Shown here: positions 1-64,000 of the stretch, piece by piece | Layout: each line of letters opens with the position of its first letter | How positions within the stretch are numbered: the first letter of the stretch is position 1 | Source of the DNA: Kappaphycus alvarezii | Taxonomy: Eukaryota > Rhodophyta > Florideophyceae > Gigartinales > Solieriaceae | Assembly: GCA_002205965.3 (NCBI GenBank) | Contig: NADL03000657.1 | Location: 372,001 to 436,000 of the forward strand | Direction of reading: 5' to 3' | DNA: 64,000 nt | Notes under the pieces: generated by a model | The model's database searches: none | What the model was told of the DNA's origin: nothing | Seen by the model: only the letters and a program-made list of their open reading frames with translations | Made by a program: the position numbers and the translations under genes

Positions 1-546
1 TAGAAACTTGGTATGCATCGATTCCAAAGAACCGTAGACAGCAGGGGTGTAATACAGGACAAAGAAGATGTAGTATGGGGCCAGTTGTTCTGAATATATC
101 CTTTATAGATAAAGATATTGTCACCAACGACAACCTTGAAGTTTCTATTTGTATATAGACGCAGAAATCCGGGGCGCCAAGCATTACTAAATTTCACAAA
201 CAAACAATAAAACGGGTAGTATAATATTGGACATAGAGTGGGGAATAGAAAGGAGACCCGGGAGGATAAACGTGGCTATAGCCAAAGTTGCCGTTGGCGA
301 GGGTTCTGCAAAGGCAGAAGTTGGGAGTCAACTTCAGAGCCAACACCGGGGTGACTGTGTAACCGGGGGCCCTAGTGGCTAGGTAGGTATAAATACTAGT
401 TAACTAGGTTAGAATTGTCTAGGACGGGGGGGGGTGAGGGAGGTTAGGGTCAGCTAAGTTAGGGATATCCAAGTTAGAGATAAGTAAAGTCGACACTTGG
501 CCAAATTGGTGCCTTTTACTTGCCAATATATCCCTACTGCCGCCAG
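1..546. other. left flank, no gene seen
   Basis: No convincing coding stretch is visible. The segment holds a G-rich run near 425-437 and an AT-rich tract with a TATA-like stretch near 389-395. It leads into the palindromes that mark the edge of the first transposon. Confidence 0.5.
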
Positions 547-564
547 TGATCGATAAATCGATCA
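547..564. repeat. imperfect palindrome, variant of the transposon end
   Basis: An 18-base near-palindrome (TGATCGATAAATCGATCA) differs by one base from the palindromes at 601-618 and 4650-4667. It lies just outside the left transposon end, so it may be a duplicated end or a second binding site for the transposase. Confidence 0.6.
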
Positions 565-880
565 TGCGCAATTATTGCCATTTTGACTGTAAGTGTCTAG
601 TGATCGATATATCGATCAATAGATCCGTTTGAATAGCGTTCAAAGCAGACCGTTCAAGACTTTACAGTATCAGCTTCAACGAAACTGATTTGACAAGTGT
701 CATGCCAGCGTTCTTCTAAACGAACTCGAAGTTCAATGGTCAAAATCCGTCGAGTAGAAGTGTTGCTGCTGGCACGCACGTGCCGGTGCCAGCCAGCCCC
801 AGCACTGGCAGGCAAAAAGTCGTCTAGCACCTCACTACACGTCCAGACAGCCACGTGACACGCTTTGGGATCAAGCCAAC

Positions 881-1372
881 ATGAATTCTGCGCTGACTCT
901 GAACGTCTCTGCACCTGATCAATTTGAGGTGACACCGCCTGCAAGTCCTACGCCCACCCCTGCAACACAACAAAGACAGGCTCCGTCTGGTGCTCGCGTT
1001 TCGGACAGCCCACCACCACCAACCACAAGAGGACGAGGTCGGGGGCGTGGGAGGCCACGAGGTTCTGCGAGAGGGCCTTTAAGGGGTGCGACAGCTTCGA
1101 CTGGGGAGGGGTCTTTAAGAGAAAGGCGGTCTTCAACAGGGAGAGGAAGAGCATCGGGTCGAAGAGAGGGTTCTTCAGATGTGGGGGGAAGAAGAGGTGG
1201 CAGAGGAAGGGGTCGTGGAGGTAAAGCGCGTGTTCATTTGGATCCAAGTAAAGGTTGGGAGGAGGACACAACTACATGCAAGAGGTTGGTTATGGAGTCT
1301 GATTTCACAGAAGTTATCATGGAAGATCGCGCGAGAATGTTTTGCGCAAGTGCTTTCGAGAAGTTGGGGTAA
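881..1372 (+). CDS. RGG/RG-rich N-terminal part of the transposase gene
   Basis: This open stretch encodes about 163 residues. The first 50 are rich in Pro, Thr and Ser. Residues about 48-115 are packed with Arg-Gly repeats (GRGRGRGRPRG and similar), typical of RNA- or DNA-binding low-complexity tails. The last 45 residues look globular. It lies about 260 bp inside the left inverted repeat, the expected place for the start of the element's gene. The start is the first ATG of the frame, and no other copy confirms it. It could be a separate ORF1 protein rather than the N-terminus of the downstream transposase. Confidence 0.5.
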   Translation: MNSALTLNVSAPDQFEVTPPASPTPTPATQQRQAPSGARVSDSPPPPTTRGRGRGRGRPRGSARGPLRGATASTGEGSLRERRSSTGRGRASGRREGSSDVGGRRGGRGRGRGGKARVHLDPSKGWEEDTTTCKRLVMESDFTEVIMEDRARMFCASAFEKLG

Positions 1373-1691
1373 CAGTGCAAGGCGAGGTGTATAGCTCCAA
1401 CGTGGGGGGTGTTGTGATAGTGCTTACGGATGGGCTCTTGAATCAATTGATAATGTGGTTGAATGATTAAATTTCGTTGAAGAGCCATTCACAGACTAGA
1501 CTCACTCTCTCTCTGACTTGTACTGTTATTTTTCTGTTCTTTTACTGTCCCACACAACCGGTTTCAGTTTCTAGCGTACAATTGGATTCTTACGACAGAT
1601 GGGACATACAGCTCCGTCCTTAGAGCTAGTGACGTTCATATCGGAGAACATTTAGGCGTACTCTCCGAAAGGACGAGGTGATGAGGGTGGG

Positions 1692-2357
1692 ATGAGTTGG
1701 AATGCACAAAGGGATCAAACAAGACAACATACGGAGTTCGAGACAATTATTTTCAGGGACACTAGGATAGTTTTCTTCACGCCCTTACAGCTATTGGTGA
1801 CGCTTGATGAAGATTTGTTTGGGACAAGAGCGAGTGACAATCAATTTAAGACTTTGAGCACTAGGAAGGCAGACAGAGAAGGTCACACAGCCGATGCAGT
1901 TGCTGATGCTTTGTTTCGAATCGTGTTGACTCTTAGATTTCGGAGACGTGGGGAACCGCATGTTGAGTCTGTACGCAAGCTAGCCTCAAGTATTTTGGAT
2001 GAACGCTGAAAGGAGTCGGTCAACACATGTATCGTGACTGCGGACATAGGCTATGGCAAGGAGGCCTTTATGAAGCTGCTTTCAGAGTTTGGACTAGGCT
2101 TGGTTTTCGTGATGTCCGAGCATTTGCTGCGGGTGCATCCTTTTATTGCCACATCTCTTCTTAATCCTAGTCGACAAGATGAGGAGAATGAAAGTGGTGA
2201 TAGTCTACCGGCGGAAGGAGGGGAGAGTGATGTAGCCATGGGAAGTACACCAACGTCTCAAACTCAAGCCCAAGAAGGGGAAGCAGAGGCGAAGGTAGTG
2301 ATGGGAATGGGGCAGAGGCAAGGAGCAGGGAGGTTACAGGAAGCAGCGAAGCTGTAA
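1692..2357 (+). pseudogene. transposase core, first two acidic motifs
   Basis: Two same-frame pieces are separated by a TGA stop near 2007. The first contains LDEDLFGTRASDNQ, a plausible first catalytic Asp. The second begins with VTADIGYGKEAF, a typical second-Asp motif of DDE transposases, followed by a hydrophobic strand and HLLRVHPF. After that comes an acidic, Gln-rich spacer. The stop and the later frame changes say this copy is inactive or contains unrecognised introns. Assignment to the piggyBac-like superfamily is inferred from the C-terminal part of the same gene. Confidence 0.55.
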
Positions 2358-2386
2358 ATCAACCTTCGGATCCGGCTACTAGAAAT

Positions 2387-3043
2387 TTGTACACTCAGGA
2401 GCTTGAGCTCGATCGAAGGAAGGAGTTATTAATAGATGACAGTCCAGCTTTGGGGCCTGCCTGTTTCTTTGCCACGAAGTCGGTTGGAGCGGGTTGTCGG
2501 GTTGGTCAAAACAGGATTACGGCTGTTGCTGTTAGAGATCATGGCACTGCAAAGTTCTCCAAAGTATTACGCTTCATTTATACAGTACCGGATTCTATTC
2601 GCAGTAAGTTAAACATTCGGGTGGCTGTTCCCAGTTCAGGCCTGGACTTGAAACACAACTTGTTCATGGAAGTCATTGGTGAGGATGAGAACTGTCGAGT
2701 GTTGAAGAAGACTATTGCCGATCGCATTCGCGAGAATTGCGAGGTTCTCACTAATGATCAGCGATGCGCCAACTGGTTTGTACTACGTGAGTTTCGCGTG
2801 ACTGGTACGAATGCGGTAATTGTGTTGTTGTCGTCTGCAGGTATGAGGGAGACTTTTGGATTGGAACCAAGTACTAGTGAACAGGAAAGGAGCGTTGTTG
2901 CATTGTTTGAACTTTTTTACAACGGCTGGTTCAGTTCTAAGGTTTCAACAGAGGCTTGGAAGCGGGGTTCTGTGAATGAGAGGCCGTTTCAAGAGCTATT
3001 GAGTCCAAACCGTTTGTCAAGGAAGTTTTTGAAGGTGGAATGA
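2387..3043 (+). pseudogene. transposase middle region of unknown fold
   Basis: This is a 218-residue open stretch in a different frame from the preceding piece. It looks globular (it begins near LYTQELELDRRKELL and ends near FQELLSPNRL), but I recognise no motif. Around 2995-3005 the coding sense moves to another frame, in which VKEVFEGGMIALKVAR leads directly into the nuclease domain, so this piece and the next belong to one protein. The change of frame can be a one-base indel. Confidence 0.5.
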
Positions 3044-3309
3044 TTGCCCTAAAGGTTGCAAGACATTTTGCGTGTTCACCAGACGGTGTCGCTGTCCTAC
3101 GTAAGAGCTACTTCGGGGATTGGGGTGAAGACGTTGACGGATTTGAATGGGAGGGGGAAGAGCTAGTGCTGGCAACGGTTGAGATAAAGACGCGTGTCGC
3201 CGCGTCTACTCTAGGTGCATCAGCTACAATGGCAACAACTGATGTTATCCGATGTCAGGTGGGAGATGAAATGTTCAGGAAGTATGTTCCCAAAAAGCAA
3301 ATGTCGCAG
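3001..3309 (+). pseudogene. PD-(D/E)XK (YqaJ/lambda exonuclease-like) domain in the transposase
   Basis: The translated stretch contains RHFACSPDGVAVL followed some 35 residues later by LATVEIKTR. The pattern SPDG ... (V)EIKTR is the hallmark of lambda-exonuclease/YqaJ-type nucleases: the Asp and the E-x-K triad bind metal. In this gene it sits between the second and third acidic motifs of the transposase, where piggyBac-type enzymes have an insertion. The reading frame continues past 3309, but the homologous sense appears to jump to 3432 (see the candidate intron). Confidence 0.65.
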
Positions 3310-3431
3310 GTACTTCACCGGCTAATCGTTTTACAATTTAGCTTCGTTTTGTACGTAGCTGCAGCAAAATCTGTGGTTTTGTACATGGTGATTGTTAAGT
3401 GCCCATCGCTATTCGACAATCTTGTTTCCAG
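3310..3431 (+). other. candidate spliceosomal intron in the transposase gene
   Basis: The sequence after MSQ reads CAG/GTACTT, and the sequence before ALNDIVCP reads TTGTTTCCAG/G. Removing these 122 bases joins the two in frame. The intron body translates as a hydrophobic, unconvincing stretch. This suggests that the gene contains introns, so some of the apparent frame changes elsewhere in it may also be introns. Confidence 0.5.
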
Positions 3432-3791
3432 GCTTTGAATGATATTGTGTGCCCGATAGTATCCTGGGCTTATGAATCAGAACCCATGTTCCCTTTGTAT
3501 GTCAAAGACGATTAGAAGATGACTCTGTCATCCAGGATTCAATTCTGGCAGATTGCTGATGGTTATGTTAAGCGTCAGGGGTCATTTCCTCCGATCAAAG
3601 TGTTTAAACATGGGTCACGGAGCTTTTATTCCGAAACAAAAGCTGGAGTAGATGGAGCTACACAACTGAGGGCAATACTTCGCTCACCTTCATCCCATCT
3701 ACATTGGGAACAAAAGGTGGTCTCGCAGACAATCAAGACAGCGGCGGTGAATTCTTTTGTTGGTGGCGCATGTACGAGAGGCGAGATCTAG
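3432..3791 (+). pseudogene. transposase third acidic motif region
   Basis: One frame runs from 3432 to 3791, broken only by a TAG at 3513-3515. It contains FWQIADGYVKRQGSFPP, then FYSETKAGVDGATQ, which resembles the Y-N-x-T-K-G-G-V-D signature around the third catalytic Asp of piggyBac transposases. The segment LHWEQKVVSQTIKTAAVNSF would form the following helix. At about 3755 the homologous sense shifts to the frame reading WRMYERRDLVESS, which has a TAG of its own. Confidence 0.6.
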
Positions 3792-3823
3792 TGGAGTCTT
3801 CATAGACGTTTCGTTCACTGGAT

Positions 3824-4515
3824 AGCTACAGAAATTTGCTTAACAAGGTCCAATCAACCGCCGAGTTTATGCTTGATGTATCCCAAGAGCTGTTAAGTCA
3901 TGCCGCTCTTTTGTCGCCGTCTCTGGTAGACCCATGAATGAAGTCGATGATGAGGATGCTTTGCAACATGTTTCTGGCTCTGTTTCCAAGGAGGAGTTCA
4001 AAAGGCTAGTTCGTGACGCTAGCAGCAGTAAAAACAAACGCTTGGCGTACTTCAATAGCTCAAACGGTAATCTCTTGCGACTAACTCTGCGTGGACATGA
4101 GCCATTGCTTCACAAATCCCTTTACTGTTCTTTATGCGATCAACACAAGGTCGGCAAGCGAGTACACCGATCTTCCTACCAATGTGCTCTCTGCAACGTC
4201 AACTTGTGAATTAAGGTATATCCTGGTTTGCGGAAGAAATGCTGGAGTTTTTGGCATAACCAAAAGGAGCTGAAGCTAAGACGAATTCCCGAGCCGCCCG
4301 TCCGACCGAGGGGTAGTGGGGAGGTTGCGCAAGCTATCCCTGATCTTGACGATCCTCAAGATGCTGCAAAAGACTTAGGACGTGAGCAGGAAGATGCGGA
4401 AGATGAGGTTGGAGATGGTGGCAGTCGGAGAAGAGATAGAGTAACCGCAAGGCGCTTTCGTCGTGTTACGTCCAATTCAGAAGCCTACACAAGGGGAGAC
4501 AGCGCCGCAGACTAG
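3824..4515 (+). pseudogene. transposase C-terminus with cysteine-rich zinc domain
   Basis: The frame reads from SYRNLLNKVQSTAEF through an acidic linker into LYCSLCDQHKVGKRVHRSSYQCALCNVNL, a CxxC ... CxxC ribbon like the C-terminal cysteine-rich domain of piggyBac transposases. A TGA sits at 4207-4209, where a Cys would be expected. The same frame then continues (IKVYPGLRKKCWSFWH) and ends in an acidic and Arg-rich tail. In related proteins this domain contacts the element ends, which would fit the palindromic ends here (inference). Confidence 0.6.
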
Positions 4516-4667
4516 CGCAAATGTTGGTCGTGGTAGAAAATGAAGGGCTACAGCATCTACGGGTCAAGATGCAAGAGCAACTGCGAGAAGACGAGGCACA
4601 TAAGACGCCCTGTTGGAATAGCTTTTGCCTTGTAAATAAACAGCCCTATTGATCGATATATCGATCA

Positions 4668-7589
4668 GCAGCCAATTTTTGACCTCCATTTCCCCACTTT
4701 AGAACTCCAAACTCACCGCTTTGCTGTGTCCACAATACTCGAGCTTGACCTCTCAAACTTGGCTTGCTATGAGCTGATGACCCTCTCATTTGCTTTATTT
4801 AATCAGATCTTTGATCCGATTAAATGCTGTGAACTATGAACAATTCAAAGTTGGTGAGACATATATCGATCACAAAATTTCGGCATAAGGGATATCAGGT
4901 CCCATTTGGGGGCCGAATGTTCCAGATTGCAAGCATTCAAGCCCCATCGGGTGAGGATACAGTACCAAAAAAAATAGTGGGAGACAAAAGAAAATTGTCT
5001 TTACTGCACTGTACAGTACAGTGCCTGCTGGTTAAGAGTGAATCAGATTAAAAAAAGATCACAAAATTAGCTCCGCTGATGGCAGTACATTGTGAGTGTC
5101 AACTGGACTACAGTAATATAGAGGACACCTGTTCGGATTTTCCAGAAAAATCCAAGGACAACCATGAAGGTCGATAATTAGGGCAACGGAATCTCGTGAC
5201 ATTTTGAATTATGTTCTATCTGTTGGAGGGCGCTTCTGTGCGGCGCTAGGTACTGAACAAATGTGGCCCAGAAGGGCAAGCCGGGTCCGGCTAAAGGGAC
5301 CGTCAAAAAGAATGAATACAGTACAGTTTTAGTTTACTTTAATGTAGTGTTACCGCCGCCGTGTTACTGTACGCGCACTGGAGCGGCGAAGTTGAGACCT
5401 CTGAGGGTCAATAAAAGGAAGGACGCGGAGGGCCAACGGACGATTGCGCAGACGAACAAGACCAAAATTCTTCACACTGCCGTCTTGTATACCACAATTG
5501 TTTTGGCAGTCCACAGGAATCAAATATTAGACTATCTTTTTCTTTACTGGGAAAACAGAAATTGTGGTTTCTTTGAGAGATTGGAGGGCAAGATCCGTCT
5601 AGAATTCGAAGAAGGAAGTGGTTTGGATGTACACGTTAAGAATTAAAAACTATCTAACGCATTCTCACAAGTACAGTACGAGACCGTTTGATGCCAAATT
5701 CCCAGAGACCCTTGAGTAGAATCTTTTCTTTTAACAGAGTTAGACGCAATAGTTCCATCCGGTATAAAACCTGGATTTGAGTTTAAATTCAAACAAAGAT
5801 AGCTAGCAACTGGAACAATTTTCTTGTCCATCTCTCACATTCCAAATAGTGTGTCGCTATAGCTCTATCCTTGTTTGTGTTTTAACATCATGTATGTCCA
5901 TCTAGGCGATGTAAACCGTATTGTAATGTACTACTGGGAAACAAATTGGTAGTTTTACCCTCGGGAGACATGTATATGATCTATCTCATCTGCACTACGC
6001 TGCACAAGAAAGACACATTACTTGAACACTCTTAAAAGATGCCCAGAATGCAGAATTATTGATCAAATCCAGTCAACTTCCAGCGAATGATAGCAATCTC
6101 AGTTCGTTGCTAAATGAATAAGCTGAGAACTCGGAAGTTTTGATAATGCTTCCCTACCGGGCTTATACTTTTCAGGAAAGCGATGAATTAGGAAACTCGA
6201 TGCAATCTGGCAGCGATCCTTTGACAAACAGACCCTTTCAATATCGAAGTCTGGAAATTATTGAATCTCCTGTATTGTGATAACGCTCATGCTTGAATGG
6301 GATACGCTCTACACAACGGTATCCCGCAAGCACTGCCGCTACACTCACAGAGAGCGAGAGGAATATTCATTACGCCAATTATTGAGACCATAAACGTATC
6401 TTCCTGTCCCTACCAGGATTGATGTCTAAGGAGCCTTGGCAACGAGATCCAGAGTTTCTTCCGACTCCCCGTTTCCTTCTTAGCTTCCCTGGGTGGTTTT
6501 TTCCATCAGCAGGATCTTCGCGATATCATTAACTTCGTGTTTAGTCTCCAAGTGATGCAAGGGCGACAAATTGCCATATGCAACCTACCTGCGAAGTTGA
6601 TCTCGGAAGGCTCTGAGCACGCTTCTGGAACTTTGGTGCATAGAAAATGTTCGGCTTGGAAGAACTCTTTTTTTGTGAGACCTCGATTGATTTACTGAAA
6701 CGGCTGTCCTTGCTAAATTAGTTGTTAATCCAATCGTGAAACTTGACGCGCTGTCGGTATAGCTCAAAAGATTGTGCGGAAACTCAGCCTTTAGATTGCA
6801 GTTCCGATGCCTGTTCTCTTTCTCCGAAGTTCCCTTTTTTACCCCTTTTTATTGGCCTATGATATAACCTTCTCCGATATTTTAGATGCTCTAGCCACGG
6901 CACATGCGATTATAAACTTTTGGGAGTACCAATCTCTCGTCCTTGTGGATGCCGCACAGATTTTTCAACCACATCCTTTTCTCGGTAGATTCCATAGTTG
7001 AATGGGGTTGATGCACGAGATTTGATCACTGGAATCCTTTTTTTAAATCCGCTTTGGGAATTGTCTCGATAAATAAGAGTAAGCAATGCTATTCCTTGCT
7101 TTCAATTGGATAAAAAGGGAAATATGGTAGAGATTTTGACCCCTTCTCGGATTTGAAGAAGTTGCAGCAGGAACAGACTTTATTTGATATACCGGGTGTC
7201 GTATTTTAGGCCACTACCAGTCAGTCGCTTGTTGAACTGCTGTTGTGGTTCTGATAGTGGTAGTCGATGCCAGAACACCTTGCGAACAAGAGCTATACAG
7301 ACTCCCAAAAATTTTGACCCCCCCTAAAATAGTTCTGAAATAAAATATTTTGATTAAAAGGGAGCAATACAGCAGTGAAATCTCTGGCTTATCTCTGTGC
7401 CATGGCCTGTACTATACCGTAGTCAAAATTTAATTTCGTGTCCCAAGTTTGTGTACGCATTCCTTGCAATGCTGTCCACATTTTTTCACCGCAACAGGAA
7501 GTTACTATTTGTTGAGATCTTCTATCACCACTGTGCTGTTTACACTATATGCTTTATATACTGCAGAGATCTACTGTATCGGGAACTTT
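4668..7589. other. intergenic, no recognisable gene
   Basis: I see no homologous coding sequence. An open stretch of 127 codons at 5263-5646 (plus) has a basic start but no recognised motif. A perfect 14-base palindrome (CACTGTACAGTACAGTG region) lies near 5007-5025, and another ATCGATC motif near 4865. The rest is AT-rich with scattered stops in all frames. Confidence 0.45.
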
Positions 7590-8719
7590 CTAGCGTCTAC
7601 CCACCATAGCGCTTTCCTCATATTAGTCATACTTTGGCCTCATTTGAGGAAAGTTTTCTTTTACGGTATTGTACTGTGGTTGTAAAAATTATTTAGCACA
7701 AATATTTTGTAAAAAAACCCTTATTCTGTAAAGAGTTAATTATGATATACATACATCCTCCGGATATATTGTTCGAGGTAGTATGCAATCAAATCATAGC
7801 TCAAATATTCCATAGAAACTTCTCCCATCCATCATTAGGAGGATGACCTATAGTACAGATCGTAATATGTGTTTCCAGAAGCTTTGGTTTCAGTTCTCGC
7901 TCGGTCTCTATCAGAAGCCCATAATTTGTTCTGGGAATCCGACTGTTTGTGAAGAAATGACGGTCTCAGTGCAATATTATGCATCCACTTGAGAATGAGA
8001 GAGAATTATATAAATTAACATTAAGAGATAGTTCAGTACACCATATACTGCAGCTAGCTTCTCAACCTATACATAATACAGTTAAGGTCAGTAGGAGTCT
8101 ATAGAAAAAGAGTTCAAAACATATTTTCACATTTAACTCAGAAACCCACACTAACTGGCTTCAGATTTGAGTCTTAGCTAGGGTCTATATGGTTTTTTGC
8201 CCGGAAACGAACCACAAAGTACCACCTTTTTGTGCTAGTTTGACAAATATAAATATCGTTAAGCTCATTTTCACTGTTATTGGAGCAAATAATTTTCGAC
8301 TGACTGACCTTGTAGAACTAACAGCAACCCTGGTAAGAAAAGTAAGTTTTTTCTACATTAATTGACTTTTTTTGTTTGCCACACCAAAGAGGGTCTCAAT
8401 GCTTTCAAATGGATCCAATGACGTTTCATGCTCCTCATCTCCTACGCAATTAGATGTTGCGACGAGATATGGAATCAAACCTGTTTTCAATGCTTCCTCG
8501 GCAACAACCCCAAAAAATTATACTGTCATATCTAGAGTGTTATTCTGAAATAATACTTTAAAAGTGGCCATTAACCAATTGTCGTGATCGACAGGAGAGA
8601 AGGAATGGCCCTGACGGGCCAATCTTTCACTCCCAATCTCTTCTCAATTCCAAGGTTATCTTGCCTGCATGTGTTGTGACGATCAATTTGAGAAAAAATT
8701 GTGATGAATGTGGGGTGAT

Positions 8720-8902
8720 TTAATATTTGAAAAATAGGGTCGGTTGTGGCCGGGAATGTCCTACAGGGTGTCGAGTAATACCTCTTAAATTACTCAAAAA
8801 ATCTGGCTGAAGGCCCCCCATCAGACAGGCTGCGTTGGACATTACGGCCGCGGCTGCGTGTCTCTGAGTGAGTACCGCACGTACCTTACCATATGCCTCC
8901 AT
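8720..8902 (-). pseudogene. F2 retroelement tail fragment
   Basis: The minus-strand reading contains YGKVRAVLTQRHAAAAVMSNAACLMGGL. It matches, residue for residue in most positions, the end of the F2 fragment at 50400-50810 and the stretch RHDAAAAMSSTACC near 44640. F2 is a family of reverse-transcriptase C-terminal regions found repeatedly in this window. This scrap lies inside piggyBac copy A and is probably a later insertion, or marks a boundary of it. Confidence 0.6.
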
Positions 8903-9770
8903 CGCCTATGTCGTCGTACCTCTCCACCACATCTGAAACCAAAGTGTCGAATTATACTTTCTTTTCCTTACTATTGTCAGTTTTGTATCTTTCTATGCAA
9001 ATTTGTGTACCTTGATTGTTTGTATGGCAGCTATTTAAAAAATACCTTCTTTATCTGTCTATCCATAAAGCATCCATTACAGAATTTTTGTGCAAAAATG
9101 CTGAAAGACATCTATATACGATATGAGAGATCCGTGAGCCCGAGAGAGGGGAGATATTACATCGGAAATTCCCAGACTACGTTTTCTACCACAATAATAA
9201 ATCTCTTTCCTTATCTCATCAATGCTTCTGCGGTTGATATCGATGCAAAACATCAGTTTTTACATATAAAAGAATCTACTTTTAGCCACAATTGAACAAA
9301 ACAAAGCGTAAGAGCAGTTTTATGACAAAAGTATCCTGTGTAGTCACGCAGAAATCTTCCTGTTCTTCCAATGAAAAGCTCAATCGTCAACATTTTTCCA
9401 AACTTACCAGACGCTAGAGCCTTCAATTTGCAATCGTTCTTGCGCTTTCTTTCATAAAAAACGTAATGTGGAAGTCCTTTCTTGATCCAGTCTCCACCAA
9501 AATTGTACCATTTTCTGAAACTTTCATCTACGCATATATGAAAGATGGCACGACATGTTGCCTATTGCAGTCTTTGGCAAACTTCAAAAACACACTCACC
9601 AAAGACAATCTGTTGTCATCTAAAGGCATTTATTTCCTTTCAAAGGAGCTACTGAAGAAAATAATTCCGAAAATCAGTTCAAATTCTGTACATAAGATGA
9701 TCTTTTCAAAACTTGGTCCCGGAATAGACTTCGATACAATCTCATTCTATAGGTAACTGCGACTTGAAAA
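8860..9770 (-). pseudogene. piggyBac-like transposase remnant (copy A)
   Basis: On the minus strand, from about 9550 down to 9150, fragments in shifting frames read VDESFRKWYNFGGDWIKKG, then YERKRKNDCKLKALASGK, then CFASISTAEALMR. These match the copy B transposase (VDESISRWNGLGGDWIKKG, CELKASACGQ, FFASVSTAEALMRYG). The first catalytic Asp (VDES) is retained. The second motif is corrupted (stop before CFAS instead of GGDTFFAS). It is not functional. Confidence 0.65.
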
Positions 9771-10660
9771 TGTAAACCAGGTCATCAGAATGAGATCATC
9801 AAAGAACTGAAATATTTCCCTGACGAAATGGATTGATTTGGTAAGGCATATATTCGCTCGTTTTAAGCATGAAATCGTGATTACAGAGCGGACACATGCC
9901 CATAAAGCATTCAAATGGCGATCAGCATCGAGGAGCACTACCATAGGTAAGATTATTAGAATAGTATCCATTTATGTTTCAGCTTTTTCCGCAACATTTC
10001 ATTTATATGTGTAAACACAACCTTATTGGTACACGATCACTCGTAAGCAATCAAAGTTGCAACCGATGATGCAATGTTGAATCATCTGAATTTCTTTCTG
10101 AAGCAGTCAGGGGCATGGAGCATCCAAATCTCAACTCTCGCGTTTTCCGGCATTAAGCCGGCTCAACCTCCACCCAATACTTCTTGTACAGGTATTCAAG
10201 TTTTAATGTTCACAATCTTCAGCGTGACTGTTTTGAAACGATCGCGAATTTCCAGCTTCCTCTCACCGATTGCCTCATTTTCTAATTAAAAATTTCAATT
10301 TCGACTGCAATGACGACTCCATTGACCAATATTGTCTTCCAATGCGACCCATGCAAGCAATAAAACTTCTCGAAAGATATAATAAGGGAAGTTTGGCAGT
10401 TAATTTGATTTCCAGAAATGGCTAGTAGATCAATTTTCTGCGAAGAGTAAGGGAAAATCACGGTTACTGCGTAAAGTATGGTTGTTTTTGACCTGGGTGG
10501 AGCTGATATTCTTGAAGAGTTGGTTTTGATCGAGCATCTGCATGCCTTATTAAAGACGTGGGGCTTACAAAAGTCGCGCCAAAGTTTATATTTAAGAAAG
10601 ATGTTCCTCAAAACCGTGTTCTCAGATGAGGACAATGGTCCTATAAACAAGTGTCCCGAT

Positions 10661-12196
10661 AACTATACACTTGAATAAATTAATATTTTTCATGATTTAG
10701 TGTGGAGTTACCCGTTCGGAACCAGAGGTTACAGCTAGACACACCCATGCTTTGGAATGCTCATTTTCTAGATACCCACTCGCCGTCCTCAATGCCAGCA
10801 CTTGTTTGGTGCGAAGCGTTCGCACTAGTAAGACTCAGGGAAGTAATTCGAATATCTCTATTGTAGGTAGTCATTCCCTTTCACCATGCCGGAAACGTAC
10901 CGAGCCCCGTCGCACGCCGCTGACATGGCATACTCAGCTAGTTCATAACTTTAATTTCAGCTAACTTAGTTCATTGAACTATAAATGAGTTGAAATGTCT
11001 GAATATAACTTGAGAAATAACAATTAAAATTTTTCAAATAACGCCTCACATACCTAGAAAAACTCCCAAAGGTCTCAGCATTTCGAACTTATGCATTAAC
11101 CACACCGTCAGGTGCCTCCAGGGTAGATCCAATTAGTAAAGCACCCAAACACTTCCTCTATCATTTCTAGGTATTGATTTCCTGGGAACCTGGAGGTGTG
11201 CCCACTGCGAGATTTCGGAGGGTTAACAACCAAAGGACTGGTATTTTTCAGTAAAGTCAAATATGTATTATGCGGATTATTAAATCCACTTCTCGATATA
11301 CCTCCAAAAGTTTTTTTCAGACTCAAGTGTTTGAACAGGACCCCCCCCGCTCAAGGTTGCAGTGTCGAGAATCCGTGAATTTGTACGATTTTCAACCACC
11401 CGCAAATATTTTTTGATTAGCTACCAGCTACTTTCTGGTTAATGTGGTAAACATTTGTTTATCTGCCGATTAAAAATCGCCTAAAGGGCTGTGCTATCAG
11501 GGTATTCTTGCAAGTGAATACTGTGATGCAGAAAAAACCGATGAATCTTGTTTGGTGGAAATACTCAGTTACTTGTATTCGAGGGCTAGAAACCTGCGTT
11601 GATTTGAAGTTATTATGACTCCAAAACTTGGCACGACTCGCCGAAAATCGAACTAATCTATCAACGCTAATTTATTTTGGATTCCTTATTTTTTGGGAAG
11701 TACATATTAGCAATAAATTGTTGCTTTGACCTCCGCACTGCAGGCTTTAGCCGGCTTCTCCGTAGTTTTATTGGAAAAATCTCTCTCCCCTCTTACTTCA
11801 GGGGTTCCAGATTACAGTCAAGAACGGATTGATAAATGTCGGTCACACGCAATAGTTCAGCAGTAATTGTGGCCACGGCAGCTATAAACCAAATGACAGC
11901 TCCCAGATACTAGTAGATTCTACGAATAACAGTATACGTGTGGGTATAACGATAGAGATCGACAACCGGCAAAATGTTCACTACAAAACGGACTATTACT
12001 GCTAACTAGATCTATCGAATTGAAAGCCAGAGGTTCAAACCTTAAAAGTAGGTCTCCATGAGGTTCATCCAAGATGATGAAAAATGCACGTGCGAGCTTA
12101 CGGTCGGAGTCACTAAATTTGCCGTGATGAGCGCACTCTGACGCACTAACTGCTATTTTTGTAGCCTTCATGAGAGTGGCCAACTTGAAGAACTGG
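10661..12196. other. no gene seen; presumably includes the body of a diverged 3' LTR
   Basis: No coding homology is visible on either strand. The right part (from perhaps 11.1 kb) should be the 3' LTR of the minus-strand chromovirus that follows. I could match only its outermost 57 bases to the other LTR, so the LTR body is either very diverged or replaced. Confidence 0.4.
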
Positions 12197-12253
12197 AATA
12201 GCGACAGCGAACAAGTCTCTATTACACAGTGGTGTAACAGAGACATTGTTACA
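12197..12253 (-). repeat. outer end of the 3' LTR with hairpin
   Basis: These 57 bases match 16664-16719 with few changes. They contain a 30-base near-perfect inverted repeat at 12215-12244 (GTCTCTATTACAC ... GTGTAACAGAGAC) that can fold into a hairpin. On the coding strand the LTR would start TGTAACAATGTCTC. Confidence 0.7.
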
Positions 12254-12402
12254 TTATTCACTCCCCCCGACTATTGACGTCCTCGTCTGTGATACTGCGG
12301 TAGTATTTTATGCTTCCCAATATACTCTTGGAAAGCTTCCGTTACTACACCAGATTCATCTTCTGTAACATCAACAAAGTCCTTCGTTGTTTGCCACTAC
12401 GC

Positions 12403-12822
12403 CTAATGACGTGGCATACTACGCATCAAAACCAAGAACTTAAAACCGCGTTCAACCTTTTTGGGATCCATGATAACCTCAACTTCCTGTTCTGGTCTAT
12501 CGGGCAGTTCAAGTGGTGCAGGTGCAGAAGGAATGGGCAAAGCAATGTCATCGGACTGCTTAAAATGTTCCATGGTGTGACTGAAATAAGTGACTGGATG
12601 GGTTTTAAAATGAACAGGGAGATCCAGTCGAATAGCATTCTTATCAATTAGATCCTTAACCACAAATGGATCATATCTGCACGCAATAAGCGTTCTGGAA
12701 TGTAGGAAACTATAATAAACATCCGTCAGCAACGAAAAATTGATCCATAGCTTTGAACCGACTTTATAATCTGGAACCATGTATCTTCTTGAAGCATATG
12801 CATCTTGGCGAGCTTTTGCCAT
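12403..12822 (-). pseudogene. integrase C-terminal and chromodomain-like region
   Basis: The reading has RYMVPDYKVGSKLWINFS, then KNAIRLDLPVHFKTHPV, then a Pro-rich linker and VEVIMDPKKVERGFKFLVLM. This is the pattern of chromovirus Pol C-termini: the GPY/F-like module (LDLP, HPVF) followed by a chromodomain in which the usual W-x-x-W/Y cage is only partly present. Chromodomains guide integration toward modified chromatin. It starts four bases from the core integrase frame and was once continuous with it. Length is close to the normal tail. Confidence 0.65.
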
Positions 12823-12825
12823 TTT

Positions 12826-13506
12826 CTAGGCAAAAGGCGCATTCTCAAGAGAAACCTGGAGCTTGGCACGAGATTCGTCTAAAGTCTGACGAGCTATGCT
12901 GCTGCTTGCCAAGAAGTTCAATGGCGTTTTAAGTGTCCATCCCAAGTCCAGCTCAAATGGTGAAATATCAAGATCATCGGTCACAGCCGAGTTGTTTGCA
13001 AATTCTGCATAGGGAAGCAGTTCATCCCAGTCATACTGATAATACGACCAATAGCAATGGAGATTGTTCTCGGTTATCAAACTCATAATCTCGAAAGCGC
13101 CATCTTTTTTCGGTTGTCTACTTGCAGAAATTCTTAAATTGACCTCACGAAGATTGATCAGTGTCTTCCAAAACTTTGAAATGAACTTCTTGTCCTTATC
13201 TGAGGTCACATATTCCGGTAACCAGTAGTTCTTGAAGATGTTATTGAAGACGTTTCGAGCCGTGTCCTTAGCATTATCTGATGTTTTAGATTTAAGAAAA
13301 TGGACTCGACGAGTAAGTCGATCAACATAATTCGTGATTGAATCGTGACCGCTCCACGTCAGGGGTAGTCTCTCCGTGAAATCTGCAGCTAATGATCTCC
13401 ATCTGCGATCAGGAAATTCCATTGGCATAGGATCAGTCAACGTTTTTTTGATTAGAGTCCTTACAGTGCTGATACGTGAGACATTCTTCACAATACTTTC
13501 GACCAT
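12826..13506 (-). pseudogene. Ty3/gypsy integrase catalytic core
   Basis: This is a 226-residue open stretch. It reads WRSLAADFTERLPLTWSGHD (first catalytic Asp in the DF position), YVTSDKDKKFISKFW (second Asp) and SRQPKKDGAFEIM (Glu), the D, D, E triad of retroviral-type integrases. EFANNSAVTDDLDISPFELD matches the conserved stretch after the triad. All three catalytic residues are kept, which is notable in an element that lost its polymerase. The upstream zinc-binding region lies in another frame. Confidence 0.8.
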
Positions 13507-14061
13507 CCCATCTCTTGTTTTTCCAATGGAAGCTATCTAATCTGGACAGTTTCTTTGCAAATTTGAAATGTCCACCAACTTTCGGGTCGTGAGCAATTTG
13601 CAAACATCCGAAACTGACCTTCTTAGTACGCACAACTTTTCATTGTAAAACAGCCTTGAATCATCTCTTCGGAACATCGGCAGAATTCTTTCAAGTTCCT
13701 GCTTCTGAAACATATCCTCCGGCAACTCTCCTACCATGTATTTTACAACTCGACGAACGATCTGGTCTTCATCATATCGAGGAATGATCTGATTAACATG
13801 AAGGCAGGGAACTTCAACGTCATTCACTGAGACGTCACGATCTTCTCTCCTCACATGCAGAGATCGGTATAGTGAAGGAAGCTCTCTTGGCAATTCACCC
13901 TGAAAGACCTCTTTGAAATTATCCAGTAATTTGCTCAGTTTTCCATCGAACTTTGAATCTATCACTCCTCTCATACTGTGAACTTCAAGTAACTGAAATA
14001 CTTCAAAGTCAAGCCCATGCTTCAGCATTCGTCTAAATTTCTTCACTCCCAAACTGGACAC
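13433..14061 (-). pseudogene. Pol with RT and RNase H deleted: RT start joined to integrase zinc region
   Basis: From 14061 the protein reads LLDNFKEVFQGELPRELPSL, the conserved lead-in to Ty3/gypsy reverse transcriptase. Within about 20 residues it continues as NDVEVPCLHVNQIIPRYDED and LFYNEKLCVLRRSVSDV, which belong after RNase H, at the integrase N-terminus. No YxDD or RNase H motif exists in between. About 500 residues are therefore missing, and the join kept the frame. The junction lies near 13860-13880. The overlapping frame at 13433-13633 carries the rest of the zinc region (YCEECLTYQHCKDS). Confidence 0.7.
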
Positions 14062-14112
14062 ATCAATAAAGTTTTCTTCATCGGGATCAATCGCTATAAT
14101 TGAAGCACCTTT

Positions 14113-14400
14113 CTACATCAAAATCTGTTTTTGAGAGTCGACACGTGGATTTTGGCCAACATGCCACGGAATTCCCAGCAGAACATCATACCTGGTCTGG
14201 GACACTGCCCAACTAGAAGTATATGTATGTTCGCCTAACATAATTGTTTCCCTGGAAATGATCTCAGATATTTCCTCAGTACCTCCCTTCTTTGAATGGC
14301 AAACAATGACTCGTTCACGCTGAATCTCTAAAACGTTCCCATTTCGCCTCAGTAAATCGGCTGAAACCACGTTTATACTGCATATGTCGTCCTTTAGCAC
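14113..14400 (-). pseudogene. retroviral-type aspartic protease region, C-terminal part
   Basis: The reading ends SSWAVSQTRYDVLLGIPWHVGQNPRVD, closely matching the second half of Ty3/gypsy proteases (the YDVLLG-x-PW stretch). The N-terminal part with the catalytic D-S/T-G is not clear in this frame. A protease would cut Gag-Pol in the particle; here it is a remnant. Confidence 0.65.
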
Positions 14401-14769
14401 TTTAGTTTATAATCAAATCAGTACTCATTCAAGGAATAACAAGGGCTTCACTGGATAGGTACATCAGTGGGGAAACTGTCATCATGACTAGACGTGAATC
14501 CATTTTTCTCGGCTTCGGAGATTCTAGACTTTTCCCTGTCCTCTGAGAATTTAGCGCCGGTGATTTGCACAACAGTCTCACTCTTCGCATTGGTATATCT
14601 GTTCACACTTACTACTAGTCTCACCTGAGTGTTCACCAAGTCTGGTGGACCAACTAGTTTTCCGAGTCAAAACCATTCAAGTCAGTACTGTGTCCTGCCT
14701 GTGTATTGTTCGCTACCATGCAAGTATCACTCTTTTTGCCTTTATTCCCGTTTCTCTTTCTGTATTTCC

Positions 14770-15445
14770 AAGGTCTACATCCCACCTCACGGCACTTAAA
14801 GCATTGGTCTTCCATAAAGTCTTTCGGACGCTGCCTATCGTTTTACGTACCAGGTTTCCGATCCCATCGGCATCGGACCTGAAGCATATCGATTGGTGTG
14901 AAATGAACCTCTGCCAGTTGAAAACCACGCACCGTAAAATGCTCCATCAACTTTAAGAGCAATGGTTGTCGTACCCTCAAACCTGGATGGGTTCCCTTTC
15001 CCAGCCTCCAACAGAATGTGGGGTTTGAGATTTTCACAGAATCGCACCAATTTCTCCGACACACTGATATCGGGATAATTGATAACCAAATTTCTAAACT
15101 CCGAGAGGTATGCCGCCACACTCGTTTTCTGGCGGATCTTAATAGGGTTGTCGCGAGCTCGAATGACACTGTACAGGGGGAAAGACTCTTTCTCAACCAG
15201 GAGTTTGAAAGCTTCCCATGTAGGCGGGAAATCACAGATATAAACCACCAGTTTGCGGCAGTTCCGGTAATGAATATCGGCGAAAAGTCAATAGCACTCT
15301 GGGCACTGATGACTTCTTCATGGCCCATCTGAATATGACCTAGGTACTTTACGTCTGAATGCAAACATGACCGAACCGTTAACGCATCTGGAGTCCTATA
15401 GAGCAAAAGAGGTTTATTTTGTTTGAAGAAATAAATGTTCAACAA
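14770..15445 (-). pseudogene. Ty3/gypsy Gag with broken zinc knuckle
   Basis: Reading down from 15445, fragments in two frames give TWEAFKLLVEKESFPLYSVIRARDNPIKIRQ-like capsid sequence, SVAAYLSEFRNLVINYPDIS and EKLVRFCENLKPHI, typical of Gag capsid. At about 14810-14775 the reading DQCFKCREVGCRPWKYRK is a CCHC knuckle in which the His is replaced by Cys and the last Cys by Tyr. RNA binding would be lost. Confidence 0.65.
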
Positions 15446-16663
15446 ACCTCTCTCATAAAGCCTTACGGCAACACTTGAACTTGAATAGAAGCACTGTAAG
15501 TTGAAACCTGCAATAGATTCGTCCCTGGAAGACGAATCAGCTCCCTACCAGTGGAAAGAGTGACTCACCAGCAGCTTTGATCACACCTACACTCCATTTT
15601 GACTCAGCGATCCGTTCGAGATATCCCCACCAGTGCACTATGTAGACCGCGATCGGTGTCCTTACTCTAAATGAAAGCCTATCAAGTCGACTGTGAGCTA
15701 GCCAATAACTAAATAATACCCGTTCTGAGGACGTACCTCTTAGTCCAAGTCCAGTCCAAGTCAAAAGTATGAAGCGTTACCTGAATCCGTGACCCAGTCG
15801 GTGCACTTCTCTAGCATCCAACGAATGCAATAGAATTGTATAGGAATACTGTGAGGGGACCCCTAAATGGGGACTTGGTCAGAAGTACGGCTTTATGAAG
15901 GTAATTTAGTTAAGCCTAACTGATCGGTCTAAGTATTCTGATCAGGATCACGCAGCCTCGTGAGGCCTGCACGCTACTTGAACAGAATAACCTTGACAAA
16001 GCAGACAAGGCTGCAATCCCAAGTTCCCGGTTACCTAGCTCTCCAATTAGTACCCGTGACCTGCGTGGAACAATGGGGTTTAGAGTACTTGGAACTCCAG
16101 CCAACAGGTACCCTCCTGTACTTCGCACTCCAGCTCACAAGTACAGTATATGGTATTGCTTACAGTAACACCTGTCAGCAAAATGTTCCAAAAGTTCAAC
16201 AACCCAAAAAAACAGGTGTAAGAAAACGTCGAACTAGAGCATGACGAAAGCGAAAAAGCAGTAAAACCGGCGAAAGCGATGCTACCAGTGAAACAGAAAG
16301 GGAAACAGCCGAAGTGCTACCAAATAATAGTAGAGGCGATGGTAATAGGTTTCAGAAAGTCAGAAAGTGGGGGCAAAGGGTGTATGGAGTGTACCTGGAT
16401 TCCCACAAGAATCCAGATGAACCCCCTTTTTGTAGAAAGTACCGTAACTCTGGTCTAGAAATTCTATACTTTGTTAGATCGGTAGAACTTACTAGACGGT
16501 ATTGTTGTAACTATAGAATTGTACTTTTTACAATTTCACTACCTTAATAAAACGATGACGTGGGGCTTCGCTTCAAATAAAAACACTCATGGAAAATAAA
16601 ATTTCTGAAATCATTCAAGACGATAAAGTTTCTCTGTTACACCATTGTGTAATAAAGAACTGT
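15446..16663. other. presumed 5' LTR body and leader of the chromovirus
   Basis: No coding homology is seen. By position it should hold the 5' LTR and primer-binding region. The minus strand has TGGTAGGGAGCTG near 15555-15543 directly after a CA, a possible LTR end plus primer-binding site starting TGG. I could not align this region with 11.1-12.2 kb. Confidence 0.35.
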
Positions 16664-16719
16664 AATAGCGACAACTAACAAGTCTCTATTACACAGTGGT
16701 ATTATAGAGACATATGACA
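16664..16719 (-). repeat. outer end of the 5' LTR with hairpin
   Basis: It matches 12197-12253. The hairpin lies at 16682-16711. A further imperfect inverted copy of the same motif lies at about 16639-16660 (CTCTGTTACACCATTGTGTAAT). On the coding strand the LTR would start TGTCATATGTCTC. Confidence 0.65.
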
Positions 16720-17905
16720 GCAGTAGTGATGCTAATCGCGGAGGTGGGCCAGATCCCCCAAGGATAGTTTTTTCGTGTCCTTGGGTTTGACCAGCAGCTG
16801 AACTTCTTGGAATAATTCAAAGTCTGGAGTCCCCCTTACAATTTTTTAGCACAGTCCTCAATCACCCTGTCGATCTATTATAGAATTTGAAGGGCGTCAT
16901 GCTCTTTCCCACCATTCCGTACTCATGCACACGTCTAAACTTTGCAAGCACGAGATTTGAATCAATATTCAACATCTTCTCAGGAATCTGAGGTGGAATG
17001 ATACTCGAATCAGAACTTTGGTCAGCCAACAACGGGACGCGTTTGGGTGTTTTAATCTTAAGAGATGTATCAGATCTACCTCATGATTTTTCAGACAACC
17101 ATAATTGACTCAAAAAGGGTGTACCGACACAGTAATGGGGCAGTTATGCCAACAAGAGTGATTGAACACATACGGCACTAAAATTGGCTGAACATAAGGA
17201 TGAATTGCTTTTTTAGCTCAAATTGTCCATCCTGCACTGTCAGCTTCTTGACCTTACAATCGTTTTAGGACCATTTCGCGGCACATTAGTCTACAATTAA
17301 CTTCTTTAAATCGCCTTTTTTGGTCATTTGACAGTCCGAAATATAATGCTTTCGGTTACATTACGAATTCTAGCAATCCGGTCTCCAACGTTCCTTTGAC
17401 TCGTTCGAAGCAAAGTCAGCAGGAAATTATTTGTCTTTCAACTTGTTTTTGCGGTCCTCTTCTGCTTATCTCTTAATGCCTATATCCGGCGATTCAGACG
17501 CATCCTTGATTTATTTCCATCGGAAGTAGCTCTTCACCCGAGCCCGAATTAGTTTCAACATAAGCGCCAAAAGTATCAGTTATATCTGTATTCTTGGCTT
17601 CGGCGGCTTTATTTCCTCATGAAAGTCTGAAAGTCTTTCTTCCGCCTGGTTCTTCGGAACCGGAGAAACCACTTCATCTTCTTTTGAAGCTTTGAGTGTT
17701 ATATAAGAAGAATTGTATGACTTACTGCCAGCTTAAAGTGCGTTTCAATGAACTTTGAGTAGTCTTTACCCTCAATTTTTTAACTGTACTGGTATCACAG
17801 ATCCCAAACTTGTAGCTGCACGATCCTTAAAGTTTTTCAATCGTGACGTCCCAAATTCTTTCCTCAATATGAGCACGATCATAATTTTTAGGAATTGATG
17901 GGGAC
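16720..17905. other. no gene; contains an F2 3' tail repeat
   Basis: The only recognisable part is 17050-17155, a diverged copy of the F2 tail repeat (CAGACAACCATAATTGACTC, then GTACCGACACAGTAATGGGG), related to 50290-50385 and 62165-62265. The remainder has no coding signal that I can support. Confidence 0.5.
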
Positions 17906-18581
17906 TGATAGGGGTTAATCGTCGGAGAAGAGACACTTAAAACCAACTACCCAAGAAGGAGATGTTGCGAGCGAAAAAAGTGCAACCGTGGTATAGTTGA
18001 CTGAATAAAATTGAATGTATACGGAAGAGAGCTGAAAAGGCTACAAGCAAGTATGGAAGGGTCAGGGTCTTCCATCTATGCTCAGTGAATAGCGTAAAAT
18101 AAAAGTCTTCTTGTGTCTGAAGTTGACTCTAACCTTTCTAACTATTTTGGACTTGAGTTGAATTTGTCTGCCAACTTGCCTGAACTATCCACGAGGAAGC
18201 AGTTTAATCAGCTTATATAGACCTTTGACTACCCCTAAAGTCCGAACAAAACTACAGAAGGTACCAGGAAATGCACACAAACAATTTGTGTGGATGATGT
18301 ACTCTAGACAAAAGATACTTAAGAAACTAACAATCAATGAGGTCTCCTTATTTACCATTCTCTGAATCAGGTCCAAAAAAACTCCTCAAAGAGGTCCATG
18401 CTGTCCAAGCAGTCCCCACAAATATCCGCGAACGGCTCATAGCGCTCTATTTCCTCCTGGGAGATATCTAAACTACTAAAGATATCTCCATTCGGTTCCA
18501 AGGTCGGCACCACTTTTTCCATACTCTTCAGTCCAGGATCCACAAGTCCAACACTTTCCATGCCCCCGGTTCCCTCATCCA

Positions 18582-18615
<34 letters not shown>

Positions 18616-19434
18616 ATCTTCCTCCTCCTCGTCCTCCCCATCCTCCTCATCTTACTCATCCTCCTCATCCTCCCCGTCCTCCTCATCCTCCCGTCATTAA
18701 TCTCGTAGACCAATTCAGGGGCTACCCACTCCTCGAAGGTCTCCCAAGCTCCCTCCTCGATGTCCCACTCCCGTCCCTTACCTACCTCCTTCGCCTCATC
18801 CTCAATAAAAAGGCGACGCACGGATTCGATAACCTTCTTTTTGGTTTGCCGGCGCAGGTATTCCTCGCGATCAGTAGTCCCGAAAAGCAGTAGGGGAATA
18901 GAGTTTAGGGGGCGAGGATGGCGATTTTTGAAAACGAATTTCGAGGGCATAGATTGTTCATTTTGGTAGGCTTTGGGAAACGGGAGGCAATGAGGGTGTT
19001 TTGGGAGTGTGGTGGGAGAGGAATGATAAGTAAAATGATCAGGGACGTTTGTGACTTGGAGTAAAGGGGTTTAAATAGGCCTCCGGTGCAGGTTCTTTAT
19101 ATTAGGAATAGGTAAAATAAATATGCAAGGGATTTTGCTGTAGTGCATTTGCGCCCTTTTTCTCAAAAAAGAGAATTTGGAAGAGGAAGTAAGCGAAGAG
19201 GAAAAAAGAACTTCATTCGGGTTCGATTCAGAGGGGTAGATACAGTATAAGAATATCTAGTTAAAATGGAAGTAAATTTGGAGAGTACCGCGGTAATGAT
19301 AGGCAAGGCTAAGGGAGGAAAAGTAAGGACCGGAACTATAAGCAAATTTTGACACGGAGAGGTAGTACAGTAAACTAAAGGTCTGTAGGTGACGGCAACA
19401 AAAAAAATCCGTTCCTATTAGCACGCGCCTAACA
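17906..19434 (-). mobile_element. solo LTR (1529 bp), ORF-bearing family, subfamily B
   Basis: It is bounded by a perfect 5-bp duplication GGGAC (17901-17905 and 19435-19439). On the coding strand it starts TGTTAGGCGCGTGC and ends CCCCTATCA, a TG...CA LTR. Its 3' half closely matches the LTRs of the complete element at 52455-61434 and it carries the same internal ORF. The 5' end differs: it lacks the TGTAATACAG tandem units. No internal region remains, so it is a solo LTR formed by recombination. Confidence 0.9.
18367..18961 (-). pseudogene. LTR-encoded acidic protein, frameshifted copy
   Basis: Reading from 18950: LRRQTKKKVIESVRRLFIEDEAKEV, then TFEEWVAPELVYE, an Asp/Glu-coding microsatellite read out of frame, then (18582 to 18367) VVPTLEPNGDIFSSLDIS and PFADICGDCLDSMDLFEEFF. 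Both conserved blocks of the intact ORF at 60445 are present. The ancestral ATG (18961) is followed by a frameshift, the linker is shifted, and the end is cut at FFWT instead of LFGSD. The C-terminal block stayed nearly unchanged despite these breaks. Confidence 0.75.
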
Positions 19435-19852
19435 GGGACTCTAGCCTCCGCAATGCCTTCAAACGGACTTCACACGTCAGATCCACATTATCTACTAGAA
19501 CTCATTCGGTAATAATAAATATCTCAAGTAAGGCCATGCTCACACAATTCCTATTACTTGCCTTGGATACTGCCTTTTCTTAGCTAGAATTATCCTCATC
19601 AACACTATGTTCTTTGAACGGTCTCTTAACCTTGAGGTCAACGAGATCTTCAGCCAAAATACGCTTCAAGCTCTTGCATGTCGAACTCTTTTTCCTTGGG
19701 TATTCTTCATTAGCATTTTCCCAGACTTTGTAGCAACATGATGCTTTTCAAACGTTCCCGAGAGAAGATTAATTATTGCGGGATTCGTAAGGGTACGCAA
19801 TTTTCTAACACAGCGAAAGGTTAGGGGTTTTTTAGACAGCATAGACATTTTG
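19435..19852. other. segment between two LTR pieces, no firm gene
   Basis: A minus-strand open stretch (19902-19666) reads basic, SKKPLTFRCVRKLRTLTNP-like, and could be a fragment of a coding exon. I see no relative elsewhere in the window and do not assign it. Confidence 0.35.
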
Positions 19853-20333
19853 AAGGGGTTGTTTGGATCGGATTTAGAGAATGGTAAATAAGACGACCTC
19901 ATTGATTGTTAGTTTCTTAAGTATCTTTTGTTTAGAGTACATCATCCACACAAATTGTTTGTATTCATTTCCTGGTACCTTTTGTAGTTTTGTTCGGACT
20001 TTAGGGGTAGCCAAAAGTTTAAATAGCCTTAGTAAACTGTTTCCTCATGGAGAGGTCAAGAAGATTGGCAGATAACTTCAGGTCAAGCTCCGAGTAGTGC
20101 AAAGTTGAGAGTCAACTTCAGACCTGAGGAACATTATTCCTACGCTGGTCGCAGAGCATCAGTCGTAGAACCCACCCTTTCCATACTTGCTTGTAGCCCT
20201 CCCAACTCTCTTCCATATACACTCCTTTTTGTTCGTTCAACAATACTGCGGTAGCACTTTTGTCGCTCGCAACACCTCCTTCTCGTTGTAGTTGGTTCTG
20301 AGTATCTCTTCTCCCAACGATTTACCCATATCA
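19853..20333 (+). mobile_element. 3' LTR half, same family
   Basis: From the last codons of the LTR ORF (TTGTTTGGATCGGATTTAG at 19860) to the terminal CCCATATCA (20333) this matches the 3' part of the 1.45-kb LTRs, including the GGGGTAGCCAAAAG box and the stretch before the end (TTTGTCGCTCGCAACACCTC). The second TATA-like box is altered (TTTAAATAG). The 5' half is missing. Confidence 0.85.
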
Positions 20334-20339
20334 GGTTGT

Positions 20340-21245
20340 AGAATGTCGCACAGAGGCGTGCAGAGGGTATTTATAAAAATGACTACGGATGCGAGCGGCG
20401 TGTATAAACCTGTTGCGCCTGCATTATTTGGAGACTAAATGCAAAACAGGTAGCGAAGTCGCAGAGTTCCTGTTGAGGGGAGGAACCGCGACGGGAAGCA
20501 GCGAAGGAAAGAAGGCGTGGAAAAAACCTTTGCCATCGTCGCCCAACGCGCCATAGATATCAATCCGGACGGAGGAGAGGTGGATATCGTTTTGGTTAGA
20601 GTAAGTGCCGTAACGACAATTTATTTCGCGCTCTGCGAGTATTGCGGCAGCGCCTGCTGCAACCGTACTTTGCGAAATGTGGCAGCATGCGGAAGGGTGG
20701 GCAACAGTAACGTCCACGGCGATATCGGTACTGTGAAGCCCGTATGCAGCGGGTACGTAAATGTCCATTCGTAGCGCGGGGGACTCCGAATGCCCAGATG
20801 AGTTGGGAACCTAGTGGAGGAGCGGATGTTCGACGAGGGCAACGATCCCAACTTCATTGCAGTACCGGTCAAGAACGTTGCGGAGGATGTGATGACGACG
20901 AGTCATTCCGTTTTTGTATTTGCAGATCAAAGCGTGTTGTGCAATTGGATCTTTTACGGGTGCTATTTCGGCCGAGCGGCGGGAGCAGACCGGACAGCTA
21001 GTATATCCAGGGAATAGCGCCATGCCGAGACGTAGAGCCAGAGTGACTTTCCACGTAAAAGAGGACATGTACGTACTGCGGTGGGGGTGAGGAAGCGAAG
21101 AGGAAACAGGCGAGGCGGAGGGTGTGCGCACGGAGAGAAGCCGTGCTCGGTCGTGGGCTGTCGCGGACGAGAACAACCTATTGGACTTCGATAGCATGAG
21201 TTCAGTTGTGATCGCAGACTGGAGCCTTTCGCCTGGGATCGGCGA
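20340..21245 (-). pseudogene. F1 retroelement: RT C-terminal Zn and nuclease-like region
   Basis: On the minus strand: HDRARLLSVRTPSAS, WKVTLALRLGMALFPGY, then CPVC ... HALICKY ... RRHHILRNVL, EHPLL, then in another frame DIYVPAAYGLHSTDIAVDVTV, AGAAAILAERE and IDIYGALGDDGKGF. This series (a C-x2-C ... H-x4-C zinc motif followed by a DVTV segment) resembles the C-terminal part of certain eukaryotic reverse transcriptases, where DVTV would be part of a restriction-like nuclease fold. No polymerase core is present. The best relative here is at 50870-51910. Confidence 0.65.
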
Positions 21246-21739
21246 TGAACAACGCTCGAAAAGAGCCGTAGTTGTAAGCGACGAAGACAGATGCGGGTTG
21301 TGAGATGATATTATTAACGCTTATGGCCTGACTCGGGAGATCTTTAGCGATAATTTAAGTTGATTAAAAGCCGCTGCGTTCGTGGATTTTATGCTAAATC
21401 ATGGGATGAAGTGACTTCCAGTCATTGCATGCGCACCCATGTCCAACGGGAGGGCGGGGAGGATGTTTCGTCCAATTAAGCAATGGATAGAAAAAGCGAC
21501 CCGTGATGACCCTGACTAGGCAAAAGCCCTCCATAAGTGTGTTTTTGGATACCTTCAGTCCGAGGTTAACTGGAGTTGCTCTTTCTAAGCTCCTGTCTGT
21601 ATTTGAGCCCCATATTAAAGGGTACGCGAACCTCACCGAACTTTTCATAACTATACATATTTTTCTCTGTCATATTAAGTTCATCCAATGCATTCTAATA
21701 TGGATAGAATTTCTCTTCATCCCTGTGAGAAGAGTCAGA

Positions 21740-22548
21740 AATAACTAGAACTCCCGCACTTTCCCTTCCATTTCGGACAAAAGGTTCTCAATTGTGGGGC
21801 TCTGGTACCTCTCATAGCTGCACTCAGTTGTCAATATCTTCCCATCCTACCACCTCAGACTCAGACTCCTCTTCTTCTACATCTTATTTTGCCTTCAATT
21901 TTTCTAGTTCCTCCTCTGCCTACTATGTATCCTCCAAATAGCCTCGAGGGACCCACTCTCGAACTGATTTCCGGTCCATTATTCGACAATAATCATCGTA
22001 GTCGGTTGGCGTATTGGCAATCAAGGCCTAGTGTTTCCTAGGCAGTGTCCTCGGGACTACTTGGCGATGATGGGGGATGAACGGGGCTCGGTCCAGTCTA
22101 GGACAAAAAATGGGTAAGCTGATGGAGTAGTCGATGGCGGTAGTTTGCTTCCACGACATTGACTTCGAACTTTATATAAGGGGACGTGTCCGAAATGTTT
22201 CACGGCTCTAAGTGATAAAAAAATTTGAGAAAATGTCGCAGCTCTCAATTTACATTAAATCAGACAGTAATTGAACATGCGTATGCTTTATGAAATATTG
22301 GAACTTAATTTTAAGGTCAGAGCGGATCCTGATTCGAAAGAGTTCTGATTTAAAAAAGGATGACCAAAATCATTAGAGATAAAGCGGAAACAAAGCTTGG
22401 CAGTGAATTTAAATTCATACGTGAAAAACGTTTCATAATTTTTTTTGAGGGGAAGAGAAATTTTTAAAAAACTCATAGTTCAAGGAAGAATAATACAGCA
22501 TTTTGTGGAGAGAACCGACCTTTTGCGGGGAGGACCGTTTTTATAACA
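21740..22548 (-). mobile_element. diverged LTR fragment with relic of the LTR ORF
   Basis: The right edge reads GGGGAGGACCGTTTTTATAACA, i.e. TGTTATAAAAACGGTCCTCC on the minus strand, resembling the 5' start of the complete element's LTR. A TATA-like TTATATAA lies at 22171-22178. About 110-400 bases beyond it the minus strand reads PTDYDDYCRIMDRKSVREWV, stops, AEEELEKLKAK and an acidic stretch, which parallels PTNADDYIRRQTKKLIIEFV and the acidic linker of the LTR ORF. The left edge is unclear. Confidence 0.45.
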
Positions 22549-23324
22549 ACAACCGCCACACAGAAATGTTGCATCCGCAAAGAGCCGTCGCAAGTCCGAA
22601 ACTGGATGTTGATGATGAACTTAATGGTCTGACAAGTAAAGACTGGAGATATGAAGTTGAGCCTCTTCCCCTTTTACCAAAGTGACGTAAATAAATGTCA
22701 GATGGAATTAAGAATCTAAAGGCGGTTTGAAGTTGTGAAGTAACTCGGACCACGTCTCCAGCGCCTCTACGAAAGATTTCAGTGAGTCGTCAAAGTCTTT
22801 GTACCATCATTCACTGTCATTGCAAGATTCTGACATTAAAAAGTGGGTTTTGGTTGAGAAGTTAGGATACGATAAGTCGCGGTAAAGTTTCAGCTGGTTC
22901 CTACAACAGCAGAGAGGATGGAAGATAACTCCCCTAATTAAGTAGTGCCAAGCCGAAACATTATTGAGTTGAAAAATTCCCGGTTCAAGCGGCCTACTTA
23001 CAGAAAGAACCGACTACGAAGATTATTACTGCTGGTAAGCGATCTTGATTGGAACCAACAGGACAACAACGCCTAGTTTCAATAACTTGATGTAACAGAA
23101 ACAGACTTAATTTGGTGCGGGAAGATACTTTTAGCGTTGGAGACCATGATCTGGGAGAACGGCGTTCCTTAGACGCCTTTCCGAGTACGACGCAACGTGC
23201 GCTGAAGGCGGGTATGAAAATCTAAACGAGTAGCAAGAACGGAATTTGACACAGCGGAGCCCTCAAAGCGGAGAAAGGGAATCTATGTCTTCCTCTGCGT
23301 AGAAAGTCGCAACGGATCCCCGTT
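22549..23324. other. no recognisable gene
   Basis: I see nothing that I can support as coding or as a known repeat in this stretch. Confidence 0.4.
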
Positions 23325-24902
23325 TACTCGGCTCATATAGACTTTTGGCTACCCCAAAAGTCTCAAACAAACATACTAATAACCATAAAATGCATTCACG
23401 GGAATTGTATGAGCCAGACAGACTATTAAAAGATATTTCCTCAACGTAAATATCTAGGTGCCATACCCATGCCAGCCACCAATCGACCAGGGGTGGGAAT
23501 TGATATGGACATTATATAGACCTTTCAGAGTCACTCGTAGTATCACCCGCAACCTGGAACTGTACTGACATCTACTATGACAGCGTGTCCAAAAAAAATC
23601 AACCTATGAACTTGACACACTCACCAAATTAAAATTATCTTGCAAATTCAAAAACTGTAAAAATTTCTTCCAAATTCCGATACTGTATACAATTTTGGTT
23701 TTTATCTAGATTTTTACTGGACCATCAAGTGACCGGGGCGGATCATCAAAGAGGGCAAGGCGTCGGGAGCAAGGAGGAAGATCGCCAAGAAGATCACCTC
23801 AAACACCGCCTAGTCTCCCATGGGGAAACTATGTATCCTTAATTATTGGACGGCTACCAATTAGAAGTTGGCTTCACGAAATGATAGGGGACCTTCGAGA
23901 AGCAGAAGTAATTTCCTTTTTGCCATTAGTATTTGAATGTGCTTCTAGACCATTCACGGGGCGCACCTTAGTCGTGAGGACTCAGTCCTTATATTACGAG
24001 TTTTTTCTCCTTCAGATACCCGTTTCTGGACATGTTGCCAGAAAAGTTTGCATACTACGTTTATTACATCACATTTGGAAGGTTTGGAGAAGTAAAACGG
24101 GAAGAGCTCATTAGGGAACACTATGAAACCATACGCCGAATCTACGAAATTCTTGACCAAGGAGATGAGCCGGTCATCGCATGGTACACACTCTCTCATC
24201 ATATTGGAAATGAGCTACTACCATATCCTTACTGTGAACTCTATACTCTTCTTGATGAATGGATAGAACTCCCACTAAAACAACAAGAGCATTGAGGACG
24301 AGTCGGTACGTTCGTCTTGAGGGAGAGGGCGTGATGTGCATAAATTCTCACACGAAAAAATCTAGATGAGGACAACAATTGTATACAGTATGGAGACATT
24401 TGGGGACTAGTAGGAAATTATGGGTGTTTTGAATGGATACAGGTAGAGTAGTACTGAGTAAAATGATCGAAAAGGCCGTAAATCTGGAACAATGCGATGA
24501 AAATAAGCTCCAAAAGACGCATGCTAAAGACGCGGAATAGATAAAAGCAGTATACAAGGGAGTTTGGAGTAATGAGCATTCGCACTTTCTCTCAAAAATG
24601 AGTGTAGAGAATTGGGTAACCGGCCGGGGAAAATACCTCGATGTGGGATTGATTTAGAGGGGTGGATACAGAGTAAAAATATCTAGGTAGAACGGCGATA
24701 AATTTGGGGGGCACCAGAAAAAGGGTAAGCACAGGTAGGCAAGGAGAGTTACTTTTTCTTGTAAGTTGCTTGGTGTGAGAGGGGCGATAAAGAACCGGAA
24801 CTAAAAGTAAAGGTGTACAGGATCAGGTATTACAGTAAATCAAATATCGATAGAAAACAACCTCGGAAAGGGCTTTTTGTCCCATCTCGTGCGCGCCTGA
24901 CA
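23325..24902 (-). mobile_element. LTR shell with the LTR ORF replaced by an accessory-domain piece
   Basis: The left part (23330-23460, CTCATATAGACTTTTGGCTA and onward) matches the LTR segment just after the ORF stop, and the right part (about 24360-24902) matches the LTR from near the ORF start to its 5' end (GTGCGCGCCTGACA), both in minus orientation. The roughly 900 bases between them hold a plus-strand accessory-domain ORF with its own polypurine tract. ACCTA follows the right end (24903-24907) and also occurs before a TG at 23602-23606, which may or may not be a target duplication. Confidence 0.55.
23721..24295 (+). pseudogene. accessory domain, single copy with one frameshift
   Basis: The first frame (to about 24014) reads LPIRSWLHEMIGDLREAEVISF; the second (24032-24295) reads LPEKFAYYVYYITFGRF, then IRRIYEILDQGDEPVIAWY and HHIGNELLPYP. 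A one-base change in the T-run at about 24001-24007 would restore a single frame. It matches the second accessory domain of the complete element (59499-59952): LPEEFAYHIYFFTLGRF, PIYEAIL, HHIGNQLHTYP. After the stop, GAGGGAGAGGGCG and a TGTGCATAAA parallel the polypurine tract and LTR start there. I do not recognise the fold; it is predicted mostly helical. Confidence 0.7.
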
Positions 24903-24939
24903 ACCTACAAGTACTAAGCTCACAAATAACAGTGGAATT

Positions 24940-25505
24940 TTGTCCTTCTCAACGTTATCATCGGATTCCATAGCTAATTTTGCATCGCTGTACTTGTGTG
25001 ATATACTTTTCTTGTCTAAAATTTCAGTTTTTTCTTTCCGTGAGAGAACATATTTTATTTTCTACTCTTTGGAGAAATATTTTCGATCTACTGGTAGGGA
25101 TTCCGGTCCGAGACGAATGAATATCTACATTCAGGGTTCCTATGGTCTTCGCATGAGTGATACTATCGTCGAAATTACAAATAACCATCTTTTTGCTCGC
25201 CGTCATACCTCTCCTATTCCAGGTATTGCAGACGCTGCTACAAAACTCATAGAGAGCGAGAAACATCTCCATAACGGCGATTAGTGCCACTAAAATGGTA
25301 ATCTTCTTTCATATATCTATATCGCTTTGGGCGAGGAGTGCCAGTGGGTTTTTTTGTTGCCTTGCTTTCTTCGCTGCTTCCAGTCGTAGTATAACCCCTC
25401 AGTAGAATCTTAGCGACTTCTTTACTCGCTTTCTGTTTTGACTCGAAGTGATTCAGACGCGACAGCTTATTATTCGCTGTTTGCCTCCATAGTTGATCTC
25501 TCAAT
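24940..25505 (+). pseudogene. F1 retroelement fragment
   Basis: The plus strand reads MNIYIQGSYGLRMSDTIVEI, LFARRHTS and ADAATKLIESEKHLHNGD, parallel to DIYVPAAYGLHSTDIAVDVTV and AGAAAILAERE of the 20.4-kb copy and, even more closely, to the minus-strand copy at 31900-32125. The last conserved Asp of DVTV is lost (IVEI). The same upstream sequence (TTCTACTCTTTGGAGAAATA) precedes it as at 32.1 kb, so both derive from one 5'-truncated or rearranged source. Confidence 0.6.
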
Positions 25506-26364
25506 ATTCATCGCATATTTTTGTGCCTTAGTGATCTATCAATAACTCGGCATGTTCATTCGTGTTTACGACGTAGCAAATAATTGAATCGTCTTAGATA
25601 TACAGACGAAAAGCAATTCCTTCAAATTCCTCCACCCTACTTTTTATCCATTCGCTAAGCTTACTACTCAAAATAACAGCTCTGTTTCATGGTTGGGGAA
25701 ATGGTATTCGCTCTTATTGCCGCGAAATGCGGCAATTGAAACTTCAGTTGTCTGTTGAGATGTGTTTTGAGTGGTCCTAAATGCCAAAATATCTTCTATC
25801 AGTTGCTATTCAAATAGGAATATTTTTCCGTTATCTCTAGACAAATTACCCAAAGATTAAATACACTTTCAAAGGTTTCAGCTTGATCGAGTATTAAATT
25901 GCGATAGTAAAGACAAATTAACGGAGTTGATCTACCGTCTTTTATCCGTTGCTATCGTATTATCGTCGGGTGCCACGCTTATAAGTAACTTCACAATTAT
26001 CTTCTGGTATGTTCTACAGGCTTCTTTGCCTGCGTATAAGCTACTCTTGTCACGAATCTAGCTAGGTAATATAGTTGTTATATGCACATTGACTGCTTGC
26101 AGAACATTACATCTACTCTGTCCAGTTTCCTTCCCGTATACGTACTGTGCTGCAGCACTGAAATTGTTATTAATGTACAGCTCCTTAGATTTGTATGAAG
26201 AAATATCTCGTTCCCAACACACATTTCTAAACTATTGGTCTCCTTGCTTGGAATCAGTATCAATGCAGAGGTTTTTTCAGCCTAACTATCCTTTTAGCCG
26301 TTGCATGACATTGTTTGACTACCACTCTTCAAAGAAATAAATGCGCACGAAAAAGTGAACGAGT
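25506..26364. other. no recognisable gene
   Basis: This is AT-rich sequence without homologous coding stretches that I can identify. Confidence 0.45.
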
Positions 26365-26796
26365 TGGTGAAGTCCCTGAACAAGTCTTACTGCTGAGTTG
26401 ATCTCGTTGTTTTACTCATCAACTGCATCCTGCTTTTATGTAAAACATGGATTGATAAAACAAACCTAAACCGGCCTAGCATAAAACCAACGAGAAGAAC
26501 GAAAGGGTAGGAGACTACCGATAGCGATAATCCATCACTCTATATTTGGTTGCGTTTGTACCACTCGACGATGGCACAACCTAAGCATCAAACGTAAGGT
26601 GCCAAGACAGTACAATCTCAGAAAGATACAAGCAATATCATAACGTGTGCGAAAAATGATACCACTTTGTTCATTTGCCCATGCTCAATGATGAAGTAAA
26701 TTAATTCACCCCATCCACATCTGATGAAATCTCCTGCAGTAATCTCTTGGAAGCAAGCTCCTAATGATGTACCAGGATATGAGCCAGGTATCTGCG
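26365..26796 (-). repeat. 3' LTR of the copia element
   Basis: It aligns end to end with 31136-31568, sharing for example CATCAACTG/TATCAACTG, GTTTGTACCACT and GGCACAACCTAAG. The conserved termini on the coding strand start about TGTTAATATC-like (here mutated) and end about TTCAACA-like. Confidence 0.85.
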
Positions 26797-27127
26797 CCCC
26801 GTCTTGCATCATGAGGGCTACGATGCTTCGGCGTATGGAAAGGAAGTCCATTTATGTGTTTCTCAAAAGCAGCAAACAATAATAACTTTACCGAGATACT
26901 GCCAGTTACAATGCGGTACAAAGGTAGCATACGCCAAAAAAATCTTGCCGTTTTTCGAAATAAATCCTAATAGCAGCATGTTTCGCTTGCCTAACGCCAT
27001 CCGTGCCCCAAACCAATGGTCCTAGGTTTTCCTCATTAAGCGCGGTAGGAAGTCTCTGATTGCGATCTAATTGATGCAATATATCACGCAGCCAAATAAG
27101 CAATTTCTTTCCCTCATTCAATTCAAA

Positions 27128-27343
27128 TTACTCGGCCTCCGTCGTAAACAAGGCCAGTGCTCCCTGCTTGAGTATCCTCCAACAGATGGAGGTACTTCCG
27201 AACTTGATCAAAAAACCAGTGGTAGGGCTTTGATCACTTCTAATCCAAGCCCAGTCGGCATCGCAATATGCCGCTAGCACCTCATCACTGTTACCACCAA
27301 GCTCCAACGCGATATCTAAAGTACCGCAAAGGTACCTAAGCAC
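27128..27343 (-). pseudogene. copia RNase H remnant
   Basis: The reading YCDADWAWIRSDQSPTTGFL, ISICWRILKQGALALFTTEAE-like sequence matches the first half of copia RNase H: the first catalytic Asp (CDADWA) and the SxxE stretch (TTEAE) are visible. It degrades the RNA strand during reverse transcription in intact relatives. Downstream (26706-27120) further frames continue the domain without clear catalytic residues. Confidence 0.75.
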
Positions 27344-27508
27344 TCATTTGAGTGGTACAAAGTGCGTCTTCAGAAGGTTGGCAGAATATCGGCAAAGTAC
27401 TGCTACTGTTGGGCTAATGTCCGGCCTTGTCCGCGTCGCCAAAAATAGGAGATAATCTAGCAGCTCCTGGTAATTAGTAGGGCCAAAATCTCCTCTTGGC
27501 TTTTCAAA

Positions 27509-27832
27509 CTACTTCATTGAACCTTGACAAATTGCCGTTAAAACTGCCTTGCAATGTGACATTCCAAATCGCTCAACTGTCTGCATCACGTAGTGCTGCT
27601 GAGAGATCCATGCCTTAGTAATGTCTAGAATGAACGTCACACCTAGAAATGAACAGAGTTTTCTCAAATCCTTGATGTCAAAATGAGATTGTAAATCGCC
27701 CTTCACAACGAATACATCCTTCTTGCTCGCATACATCACTATGATGTCATCCAAGTACAGTAAGATCCATACACGTTTCCTTCCATACACACAGCTGTCA
27801 ACCAGAAGCGTAATAAAACCAGTATCATCCAT
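27509..27832 (-). pseudogene. copia reverse transcriptase catalytic part
   Basis: The reading FITLLVDSCVYGRKRVWILLYLDDIIV contains the copia active site YLDD, followed by HFDIKDLRKLCSFLGV (the conserved F-x-M/I-K-D-L-G-x-x-xxFLG stretch). It is 107 codons long. The N-terminal half of the polymerase is in other frames (28082-28276). Confidence 0.8.
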
Positions 27833-28081
27833 AAAGTCTCCCTAATTCCAAAATAATGGACTTCTTGACTGCTTCAGGCCATATAAAACACGTTTCTGCT
27901 CCATATATTCGCCATCATCGCAAAGTTTCAGACTCTGAGGTCCTGTCACGTAGACGCCCATATCTGTCTCATCATGAAGGAAGGAACTGCGTACCTTTAT
28001 CTACTGGATGCAGTACCCCCTCTGAAATTCCACTGCAAGGCACGTACGCACAGTGTTGAAATCGACCACCGACGCTAAGGT

Positions 28082-28276
28082 CTAATGAATATTTCCTTGT
28101 AACCAACATTTGCCAACAAGTCTAGCCTTGTTCGAAACTACTTTACAATCATCTTTGCGCTTGTGCAAGAATTCAAATCTTGTAGTAATTGGCTTCACTT
28201 TTCGAGGCCGATCTACAATTGTCCAGGTGCCTTGCTTGTTCAATGAATCCAGCTCAGACCTGACCGCCCCTTCCAT
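28082..28276 (-). pseudogene. copia reverse transcriptase N-terminal part
   Basis: The reading AVRSELDSLNKQGTWTIVDR, KPITTRFEFLHKRK and SNKARLVGK matches the start of copia RT (E-x-x-S-L-x-x-x-G-T-W, KARLVA). About 250 bases separate it from the YLDD part; that spacer is damaged. Confidence 0.75.
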
Positions 28277-28699
28277 TCCGCAGCATCTAGCTGCGAGAAA
28301 GTGTCACTTACTAAAGTTGGCTCAGGCTCCAAACCACAAATCATTGTCAACGTCTGTGAGTTACTTGACTCTCCAAGACTGTTAGAAATAGTCCTGCTTT
28401 CGTTCTTTTCTATGGTATCAAGACCCAAACTCATCGGCATCTTGAGCTACATGAGCTTTCTACTCCAGCGTTTCAGCCGGGAATTATGTCATTAAGTGTT
28501 GGAACGAGCCTGTTTCCTGTACAACCTCCCCATCGCTGAACCTTTTCGGGTCATTTTGAGAATTATCTTCGGTAGTGTCCGGTCCAAAAGAAGAAACTGT
28601 AGTTGCAATAACCAGCAAGACTAGAGCTCTTGATGGTAAGTTTTTCTATCATTCGAGAGAATAGGTTGATCATCAGTCCCATTATCATTCTTAGATCAC

Positions 28700-29470
28700 T
28701 GCAATTTCCGAAACTAGTCCTCAAAATTCATCACATACCTTTACAGAACGCCTGTCTTTCGAGAAAGTAGCCAGATTTCCTATTCGCTGTTTTAGTAACC
28801 TCCAATCACGATTTTTCCGCGGACTTAGAGTCCAGCTTCTTTCGCACTTCTTTCGGAATACGATGCCACGCTAGCCATCCGAAGATTAGAAGATACGATA
28901 CACTGGGCCTCGTATCTGTGATCAATTCATAAGAGGAGACAGAGTGGTTTCTATGGCAGAATAAATAGTTTCTATTTCATGCCACATGCACGATAGCTTC
29001 TGCCCAAAACTGAGGAGCTAGGCTCGCATGCTCTAATATAGCTCGAGAGGTCTCCACGAGAGTCCTATTTGATCGTTCTGCAATTCAATTCAGGTTGGAG
29101 GAGTGGGGCCGCGCTAAACTATGCTCGATTTATTTTTGCTTCAGGTAGTTCCGAAAAGCCACATACTCTTCTCCACCATCACTATGCAACAACTTAATTT
29201 TGCATGCAAGCAGACGTTCTAGCAATGCATGAGATCTTTGAAAGGTGGCAGATTCCGCAGGCTTCAATTTCATGGGTACAGCTACAATGTACCTAAAGTA
29301 TTTGTCGCCATAGGTGACAAAGTACAGTGAGATACCAAAGCTGGGCTCAGAAATTTGGCCACATATATTGGTGTTTACTACAGCACACTGCTACATGCTG
29401 CGAATGTTGTTTCGATGCAGAAGCTGCCTCATTAGCTTCCCTTTCATGCATTCAAAGCATGTGAATAGAA
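28700..29470 (-). pseudogene. copia integrase remnant
   Basis: In the minus-strand reading from 29340 down I see GDKYFRYIVAVPMK (first Asp region), LLHSDGGEEYVAF (second Asp), then after stops IAERSNRTLVETSRAILEHA (Glu) and FWAEAIVHVA. These match the D, D, E core of Ty1/copia integrase. An NGVAER-type stretch has a stop before IAER. The following KLDSKS part resembles the end of the core domain. Confidence 0.75.
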
Positions 29471-31135
29471 TTTATTTTTGGTAAAAGTCCAGTTCTGTCA
29501 CCAAATCGGTCAGTTCCAGCTCCTTGACGCTTTCCACATTAGAATAGTTAAGCTTCTCGTGCTATAGCTTAAGCTCAAAATTTGACCGGCAACTTTCACG
29601 GGTTTCATTGATGTCAAGATCCTTCCTATGATTTATCCGCATTTCAGTGGAGCGGACAGCTAGTAAAGTGGCTGTTGCGGTTGGTCCAATGGCCCGGCAG
29701 TTTGTATAGTACACGCCTCGATTCACTCTTCCTTTAAATATAAACACACCATCTAACATTTTGCCGCCGCCACTACGACCCTTGTTGATTAGAGAGCCGC
29801 TGTTTCATATCTGTACCATAAAAGCAGGCTACAGTGAGGCCTACGGACAAAAATACCCCAGTTCATATCATGGTTTGCGAGTACCAAATACATATAGACT
29901 TAAAATATGTTCGTAAATAGAGAGTATCTCGGTGTGTCACATAAACGCTATTGACATCTCCGAGCAACACGTGGTGAGGGGGAATTTCCTCAATTTCGTA
30001 CAACCAGTATTGACACCACGCCATATAATCGGGGGCTCCACTTTCTAAGATAAACTCTTCATCAAAACGCTCAGCCTTGGCTGCCTCCAATGAGCGGGAG
30101 TCATCCTTCCGGGCATTATTGTGCATATGCAAACTTCAACGGGCTGCAAGCATAGTTGCTGCATTTGTACTTTCATCTTTTGATACACGCCCGAATTGAT
30201 CAACGAATGAAGCCCTCTATTGGAACTTGTCTCTCTTCTGTGGGCAGTTCAATGACAGATGCCCAAATTTGACATAGTTGTAGCAGCAACACTTCTCAAC
30301 TCCCGACGAAGATCACCACCCACCACAGTACCTACACTTGTCACGGCCCCAAAAAGCTGTCAGGTTGCGCCAAATGTCCTATGCAGAACACCCTTTGCCA
30401 CCAGTGTATTGTAGCTGATCCTCGTACTCTTTTAAGAGAGTATCAGTTGCAGGCGCCCATTCCAACTTATATTTCGAAGTTTGCAGTGATGCAAGCATCT
30501 CCTAAAATGGCGATTGTTTCTTATTCTCGAACGCCGCAAGGGATGTTTCGACTTACAGCTGGCCATAAAACTTGCTGTTAATCGTGGCTAGACGATTAAA
30601 TATTCCTCAAATGCTTCGATGTAGTCCTGTAGAGGCTGTCCATTGCAATGCATTCCTGACAACTAAGATTGCAGCTCAACCTTCGTCGCTCTTTTCGCTA
30701 CAGCGTATCTGTCCTTAATACGAGCGTATATCTTTTATAGTTTTGCCTTTAACCCTAAAACACAGACGAAAAGGACGGTCACCAAGACCCTGAATAAACC
30801 CTGAACGAGCAACTACAACTTTGTTCTTCACCTCTGCGCTCATACTATCCACAAAAAATCTGACTCAATAACCCCAAGAACCTCCCTGGCTTCAAGCTCA
30901 GCTTCCATCTTTGCTACCCAAAGATGATAATATTCACCCGGCTTCCCTGCAAAATTGTAGAACTTCTTAATTTCTTCCATTACAGACAAGTGAAAAGCAT
31001 CAACTTGAGAACTATTATCAACAAGGAGAATGAGAGTCACACAAAACAATCAAATAAAGTACCAGTGACTGAATAGACCATCTTTATAATAGGTTAGCGA
31101 ATATCTGGGCCCAGAACCGACTAAAATGAACTAGT
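29471..31135 (-). pseudogene. copia gag remnant with zinc knuckle
   Basis: A gag-like stretch lies at 31049-30840 (LSVMEEIKKFYNFAGKPGEYYHLWVAKMEA, with the W typical of copia gag). Near 30290-30240 the reading KCCCYNYVKFGHLSLNCPQ is a CCHC knuckle whose second Cys is Tyr. Other frames are heavily stopped. The segment 29759-29562 belongs to the gag-integrase spacer or is noise. Confidence 0.55.
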
Positions 31136-31568
31136 TGTTGAAATCTCTGAACAACTCTTACCACCGAGTTGATATCGTTGCTTTACTTATCAACTGTATC
31201 CTGCTCTTATTTACAAACTGGATCGATAAAACATACCTTAAGCGACTCAAAATAATAAATAACGAGATCCACAAAAGGACAGGAGGATATCGCTAGCTAC
31301 AAGCCACTACCACATATTTTGTAGCGTTTGTACCACTTGACATTGGCACAACCTAAGCCGCAGACGCAAGGGTCCAAGGCAGTACACTCTCAAATTGATA
31401 CAATTAATATCATAACGAATGCAAAAAATTATACCTCTTCGCTTACTTGCACATCATAACTGATGAAGTGAATTAATTCACCATATCCACATCTGATATA
31501 TTCTCTCGAAAGAATATCTTGTAAGCTAGTTACGAATGATTTACCAAGATATCAGCTAGATATTAACG
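31136..31568 (-). repeat. 5' LTR of the copia element
   Basis: It is the partner of 26365-26796, with the same order of shared blocks (ATCAACTGTATCCTGCT, GTTTGTACCACTTGAC, GGCACAACCTAAG, ATTAATTCACC). It lies upstream of the gag remnant on the minus strand. Confidence 0.85.
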
Positions 31569-31639
31569 CTTCCCATCCCGAAATTAGCCCGTGTGCTCAA
31601 TATTTTAGTCGAAGGTACCGCGATTGAAAATCTTTATGA

Positions 31640-32160
31640 GTTGCAGAGGATGAAATTTTGTGCTAAATATGCAGAAACAAACTACAAAATCAGGCAGCGG
31701 GTCGTATACTATCACGCCTGCATAACTTAGAGTCTAAACGCAAAGCGGGTAACGAGACAGCGAAGTTTATACTGAGGAGAGGACCAACGAATGAAAGCAG
31801 CGAAGAAAGCGAGACAAATAAAAAAACCTGTGGCTTGCGTTTCCAAAGGTGCCATAGATATTAACGTCGACGGGTAAAAGTAGGTTATATTTTATTGGTA
31901 TTAATTACCGTAATGAAGATGTTTCTCGGGCTCTCCCAGTGTCGTGGTAGCGCCTGCAGTAGCTATACTTCGTAAGGACTGGCGGCGAGCAGAAGGATGT
32001 TCGATATTAATGTCCGCGTTAATATCACTTCTTTGAAGACCATTGACATCCGGAATATAGATGTCCATCGTAATGGACAGGAATCCCAACGAGTAGATCG
32101 AATAAATCTTGCAAGAGTAAAACATTTCAAACCTTTCCTCCCAACAAATAGAAGAATTGG
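31640..32160 (-). pseudogene. F1 retroelement fragment
   Basis: The minus strand reads MDIYIPDVNGLQRSDINADI, SARRQSLRSIATAGATTTLGEPEKHLH and, further on in another frame, VDVNIYGTFGN. These parallel the DIYVPAAYG...DVTV, AGAAAILAE and IDIYGALGDD blocks of F1. The upstream bases (TGTTTTACTCTTGCAAGA) are shared with other F1/F2 neighbourhoods. Confidence 0.6.
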
Positions 32161-33059
32161 TGTCCTAGACAGGGAGCCTATATTAGAGAAGTGCAGCGGT
32201 GCTAACTTCATTGCAGAAGCCGGAAATAAAGTTGCAAAAGCGGTGAATTCTGCGATTCAAACGGTCTTCGTACTTGCAGTTCAAAGCATGTTGTCCGTGA
32301 TATCAGAAAAATTAGCGAACTTAAAAAAAGAAAAAACCACTGTATGCTGGCCTGCAACGATGTCTGCGCTGGATTTTCATTATAAGTTTTATTTTCAATT
32401 TTTTACAAAATACTGCTCTCCACATTACAGTAAAAGAGCTGCGTTGGTATATATACTGCTCAGGTGCAAAAACTTTCACCAGTTTTAAACTACTCGTAAC
32501 TAAGTGGAAGGGTATGACCAGGGCCATCGCCTATGTAGTTGAATAATGATATTTTAAGTGTCTTACCTGATGCGGTTAGAGGCCACGGGAAGCTTTGAAC
32601 CATTCGAAGGAATTTTTGTGAATTCTATGTTCAGCATGGATATTTTGCAGGAAGTTCTTGTTTCTTGTCATGAGAATGACAATTGTGGAGAGTAGATGTA
32701 TATATTTATTTTTGAAGTATCTTTTTGCTAATTTCTTTGGCCCACAGGATTTGTTTTAGTGTATTTATGACATTTTAAATGCTGTCTCGAGGCTTCATGA
32801 TTATCAATTTTGTCTACATAAGCTGAAAAAACTCTTCCTCCGGACGGACCAAGCAAGTTAGGAGACAGCTTCAAGCTCAATTCTGAATATTTAGGAAATT
32901 GACCGTCAACCTCAGGATCAAGAGCTTTTTCCTTAACAATTATCACAGAGCATTTATAGTAGACCCCGCTCCTCCTACACTTGTTTGTAGCCTTATTAAC
33001 TGAGTTACAAATACTTCCCTTTGTTTTTGCTCAAGTATACCATGGTACGGATTTTAGAG

Positions 33060-33744
33060 CGTTCAAACCCTTTTTCTACAGGTAATTGTTTGTGAAGATC
33101 CCTTAACCAAAGGATTTATTCCTTTTACGCTGCTTGGGAATGAGATTAGTGCGACGTAACGTAGTACCAGGAGCAGACTGCTGAATATAATGAACGTGAA
33201 TAGCGCGATAACGAAACTGGAAGCCAGGGCGATATTCCGCACAGGAGAGTTCATGTACGTACTACTGTGGAGGTGATAGAACAAAGAGAAAATGGAAGAG
33301 GAGGAAAACGTGCACACGAAGAAATGCCGTACACAGTCGGGTGCCGCTGCAAACGGGAATAAACTTTAACATTTAGAAAACATGATTCTGGTTATGATCG
33401 CGGATTGTGGTCTTTTTCGGGAAGCATGGGAAAGACAGTTCTCGAAAAGGCAAGTAGCATTTAATGGACGGACGGGGAAAATAGCCGAGGCCAGCTTCGG
33501 ATGTCGGGAAAGTAGGAGAAATATTGCAGGGTGTGAAACCTCCTTCCAAGTAAGTGTCGTGGTAGGGAGTCAGTAGGTTGGAAATACGACAAACGAATCT
33601 GTTACAGAAGAGGCGTAAGTGTTTTATTTCCACATTGCACGATGAAAACGAGACACAAAGGCTCTTCTGCAACGCTGGAGGCAATTTAGCACTAATAGGA
33701 GAGCAACGCGGGGCCAACAAGGTGAAAGCGCGGAAAAAGGACAT
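33060..33744 (-). pseudogene. F1 retroelement upstream part
   Basis: The reading IFSLFYHLHSSTYMNSPVRN, ALASSFVIALF parallels SVFSSLPHPHRSTYMSFSTW, ALALRLGIALF of the 51-kb copy. The zinc-binding cysteines are lost. With 31640-32160 it could be one F1 copy split by about 900 bases (32160-33060) of unrelated sequence. Confidence 0.5.
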
Positions 33745-33804
33745 TGTTGCATACTGTAGTGTCAGACGAACAATATAGCTGTAAGATATGTGGTCACTAG
33801 GGCC

Positions 33805-36640
33805 TACTGTCTATCCGACCAAGCGCTGTCCTCATATGAGGACAAAAAATAGGAAGTACTGTAATGTGGTAGTCAAATAATTTTTTTTGTCCCAATAAAT
33901 ATAAGTAAAAAAAGTTGCACTGTAAAGAGTTATTTACAGGAGTGTTCGACTGACCGACATACTGAAGATTCAATTGGTTCCAACTTTGTATACTCCCAGT
34001 CACTTCCTCACATCCATCACTGAGATGGTGGCCTATGATGCGAATCCTTGTTTGCTGACCCAGAGATCGTGACTTTAATTCTCGCTGAGGTTCTGAAAAA
34101 AGTCCGAAAATTCCAACGGGAATTCGACTGGTTGTGAAAAAGCTGCTGTCTCATTGCGCCATTAGGCATCCACTTGAACATGAGACAGAATAAGGTGAAA
34201 TCTCATAAAGGGGTAATTCAGTACGCCATAGACAGCACCAAACTTCGCAAGTCAGATGACGCAAGTACAATCAGTAGGGAGCTTAACAAATAGAACTCAT
34301 TGATCATTTTTTGCTTTTAAAACAAAAAGTCGCACTATTTTATATCAACTTGGAATCCTAATTGAGATCCCTATGATGTTTCTCACGCACGTGGTCCATG
34401 AAGCAACACCTTTCTGTGCTCGCGTGACAGAAATAAACATCACAAAGACCATTGTCACGGCAAGTAAAACAAAGAACGTTTGACTTACCGACCTTACAAA
34501 CTCGACAGCGACCTTGGCAAGATGCGTTAGTATACTCACCGTTACTCAATTTCCTCTTCTTGTTAGTTGCAGCAAGATGAGTTCCAATCCCTGAAACATG
34601 TTCCAATATATCACTGTCATCCTCATTTTGTAAGCAGTTAGATGCCCTACGTGATCTCGAATAAAAACTTATTCTCAATAAGTTCTTCGGGAAGCATCTC
34701 ATAAAACTTATATTGTGATACGCAGAGTCTTGGACCAAACAAATACTTGTATAGTAAAAATGAATCAACAATTATGATCGATAGGAGAGAGGAATTGACC
34801 CTGAGCGACCAATCTTTGACTTCCAATTTCTTCTCAATTCCAAGAGTATCTTGTCTACATCTGTTGTGGCGATCGACTTGGGAACACGTGTCGTAGTACC
34901 TCTCCACAACATCTGGAACTGAAATCTCGAATTCCACTTTCCTTGTCTCGCCATCGACAGTTCTCCATCTTTCTCTACAAATTGGGGTTCTCTGATTGGT
35001 TATGTGGCAACTGCTGACGGAATATCTTCCTTATATATCCTCCCACAACATAGACATTAAATATTTGTTGGTTTCAGGATTCTTCGAAACCATCGAGATA
35101 TGATCTCCGCGCTCCATGAGCTGCTGTGACGACAAATGTTGCATCGGAAATTCGTTAACCGCATTCTTGACCACACCAATAAATCTCGTTCCATATCTCA
35201 TCAAGGCTTCCGCAGTTGACACCGATGCAAAAAATGTATCCCCACCTACGACGCGACCCATCTTAAGCCAAGGTTGAACAAGACGAAGTGTAAGGGCGGT
35301 GGTGTGACAGAATTGCTTTGTGAAGTCACGCCGAAGGCCACCCGTTTTCCCTATCACGAGCTCCAATCTCGACATTATTTCAGACTGGCCACATGCAGAA
35401 GCCTTCAATTCGCAGCCATTTTTGGGCTTTCTGCCATAGGCAACGTAATGTGGGAATCCTTTTTTGATCCAATCTCCACCGAGACCATTCCATCTGCTAA
35501 TACTTTCATCGACGCAGATATGCGAAGATGGCGTGACATATTGCTTGCGGTGGTCATTGATGGCCTTCAAAAATCCACTTACCAGAGATCATCTCGAGTC
35601 ATCCAAGGGCCTTTTGCTCCGGTTCAGAAGTGTGACTGAAGCAAATGTTTGGCAGAATCAGCTCAAACCTTCTACGTGACATGATCTTTCCAAAAATTGG
35701 TGCTGAAATGTACTTCGAACCATATTAACTCCAGAGGTCGCGGCGGTTTGAAAATGAAAACCTTATTATAAGTATGGGAATCTCAAAAAACTTCAATCTC
35801 TCTCCTGACGAGACGGAATGATTTCCAATGGCATTCAATCGATCATTTGTACGGTCACGCATGACGGTAAGGTGACGGAGCGGAAACATGCTCATAAAGC
35901 ATTCAAATGGCGATAAATCTCGAGGAGCACATCCATACGCGAGAGTATTACCAAAGTAGCCAATTAATTTGCAGCTTTTTGCTGATACACTTTCACTAAT
36001 AGGTGTGAAAACCTCCTGATTGGTCCATGATCGTCCGTGAGAAAAAACCGGTGCATCTGATTGATGCGCCTTGAAATCATCAGAATTCCCATCTGATAAG
36101 ACGAAGACGGTTGAGGAGCGCCCAAACCTTCATATGCCGCTTCGTTTGTCAATTTTCATTCCTCCACTACGACGTCGGTTGGAGTTAATACTATTTTGAT
36201 TTTAACAATCTTCAACTGGCAGTTTTTAGACGATCACGAAGCTTCCAAATTGCCTCCACTGACTTCTTTCTTCGACCGCTTACAATGTCGATGTGGACAG
36301 CAATAACCGTTCTAGCGAGCAATTTCTTTTTCCAAGCTAACCCGTACAGGCGCTCACATTCTGCAGCTGACGTAACAAGGAAAGCACGGCAGTGAATGGG
36401 ATTTCCTAAAACGGTTTGTGGGTCCATTTATGTGAAAATTGAGGGGATAGTCGATTGGAATCGAGTCAGAAAAGTTGGTCCTGCGTTGAACAGAGTGAGA
36501 ATTCTCGAAAAGTTTGTTTTGATCGAGTACCTAAAGGTTTAATAGAGTACGTGGGAACTAAGAAAAGGCTGCTAGAATTTTTTTAAAAAAATAGTTTGTA
36601 AAAGTTGTCCTCAAATGAGGACAATGGTCTAATGGACATT
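33805..36640 (-). mobile_element. piggyBac-like transposon, copy B
   Basis: The left end (CTACTGTCTATCCGACC followed by GTCCTCATATGAGGACA at about 33829-33845) and the right end (TTGTCCTCAAATGAGGACAA at 36605-36624, then TGGTCTAATGGACATTAG) form imperfect terminal inverted repeats, each with a 20-base near-palindrome. A transposase remnant on the minus strand fills the middle. No TTAA is visible directly at the ends, so the target preference may differ from classic piggyBac or have decayed. Confidence 0.75.
34345..36427 (-). pseudogene. piggyBac-like transposase (copy B), stops and frameshifts
   Basis: The best open stretch (35570-35031) has SSHICVDESISRWNGLGGDWIKKGFPHY-type sequence with the first Asp in CVDES, and later GRVVGGDTFFASVSTAEALMRYGTRFIGVV with the second Asp in GGDTFF. 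A second piece (34937-34647) has ERYYDTCSQVDRHNR, a good third Asp, then KDWSLRVNSSLL. A third (to 34358) has CRVCKVGKSNVLCFTCRDNGLC and further Cys/His, the C-terminal zinc domain. All three acidic residues survive, but stops separate the pieces. Confidence 0.8.
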
Positions 36641-38264
36641 AGTAGAGACAGATAATCCTGAAAACATCCGAAACAACTGCAATGGGATGTTGTTTGAACA
36701 GCCTGTCCACGATGATCTGCGCGCCCTCCAATGATCGGATCTTACTGTCTGGGATTGCTTTGCAAAATTCTTTTTTTGCGTCCATACATTTGTACCTGCA
36801 ACATTATTCCACGGGCCTTCGGAGCAATTTTGTTGCTGTTCGAGTGTCATAGCGTATCGTGAAACGTCTACCACAAAGAAACTGCTTCTGAATAAATTTA
36901 CTGACTCCCCTTCCCGTCTGTCCAAGGAACTGTTCGAAGGTCCCAAGAATACTTCGGCCGCGATGGGAGCGATGCTAAGATTTCCCGGCCGACAACTATC
37001 AAAAAACGGTAGAGAGCTAGACTTATGGCTGCAGAAATAAACAGTACTTACTGGGTTCGACCTGCCTCGCCAGTTGAGCTACAGATTTGCGTTCGAACGT
37101 CGCGCTTATAATTGCGTTCTTCGACGGCTCTACGCTATCTCCTGTGTGCATGCGCATACGAATTCCGCGTAGATGCAGCGGCTATCTACTGCGCGGATGC
37201 GAGGTGATTACACGCGAACTGTGGAATAGCAGCCCTCCGTGAAGATATCGGCTAGGTTCCATTTTTGATAAACGGCGTACTGTAGACCTAGCCTGCATTT
37301 TCGTATGCGGCGCAGTATGCGGCTGCATTGTACTGCAGCCCTTGATCGCGTTTGCGTATGCAGCCAGCACAGTACGCGGTTGCATGCTTCATTACGGTTT
37401 CATAGGCTGGCTTTCATTCTGAGGAAAGCCACAAAGTCATCAAAGATGGAGTTGCGAGCCTCGAGGAATTGAATCCAGGCGGTGAGGTAGAGCAGTGGAT
37501 GGTGTCCATCAATGGTCGTTGTACAATATGTGAGGTCATGCCAAAATATAACCTTCGTATACTTGTAGGAGCGTTTGACCGTTTGCTACAGCTTGGCATA
37601 TCTACAGGATACCAGCCCAATGATATCTTTCAAATAATGAAACCCATAAAACTCACGTCCTTTAAGAGATCAGCAGTGCACCAGATCACCTTGGAATGAC
37701 TTGAGATCAGCTACAATACATGCAGTATGAGGCTATGATTCTGCTTTGGCGTGCCTTCAAGTGAAACATTCCTCAATCTCTTCAGTATCTCTATTGTTCT
37801 TACTGCCAAGGTGGCATTTTAGGCAGAGTTGTTCCTCCCGTATTAATTTTTGTGTATGCCCTTGTGGGTCGAGTTTTGTTTCCTGGATTGCTTTAGGATA
37901 GATCGAGTATATCTTCCAGGAGCAAGACACCAGACAATTCCTAATACTGCCACATGAGCTGCGACGTCGCGTCGCAGCGCATAAGCGCTGTGTGCTTTAC
38001 GTAATTGGCCTAAGGCGAGCTGAAAAGGATGCTGTACTGGACGAAACGGACACCGAAGCATGTCTTTGTACGTGGAAAAATCGTAAGAGTTTGATAATTA
38101 ATATAAAGAGCAATAAGGAAAAAATCTTACTAGCTCTTTATTGGTATGGCAAAGATGTACTGGAGTGAAGTGAATGGTAGGGCTTGATTGAATAGACGTA
38201 AAATAGACAGGAAACATTTGTAAGTTGTACACTTCGAGGCTTAAACCTTCACTCATGTACACGC
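36641..38264. other. no firm gene
   Basis: A stretch at 37100-37400 is rich in GCAT palindromic words (GCATGCGCATACG, GTACGCGGTTGCATGC) and looks like a degenerate simple repeat. Bases 37850-37925 contain a relative of the F1/F2-associated motif (AGTATATCTTCCAGGAGCAA, shared with 62560-62580). No coding region is supported. Confidence 0.45.
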
Positions 38265-38707
38265 TGATAGGGGTTAGTCGGCGGGGGAAGAGATCCTCAG
38301 AACCAATTACCCTGAGAAGGAGGTGTTGCGAGAGACAAAAGTGCTACCGTGGTATTGTTGAACGAAAAAAAGGGAGTGTGTGTAGAAGAAAGTTGAAGAA
38401 GCTACAAGCAAGTATAAAAGGGGCAGGGTCTACCACCGACGATCTGAGACCAGCGTAAGAAAACGTTTTCTTGGGTCTGAAGTTGACTCTCAACTTCCTA
38501 AATATTTGGGGCTGGGCTTGAAGTGGTCTGCCAACTTGCTTGATCTCTCCATGAGGAAGCAGTTTACGCAGCTTATATAGACTTTTGGCTACCCCTAAAG
38601 TCCTAACAAAACTACAGAACGTACCAGGAAATGCACAAAAACAATCTGTTTGGATGACATACTCTAAACAAAAGATACTTCAGAAAATAACAATCCATGA
38701 GGTCCTC

Positions 38708-39227
38708 TTATTTCCCATTCTCTAAATCAGATCCAAACAACTCCTCTGAAATAACCATGCTGTCCAAGCAGTCCCCACAACTTTCTGCGAATGGCTCACA
38801 GATATCTATTCCCCTTGGGAGATATCTAGACTACTAAAGATATCTCCATCCGGTTCCATCGTGGGCACAACTTGATCCATACTCTCCATTCCAGGCCCCA
38901 CCAGTCCAACACTTTCCATGCCCCCTGTTCCCTCCTCCTCCTTCTCCTCCTCCTCCTCCTCCTGAGCCTCGTACACTAGCTCAGGGGCTAACCATTCCTC
39001 GAAGGACTCCCGCTCTCCTCCTCGACCTTCTCAGCCTCTCCCTCACTTACCTCCCTCGCTTCTTCTTCTATGAAGAGGCGGCGAACAAACTCGATGATTT
39101 GTTTCTTTGTTTGCCGCCAGATGTAGTCGTCTGCAGCGGTTGGCCCGTAGGCGGCGAGACGAAGGCCATTGATGGGACGGGAAGGGCGGTCTTTGGAAAT
39201 AGGGACAGAGGGGCGAAGGTTGTTCAT
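38708..39227 (-). pseudogene. LTR-encoded acidic protein, frameshifted copy
   Basis: It starts at the same ATG as the intact copy: MNNLRPSVPISKDRPSRPIN, then DDYIWRQTKKQIIEFVRRLFIEEEAREV, a frameshift in the EESFEEW block, an acidic Glu microsatellite, and a terminal part reading QVVPTMEPDGDIFSSLDIS and LFGSDLENGK with one stop in between. The AGGTAAGT at the EAREV codons is conserved. A TATA-like ATTTAAA lies about 110 bases upstream. Confidence 0.8.
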
Positions 39228-39598
39228 TTTGATAGACTTTGGGGAACGGGAGGCAATGTAGGGTGTTTTGGGTGTGTGGGGGGAGAGGTTTGATGAGTAA
39301 AATGATCAGGGGCATTTGGAACTTAGAATAAAGGGGTTTAAATATGCTCCCGGGGCAGGTTCTATAGATTAGGAATAGGTAAAATAAATCTGCAAGGGAT
39401 TTTTCAGTAGTGCATTTGCGCCCTTCTTCTCAAAAAAGGCGAATTTGGAGGAGGAGGTAAGCTAAAAGGGAAAAGGGACTTGATTCGGGGTCGATTCAGA
39501 TGGTTAAATACAGTATAAAAATATCTAGATAAAATGGAAGTAAATTTGGAAATGACGGTGGGAGAAGCTAGGGGCGAGATCGTTGTAGGTTGCTGGAT

Positions 39599-39686
39599 TA
39601 CACGAAGGGAGGACCATTTCTTGTATTACATGAAGGGAGGACCATTCCCTGTATTACATGAAGGAAGGACCATTTCCTGTATTACA
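39599..39686 (-). repeat. 27-bp tandem repeats at the LTR 5' end
   Basis: Three units of a TGTATTACATGAAGGGAGGACCATTTCC-type repeat lie at the LTR start. The same unit occurs at the beginning of both LTRs of the complete element. It may be a protein-binding array in U3. Confidence 0.75.
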
Positions 39687-41998
39687 TTCGGTTCAGATCT
39701 GGACATGTTTAGTTGTGTTACTCTATCTGATTAAGCATTTTCAAGTCTTTGTGAAGAAGAGTTGCACGAGAAAAGCTTCGTCTATTGCCCTGGCTATCTC
39801 AACTGTCGGCCTTTTATGAGCTCTCGAAGATTAGGAATTGATACCACTAGAGGGGATACGCTGTCATCTTTTCGCGTCAAACTCGAAAATAGTTCGACAG
39901 GTTCCGAAACGGTTCGACAGGTTTCGAAAACTGTTCGACAAACTGTTACAGAGGTGGAAGTGGGTCAGTCCCGAGTTCACGTCGCTCCGAATGGAGCAAT
40001 ACTGGGCTTGTCCTAATAGAGCTCGAGCGCCAATAGTCAACAGTAGGAAGTTTGTCGTGCCTTGCTGTTTCAAAAAGAGGCCAGTTATCAAGGTGCATAT
40101 CAATATGTTCTTCTGCGAACTAAAAAAGCAGTGCATATCCATTTTATTGGATCTACTTATCACGCAATTTGGAAAGGAGGGTATTCGGAAGTAGGTACTG
40201 GGTAATAAAATGAATTACATAAATTACATCTAAAGGGAGGATATTTTGGAGAGAGACTGAAAAAGTGTTCCCAAAACGCATACCTGACTGTAAAATTTTA
40301 AATAGCTGCCCCCTTGGTCTTCGTAAAATAGCCGTCCTACATCTGTCATCAAAAAAGCACCCAATTCCCCCTTCCCTTTGAATTTCTGCTCTATCCCAGA
40401 GGAAATCATTCGGTGTATTAATGCTTGAGAAATAGGGTCGGCAGTGCTTTCAAGTATATTGGTAGCCATGGGACAATAATGAGGAACTATGAAAAGGCCT
40501 TAAATCCTTAGACACCTGGCTCAAGCTCTTCAAACAGGCAGACAAAATTAGACGTAGCAGCAACTCTTGGCTCTAGTAGATAATTGATTTTGTTTACAAG
40601 CACCTAACACACGGAATAGATTACGAAAAAAAACATTTTGATGTTTGAAAAATAGAGTTTGTGTTTGCTACAAGAGTTCAAAGGGCTGAAAAATTAGGAA
40701 ATTGTGGATTAGAGCACTTTGGAAGAAATATACCAAACATTACAATACAGGAGTTCTTTGTAATGCGGTTCAAAATCCGCATTCATCCCAGAAGAAACGT
40801 TGACTCCATGCTCCGTTACAATAACTACCATTAAAAGCGACCTGTAAGAAATAGAGAACAGAGCAAGTGCAGTTTTTCTTCGTAATGCAATTGCACGCAA
40901 GACAATGTTCATGGAAAAATATTTTAATTTTACTGAATAATGTGTGGAAGCGTACATGGCAATACATGTTTCTCTTCTCGTGCTTCTGAATACCCCGTTT
41001 TCTCAACTGATTTCACTCCAATACTTGCATGCATAGTGACTAGTCTCCAGCACGTTGCTTAGTGGTGAGTGGTGCTGGTTTGGTTCAAATAGTGCAAAGG
41101 TTGGGTGTCCTATGCGCTTTCGACCCTTACGATGATCTAGGCGTGTTGCTTATTTCTTCCTTTGCAAGCTCATGGCCATTATGGTTAGTTTCCTCAGCAA
41201 CAACTGGCCTTACTTCCGGAAATGATTCTTATTTCTAAATATTAAAGTATCTGAGCACCCGTCTAAATCTAGCAGGCGACTGAGAGCTCTTTTCTCAGAC
41301 TTTGCTCGTCAGGATACTCCTAAAGGCATTAAACAGAATACTTTCATGCCTCGATAGGGTGGGATGAAATTGAAATTCTCATTTAGCGCTGTTGGACGAG
41401 CCGGTCCATGTCATGTTTGAGGTGGAGTCAGTAGAAAAAGGCTTGTTTCCGATGACCGCTTGCGAATACCTCGGGCGTTTGATTTCACTAGACTGGTTGC
41501 ATTCTCCAAAAAGAAGGGGAATGATGGGATAGTTTACTTTTTCGTCTGAAAATTCTAACGGAGGGAGTCTAAGCGGAGTTTGGAGGGAAGGAAAAGAGAA
41601 AATACAAACTCGTCTGTGCCTCTGTCACTCTGTGACTATATCGACTAAAAAGCGGGAAAAGGTTTCGGTGTTTTACTCTTGGAATATGTATTCGATCTAT
41701 TCTGAGGTTTTCCACAGAACCACAATCGGCTCAAAAGGGTTTGGCGACACAGTAACGAGTTAATGTAAGAGGAAAGCTCGTCTCGCTCGTAAGTGGAAAG
41801 AAATTGTCGCAGTAATGCAATTACTTACTCAATTATTGGCATTGCTGCATTGGCTGCCGTCTGGATTGCTGAGGCGCGGCAAACAATGTTCGCTTGTCAC
41901 ACGGCAAGACTGGTTCAAAATAACTCCAGTCGTTTGTTGGATGGGATTCTCAGCCACACCTAAGGCCAGTACTTGATGTACCTATATTCCAAGGAATC
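39687..41998. other. no recognisable gene
   Basis: There is one F2-type tail copy at 41672-41760 (GAGGTTTTCCACAGAACCAC, GGCGACACAGTAACG). A short plus-strand phrase near 41397-41500 looks codon-like but has no relative here. Nothing else can be supported. Confidence 0.45.
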
Positions 41999-43507
41999 AG
42001 ATGGAAGTAAATCGTCGGGAAGAGAGATATTCAGAACCAAATACCCCAAGAAGGAGGTATTGCAAGCGACAAAGGTGCTACCGTGGTACAGTTGAACGAA
42101 CAAAAATTAGTGTATATGGAAGAAAGTTGAGAGAGATACAAGCAAGGATGGAAGGTGCAGTGTCTACCACTGATGATCCACGAACAGCGTGGAAAAATTT
42201 TTCTAGGGTCTAGAGTCGACTCTTAACTTCCTACTACTTGGGACTTGACTTGAAGTTGTCTATCAACTTGGTTAATCTCTCCATGCGGAAGCAGTTTACT
42301 CAGCTTCTATAGACTTTTGGCTACCCCTAAAGTCCGAAGGAAAATAAAAACGATACAAGAAAATGCATAAAAACAATTTTTGTGGACGATGAACTTAAAA
42401 AAAGGATACCTAAGAAACTAGAAATCAATGAGGTCCTCTCATTTCTTATTCTCTAAATCAGATCCAAACAACTCCTCCAAAATATCCTCGCTGCCCAAGC
42501 AGTCCACAAATATATCTGCGAACGGCTCATAGCTCTCTATTTCCCCCTGGGACATATACGAACTACTAAAGATATCTCCATCCTGTTCTAGCGACAACAT
42601 CACATGTTCCATACTCTTCAGTTCAGGCCCCACAAACTCCAAAAATTTCCATGTCCCCTTTTCCCTCATCAACCTCGTCCTCGTCCTCATCATTCTACTT
42701 GTCCTCCTCTTTTTCCTCTTCCTTCTTCTCCTCCTGTTCCTCCTGTTTCTCCTCTTCATCCTCCGTGTAATTAACCTCGTAGACTTATTCAGGAGCTACC
42801 CACTCCTCGAACGTCTCCCCAGTTCCTTCTTCGATGTCCCCTACCACCCCTTACATATGTCCTCCGCGTCATCCCCAATAAAAAGGCGACGCACTAATTC
42901 GATCAACTTCTTTCTGTTTTTTCTGCGCAAGTAGTCATCACGGTCAGTAGGTCCGAATAGGAGTAAGGGAATAGAGTTTAGGGGGCGAAGATGGCATTTT
43001 TTGGAAATGACTTTGAAGGGGAATAGATTTTTCGTTTTGGTAGGTTTTGGGGAATGAGAGGCAATAGATTGTGCTTTGGGTGTGTGGGGGGAGAGAATTG
43101 ATGAGCAAAATGATCCGGGACATTTGGAACTTGGAATAAAGGGGGTAAAATAGGCTCCTTAGGAAGGTTCTATAGATTATAAATGGGTAAAATAAATTTG
43201 CAAGGGATTCTGTAGTAGTACACTTACGCTATTTTTCTGAAAAAAGCGAATTTGGAGAAGCACGTAAGCAAAAATGGGAAAAGAACTTGATTCGGGATCG
43301 ATTCAGAGGGGTAGATACAGGATGAAAATATCTAGATAAAATGGAATTAAATTTGGAGGGGACCGCGGTAATGATAAGCAATGCTCTGGGAGGACGAGGA
43401 AGGACCGGAACTATAAGCAATTTTGGACAATAGGAGGTAGTGCAGTGAAACAAATATTTGTAGATGACAGCGACAAAAAATCCGCTCCTATCAGCACGCG
43501 CCTAACA
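41999..43507 (-). mobile_element. solo LTR (1509 bp), subfamily B
   Basis: It is flanked by the perfect 5-bp duplication GAATC (41994-41998 and 43508-43512). The coding-strand start is TGTTAGGCGCGTGCTGATAG; the end has CT in place of the usual CA. It aligns with the 17906-19434 LTR over its whole length. It contains ORF remnants and a damaged second TATA box (TATAGAAG). Confidence 0.9.
42439..43035 (-). pseudogene. LTR-encoded acidic protein, degraded copy
   Basis: The ancestral ATG is ACG (43035-43033). Fragments read GPTDRDDYLRRKNRKKLIELV and RRLFIGDD, then a shifted linker read as Arg/Lys repeats, then DGDIFSSSYMSQGEIESYEPFADIF and ILEELFGSDLENKK. The C-terminal block is preserved while the middle is broken. 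Confidence 0.7.
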
Positions 43508-43689
43508 GAATCTCCATTCTCAATGTATGTCAGTATATACTCCCCCTGTCGTTCTTGCTGGCCTCCGAGCCTCTTCTTCCCCCACCTGTCTGACTTCCAG
43601 ACAACCGTTACTGCTGAGATCTCAAAGGCGCTTCCCGCCAAACATCTCTCTTTCGTCGAACTCTCCTCCCCTTAAGGCTCCCAGATACT

Positions 43690-44815
43690 CCGCCGCATAT
43701 TTTTAACGCTTCTTCCCACACCTCCCGACACTTTCACAGCCTAAGACACAGCCATCTCTGTACCAGGGCCGCTCCTGAAGTCTGGCGAACCATAGTTTGC
43801 CTCCGTCTTGGATTCTCCATTTTCTTTGGCACCTATTGCGCCGCCGCCTACTTCCGCACTGTACTCACCCTTTATTCCTTCTGACACCACGCCTCTGTCT
43901 GGCCCTGAGCAAACGGCTCTATTCGGCGCGACAACTGTGTTCGTGACCGCCTTATTTCTGAGCTATCACTCTGATCAATTGGAATTCGCCCTGTCCGGGA
44001 ATGGACCTTCCCGCAAGACTTGCCCCGACCCTCCAACTCTCGTCGGTGCCTCAACATCTGCCTCCATGATGACCAGTTCTCTCCCGTCTCGCAGGGCTAC
44101 GACGTCACTGTCATCAGACCCCACTCCGCTCCATAAGCCTAACAACGGATCCACACACCCCTCGGTGCCCTTACTGCATCTGAGCGCGCGAAATCTCTCC
44201 GCTGTGGCCACAACTGCGCCGAACTAGGTATCGACTTCTACCCGATGGCTTTCGATATATAACGGTCTTCCGGTCCCTGTGCCGAACGAGGTCTGTCCAG
44301 AATTGCTGAGTACATCGCTCTACGGAAAAGCAGTAGCCCTACTTTCGAGCGCGATCGTTTGTTCACGGTTATTAGTTCGCTTATACAACAACGAACTTCT
44401 GTCGCGAACAACCGACGATAATTCAACCGCTTCTGGCTCGGATATATTTTTCCCCTTTTGAGGGCGGCTAGCCTCCCCTTTCTTGCTTGGGAAATTCTTC
44501 TTCTTCTTCTTAAAATGAAGTTGGAATTGAGTGAATAAGCTCTACGTGTTGCGGTGCGCGACAAATTACGGATGCTGCACATGTTGACCAGATTTAGTAG
44601 CTAAGCTTCTGATACAGGCGAGGTCTCACTCCTCTAGGCACGACGCAGCAGCCGCCATGTCCAGTACGGCCTGTTGCGTGGCTGGCCTGAAAGTAGCATT
44701 TCAGGGAGCGTAGGTCCTTCCCCCTTACCGTGTTAGCATACCCTTTTGGAGTCAATTGTGGTTGTCTGGAAAACCATGGGATAAATCGGATACATCTTAC
44801 AAGAGTAAAACACCC
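43690..44815 (+). pseudogene. F2 retroelement fragment with tail
   Basis: Reading in shifting frames: RAAPEVWRTIVCLRLGFS (43770), GYDVTVIRPHSAP (44098), ERAKSLRCGHNCAELGIDFY (44175) and RHDAAAAMSSTACCVAGLKV (44640). The order matches RT C-terminal regions with a DVTV-type nuclease-like segment. After the last codons, bases 44712-44812 are the F2 tail (reverse orientation of 50290-50385), which confirms the direction. Confidence 0.6.
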
Positions 44816-45369
44816 AAACCTTCCCTCCTCCTCCAGTCGAGCATCCGATACGAGACGTTACTGCTGCCGCGTATGTCTCTATAACCTTGGATGTTTCTAA
44901 AGAGGGTGTTCCTAACTAGTCGAAGACTAGTCGTACAAAATCTCATCCTATCCTTGATCGTCCCGGCATTGCCTCGCCTGCAATCTCTGCCTCTTTCGTA
45001 GCCAAATCTCTCTTCTTCCGCTTTCCTGCTGCGTTTGCAACAGATCACGCTTCTCGTGCTGTCACTGACTTTTAGCTCTCTTGGAACAGGGATGATACAG
45101 ACACCTCATACGCCACTGGGAGAGGGAACTGTTTTTTTATATCAGATCTTGGGTACAACAGAATTTCTGCGGATCGTGCGCTCAGTGGAGGAAGTATGTA
45201 CTTCACTTCGTATTGAACGTTTACTCCTGCTGCCTTGAAAAGCTCTCGGCCAGATACTTTTACCACCGCTGTGTGACGGTTGGTCTATCCGAGACCTTTG
45301 TGCACGGTAAAAGCTGGGAGAAAAGGCGTTTTGCACCATCATGAAGCCATTTGATTTCACCAAAAAGGT
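44816..45369. other. no firm gene
   Basis: No motif is recognised in this stretch beyond a short shared phrase at its left edge. Confidence 0.4.
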
Positions 45370-45475
45370 GGTGCTAAATCTTTATTGGTTTTAAAATGTT
45401 GCACAGAAGCGTGAGGAGGGTATTTATAAACTAGCTACTGATACGGGCGGTGAGTAGAAACCTATCGCGCCTGTA
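45370..45475 (-). repeat. F1 3' end copy
   Basis: Bases 45397-45470 (TTGCACAGAAGCGTGAGGAG, TATTTATAAAC, ACCTATCGCGCCTG) match 20343-20432 and the reverse complement of 51818-51893, the 3' end of F1 copies. The coding part that should follow to the right is absent. Confidence 0.6.
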
Positions 45476-45879
45476 TTATTATACATACAAAAATGGCGAA
45501 AAAAAGGAAAAATATGCTGCGCTGGCTGAGTTGCCTTGCTGCACTGGCAGAGCTGGCCTGCTGCAATGGCTGTGCAGTATTTCAGAATTTACTTTCAACT
45601 TTTCCAATACTCACAGTAAAAAAAACCATATTTACCATTTTTTACTAAAGTAAGTATACCAACTCATTCAAGTAAACCCAATTTAACCCGACTTCACCCG
45701 ATTTACCCCCTTTCAATTAGTTTTAGAGGGATGCTGTGCACTGTACAGTACCTGTGCTGCACTGGAATAAATACTGCACAGATGATACATAGATCAGGGT
45801 TTCAAACTGTATAAAAATAGGGAAGATGGAATGCCCTTGGCACCGGTCATGGTGCAGAAGGAGTATACTTCTCGGTGTT

Positions 45880-46050
45880 CTAGTGTCTATTGGACCATTG
45901 TCCTCATATGAGGACAACTTTTAGCGCTTTTTTTTCAATACAAATTTTTTTCCTTAGCGCACTTTTCGTCCTCCGCATTAGTTCATGAGTGCAGATGGCC
46001 GATTAAAACAAAATTTTCAAGATTTTTGACCACGGTGAAGGATAGAGCAG
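45880..46050 (+). mobile_element. end fragment of a third piggyBac-like element
   Basis: CTAGTGTCTATTGGACC at 45881 is followed by a perfect 20-base palindrome (45893-45912) and then a T-rich stretch and GATTAAAACAAAATTTTC. The order and bases match the reverse complement of the right end of copy B (36640 down to 36490). It is cut at about 46050 by the F2 fragment. Confidence 0.75.
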
Positions 46051-46099
46051 TATTCTGAGAGCTCCAGCTGCCGGTCAAACCGAAAGATAACCCAAGGAA

Positions 46100-46740
46100 A
46101 TGAAGAAACATGCTCTTGTAATTGGACTCACCTCCGCGAAAAAAATCGCGGTTGCGGCATTCTTGGCTTCTAGATCATCATCTTATAAGCTTGGTAAGAC
46201 CTTGCTCTCAACTCCCGTTGAGGAGCTGGAAACACACGAAGCAGATGTAGACACCCTTTTCATATTGTCGAAAACTCGCCTGCCGTCTAGAACTATCCTG
46301 TTCAGGGTAGTTTTCTCACAAAAAAACACCATCGGTAAAGACGCTGACGGGCGCAGTCGTGAAGCAGTGCAAGATGAGGCAAGCGTTTCTCGCGTCTGTG
46401 GCCCTCCTGGGAGCCAAGAAATGGTTGTATGTTCCCTCACTTCCCAGTCTACAGACATTCATTGAACCTCTATAATTCTCGCTGTGGCTTCAATACTACT
46501 GTCAAGTACCATTTTTTTGGCCTGGCACGCCATGCCCAAGAATGAATTGCCCAGACACACTCGATGTACATGGAGATCCTCTCATGCGCTACATGTATGG
46601 AGCCCACAGTATCAGCCGAAATGATCGCCAAGTAAAACTTCTCGCGAAAGACTTGACAAGAGCTGGTCTTCATCCTGTTGTAGAGTCACACCATGGTCTC
46701 CACCGCACGAAACCAGACATACAGGCAATGGTAAGCATCG
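46100..46740 (+). pseudogene. F2 retroelement fragment (PGSQ and zinc part)
   Basis: The plus strand reads TSAKKIAVAAFLASRSSS, GPPGSQEM, then in another frame DTLDVHGDPLMRYMYGAHSI and DRQVKLLAKDLTRAG. The LDxHGD-x-L pattern is the zinc/histidine segment typical of the C-terminal part of these reverse transcriptases. A matching order is seen at 51990-52454 plus 61435-61900. Confidence 0.55.
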
Positions 46741-46997
46741 AAAAGGTCGATTTGTTTAATCTTAATTTCATGACTCCGCTCGCTCTCTTCAACCAGAGAG
46801 CTAGGTCCTTCAACCAGATGTCCCATCTTGGTTGCTTTGAGATCCCATTGCCCCATATCATCATTAAAAGTCTTCAAAATCTCCATTCTTTCTTTGAAAG
46901 GGACCACTAGTTGAAGACCGGCTTCAGTTTGTTGGAGGAGTTTCTTATTTGGCAATGTAAAAGCCTTCTGATTCCTGCGTACCATTTCTGTGTTCAA
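46686..46997 (-). pseudogene. integrase N-terminal region (minus copy)
   Basis: VRRNQKAFTLPNKKLLQQTEAG and PFKERMEILKTFNDDMGQWD match VRRNQKAFSLWNGKLFRHTKAG and PLKERMKILRTFHDELGHWD of the complete element. The two zinc-binding His are lost (FNDDMGQW), and the element ends within the next 20 codons. Confidence 0.8.
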
Positions 46998-47141
46998 GAT
47001 GGACCGTTCTCATTTTAAGTACGTATGAAAATTTCAATAGTGCGTGAATATTAGCTTCGAACTCGTTATTTTATGGCTCTTGCACCTCTGGAACTTTGAC
47101 AATGTTCTCGAAAGATTTTTCATTTGGATTCATTCGATCCC

Positions 47142-47680
47142 TCAAACGGGATATGTAATCAGCAGGCTGAAAATTGGCAAACTGATATACTGCAAACATG
47201 TCGAGTCATCGACCCAAATGGTGATGTACATATTTCTTTGGAAATGCAGCTTTAAGTGCCTCGCGATCAGTTGTGGAAACAAATTTTTCGAGTGACAATA
47301 GGTAGACGCGAAACTTTTGCAGTGCGGAGACGACAGCAGAAGCTTCTCTCTAGCAGACTGAGTATCTATTTTACTTATCATTCAGAGTAAGATTTGCGAA
47401 TTGAACAGTGTGTCGTCTTCCGTTTTCATCTTTTACAGGGTATCATTTTCCGTTTACATCTTTTTAAGTCAAAAAAGCGTTCAGAGACCGTCCTGAGGAA
47501 TATGTTTCCATAATAAATTGTCTCTTGAAATCTGGATACATCAGCAGTGGGGGGAACACATAGCTTATCTTTAAGCTCTTCCAATGCACTTTGAATTTCC
47601 TTGTTCCAGTAAAATTTTCCGTTCTCCGCAGCACTGCTATGTAACGCTGCTGCTGTCTTGGCAAAAGCTTTGGTAGACAT
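47142..47680 (-). pseudogene. RNase H region (minus copy)
   Basis: Fragments in two frames: FAKTAAALHSSAAENGKFYWNK and ALEELKDKLCVPP match the RT thumb and RNase H lead-in of the complete element (TTAPLHAGTTKNGKIYWNK, FQELKGKLCVPP). The first RNase H Asp (ETDAS in the other copy) is lost. Confidence 0.75.
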
Positions 47681-47890
47681 TTTGTAGAATCAGGCCAGTC
47701 CTAAGAAGCTTCAAAACTCTGTCTTTGAAGTGGGCTTTGGTATGAACTTTATTATTCTCGTTTTCTCTGGATCCACTTTGATTCACTCTTGATCGACGAT
47801 ATGACCGAGTAATTTTGATATACGTTTTCGCAAGGAATCATTTGCTCAACTTACGTTTCAGGCCGTATGCAGATATCCTACCCACAAGAG

Positions 47891-48440
47891 TCAGTTTTGC
47901 GATATGAGCTGATCCAAAGTTCTTGAAAATATTACTATATCATCGATATAAACTCTTGCAAATGGAACTCCTTTCAAAAGATCGTTCATCATTCTTCGGA
48001 ATGTAGCTGGTGCACTCATGAAATCAAAAGGCATCGCTTTGAATCCGTAGGTACTATTTTTTGTGGTAAGATTCGTTTTTTTACATTTTTCATCCAATAG
48101 AATCAACTAATAACTGGTTTAGTAGTCAATTAATGTGAAATATCTCATGTCTTTCAATTTTTCGACGATTTACTCCATATTTGGGATTTGGAGTCGTTCA
48201 AGTATCACCTTTTGATTGAATTGCCTGTAGTCAACGTGAAAGCAAGAATTTCATCCTTTTTTGGAGCCAACACAACCTAAAACGACAGTGAGGATAAAAT
48301 TACCCGAACATTATCTTTTTCTAGCATACCTGTACCATTTTCTGAGATAAATTGTTCATAATTAGGCGATTGATGTCCAGGCCGATGGGAAACTAGTGGA
48401 TTTTCGGTAAGTGCACATAAGTGAGTGACCGATATACTTG
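47891..48440 (-). pseudogene. reverse transcriptase region (minus copy)
   Basis: The stretch 48106-47891 reads LDEKCKKTNLTTKNSTYGFK, PFDFMSAPATFRRMMNDLLKGVPFARVYIDDIVIFS, with an intact YIDD. Upstream the finger region is stopped. It matches 56578-56760. Confidence 0.8.
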
Positions 48441-48546
48441 CTTTACTTAGATCTGAAACGCTTCATGCAAATTATTCGGAAAATGTTAACGTGTCGGATA
48501 TTTCTTTTGAGGCGGGAGCGAGAAGGTGCTGCACTTTTTCTTGATT

Positions 48547-48813
48547 TTATGTGATCTTAGGGTTTTCCCTTTCTTGATCCTTACCTTCTAAATTTTGAAA
48601 GACCTCTTGTGTCGTGCGTATCTCTTCAGATATGTAATTCCACTTATTTTGATTCACTTTGCAAAGTAAATGTTCTTTCATCCTCTGAATGTCGTATTTC
48701 AACTCGATACTATCGCAAAAAGAAACAAATTTCGGTCTCAAATTTACACTAGAATTCCAGTCGTTATCTGTTTCAAACCCAGAATCATAATCATCCCATG
48801 CCATGTTCATCAT
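48547..48813 (-). pseudogene. protease-RT spacer (minus copy)
   Basis: NMAWDDYDSGFETDNDWNSSVNLRPKFVSFCD parallels 55866-56051 of the complete element. This acidic segment links protease to RT; I recognise no function. Its conservation in two copies marks it as a real part of Pol. Confidence 0.7.
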
Positions 48814-49090
48814 CTCTCGAGCGTAACCTTTCCCACTTTTGAATGTGTTACTTGGTCTTAATCTTCGCTGTTATAACTTGAAGTGATATCGTCCTGGTCG
48901 TTTTCCAGTAAATCTTCCGGGGATGTGCTTTTGTAGAATTCCAAGAAATTTTCACGGTTCTGCTATCTATTTGAACTGAAACGCTTTGGTTGCCCAAGCC
49001 AATGCACGTACCTAGTCTTATCATGACAGGGCAACCAGGAAAAGAAATTCTACATCAATTTTAGAGTCCTCAAAGATCACTCAAATCTTG

Positions 49091-49306
49091 TCAACATTGA
49101 TTATAATTTTTGGTACGGTTCCATCGGCAACAGTTATTCATCGAGTAGTTAGAATAATTTCGAGACCTACATCCATCACCAAAGTTTCTCAATTGAGGTC
49201 TAGAACAGCGCCCGGGTTGAAAAGTGATTTTTTTCATTCTGGCTGTAACTTTGACTGGTACCAGCTTAAGACGTCTTGGTTTTGTCGAGGCTGATTGAAG
49301 AAACAA
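49091..49306 (-). pseudogene. protease (minus copy) with Asn at the active site
   Basis: STKPRRLKLVPVKVTARMKK leads into a frame reading LFNPGAV, where the catalytic D-S/T-G is N-P-G (codon at 49218-49216). The same Asn is found in the complete element. Afterwards the reading is frameshifted. Confidence 0.7.
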
Positions 49307-50289
49307 TTTCTTACCCTTAGCAGACTTTTATAGTTTATCTTTTTTTTCGAGTTCTTTTCTCGCATCCTCTCCGTCGCCCCTCAAAGCTGACCAAATATCA
49401 TTCTAGTTGAGGCCAATATAAGCTCACCTACCAAATTGTACTTCTTCACATACTCTAGTAAGTCGTTCGCGATAGTCATGAATTCCTTATTCTTTTCACT
49501 TTTCTTGGCCAAAGTGGTTCCCACTCCTGGAACAACTTGGTCAAACAGTCATTCTTATCCACTGTCAAAACATTGACATACTTATAAAGAGACTCTTCCA
49601 CGTCCTCACCCCGGCTACTCTTGAACTGAAAGTAAGATGTGATGGTGTCTATCATTCGAAAGCTATTATGGTGACTTAAAAAGCCCTCTACCTTGCAAAA
49701 AACGCTTAATATCGTTGTATAGGTGCAATAATCCTCGACAAAAATACCAAATGATAGGTTCGAGATGGACCCGAATGAAAACGGAGCAATAACTACCGGA
49801 AGTGAGAGTCGTTGCGAGCAACTAAAGTGATTACGCAGAAGTTAACCGGTGGTGGAGATGAGTGGACGTGAACGCTGAGTGATTGCTGTAGTAGCCAACA
49901 CTAAAGGGGTAGGTTATACCACCTGTTCTCCACCACTGGCGAAAAAAGGTTCTTCAATCTTAAGTTAAATATCGACCTTCCAACTATTTGAGACTGAATC
50001 TGACGTTGTCTTCCAACTTCTTTTATACTTTATGTTGTGTGTGATTTAGTTTGGAAGGCGTCCCACTAGGTCTTGCTGGTCCCGAAGCGCTCCTAAAATT
50101 TCCCTCGTACCCCTCCCTCTGTACCGTTCCGAACTGCCGAAATTTGTTGCACCTGCGCAGTACCTTTGGCGGCTCTGCATGGCGACAGAGCAATGCAAAG
50201 CATCCCTCTAAGCATAATAGGAAATCAAATTTGCATTCCAGTGCCAGCACAGCCAGCGCAGCAAGCTAAAATAGGGAAGATTTAGATGT

Positions 50290-50810
50290 TTTACTCTTCT
50301 TCGTAAGATATATCAGATCTATCCCATGGTTTTCAAGACAACCAAAATCAACTCAAAAATGCTATACCGAAACAGCAATGGGGAGGGAACTACGCTCCCT
50401 AAAATGCTACCTTCAGGCCAGCCATCAAGCATGCCGCGTGGGACATGACGGCTGCTGCAGCGTGCCTTTGCATTAACCCCCCCGAACCTTTCCGTACGTC
50501 TCCAGTGCCCTCACTTCCACGTTCCTTGCCACGTCATTTAGCACTGCAAGTGCATCCGGGTGCCACCCTCCAAGAGAGGAGATTGGGACAGGCACGAGAC
50601 TGCCTATGGTGGAAGTCGCGATAAAGGATTGATGGATTCTCTGCTTTGTATTTCGCGCCGCATTCAGAGAGGGCATCGGGTTGAAGGCCCTCACTCTCCT
50701 GCTGGAGAGATCGATGGGATTCACGAAGGTAACATCAAAAAAATCTGTCACTTCTCTGCCAAAGTAGTATCCAGCCAGCGCAGAGAGCCAGCGGACCCTG
50801 CGCATTCAGC
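50290..50810 (-). pseudogene. F2 retroelement C-terminus and tail
   Basis: From 50805 the minus strand reads VRWLSALAGYYFGREVTDFFDVTFVNPIDL, AFNPMPSLNAARNTKQRIHQSFI and SLGGWHPDALAVLNDVARN, ETYGKVR. After a G-run frameshift near 50483 it continues RHAAAAVMSHAACLMAGLKV and stops. DVTF plus GGWHPDAL are landmarks of this RT C-terminal family. The tail (50290-50385) is the shared F2 3' sequence. Confidence 0.65.
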
Positions 50811-50869
50811 TCAGCATACCAAACAAGTTTTCAGCAAATTTTAATTACAACAGATACAACCGACCATAT

Positions 50870-51910
50870 CTTCCCTACATCTTTCCCAGGACTGCCACTG
50901 GGAAGAGATCCCTCGGTCCGCCATCTTGCTCTTATCCTCCCGCCACCCGCAGCTGTCTTCGTTGCTTACAGCTACCTCTTTTCGAGCGTTGATCATCGCT
51001 GGTCTCCGGCGAAATGCTCCAGTCTGCTATCACAACTGAACTAATGCTATCGAAGTCCGATAGGTTGTTCTCGTCCACGGCAGCCCACGACCGAGCACGG
51101 CTCCTCTCCGTGCGAATATCCTCCGCCTCGTCTGTTTTCTCTTCGCTTCCTCACCCCCACCGCAGTACGTACATGTCCTTTTCTACGTGGAAAGTCGCTC
51201 TGGCTCTACGTCTCGGCATCGCGCTATTCCCTCGATATACTTGCTGTCCGGTCTGTTCCCGGCACTTGGCCGACATCGCACCCGTCTTAGGTCCAAGTGG
51301 TCAACACGCGTTGACCTGCAAATACGAAGACAAAATGACTCGTTGTCATCACATTCTCCGCAACGTTCTTGCCCTCTACTGCAAGTAACTTGGCATCGTC
51401 GCCCTTGTCGAACATCCGCTCCTCTACCAGTTTTTCAACTCATCTGAGCATTCGGAGTCCCCGTGATACGAATGGACATTTACATACCCGCTGCATACGG
51501 GCTTCACAGTACCGATATCGCCGTCGACGTTACTGTTGCACACCCCTCCGCACGCCACCACATTTCGCCAAGTGCGATTACTGCAGGCGCGTCCGCAACA
51601 CTCGCAGAGCGCTAATAACATTATTATTACGGCACTTACTGCAACCAAAACGATATACTCCTCTCCCCGCCGGGATTGATATCTATGGCACCTTGGGCGA
51701 CGACGGTAAGGGGTTTTCCCGCCGTTTTGCTTCCTTCGCTGCTTCCCGTCGCGGTTCCTCCCCTCAGCAGGAGCTCCGCGACTTCGCTAACCGTTTTGCA
51801 TATAGTCTCCAAGTAATGCAGGTGCGACAAGTTTCTACCCGCCGCCTGCATCCGTAGTTAATTTATGAATACCCTCCGCACGCCTCTGTGCGACATTGTA
51901 GGACCATAAA
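50870..51910 (+). pseudogene. F1 retroelement C-terminal region, best copy
   Basis: In order: HDRARLLSVRISSASSVFSS, WKVALALRLGIALFPRY, CPVC with HALTCKY (zinc motif), RCHHILRNVLALYC, EHPLL, then a frame change and DIYIPAAYGLHSTDIAVDVTV, AGASATLAER, IDIYGTLGDDGKGFSRRFA, ELRDFANRFAYSLQVMQ. It ends near 51859; the 3' tail continues to about 51910. A RT polymerase core is absent upstream, where a head-to-head F2 fragment begins. One stop and two frame changes break it. Confidence 0.7.
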
Positions 51911-51949
51911 GATCTACCACCACCACTACTGTAACATATGTTTTGGCTG

Positions 51950-52454
51950 TAACCCATTCACATTCATATCTGAGTGTTACGTTGGATGCATGTTGTGAGA
52001 AACGCCACCGCATCAACTAGCTGGATCCAAAATCTAAACTCTCAGAACCGGCCTTAGGTCATCCAAGGATATTGCCGCAGCCGCCTTCTTCGCCCCTAGG
52101 TATCAAACGAGAACTTTAGTGTGCGATGCCCGCCGTCTCTAGTGACCTACTTGGCTACTTACGCAGATGCCAAGACGGCATTCACCCAATGGAGATCATC
52201 TTCCAGACCTGTTCACAGTCTTCCCATCGAACCTTTTTGCTCTAACGCCCCATCACAAAAATCTTTGAAAATTTAGTTCGCACCGTAGGGTACCAATAGC
52301 TTGCCTTGAGTAGTCGCTGCCCCTAGGCCTTCAGGGACTCAATGAATTTTCCGGGAACCAAGGAATGGGTCCGTTGTCCTCCCACCGCAGGATCGAAGAC
52401 CATGTCTAGCACCGGAAATTTCTCAGCATGCTACATGTAATTCCTTCAGGCCCT
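51950..52454 (+). pseudogene. F2 retroelement, upstream half, interrupted by the complete element
   Basis: The plus strand reads GLRSSKDIAAAAFFAP and later NFPGTKEWVRCPPTAGSKTM, STGNFSACYM, matching the F2 order (compare AKKIAVAAFLASR and PPGSQEM at 46.1-46.4 kb). The frame runs into the target duplication GCCCT and resumes after the element at 61435. There are stops near 52130 and 52434. Confidence 0.6.
52450..52454. repeat. target-site duplication, left copy
   Basis: GCCCT immediately precedes the left LTR and is repeated at 61435-61439 directly after the right LTR. Confidence 0.9.
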
Positions 52455-52912
52455 TGTGATATAAAAAATAGTCCTCCCCTCATGTAATACAGAAAATGGT
52501 CCTCCCTTCGTGTAATACAGGAATTGGTTCTCCCTTTGTGTAATCCAGCAATCTACAACGGTCCCGCCCCTAGCTTCTCCCACTGTCCTTTCCAAAATTA
52601 CTTCCATTTTATCTAGATAGTTTTATACTGTGTTGGACGCTCTGAATCGACCCCGAATCAAGTTCATTTTCCCTTTTAGCTTACCTTCTCCTCCAAATTC
52701 GCCTTTTTTGAGAAGGAGGGCGCAAATGCACTACTGCAAAATACCGTGCAGATTTTTTTTTCGTATCCCTGATCTATAGAACCTGCCCCGGGAGCCTATT
52801 TAAACCCCTTTATTCCAAGTTCCAAATGTCCCCGATCATTTTACTCATCATCCCTCTTCCCCACACACTCAAAACACCCTACATTGCCTCCTATTCCCCA
52901 ACGTCTGTCAAA

Positions 52913-53460
52913 ATGAACAACCTTCGCCCCTCCGCCCCCATCACCAAAAAACGCCCCTCTCGCCCCATCAATGGCCTCCGTCTCGCCGCCGACGGGCCAA
53001 CCAATGCCGACGACTACATTCGGCGGCAAACAAAGAAGCTAATCATCGAGTTCGTTCGCCGCCTCTTCATAGAAGAAGAGGCGAGGGAGGTAAGTGAGGA
53101 TGAGGCTGCAAAATTCGCGGAGGAGAGCGGGGAGTCCTTCGAGGAATGGGCAGCCCCGGAGTTGGTCTACGAGGTTAAGGACGAAGAGGGGAAAAGGAGG
53201 ATCAGGATGGGGTCGATGAGGACGACGATGAGGACGACGCTGATGAGTCACAGGAAGGTATGGGAAGGGTTGGAATGGGGGAATGTATGGATCAAGTTGT
53301 GCCGACGATTGAACCAGATGGAGATATCTTTAGTAGTCTAGATATCTCCCACGGGGGAATAGAGAGCTGTCAGCCATTCGCAGATATTTGTGGGGACTGC
53401 TTGGACAGCATGGATATTTTTGAGGAGTTGTTTGGATCTGATTTAGAGAATGGAAAATAA
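52913..53460 (+). pseudogene. LTR-encoded acidic protein, copy in the 5' LTR, one-base deletion
   Basis: It is identical in sense to the intact copy at 60445, except that one G is missing in the G-run at about 53187-53191. The first frame therefore runs on as KRRIRMGSMRTTMRT to 53341, and the C-terminal block (QVVPTIEPDGDIFSSLDIS ... LFGSDLENGK) is in another frame from 53260 to 53460. An upstream in-frame ATG exists at 52826, but the ATG at 52913 (CAAAATGAA) is the one shared with the solo LTRs. Confidence 0.85.
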
Positions 53461-53588
53461 GAGGACCAAATTGATTGTTAGTTTCTTAAGTATCTTTTGC
53501 TTAGAGTATATTGTCCACACAAAGTATTTTTATGCATTTCCTGGTATCTTCTGTAGTTTTGTTCTGACTTTAGGGGTAGCCAAACGTC

Positions 53589-53596
53589 TATATAAG
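53589..53596 (+). promoter_or_regulatory. second TATA-like box in the 5' LTR
   Basis: TATATAAG lies downstream of the LTR ORF stop and about 310 bp before the LTR end, following a conserved GGGGTAGCCAAA box. The box is kept in the LTRs at 17.9 and 38.3 kb and is damaged in the 42-kb LTR. It is a good candidate for the promoter of the genomic RNA (inference). Confidence 0.5.
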
Positions 53597-53903
53597 CTGA
53601 GTAAACTGCTTCCTCATGGAGAGATCAAGCAAGTTGGCAGACAACTTCAATTCAGGTCCGGAGTAGTAGGAAGTTGAGAGTCAATTTCAGACACAAAAAG
53701 AATTTTTTTTACGCTAGTCACTGAGCATAGGTGGTAGACCCTGCCCCTTTCTTACTTGCTTGTAGCCCTTTCAAATATCTTCCATATACACTCCATTTTA
53801 TTCCTTCAAATATACCACGGTAGAACTTTTGTCGCTCGCAACACCTCCTTCTTGGGGTAGTTGTTTCTAAGTATCTCTTCTTCCGACGATTTACCCCTAT
53901 CAT

Positions 53904-53922
53904 TTGGTATTCTTGTGGAGGG
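53904..53922 (+). other. primer-binding site
   Basis: TTGGTATTCTTGTGGAGG begins one base after the LTR's terminal CA. It contains the expected TGG complementary to a tRNA CCA end. The minus-strand copy at 46-50 kb has the nearly identical TTTGGTATTTTTGTCGAGG at the same place, which supports the assignment. I cannot name the tRNA. Confidence 0.7.
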
Positions 53923-53991
53923 GGTTGTACTCGAGGTATTCGAGGTGAGCTTTACTGAGGAACACTTCGGCGAGATTTCTTTTCTGTAATC

Positions 53992-54873
53992 ATGGATTTT
54001 AACGCTGCTCGTATATCGTTCACAGGGGGCAAGGGTGAAGACGTTGAGGAGTTTCTCTATGCATATGTCAACGTTGTGATGCGTGAGAAGAGCGATGAAG
54101 AGAAGGCCGCAAGTATCTTTGCTTATCTTCATTGTGACGCAATGCACATATATAAGGCTAAGTTTATCGACGGGTGGTCTCTTAACGGTAATGGGCGTAA
54201 CTTCGGTAAGGTATGTGAGTGGCTGGCGAAAGAATATGCGAAGGAGGTAGAACCAGATGAGATGATTCGTACTGCCATAGAGGCCCGGCTCAACTTCGAT
54301 GATTTGTTAAGCTTATTGGTATATTTGTGTGATCTTTATGAAAAGGCCGGGTTTAACGCCCAAGCCAAGTACGGAATGCTGCGTAAGGCGGCTATGGGGG
54401 ATAAGCGGCTCTCCAATTTCCTTCTCATCAAGTGCCCTCACACTTTTAATGAACTAAAGGAGACCATGGTAGAATATGTCAAAAATTCGGAGACGTTTCA
54501 GTCACTGAGTGAGGCACCGAGGGAAAACCGTACATCGATCTCCATCGTACATCCTGAGAAGAATTATCAAAGGCCGGCTACTAGTGCAGTGGCATTAGAA
54601 TCTGTCAGAAGCGATGTCAAAAACTTGGAAAAACGGTTGGAAACCCCATTCGATAATCAACCTGACATGATAACCTCGCAGTTGGAAAGCCTTACTCTTA
54701 CCATTAAGAAGAACCAGTCTGGGGCCCTAAGGTCACAGAGGTCTGCTCCTACTGTCACAAGCCTGGACACTTTGCAAATAGGTGTCCTCATAATCCACAT
54801 AGAAATACTTGTTGTGGAAAGTGCGGACGATACGGGCATCATGAAAGTAACTGCTGCTCTAAAGAAAACATAA
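53992..54873 (+). CDS. gag: Gag (matrix/capsid part)
   Basis: This is a 293-codon frame starting MDFNAARISFTGGKGEDVEE, 90 bases after the LTR. The minus copy has the related start FQFKSSRGEDVEESLYKYVNV. Helix-rich capsid-like sequence follows (EWLAKEYAKEVEPDEMI, YEKAGFNAQAKYGML). The last 40 codons are out of frame relative to the zinc knuckles, which are read in another frame from about 54744, so the true Gag requires a frame change near 54735. Gag assembles the particle in the cytoplasm and packages RNA. It is the best preserved internal gene. Confidence 0.8.
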   Translation: MDFNAARISFTGGKGEDVEEFLYAYVNVVMREKSDEEKAASIFAYLHCDAMHIYKAKFIDGWSLNGNGRNFGKVCEWLAKEYAKEVEPDEMIRTAIEARLNFDDLLSLLVYLCDLYEKAGFNAQAKYGMLRKAAMGDKRLSNFLLIKCPHTFNELKETMVEYVKNSETFQSLSEAPRENRTSISIVHPEKNYQRPATSAVALESVRSDVKNLEKRLETPFDNQPDMITSQLESLTLTIKKNQSGALRSQRSAPTVTSLDTLQIGVLIIHIEILVVESADDTGIMKVTAALKKT

Positions 54874-54926
54874 GAGCAAATTTATCGGATGCGAGGAGTG
54901 AGTCAGGGCCGGAGATGAAAATCTAA
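54744..54926 (+). pseudogene. gag: Gag nucleocapsid with two CCHC zinc knuckles, shifted frame
   Basis: In the frame of 54744 the reading is CSYCHKPGHFANRC followed by CGKCGRYGHHESNC, two perfect C-x2-C-x4-H-x4-C knuckles; all eight ligands are present. This frame is shifted from the gag frame and ends at TAA 54924-54926. The knuckles bind genomic RNA. Either an indel mutation or a programmed shift separates them from the capsid; without other intact copies I favour an indel. Confidence 0.8.
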
Positions 54927-54947
54927 CAAAATAGAAGGGATCAAAAG

Positions 54948-55223
54948 TTGACGTATGGCGGTAACGTATCCATCGCTGAAGAAATTAGTCAAGTCAATGT
55001 GACAAAAAGGGATGGGGAAGGGAACATTTTATCGAAGAAACCTAGGCTAGATTATGGAACACTGGAGCATATCCCAGCACTTGTACCTCCTCGAACCAAG
55101 AGGCCTGATCAAGTTGTTCAAGGGGTGGAAGTCACTCCGGCCAAAAGAAGAAAAAGAGTAAGAAAGTTAAGAGTATCCGAAGGACGTACTAGAGTATGTG
55201 AAGAAGTACAGTCTGGTAGCTGA
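54948..55223 (+). pseudogene. Gag-protease spacer
   Basis: It is a basic 91-codon stretch: RTKRPDQVVQGVEVTPAKRR. The minus copy has QVVPGVGTTLAKK at the same place, in another frame that goes on LLEYVKKYNLVGELI. Around 55175-55225 the present copy is frameshifted. No function is recognised. Confidence 0.55.
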
Positions 55224-55263
55224 GCTTTAATCAGCCCCAACGGGGATAACGTTTGGTCAACTT

Positions 55264-55659
55264 TTGAGGGGCGACGCAGAGGATGCGAGAAAAGAACTCA
55301 AAAAAATTATCAGGTCTAATAAGTACGCTAAGGGTAAGAATCTGTTTCTTCATTCGGCCTCGACAGCACCAAGACGTCTTAAGCTGGTACCAGTCAAAGT
55401 ATTGGGTATGAAAACCCAAGCTCTCTTCAATTCAGGTGCTGTTCCAAACCTCATTTCAGAAACTTTGGTGACAGATCTAGGTCTCGAAATTACTCCAACG
55501 ACTCGAAAAATAACTGTAGCGGATGGAACCGTCTCAAAATGCATGGGCACTGTTGACAAGGTTTCCGTGTTCTTTGGGGACTCTAAAATTGATGTAGACT
55601 TTCTTGTCATGCCTGATCTCCCTTTTGATGCACTCATTGGCTGCCCTACCATGGAATGA
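55264..55659 (+). pseudogene. pol: retropepsin-like protease with Asn at the catalytic Asp
   Basis: The domain reads ALFNSGAVPNLISETLVTDLGL, ITVADGTVSKCMGTVDKVSV, VDFLVMPDLPFDALIGCPTME. This is the fold signature of Ty3/gypsy proteases (DSGA ... ILG), but the active-site codon at 55429-55431 is AAT (Asn) instead of GAT/GAC. The second copy in this window also has Asn. A TGA at 55657-55659 interrupts the frame right after PTME; the same frame then continues (LGTCIDLGNEMVSVNIDG). Confidence 0.8.
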
Positions 55660-55677
55660 CTAGGGACATGCATTGAC

Positions 55678-56051
55678 TTGGGCAATGAAATGGTTTCAGT
55701 TAATATTGACGGCAGAACCGTGAAGATGCCACTGAATTTCGACAAAAGCACGCATCCTGAAGATTTAAAAGAAACAGACAGTGAATATTTCACTTCTAGC
55801 TATGAGAAAGAAGATTCGGAACCAACTAATACTTTCGGAAATGGAAAAGGGTACGCTCGGGGGTAATGAACATGGCATGGGACGATTATGATTCTGGGTT
55901 TGAAAGAGATGACGACTGGAATTCTAGGATAAGTTTGAAACCTGAATGTGTTTCTTTTTGCGACGATATCGAACCAAAGGACAGAATTCGGAGCATGAAA
56001 GAAGATTACCTTTGCAAAGAAAATAATAATGTGTCCAATTCCATATATTAA
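55678..56051 (+). pseudogene. acidic spacer between protease and RT
   Basis: Two frames: EMVSVNIDGRTVKMPLNF (to 55866) and NMAWDDYDSGFERDDDWNSRISLKPECVSFCDD (55866-56051). Parallel sequences exist in the minus copy (48547-48813). It is rich in Asp/Glu, Ser and Trp; I recognise no domain. Confidence 0.6.
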
Positions 56052-56149
56052 GATGTGAGCTCGACGGAAGAGGTCTTTCAAAATATTGAGGTTGAGGATC
56101 AAGAAGAAAAAGGGCGCCAAATGGCAGAAATCAAGGAAAAGTGCAGCAC

Positions 56150-57108
56150 CTTCCCGTCCCGCCTCAATGAAAATATCTGACATGTTAACATCTTCCGAAG
56201 TAATAGCATGAAGCGTTTCAGATTTAAGACAAGCAAGTTTACCGGTTACTCACTCGTTCGAACTTACCGACACTCAACCGATTTACCACAAGCCTAGACG
56301 TCAACCGCTAAAATATGACCAATATATCTCAGAAAATGTTACGAGTATGCTGAAAAATGATATTATTCGGCCAGTTTCATCCCCATGGTCGTTTCTAGTT
56401 GTGATCGCACCAAAGAAGGATGGAAAGATGCGTTTTTGCGTCAATTACCGACAACTGAACCAGAAAATGATACCCGATTGATTTCCGATTCCCAACATGG
56501 AGGAGATCCTCGAGGACCTGAAGGATGGGAGATATTTCACCTCAATTGACCTCTACACTGGATATTGGTAGATTCCATTGGATGAAAAATGTAAGGAAAA
56601 AACAACCTTAACCAGCAAAGCTGGTACGTTCAGGTTCGAAGTGATGCCTTTTGCTCTCATGAATGCAACAGCTACATTCCAAAGAATGATGAACGAGGTT
56701 TTGAAAGGACTTCCATTCGCAAGAGTCTATATCGATGATGTCGTCATATTCTCAGAAACGTTGGATCAGCACTTCTCGCACGTCAAGACAGTTGTGGAGA
56801 GGATATCGGAGTATAGCTTGAAAATTAAGTTGAGCAAATGCTTCTTTGCGAAAACTTCTATCCAATTACTCGGTCATATCGTCGACCAAGAGGGAATTAG
56901 AGTGGATCCAGAGAAAACGGAAAAAAATAAAGTTGGCACCAAGGCCCGCTTCAAAGACGGAGGTCCAAAGCTTCTTAGGACTGGCCTTATATTACAGAAG
57001 ATTTATCAAAGATTTCGCAAAGACTACAGCACCGTTACATGCCGGCACTACGAAGAACGGAAAAATTTACTGGAACAAGTAAATGGAAACTGCATTTCAG
57101 GAGCTTAA
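56150..57108 (+). pseudogene. pol: Ty3/gypsy reverse transcriptase
   Basis: The reading starts THSFELTDTQPIYHKPRRQP, then SSPWSFLVVIAPKKDGKMRFCVNYRQLN, FTSIDLYTGYW, MPFALMNATATFQRMM and VYIDDVVIFSETLDQH. The catalytic YIDD is at 56728-56739. TGA at about 56479 and TAG at about 56570 (where GYWQIP is expected) interrupt it, and near 56930 the frame shifts (thumb continues as SKTEVQSFLGLALYYRRFIKDF in 56846-57082). RT copies the RNA genome in the particle. Confidence 0.85.
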
Positions 57109-58054
57109 AGGTAAGCTATGTGTTCCCCCAGTGCTCATGTATCCGGATTTCAGGACACCATTTGTTGTGGAAACAGATGCCTCAGAACGGTCTTTGGGTG
57201 CCGTTTTGTCCCAAAAATATCAAAACGGAAGACTACATCCTGTTCAATTCGCAAGTCGAGCTCTATATGATGCGGAAAAGAGATACTCAGTCTGCGAGAA
57301 AGAAGCTCTAGCTGTCGTCTTCGCGCTGAAAAAGTTTCGCTTGTACCTTTTATCACTCGAGAAATTTGTCTTCATAACTGATCACCAGGCACTTAAGACA
57401 GCATTCCAAAAGAAGGATGTCCATCACCGCTTGGCCCGATGGCTCGACATTTGCGCAGAATATCGGTTTAAAATTGTGTACAGACCCGGAAGCAATAATC
57501 AGCCTGCCGATTACCTATCCCGCTTGAGGGACGCACTGATCCCAAATGAAAAAGCTTCCGAGGACATCGTTGGAGTCGCTGAGGTGCAGTTGCCGAACGA
57601 TAACGAGTACGAAGCTCATATTCACGGACTGATCAAATTCCTCGATGGACTAGAAATGAGAAAGGTTGATCTTGAACACAGAAATTGGGTACGCAGGAAT
57701 CAAAAGGCTTTTTCATTGTGGAATGGGAAACTCTTCCGGCACACTAAAGCCGGTCCCCGACTAGTGACCCCTTTGAAAGAAAGAATGAAGATCTTGAGGA
57801 CTTTCCATGATGAGCTAGGGCATTGGGATCTCGAAACAACCAAAGCATTCGTAACTGAGAGATTCTGGTGGCCCGGTATCCTTAAGGACGTCTATAACTT
57901 CGTGAAAAGCTGCGACAACTGCCAAAAATTCACTCCAATACGGAAGTATAAGACAACTCTAAGTTTTCCAGTTTTTGGTCTCTTTGAAACTTCTCAATTT
58001 ACTTTGCAGGCCCACTCAAGGAACCTTCTTCCGGGAATAAATATCTCCTTATAG
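57083..58054 (+). CDS. pol: RNase H and integrase N-terminal domain
   Basis: This is an open frame of 323 codons. RNase H: VETDASERSLGAVLSQ, EKEALAVVFALKKF, FITDHQALK (Asp, Glu, Asp catalytic series), then the tether YRPGSNNQPADYLSR. Integrase zinc domain: FHDELGHWDLETTKAFVTERFWWPGI and SCDNCQKFTP, a complete HHCC set. Near 57975 the reading leaves the expected frame; the integrase core continues in the frame of 58057. RNase H removes the RNA strand, and the HHCC domain helps integrase bind the ends. Confidence 0.85.
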   Translation: METAFQELKGKLCVPPVLMYPDFRTPFVVETDASERSLGAVLSQKYQNGRLHPVQFASRALYDAEKRYSVCEKEALAVVFALKKFRLYLLSLEKFVFITDHQALKTAFQKKDVHHRLARWLDICAEYRFKIVYRPGSNNQPADYLSRLRDALIPNEKASEDIVGVAEVQLPNDNEYEAHIHGLIKFLDGLEMRKVDLEHRNWVRRNQKAFSLWNGKLFRHTKAGPRLVTPLKERMKILRTFHDELGHWDLETTKAFVTERFWWPGILKDVYNFVKSCDNCQKFTPIRKYKTTLSFPVFGLFETSQFTLQAHSRNLLPGINISL

Positions 58055-58964
58055 GGGTGGAACATCTTACTGAATGGCCAAAAGCCGTTGCAGTTGAGGA
58101 GGCAAATGCTGAGGTGGTACCAAGTTTCATCGAAAAAGAAATAATTGAACCGTTTGGTCTTCCAAAAAGGATCATCTCGGATAACGCCCTTTGTTTTACT
58201 GCAACTTCACTGCTTCGTTGTTTTAAAAAGAGAAAGGGATTCAGCTGAAGACCGTTCTCGCATACGCTCCTATGTCCAACGGGAAAGTGGAGAGGATGGT
58301 TGGAAACATCAAACGAGCAATATCGAAAACTATGTCGGAGAATGAAATCCAGTGGAGAAATGCCTTACCAAAAGTGTTATATGGCTCTCGTCAAAGGAGA
58401 GGAAGAAATGGACGCTCAGCATTCGAGCTAATGTACAGAAGGGCTCCTAGAATGTTACAGAGGGACATGGAAACAAATATTATCGATGAAGAGAGTAGTG
58501 AAGTTGAACTACTGGCCACCGAAGGCTGGAGATCACACCGCGCGCTAACACAGACAAGAAGTAAGGATGCAGAATCTGCAGTCAGAACCTTTTCATTTGG
58601 CTCTAAAGTACTTGTAGTACATGGAAAAGCAATGCAACAGGCTGTGAAGTGGCCAGCTTTCCAAACCAAGTACTCGAACCCTTGCATCGTCAAGGAAGAA
58701 AGACACCCGCACTATCAGCTCTGTTCAAGCTCAGGGAAGAGATCAAGGAGGGCCATCCATGCACGTCGTCTGGTCCCTTATCATCAGAGGCCGGAAAAAT
58801 TCCTTCTCACACAGGACTATGCGCAACCACGGGGCATACTCATCTTTAACTATAGAATGATCCCTATGGGAGGAAAAAGGGCCTGGGAATGGATCATCTC
58901 GGTTACGCGGGACTACTACGAACTCCACGTAATCATCCATTTCTACATTAATATATGCCTATGA
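57975..58964 (+). pseudogene. pol: integrase core and C-terminal module, first Asp lost
   Basis: In the frame after 57988 the text FSIYFAGPLKE has Tyr (codon 58000-58002) where the first catalytic Asp is expected. The second Asp is in RIISDNALCF (58180-58182). The Glu is in NGKVERMVGNIKRAI (58290-58292) after a frameshift near 58245. The C-terminal part with SKVLVVHGKA, IHARRLVPYH resembles the GPY/F module. The frame from 58272 runs through to a TGA at 58962-58964 and, in the same frame, into the accessory domain. Confidence 0.8.
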
Positions 58965-59324
58965 TTTCGTACGTTGAACGGACCGTTGCTACCTGAAGAA
59001 GATTTCCGACTATTAATAAGAGTTCTATTTTCATTCCAAAACGGAAGATTCACGGAAGCAGGTCCAGACTTTGTGGAGGTAATATATAATTACTCTATAG
59101 GAAGATATGGAATGGTGGCTGCCGGAGACTTGTCGCAAACGTATCTGAATATTATCCATCCAATTTACGTGTTTCTCAAGAACAACCAAGATGTGCGACT
59201 GAGAGGTTACGCCTTACCCCGGATATGGAATACAAACTGGTCCCGTATCCTCTATGGGGACCTTACGTTTCTCCGCCACAAATTGGGAACGTTGGAGGCG
59301 GCGAGGATCCTCCTGCAGCAGTGA
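58872..59324 (+). pseudogene. accessory domain 1, fused to the integrase C-terminus
   Basis: It begins within the last codons of the integrase frame (AWEWIISVTRDYYELHVI, FYINICL), continues after a single in-frame TGA (58962-58964) as FRTLNGPLLPEEDFRLLIRVL, FVEVIYNYSIGRYGMV and LNIIHPIYVFLKN. A shift near 59222 would then give EYKLVPYPLWGPY. Each block has its counterpart in domain 2 and in the 23.7-kb copy. There is no chromodomain here, so the domain takes the position where integration-targeting modules usually sit (inference). The fold is unknown. Confidence 0.7.
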
Positions 59325-59952
59325 TGATGACCAGAGGAGGACCATCGGGAGACAACAACCCGCCCAGAAGAGGTTCCGGTCGTCCCCGAGAGGACCTCGT
59401 GCAGGTCCCAGTACGTCAGGAGCTGGTCGCGGCCATTCATCGGGACCATCCAGCACAACTTCATCTCTAGCTCTCCTTCACAACCATGCACAGCATACAG
59501 TCGGAAGAAGAAGATTATCTTTTTGGCTGCGCAATATCTCCGAGGACACGAACGATGCGCAGGTCATTTCTTATTTCATGATAAGCATCTGTTTATGTTT
59601 TGGGGCGCTACATGGACCGCACTTATCTTACGAATATTCGTTCTTGATGATGCGCGTCTTCTTTTCTTATCGGCATCCATTCCTCCGGCATCTTCCAGAA
59701 GAGTTTGCATATCACATATATTTTTTCACTCTTGGAAGATTCGAAAGAGTCACGGAAGAAGAATGTATTCAACCCCACCTCGATGTTATCAAACCAATAT
59801 ATGAAGCTATTCTACAAAGTGAGGTACCAGTAATGCGAAAATACTTTTCAGAGCATCATATTGGTAATCAGTTGCATACGTACCCGTTTGAGAGACCATA
59901 CATTTTATCAATAAGACAGCGAACACTAACGGAAACAGAAGAAGAGCAGTGA
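59254..59952 (+). CDS. accessory domain 2 with basic linker
   Basis: This is a 232-codon frame. Residues 1-80 are an Arg/Ser/Gln/Gly-rich linker (RRTIGRQQPAQKRFRSSPRG). Residues about 83-225 form the domain: RRRLSFWLRNISEDTNDAQV, CLCFGALHGPHL, HLPEEFAYHIYFFTLGRF, IKPIYEAILQ, HHIGNQLHTYP. It stops 33 bases before the 3' LTR. It aligns with domain 1 and with 23721-24295. An env-like role is unlikely: I see no signal peptide and no clear membrane anchor, although the middle is hydrophobic. I do not recognise a known family. Confidence 0.7.
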   Translation: MGTLRFSATNWERWRRRGSSCSSDDDQRRTIGRQQPAQKRFRSSPRGPRAGPSTSGAGRGHSSGPSSTTSSLALLHNHAQHTVGRRRLSFWLRNISEDTNDAQVISYFMISICLCFGALHGPHLSYEYSFLMMRVFFSYRHPFLRHLPEEFAYHIYFFTLGRFERVTEEECIQPHLDVIKPIYEAILQSEVPVMRKYFSEHHIGNQLHTYPFERPYILSIRQRTLTETEEEQ

Positions 59953-59967
59953 CGGCCCGGGTCGTTC

Positions 59968-59985
59968 GACTTGAGAAAGGGCGCA
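59968..59985 (+). other. polypurine tract before the 3' LTR
   Basis: GACTTGAGAAAGGGCGCA directly precedes the LTR start at 59986. The purine run GAGAAAGGG is short but placed correctly. The 24.3-kb fragment has GAGGGAGAGGG at the same place. Confidence 0.6.
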
Positions 59986-60328
59986 TGTAATACAAAAAAA
60001 TGGTCCTCCCCTCATGTAATACAGAAAATGGTCCTCCCTTCGTGTAATACAGGAATTGGTTCTCCCTTTGTGTAATCCAGCAATCTACAACGGTCCCGCC
60101 CCTAGCTTCTCCCACTGTCCTTTCCAAAATTACTTCCATTTTATCTAGATAGTTTTATACTGTGTTGGGCGCTCTGAATCGACCCCGAATCAAGTTCATT
60201 TTCCCTTTTAGCTTACCTTCTCCTCCAAATTCGCCTTTTTTGAGAAGGAGGGCGCAAATGCACCACTGCAAAATACCGTGCAGATTTTTTTTTCGTATCC
60301 CTGATCTATAGAACCTGCCCCGGGAGCC

Positions 60329-60336
60329 TATTTAAA
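60329..60336 (+). promoter_or_regulatory. first TATA-like box, upstream of the LTR ORF
   Basis: TATTTAAA lies 109 bases before the ATG of the LTR ORF, in a context (GGGAGCCTATTTAAACCCC) kept in the solo LTRs at 39.35 kb and, slightly changed, at 19.07 kb. It would drive an mRNA starting inside the LTR (inference). Confidence 0.5.
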
Positions 60337-60444
60337 CCCCTTTATTCCAAGTTCCAAATGTCCCCGATCATTTTACTCATCATCCCTCTTCCCCACACAC
60401 TCAAAACACCCTACATTGCCTCCTATTCCCCAACGTCTGTCAAA

Positions 60445-60993
60445 ATGAACAACCTTCGCCCCTCCGCCCCCATCACCAAAAAACGCCCCTCTCGCCCCAT
60501 CAATGGCCTCCGTCTCGCCGCCGACGGGCCAACCAATGCCGACGACTACATTCGGCGGCAAACAAAGAAGCTAATCATCGAGTTCGTTCGCCGCCTCTTC
60601 ATAGAAGAAGAGGCGAGGGAGGTAAGTGAGGATGAGGCTGCAAAATTCGCGGAGGAGAGCGGGGAGTCCTTCGAGGAATGGGCAGCCCCGGAGTTGGTCT
60701 ACGAGGTTAAGGACGAAGAGGGGGAAAAGGAGGATCAGGATGGGGTCGATGAGGACGACGATGAGGACGACGCTGATGAGTCACAGGAAGGTATGGGAAG
60801 GGTTGGAATGGGGGAATGTATGGATCAAGTTGTGCCGACGATTGAACCAGATGGAGATATCTTTAGTAGTCTAGATATCTCCCACGGGGGAATAGAGAGC
60901 TGTCAGCCATTCGCAGATATTTGTGGGGACTGCTTGGACAGCATGGATATTTTTGAGGAGTTGTTTGGATCTGATTTAGAGAATGGAAAATAA
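60445..60993 (+). CDS. LTR-encoded acidic protein, intact copy
   Basis: It encodes 182 residues. The N-terminus is basic and Pro-rich (MNNLRPSAPITKKRPSRPIN). Block 1 at about 35-85 is DDYIRRQTKKLIIEFVRRLF, IEEEAREV, ESFEEWAAPELVYE, probably helical. Then comes an Asp/Glu linker of variable length, and block 2 at about 140-182: DGDIFSSLDIS, PFADICGDCLDSMDIFEELF, GSDLENGK. I know no family like it. The ATG chosen is shared with the solo LTRs (39227, and 18961 as a relic). Blocks 1 and 2 persist in every copy. The acidic-hydrophobic end resembles transcription activation segments, so a self-regulator is possible but unproven. Confidence 0.75.
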   Translation: MNNLRPSAPITKKRPSRPINGLRLAADGPTNADDYIRRQTKKLIIEFVRRLFIEEEAREVSEDEAAKFAEESGESFEEWAAPELVYEVKDEEGEKEDQDGVDEDDDEDDADESQEGMGRVGMGECMDQVVPTIEPDGDIFSSLDISHGGIESCQPFADICGDCLDSMDIFEELFGSDLENGK

Positions 60994-61434
60994 GAGGACC
61001 AAATTGATTGTTAGTTTCTTAAGTATCTTTTGCTTAGAGTATATTGTCCACACAAAGTATTTTTATGCATTTCCTGGTATCTTCTGTAGTTTTGTTCGGA
61101 CTTTAGGGTAGCCAAACGTCTATATAAGCTGAGTAAACTGCTTCCTCATGGAGAGATCAAGCAAGTTGGCAGACAACTTCAATTCAGGTCCGGAGTAGTA
61201 GGAAGTTGAGAGTCAATTTCAGACACAAAAAGAATTTTTTTTACGCTAGTCACTGAGCATAGGTGGTAGACCCTGCCCCTTTCTTACTTGCTTGTAGCCC
61301 TTTCAACTATCTTCCATATACACTCCATTTTATTCCTTCAAATATACCACGGTAGAACTTTTGTCGCTCGCAACACCTCTTTCTTGGGGTAGTTGTTTCT
61401 AAGTATCTCTTCTCCCGACGATTTATCCCTATCA

Positions 61435-61439
61435 GCCCT
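61435..61439. repeat. target-site duplication, right copy
   Basis: GCCCT immediately follows the right LTR and equals 52450-52454. Confidence 0.9.
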
Positions 61440-62350
61440 ATTGCTTGAACGGGCATCTCTATGCAGAGGAGCTAGGTGTCCGGAAACCTTGCGCATCTAC
61501 GGCGGTCACTTCATCTATTTCAGATATGGCCCTCAGCGAATTGACCGCCGCGACAACCAAGTCACTTTCTGGATATTGACCTCACCCTAAACGCAAGTTA
61601 TCCCGCTACGGAACCTCGGTTGCACGGGGAACACAAGAACAGCCATTGTCATCGACTACTTCGATTTCACTTTCGTGGGCTCACTGAATATTTCTCATCT
61701 CAAAATGAAAACTTTCAATCCATTCACAAGCATTAACGCAGCCCACGGGGAGAAGCCACGAAAAAACGGATCAACCGACATTATCGCCAAGCCAACCTTC
61801 TCACAAGAAAGCTTTGCAGGAGATGCTCGTCATCCTGACGTACAGCCGCGCCATGGCCCTCACCGCACATGGCCGGACATTTAAGCATTAGAAAGCAACG
61901 GAGGGACCGATTTTTTGACATTCGGAAATCATCTCGCTCCCGAAACAAAGGAGAGCTTGGGCCTTCAACCCGATGTCCTCTCTGAATGCGGCGCGAAATG
62001 CGAGTTAGAGAAGATATCAATCTTTTATCGCGACTTCCACCAGAGGTAGGCTCGTGTCTTCGCCAATCTCATCTCTTGAAGGTTGGCACCGATTGCATGC
62101 GCGGCGCTCAATGAAGTGGTAAGGAAAGTGGCCGTTGGCAATAGAGACATATGAAAAGGGGAAACGTTTGGGGTTTTTTTCCTTGAAGGTATATCCGATT
62201 TATCCCATGGTTTTCCAGACAACCACAATCGACTCAAAAAGGGTATACCGACCCCGTAATGGGGAAGGAACTACGCTCCCTAAAATGCTACCTTCAGGCC
62301 AGCCATCAAGCAGGCCGCATTGGACATGACGGCTGCTGCAGCTATGAAAA
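61440..62350 (+). pseudogene. F2 retroelement, downstream half (continues from 52454)
   Basis: The frame resumes as LLLERASLCRGARCPETLRIYGGH-type sequence (zinc/His segment), then VIDYFDFTFVGSLN, TFNPFTSINAAHGEK and DARHPD, followed by a second partial copy (AFNPMSSLNAARN near 61950, LVSSPISSLEGWH near 62050). The tail at 62165-62265 matches 50290-50385, and 62281-62340 reads back into the AAAAVMSNAACLMAGL segment in reverse sense. The organisation is rearranged; I read it as two F2 pieces. Confidence 0.6.
62165..62265 (+). repeat. F2 tail repeat
   Basis: It includes ATATCCGATTTATCCCATGG, CCAGACAACCACAATCGACT and GGGTATACCGACCCCGTAAT. Related copies lie at 17050, 41672, 44712 (reverse), 50290 and, in part, 62520-62595 (reverse). 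It is probably the shared 3' end of an element family. Confidence 0.7.
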
Positions 62351-63040
62351 GTGATTTGACTACAGCCAATACATCTGTCACAATGAACGAACGTCCTCTT
62401 TTCCCCATATGGAAATGTATGACTTTAAGATGGCCTTGTAGGGAGCGTAATTACTCCCCCATTACTTTGTCGGTATGCCCTTTTGAGTCGATTGTGTTGG
62501 AAAAACGTTAACCACTATATCAACAGATTGTGGTTGTTTGGAGTACTTTAGGATAGATGAAGTATATCTTCCAGGAGCAAAACACCCAAAATTTCCGTTC
62601 TTGTTGGGAGGTAGTATATGGCTACGCAGTAGTGGTGGATGAGGGCTAACTTTTTTCTGCATCGACATCCTTGTCTCAGATGGTCTACTGTCAGGATCTC
62701 AGCCCACATGTCTCTCGCAGTACGCAAATCCATAAAGATTTACCACCACTAACCCATTTATATCATATCATCTCGAGACCGTATCCATTAAAACATAGAA
62801 GTTAATGTAAAGCCTAGAACTTGAGACCACTTCCTTTGAATGAAATTCAAACAACTCATAACCTTTGCACTATTTGCCGTAAACTAAGCCCATTAACTCC
62901 TTAGCGGCATAACAGCTGCCTGAATTATACTTTTTGTGGCGTTTGTATGAGTTTCCGTAGAGTGCTCAATTATTCTGCAAAATGCTTTGTAATTATTTTT
63001 TTACTGTCTGTGGACTGGCCACTGCGATGGGTACATCCTT
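62351..63040. other. no firm gene; partial inverted F2 tail
   Basis: Bases 62520-62600 contain an inverted, diverged form of the F1/F2-associated motif (AGTATATCTTCCAGGAGCAA). Bases 62715-62740 share CATAAAGATTTACCACCAC with 51905-51925. Nothing else is recognised. Confidence 0.45.
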
Positions 63041-63112
63041 GGGTATATAAGTTGACTGCACTTCGACCGGCATATCTTTTACAGTAAATTGACCTCCCAT
63101 GTTTCCTGAAGT

Positions 63113-63540
63113 ATGAGAATAGCAAAATACTCACGATCCAACGACATGGTGCACCTAATATTTGATGGCTTAAGGTCGGATTCTCACTCGGCTCCGTCTG
63201 TTCCCCAAAGAAACAGGCCCATAGTGAACTACCCTGCGGTACCGAACACCCCGCGCCCGCTACCTAGTGGCGGGAAGCTCTACTCTTCCACCTTGGTGGA
63301 AGCCGCCGATTACCAAACAACACCCAAAGGCGTCCATGGGCAGACGTCATGGCGCGAGAGTGGGATTATTACGGCCACGGAGAAAGAAACTAACCTGCCT
63401 CTGACGGACCCTACGGCACGGAGCATTTATGGGTGCCTACTCGCTGGATGGACTGGTCTGATCTCAACTCTTCGGACGGCGACGACGTCGGTTATGTCGC
63501 TGCCGATCTGGAGGGGTTAGAAGCTGGTGGGGAGAAGGAG
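63113..63540 (+). other. possible exon or gene fragment, frame uncertain
   Basis: A TATA-like TATATAAG at 63044-63051 lies about 60 bases before an ATG that opens 135 codons (63113-63520). A second frame has a codon-like end: YGTEHLWVPTRWMDWSDLNS, then an acidic tail to TGA at about 63544. The composition (GC-richer, few stops) differs from the neighbours. I cannot assign a product, and it may be a host gene exon or another relic. Confidence 0.3.
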
Positions 63541-63544
63541 GAGT

Positions 63545-64000
63545 GAAGTGCGGGCATATCTCGTGGTATGCCCCAGGTAGCTTTGCTGGCAAATACGACT
63601 TTCGATCATCGGTAACCCTCTGAGATACCCCGGGCCCAAACCCAACACATCTTTCAAAAAATTAAAGCACCCAAACATTCACCCCCCTAACTGAATTAGT
63701 GTCCATACACATAACTTTTCTGGCGTAGATCAAGAACTCTACCCAGTCGTACGACTGTTTATTATAAATGGCTTATACATAAAATAAACTCTCGCAAAGA
63801 AACTTGACGCAATTGTTTGATGCACTTTGGAACACAGAAGGATCAAATTTCCATTTATTAAAAAAAGGGAATGTTTGGGTTAGTTTTCTGCGAGTGGAAC
63901 ATAGGGTGAAATTCCCACTACCCTCTGCAGTGTGGCTGCCGCGGAGAAAATATTAAGGTGGAAATGGGCGTGCTATGGGACTGCGACTAAAAAATTGTGA
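63545..64000. other. right edge, no gene seen
   Basis: No coding or repeat feature can be supported here. Confidence 0.45.

Follow-up and report, generated by a model that had tools for sequence, protein, structure and literature searches.

A selected protein gene inside the long terminal repeats of a red algal Ty3/gypsy family, tentatively read as an activator of the element's own promoter

Long terminal repeats (LTRs) are usually treated as non-coding, and the elements that bear them normally keep only control signals there. Mouse mammary tumour virus (MMTV) carries a superantigen gene, sag, in the U3 of its LTR, and its product Sag is a membrane superantigen of a mammalian retrovirus. Retroviral transactivators have been described as well, namely Tas/Bel1 of foamy viruses and Tax of HTLV. 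The HTLV LTRs also bear repeated response elements. The genes for Tas/Bel1 and Tax are not known to be borne complete in each LTR.

For the rice elements Retrosat2, RIRE3 and RIRE8, an ORF0 was described upstream of the gag-pol ORF (PMC3485330). In Podospora anserina, the element crapaud forms LTR subfamilies whose divergence is localised in their 5′ halves and was credited to gene conversion or ectopic recombination (PMC10787394). No Ty3/gypsy LTR with an internal protein gene was found among the titles and first parts of abstracts listed from the open-access literature, which is no proof of absence.

In the window (the whole stretch of DNA that was analyzed, 64 kb in length), an ORF of 182 codons was identified within the LTRs of a Ty3/gypsy element of a red alga (Table 1). 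Like MMTV sag, it is a protein gene in the U3 part and is thus found in both LTRs. It differs in its carrier, a Ty3/gypsy element instead of a mammalian retrovirus, in its acidic product, which has no detectable relation to Sag, and in the TATA-like box that stands directly before the ORF in most of the LTRs examined. MMTV sag is a known precedent for position only; to this extent the comparison drawn in the first-pass annotation holds, and nothing links the LTR protein to Sag.

The likeness to Tas/Bel1 and Tax lies in the proposed mode of a self-encoded LTR activator, which is here suggested by composition; unlike their genes, the LTR ORF lies wholly within the LTR. By its description, ORF0 is comparable as an extra ORF of elements with long LTRs that evolves faster than the retrotransposase ORF, whereas the passages on ORF0 state no placement in the LTR (PMC3485330). 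The diverging 5′ half of the crapaud LTRs is similar to the changing 5′ modules of the seaweed LTRs, whereas the legend gives gag- and pol-type ORFs and the accompanying passages name no LTR ORF (PMC10787394).

Table 1. Positions of the LTR copies in the window and of the features within the 3′ LTR of the carrier element.
Feature	Positions	Strand	Remarks
Solo LTR	17906..19434	-	broken ORF copy of class II; flanking duplication GTCCC
3′ part of an LTR	19832..20333	+	only the ORF end present
LTR without matching flanks	38265..39686	-	class I ORF copy (broken)
Solo LTR	41999..43507	-	broken ORF copy of class II; flanking duplication GATTC
Target-site duplication, left copy	52450..52454	.	GCCCT
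5′ LTR	52455..53902	+	1448 bp, TG...CA; frameshifted ORF copy
3′ LTR	59986..61434	+	1449 bp, TG...CA; ORF copy open
28-bp direct repeats, LTR 5′ end	59986..60098	+	unit matches at 60015 and 60043, diverged units on either side
TATA-like box	60329..60336	+	TATTTAAA, ~116 bp before the ORF
LTR ORF	60445..60993	+	182 aa, ATG to TAA
Block 1	60541..60711	+	DDYIRRQTKK...FEEW.APELVYE
Acidic tract	60712..60828	+	variable in length
Block 2, acidic-hydrophobic C-terminus	60829..60990	+	GDIFSSLDIS...FADICGDCLDSMD.FEELFGSD
Second TATA-like box, candidate genomic-RNA promoter	61121..61128	+	TATATAAG, ~130 bp after the ORF
Target-site duplication, right copy	61435..61439	.	GCCCT

The carrier at 52455-61434 has paired LTRs with ~99% identity to each other and a 5-bp target-site duplication, as found for LTR retrotransposons, and the order protease, reverse transcriptase (RT), RNase H and integrase after gag is that of Ty3/gypsy. 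The protease (55231-55656), the RT, the RNase H and the integrase zinc-binding domain all exceed the Pfam cut-offs. For the zinc knuckle of gag at 54708-54923 and for the core of the integrase at 58227-58961, the Pfam matches stay below the cut-offs. The gag-like ORF begins at 53992, and a candidate primer-binding site (TGGTATTCTTGTGGAG) is located at 53905-53920, just past the 5′ LTR. Despite the high LTR identity, the internal reading frames are interrupted. The closest named relative of a pol segment comes from Chondrus crispus, a red alga (49% identity over 98%), and the top match overall, at 57% over 86%, was an unnamed environmental protein. Together with phycobilisome-domain matches in the assembly (see below), this points to a red algal host.

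Most structural claims of the first-pass annotation could be reproduced: the Ty3/gypsy carrier, the 182-codon ORF in near-identical LTRs, its two conserved blocks, and the recognisable copy in the 5′ LTR, in which the loss of 1 bp from the acidic stretch shifts the frame. The three LTRs starting at 17906, 38265 and 41999, all of them described as solo LTRs, are real, and two are solo according to their duplications, but the flanks of 38265-39686 do not match. Their ORF copies are all broken by frameshifts and/or stops. The earlier list was incomplete, since the partial LTR at 19832-20333 was missing from it.

Degraded internal sequence from a related element was identified at 46828-49655 on the minus strand, the main part of which is ~75% identical to 55106-57843. 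The LTR at 41999-43507 was considered as the terminal LTR of this decayed element and rejected, as its own duplication marks it as a solo LTR.

The searched assembly (336,021,096 bp in 884 contigs) holds at least 194 matches to the LTR ORF, with 150 scored of 9917 first-look candidates. Two sets of loci were analyzed. The ORF-selected set comprises 30 loci fetched by protein similarity, 22 of which have no internal stop. For the R/U5-selected set, the best 30 of 40 scored loci (3893 first-look candidates) were chosen by their R/U5 DNA in order to avoid the selection bias of protein similarity; it includes the two LTRs of the window element itself, one of them open.

Recognisable pieces of the ORF were found in 28 of the 30 R/U5-selected loci, the exceptions being L042 and L069. 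The ORF is open from ATG to stop in nine loci and not open in 21. Eight of the open loci are members of a single young subfamily, the 16 loci of which are 98.5-99.9% identical in pairs, and the ninth is the window's own. A long open frame with a displaced start was also found in L044. Net out-of-frame indels in these 30 loci were located in the acidic tract (14), in the N-terminus and block 1 (7) and in block 2 (5). Judged by these frames, the full protein could not be produced from most copies, unless assembly errors account for some of the frameshifts. In L070, a young copy, a pair of 1481-bp LTRs differs by one mismatch and five gap positions, and the ORF is open in both.

Selection on the reading frame was analyzed by a pairwise pN/pS test on four window copies, in which the near-identical 5′ LTR was omitted and 600 random placements of the changes were used. 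For the whole ORF in the annotated frame, pN/pS was found to be 0.37-0.52, compared to 0.73-0.83 for randomly placed changes (p 0.002-0.005 in five of six pairs, 0.05 in the sixth). The other two frames were not low (0.87-1.63). Block 1 alone reached p ≤0.01 in five of the six pairs, and block 2 alone p <0.05 in only two. In the flanks, no comparable pattern was seen apart from marginal values, e.g., p 0.038 for downstream phase 2 in the pair solo17-solo42.

A neutral ratio over many copies had been named in the first-pass annotation as one sign of a chance ORF. This was addressed by a codon model on 33 LTRs, i.e., the 30 R/U5-selected loci and three further window copies, using one tree from the LTR alignment. 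In frame 0, omega was 0.375 for the N-terminus and block 1 (lnL -2007.46 vs. -2033.32 at omega 1; 2 delta lnL 51.7) and 0.472 for block 2 (lnL -880.58 vs. -886.28; 2 delta lnL 11.4), so that the ORF withstood this test. A faster run gave similar values (0.40 and 0.49). The off-frame controls gave 1.08 and 1.72 (2 delta lnL 12.5 for the latter) for block 1 and 1.21 and 0.94 for block 2, the upstream non-coding control 0.81-1.00, and the R/U5 control 0.94, 0.64 and 0.93. R/U5 phase 1 is an exception among the controls (omega 0.635, 2 delta lnL 8.2), without explanation. Since dead copies are included, the estimate is expected to be conservative for active elements.

The low omega of block 1 in frame 0 is due to the differences between the two ORF classes, which often encode the same residues by different synonymous codons. 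The residues RRLFI, for example, are kept in nearly all of the 33 copies, and four of their five codons differ synonymously between the classes. The DNA of block 2 is about as conserved as the flanking LTR. For 21 distinct ORF-selected copies without internal stop, omega was 0.336 (block 1), 0.254 (block 2) and 0.316 (both), values that are biased low as these copies were chosen by protein similarity.

The LTR ORF is conserved as a protein across many copies and is under selection; it is not a chance ORF. The claim of a genuine coding gene inside an LTR stands with regard to selection on the frame, with the restriction that many copies are broken.

The ORF is located entirely within the LTR, upstream of R/U5, where the start of R was placed according to the second TATA-like box. 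A second in-frame ATG upstream, at 60358, would extend the protein to 211 aa. The net charge is +6 for residues 1-24, -17 for residues 89-127 and -12 for residues 128-182. A helix was predicted with low confidence over residues 31-68 in block 1. The structure model has a mean pLDDT of 49.7 and no confident fold, and its helices serve as a hint only.

By its charge pattern and its mixture of acidic with hydrophobic residues, block 2 resembles acidic activation domains. Ten hydrophobic residues with acidic neighbours were counted in residues 128-182, compared to a mean of 6.4 in 5000 shuffles (fraction at or above the count 0.048), which is weak support for a putative activation domain. The layout of the protein agrees with the regulator tentatively proposed in the first-pass annotation. 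A GTAAGT motif is present in the ORF. An intron was considered and rejected, and splicing is not needed, since the protein similarity continues across GTAAGT in both ORF classes.

At 60853-60882, block 2 also contains a perfect inverted repeat with arms of 9 bp (GGAGATATC and GATATCTCC) separated by 12 bases, which is exact in 20/30 and 19/30 of the fetched LTR loci. This repeat may serve as a binding site or may simply follow from the coding sequence.

No match of the LTR protein near the cut-off and no recognised DNA-binding domain could be found in Pfam, and NCBIfam and IMG/VR gave no match. Among the PDB sequences no match was obtained either (best E 0.37; E ≥0.1 with a profile of block 1). 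A single-sequence search of 5.8 billion proteins yielded no match among 408 candidates. One match was found by the profile search, the 65-aa metagenome protein P0058, which aligns to block 2 (E 2e-18). In the same searches (Pfam, the 408 candidates and the profile, which returned P0058 alone), no relation to Sag was detected. Nine stretches that a word-based DNA search found in prokaryote genomes were taken as chance matches, and Rfam gave nothing within 59900-61500. The gene family is nearly missing from the searched protein databases, with one 65-aa relative, despite its many copies in the genome.

The first TATA-like box, TATTTAAA, is present within 200 bp upstream of the ORF in 26 of the 30 ORF-selected loci and upstream in 27 of the 30 R/U5-selected loci. 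The second box, TATATAAG, was identified downstream in 26 and 29 loci, respectively. An ATG stands at the start of the match in 25 of the 30 ORF-selected loci, all of them with an A at position -3.

The sequence further upstream is of different types. Copies of the ORF-selected set contain 0-5 matches to the 28-bp repeat, and at least one match is present in 26/30 of these loci vs. 2/30 of the R/U5-selected loci, 26 of which have a repeat-free 5′ end. A further upstream type was found in L026, in which the similarity to other copies starts ~28 bp before the ORF and TATTTAAA is located at nearly the same distance from the ORF as elsewhere.

Class I ORFs were found behind all three upstream types. 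In the R/U5-selected set, 16 of 18 class I ORFs stand behind the repeat-free, class II-type 5′ end and two behind the 28-bp repeats; all nine class II ORFs stand behind the repeat-free type. The 16 loci form the one young subfamily and thus represent few independent events. L018 and L034 likewise have a class I ORF behind a repeat-free 5′ end. The ORF persists while the upstream sequence changes its type, and these combinations suggest that the ORF and the control region upstream of it are exchanged independently of each other, although few separate exchange events were seen.

The window copies had suggested a co-variation of the LTR 5′ end with the 5′ half of the ORF, as for a protein and its binding sites. 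This idea was refuted by the larger sets, in which class I ORFs occur with the repeat-free 5′ end as well, and was dropped. A role of the 28-bp repeats as the cognate site of the LTR protein is not supported in the 30 R/U5-selected loci.

The most economical reading is that the LTR comprises a transcription unit for the LTR protein and, downstream of it, the promoter of the genomic RNA. With regard to the function, the reading tentatively favored, at somewhat less than an even chance, is that the LTR protein activates the promoter of its own element, because block 2 resembles acidic activation domains. Each LTR of the family would then be a small gene and a terminal repeat at once. The upstream box TATTTAAA would drive a short mRNA that encodes the LTR protein wherever the copy in an LTR is open, solo LTRs included, and the downstream box TATATAAG would drive the genomic RNA. 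The protein may enter the nucleus by its basic N-terminus and bind DNA or a host partner by the helical block 1, and the acidic tract together with the acidic-hydrophobic C-terminus would form an activation domain that raises transcription from the LTRs of its own family. The LTR population would thereby supply positive feedback in trans.

Other nuclear roles fit nearly as well. The product of the selected gene may not be an activator and may instead act on chromatin or against silencing as an acidic, histone-binding protein, or in the export of RNA, in packaging or in the import of the element's DNA into the nucleus, which is a serious possibility. The same selection evidence applies to these roles, histone-binding proteins often contain long acidic tracts, and the Pfam search recognised no DNA-binding domain; the hydrophobic residues interspersed with acidic ones in block 2, as in activation domains, argue weakly for the activator instead.

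It is rather improbable that the genomic RNA starts at TATTTAAA and that the ORF is the first cistron of a full-length RNA with an extended R-U5/leader. Both promoters are defined by sequence motifs only, which leaves room for this arrangement, but a long ORF ahead of gag, here of 182 codons, would hinder scanning to gag, and the second TATA-like box, nearer to the primer-binding site, is kept in 26/30 and 29/30 loci. A chance ORF, in which conserved regulatory LTR DNA with a repetitive acidic-coding stretch stayed open, would agree with the 21 R/U5-selected loci that are not open and with the conservation of the block 2 DNA at the level of its flanks, but it is largely refuted, and very improbable, given the frame-specific low omega in 33 LTRs (other frames and upstream non-coding sequence ≥0.81), the frame-specific pN/pS in the window pairs and the 22/30 ORF-selected copies without internal stop.

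If the LTR protein activates its own family, solo LTRs would keep supplying the activator to the family after the loss of the element. Where a high-copy LTR contains a protein gene under selection, solo LTRs become possible sources of a regulator for all relatives, beyond leftover promoters. The LTR ORF also offers a concrete test of whether non-retroviral retrotransposons encode their own transcription factors. A wider and less probable extension would be that the LTR has become a mobile, self-contained regulatory gene, a unit of 1.45 kb that combines the promoter and the activator ORF with the target promoter; solo LTRs and insertions would supply the activator family-wide, and the ORF and upstream modules would be exchanged separately between LTR types.

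Some further features were observed in the carrier and in the window. The pol apparently runs ~250 aa beyond the integrase to the 3′ LTR (58965-59952, plus strand). This extension has no Pfam match and consists of two similar units, as judged by eye. In L070 (5169-6932), the integrase C-terminus and the extension form a single open frame of 588 aa, and a related stretch is located at 23725-24250 of the window. Weak matches to an integrase core and a Tf2-type SH3 domain, both below the Pfam cut-offs, were found at 12403-13506 (minus strand), which is probably a second, degraded gypsy-type pol.

An inverted pair of ~970 bp with 86% identity is located at 20339-21310 and 50933-51900, and one copy begins a few bases past the LTR fragment 19832-20333. 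A fragment of a piggyBac-type transposase (DDE_Tnp_1_7) was found at 35031-35570 on the minus strand. The assembly further contains three phycobilisome-domain matches above the Pfam cut-off, two of which are on LTR-bearing contigs (C74 and C669).
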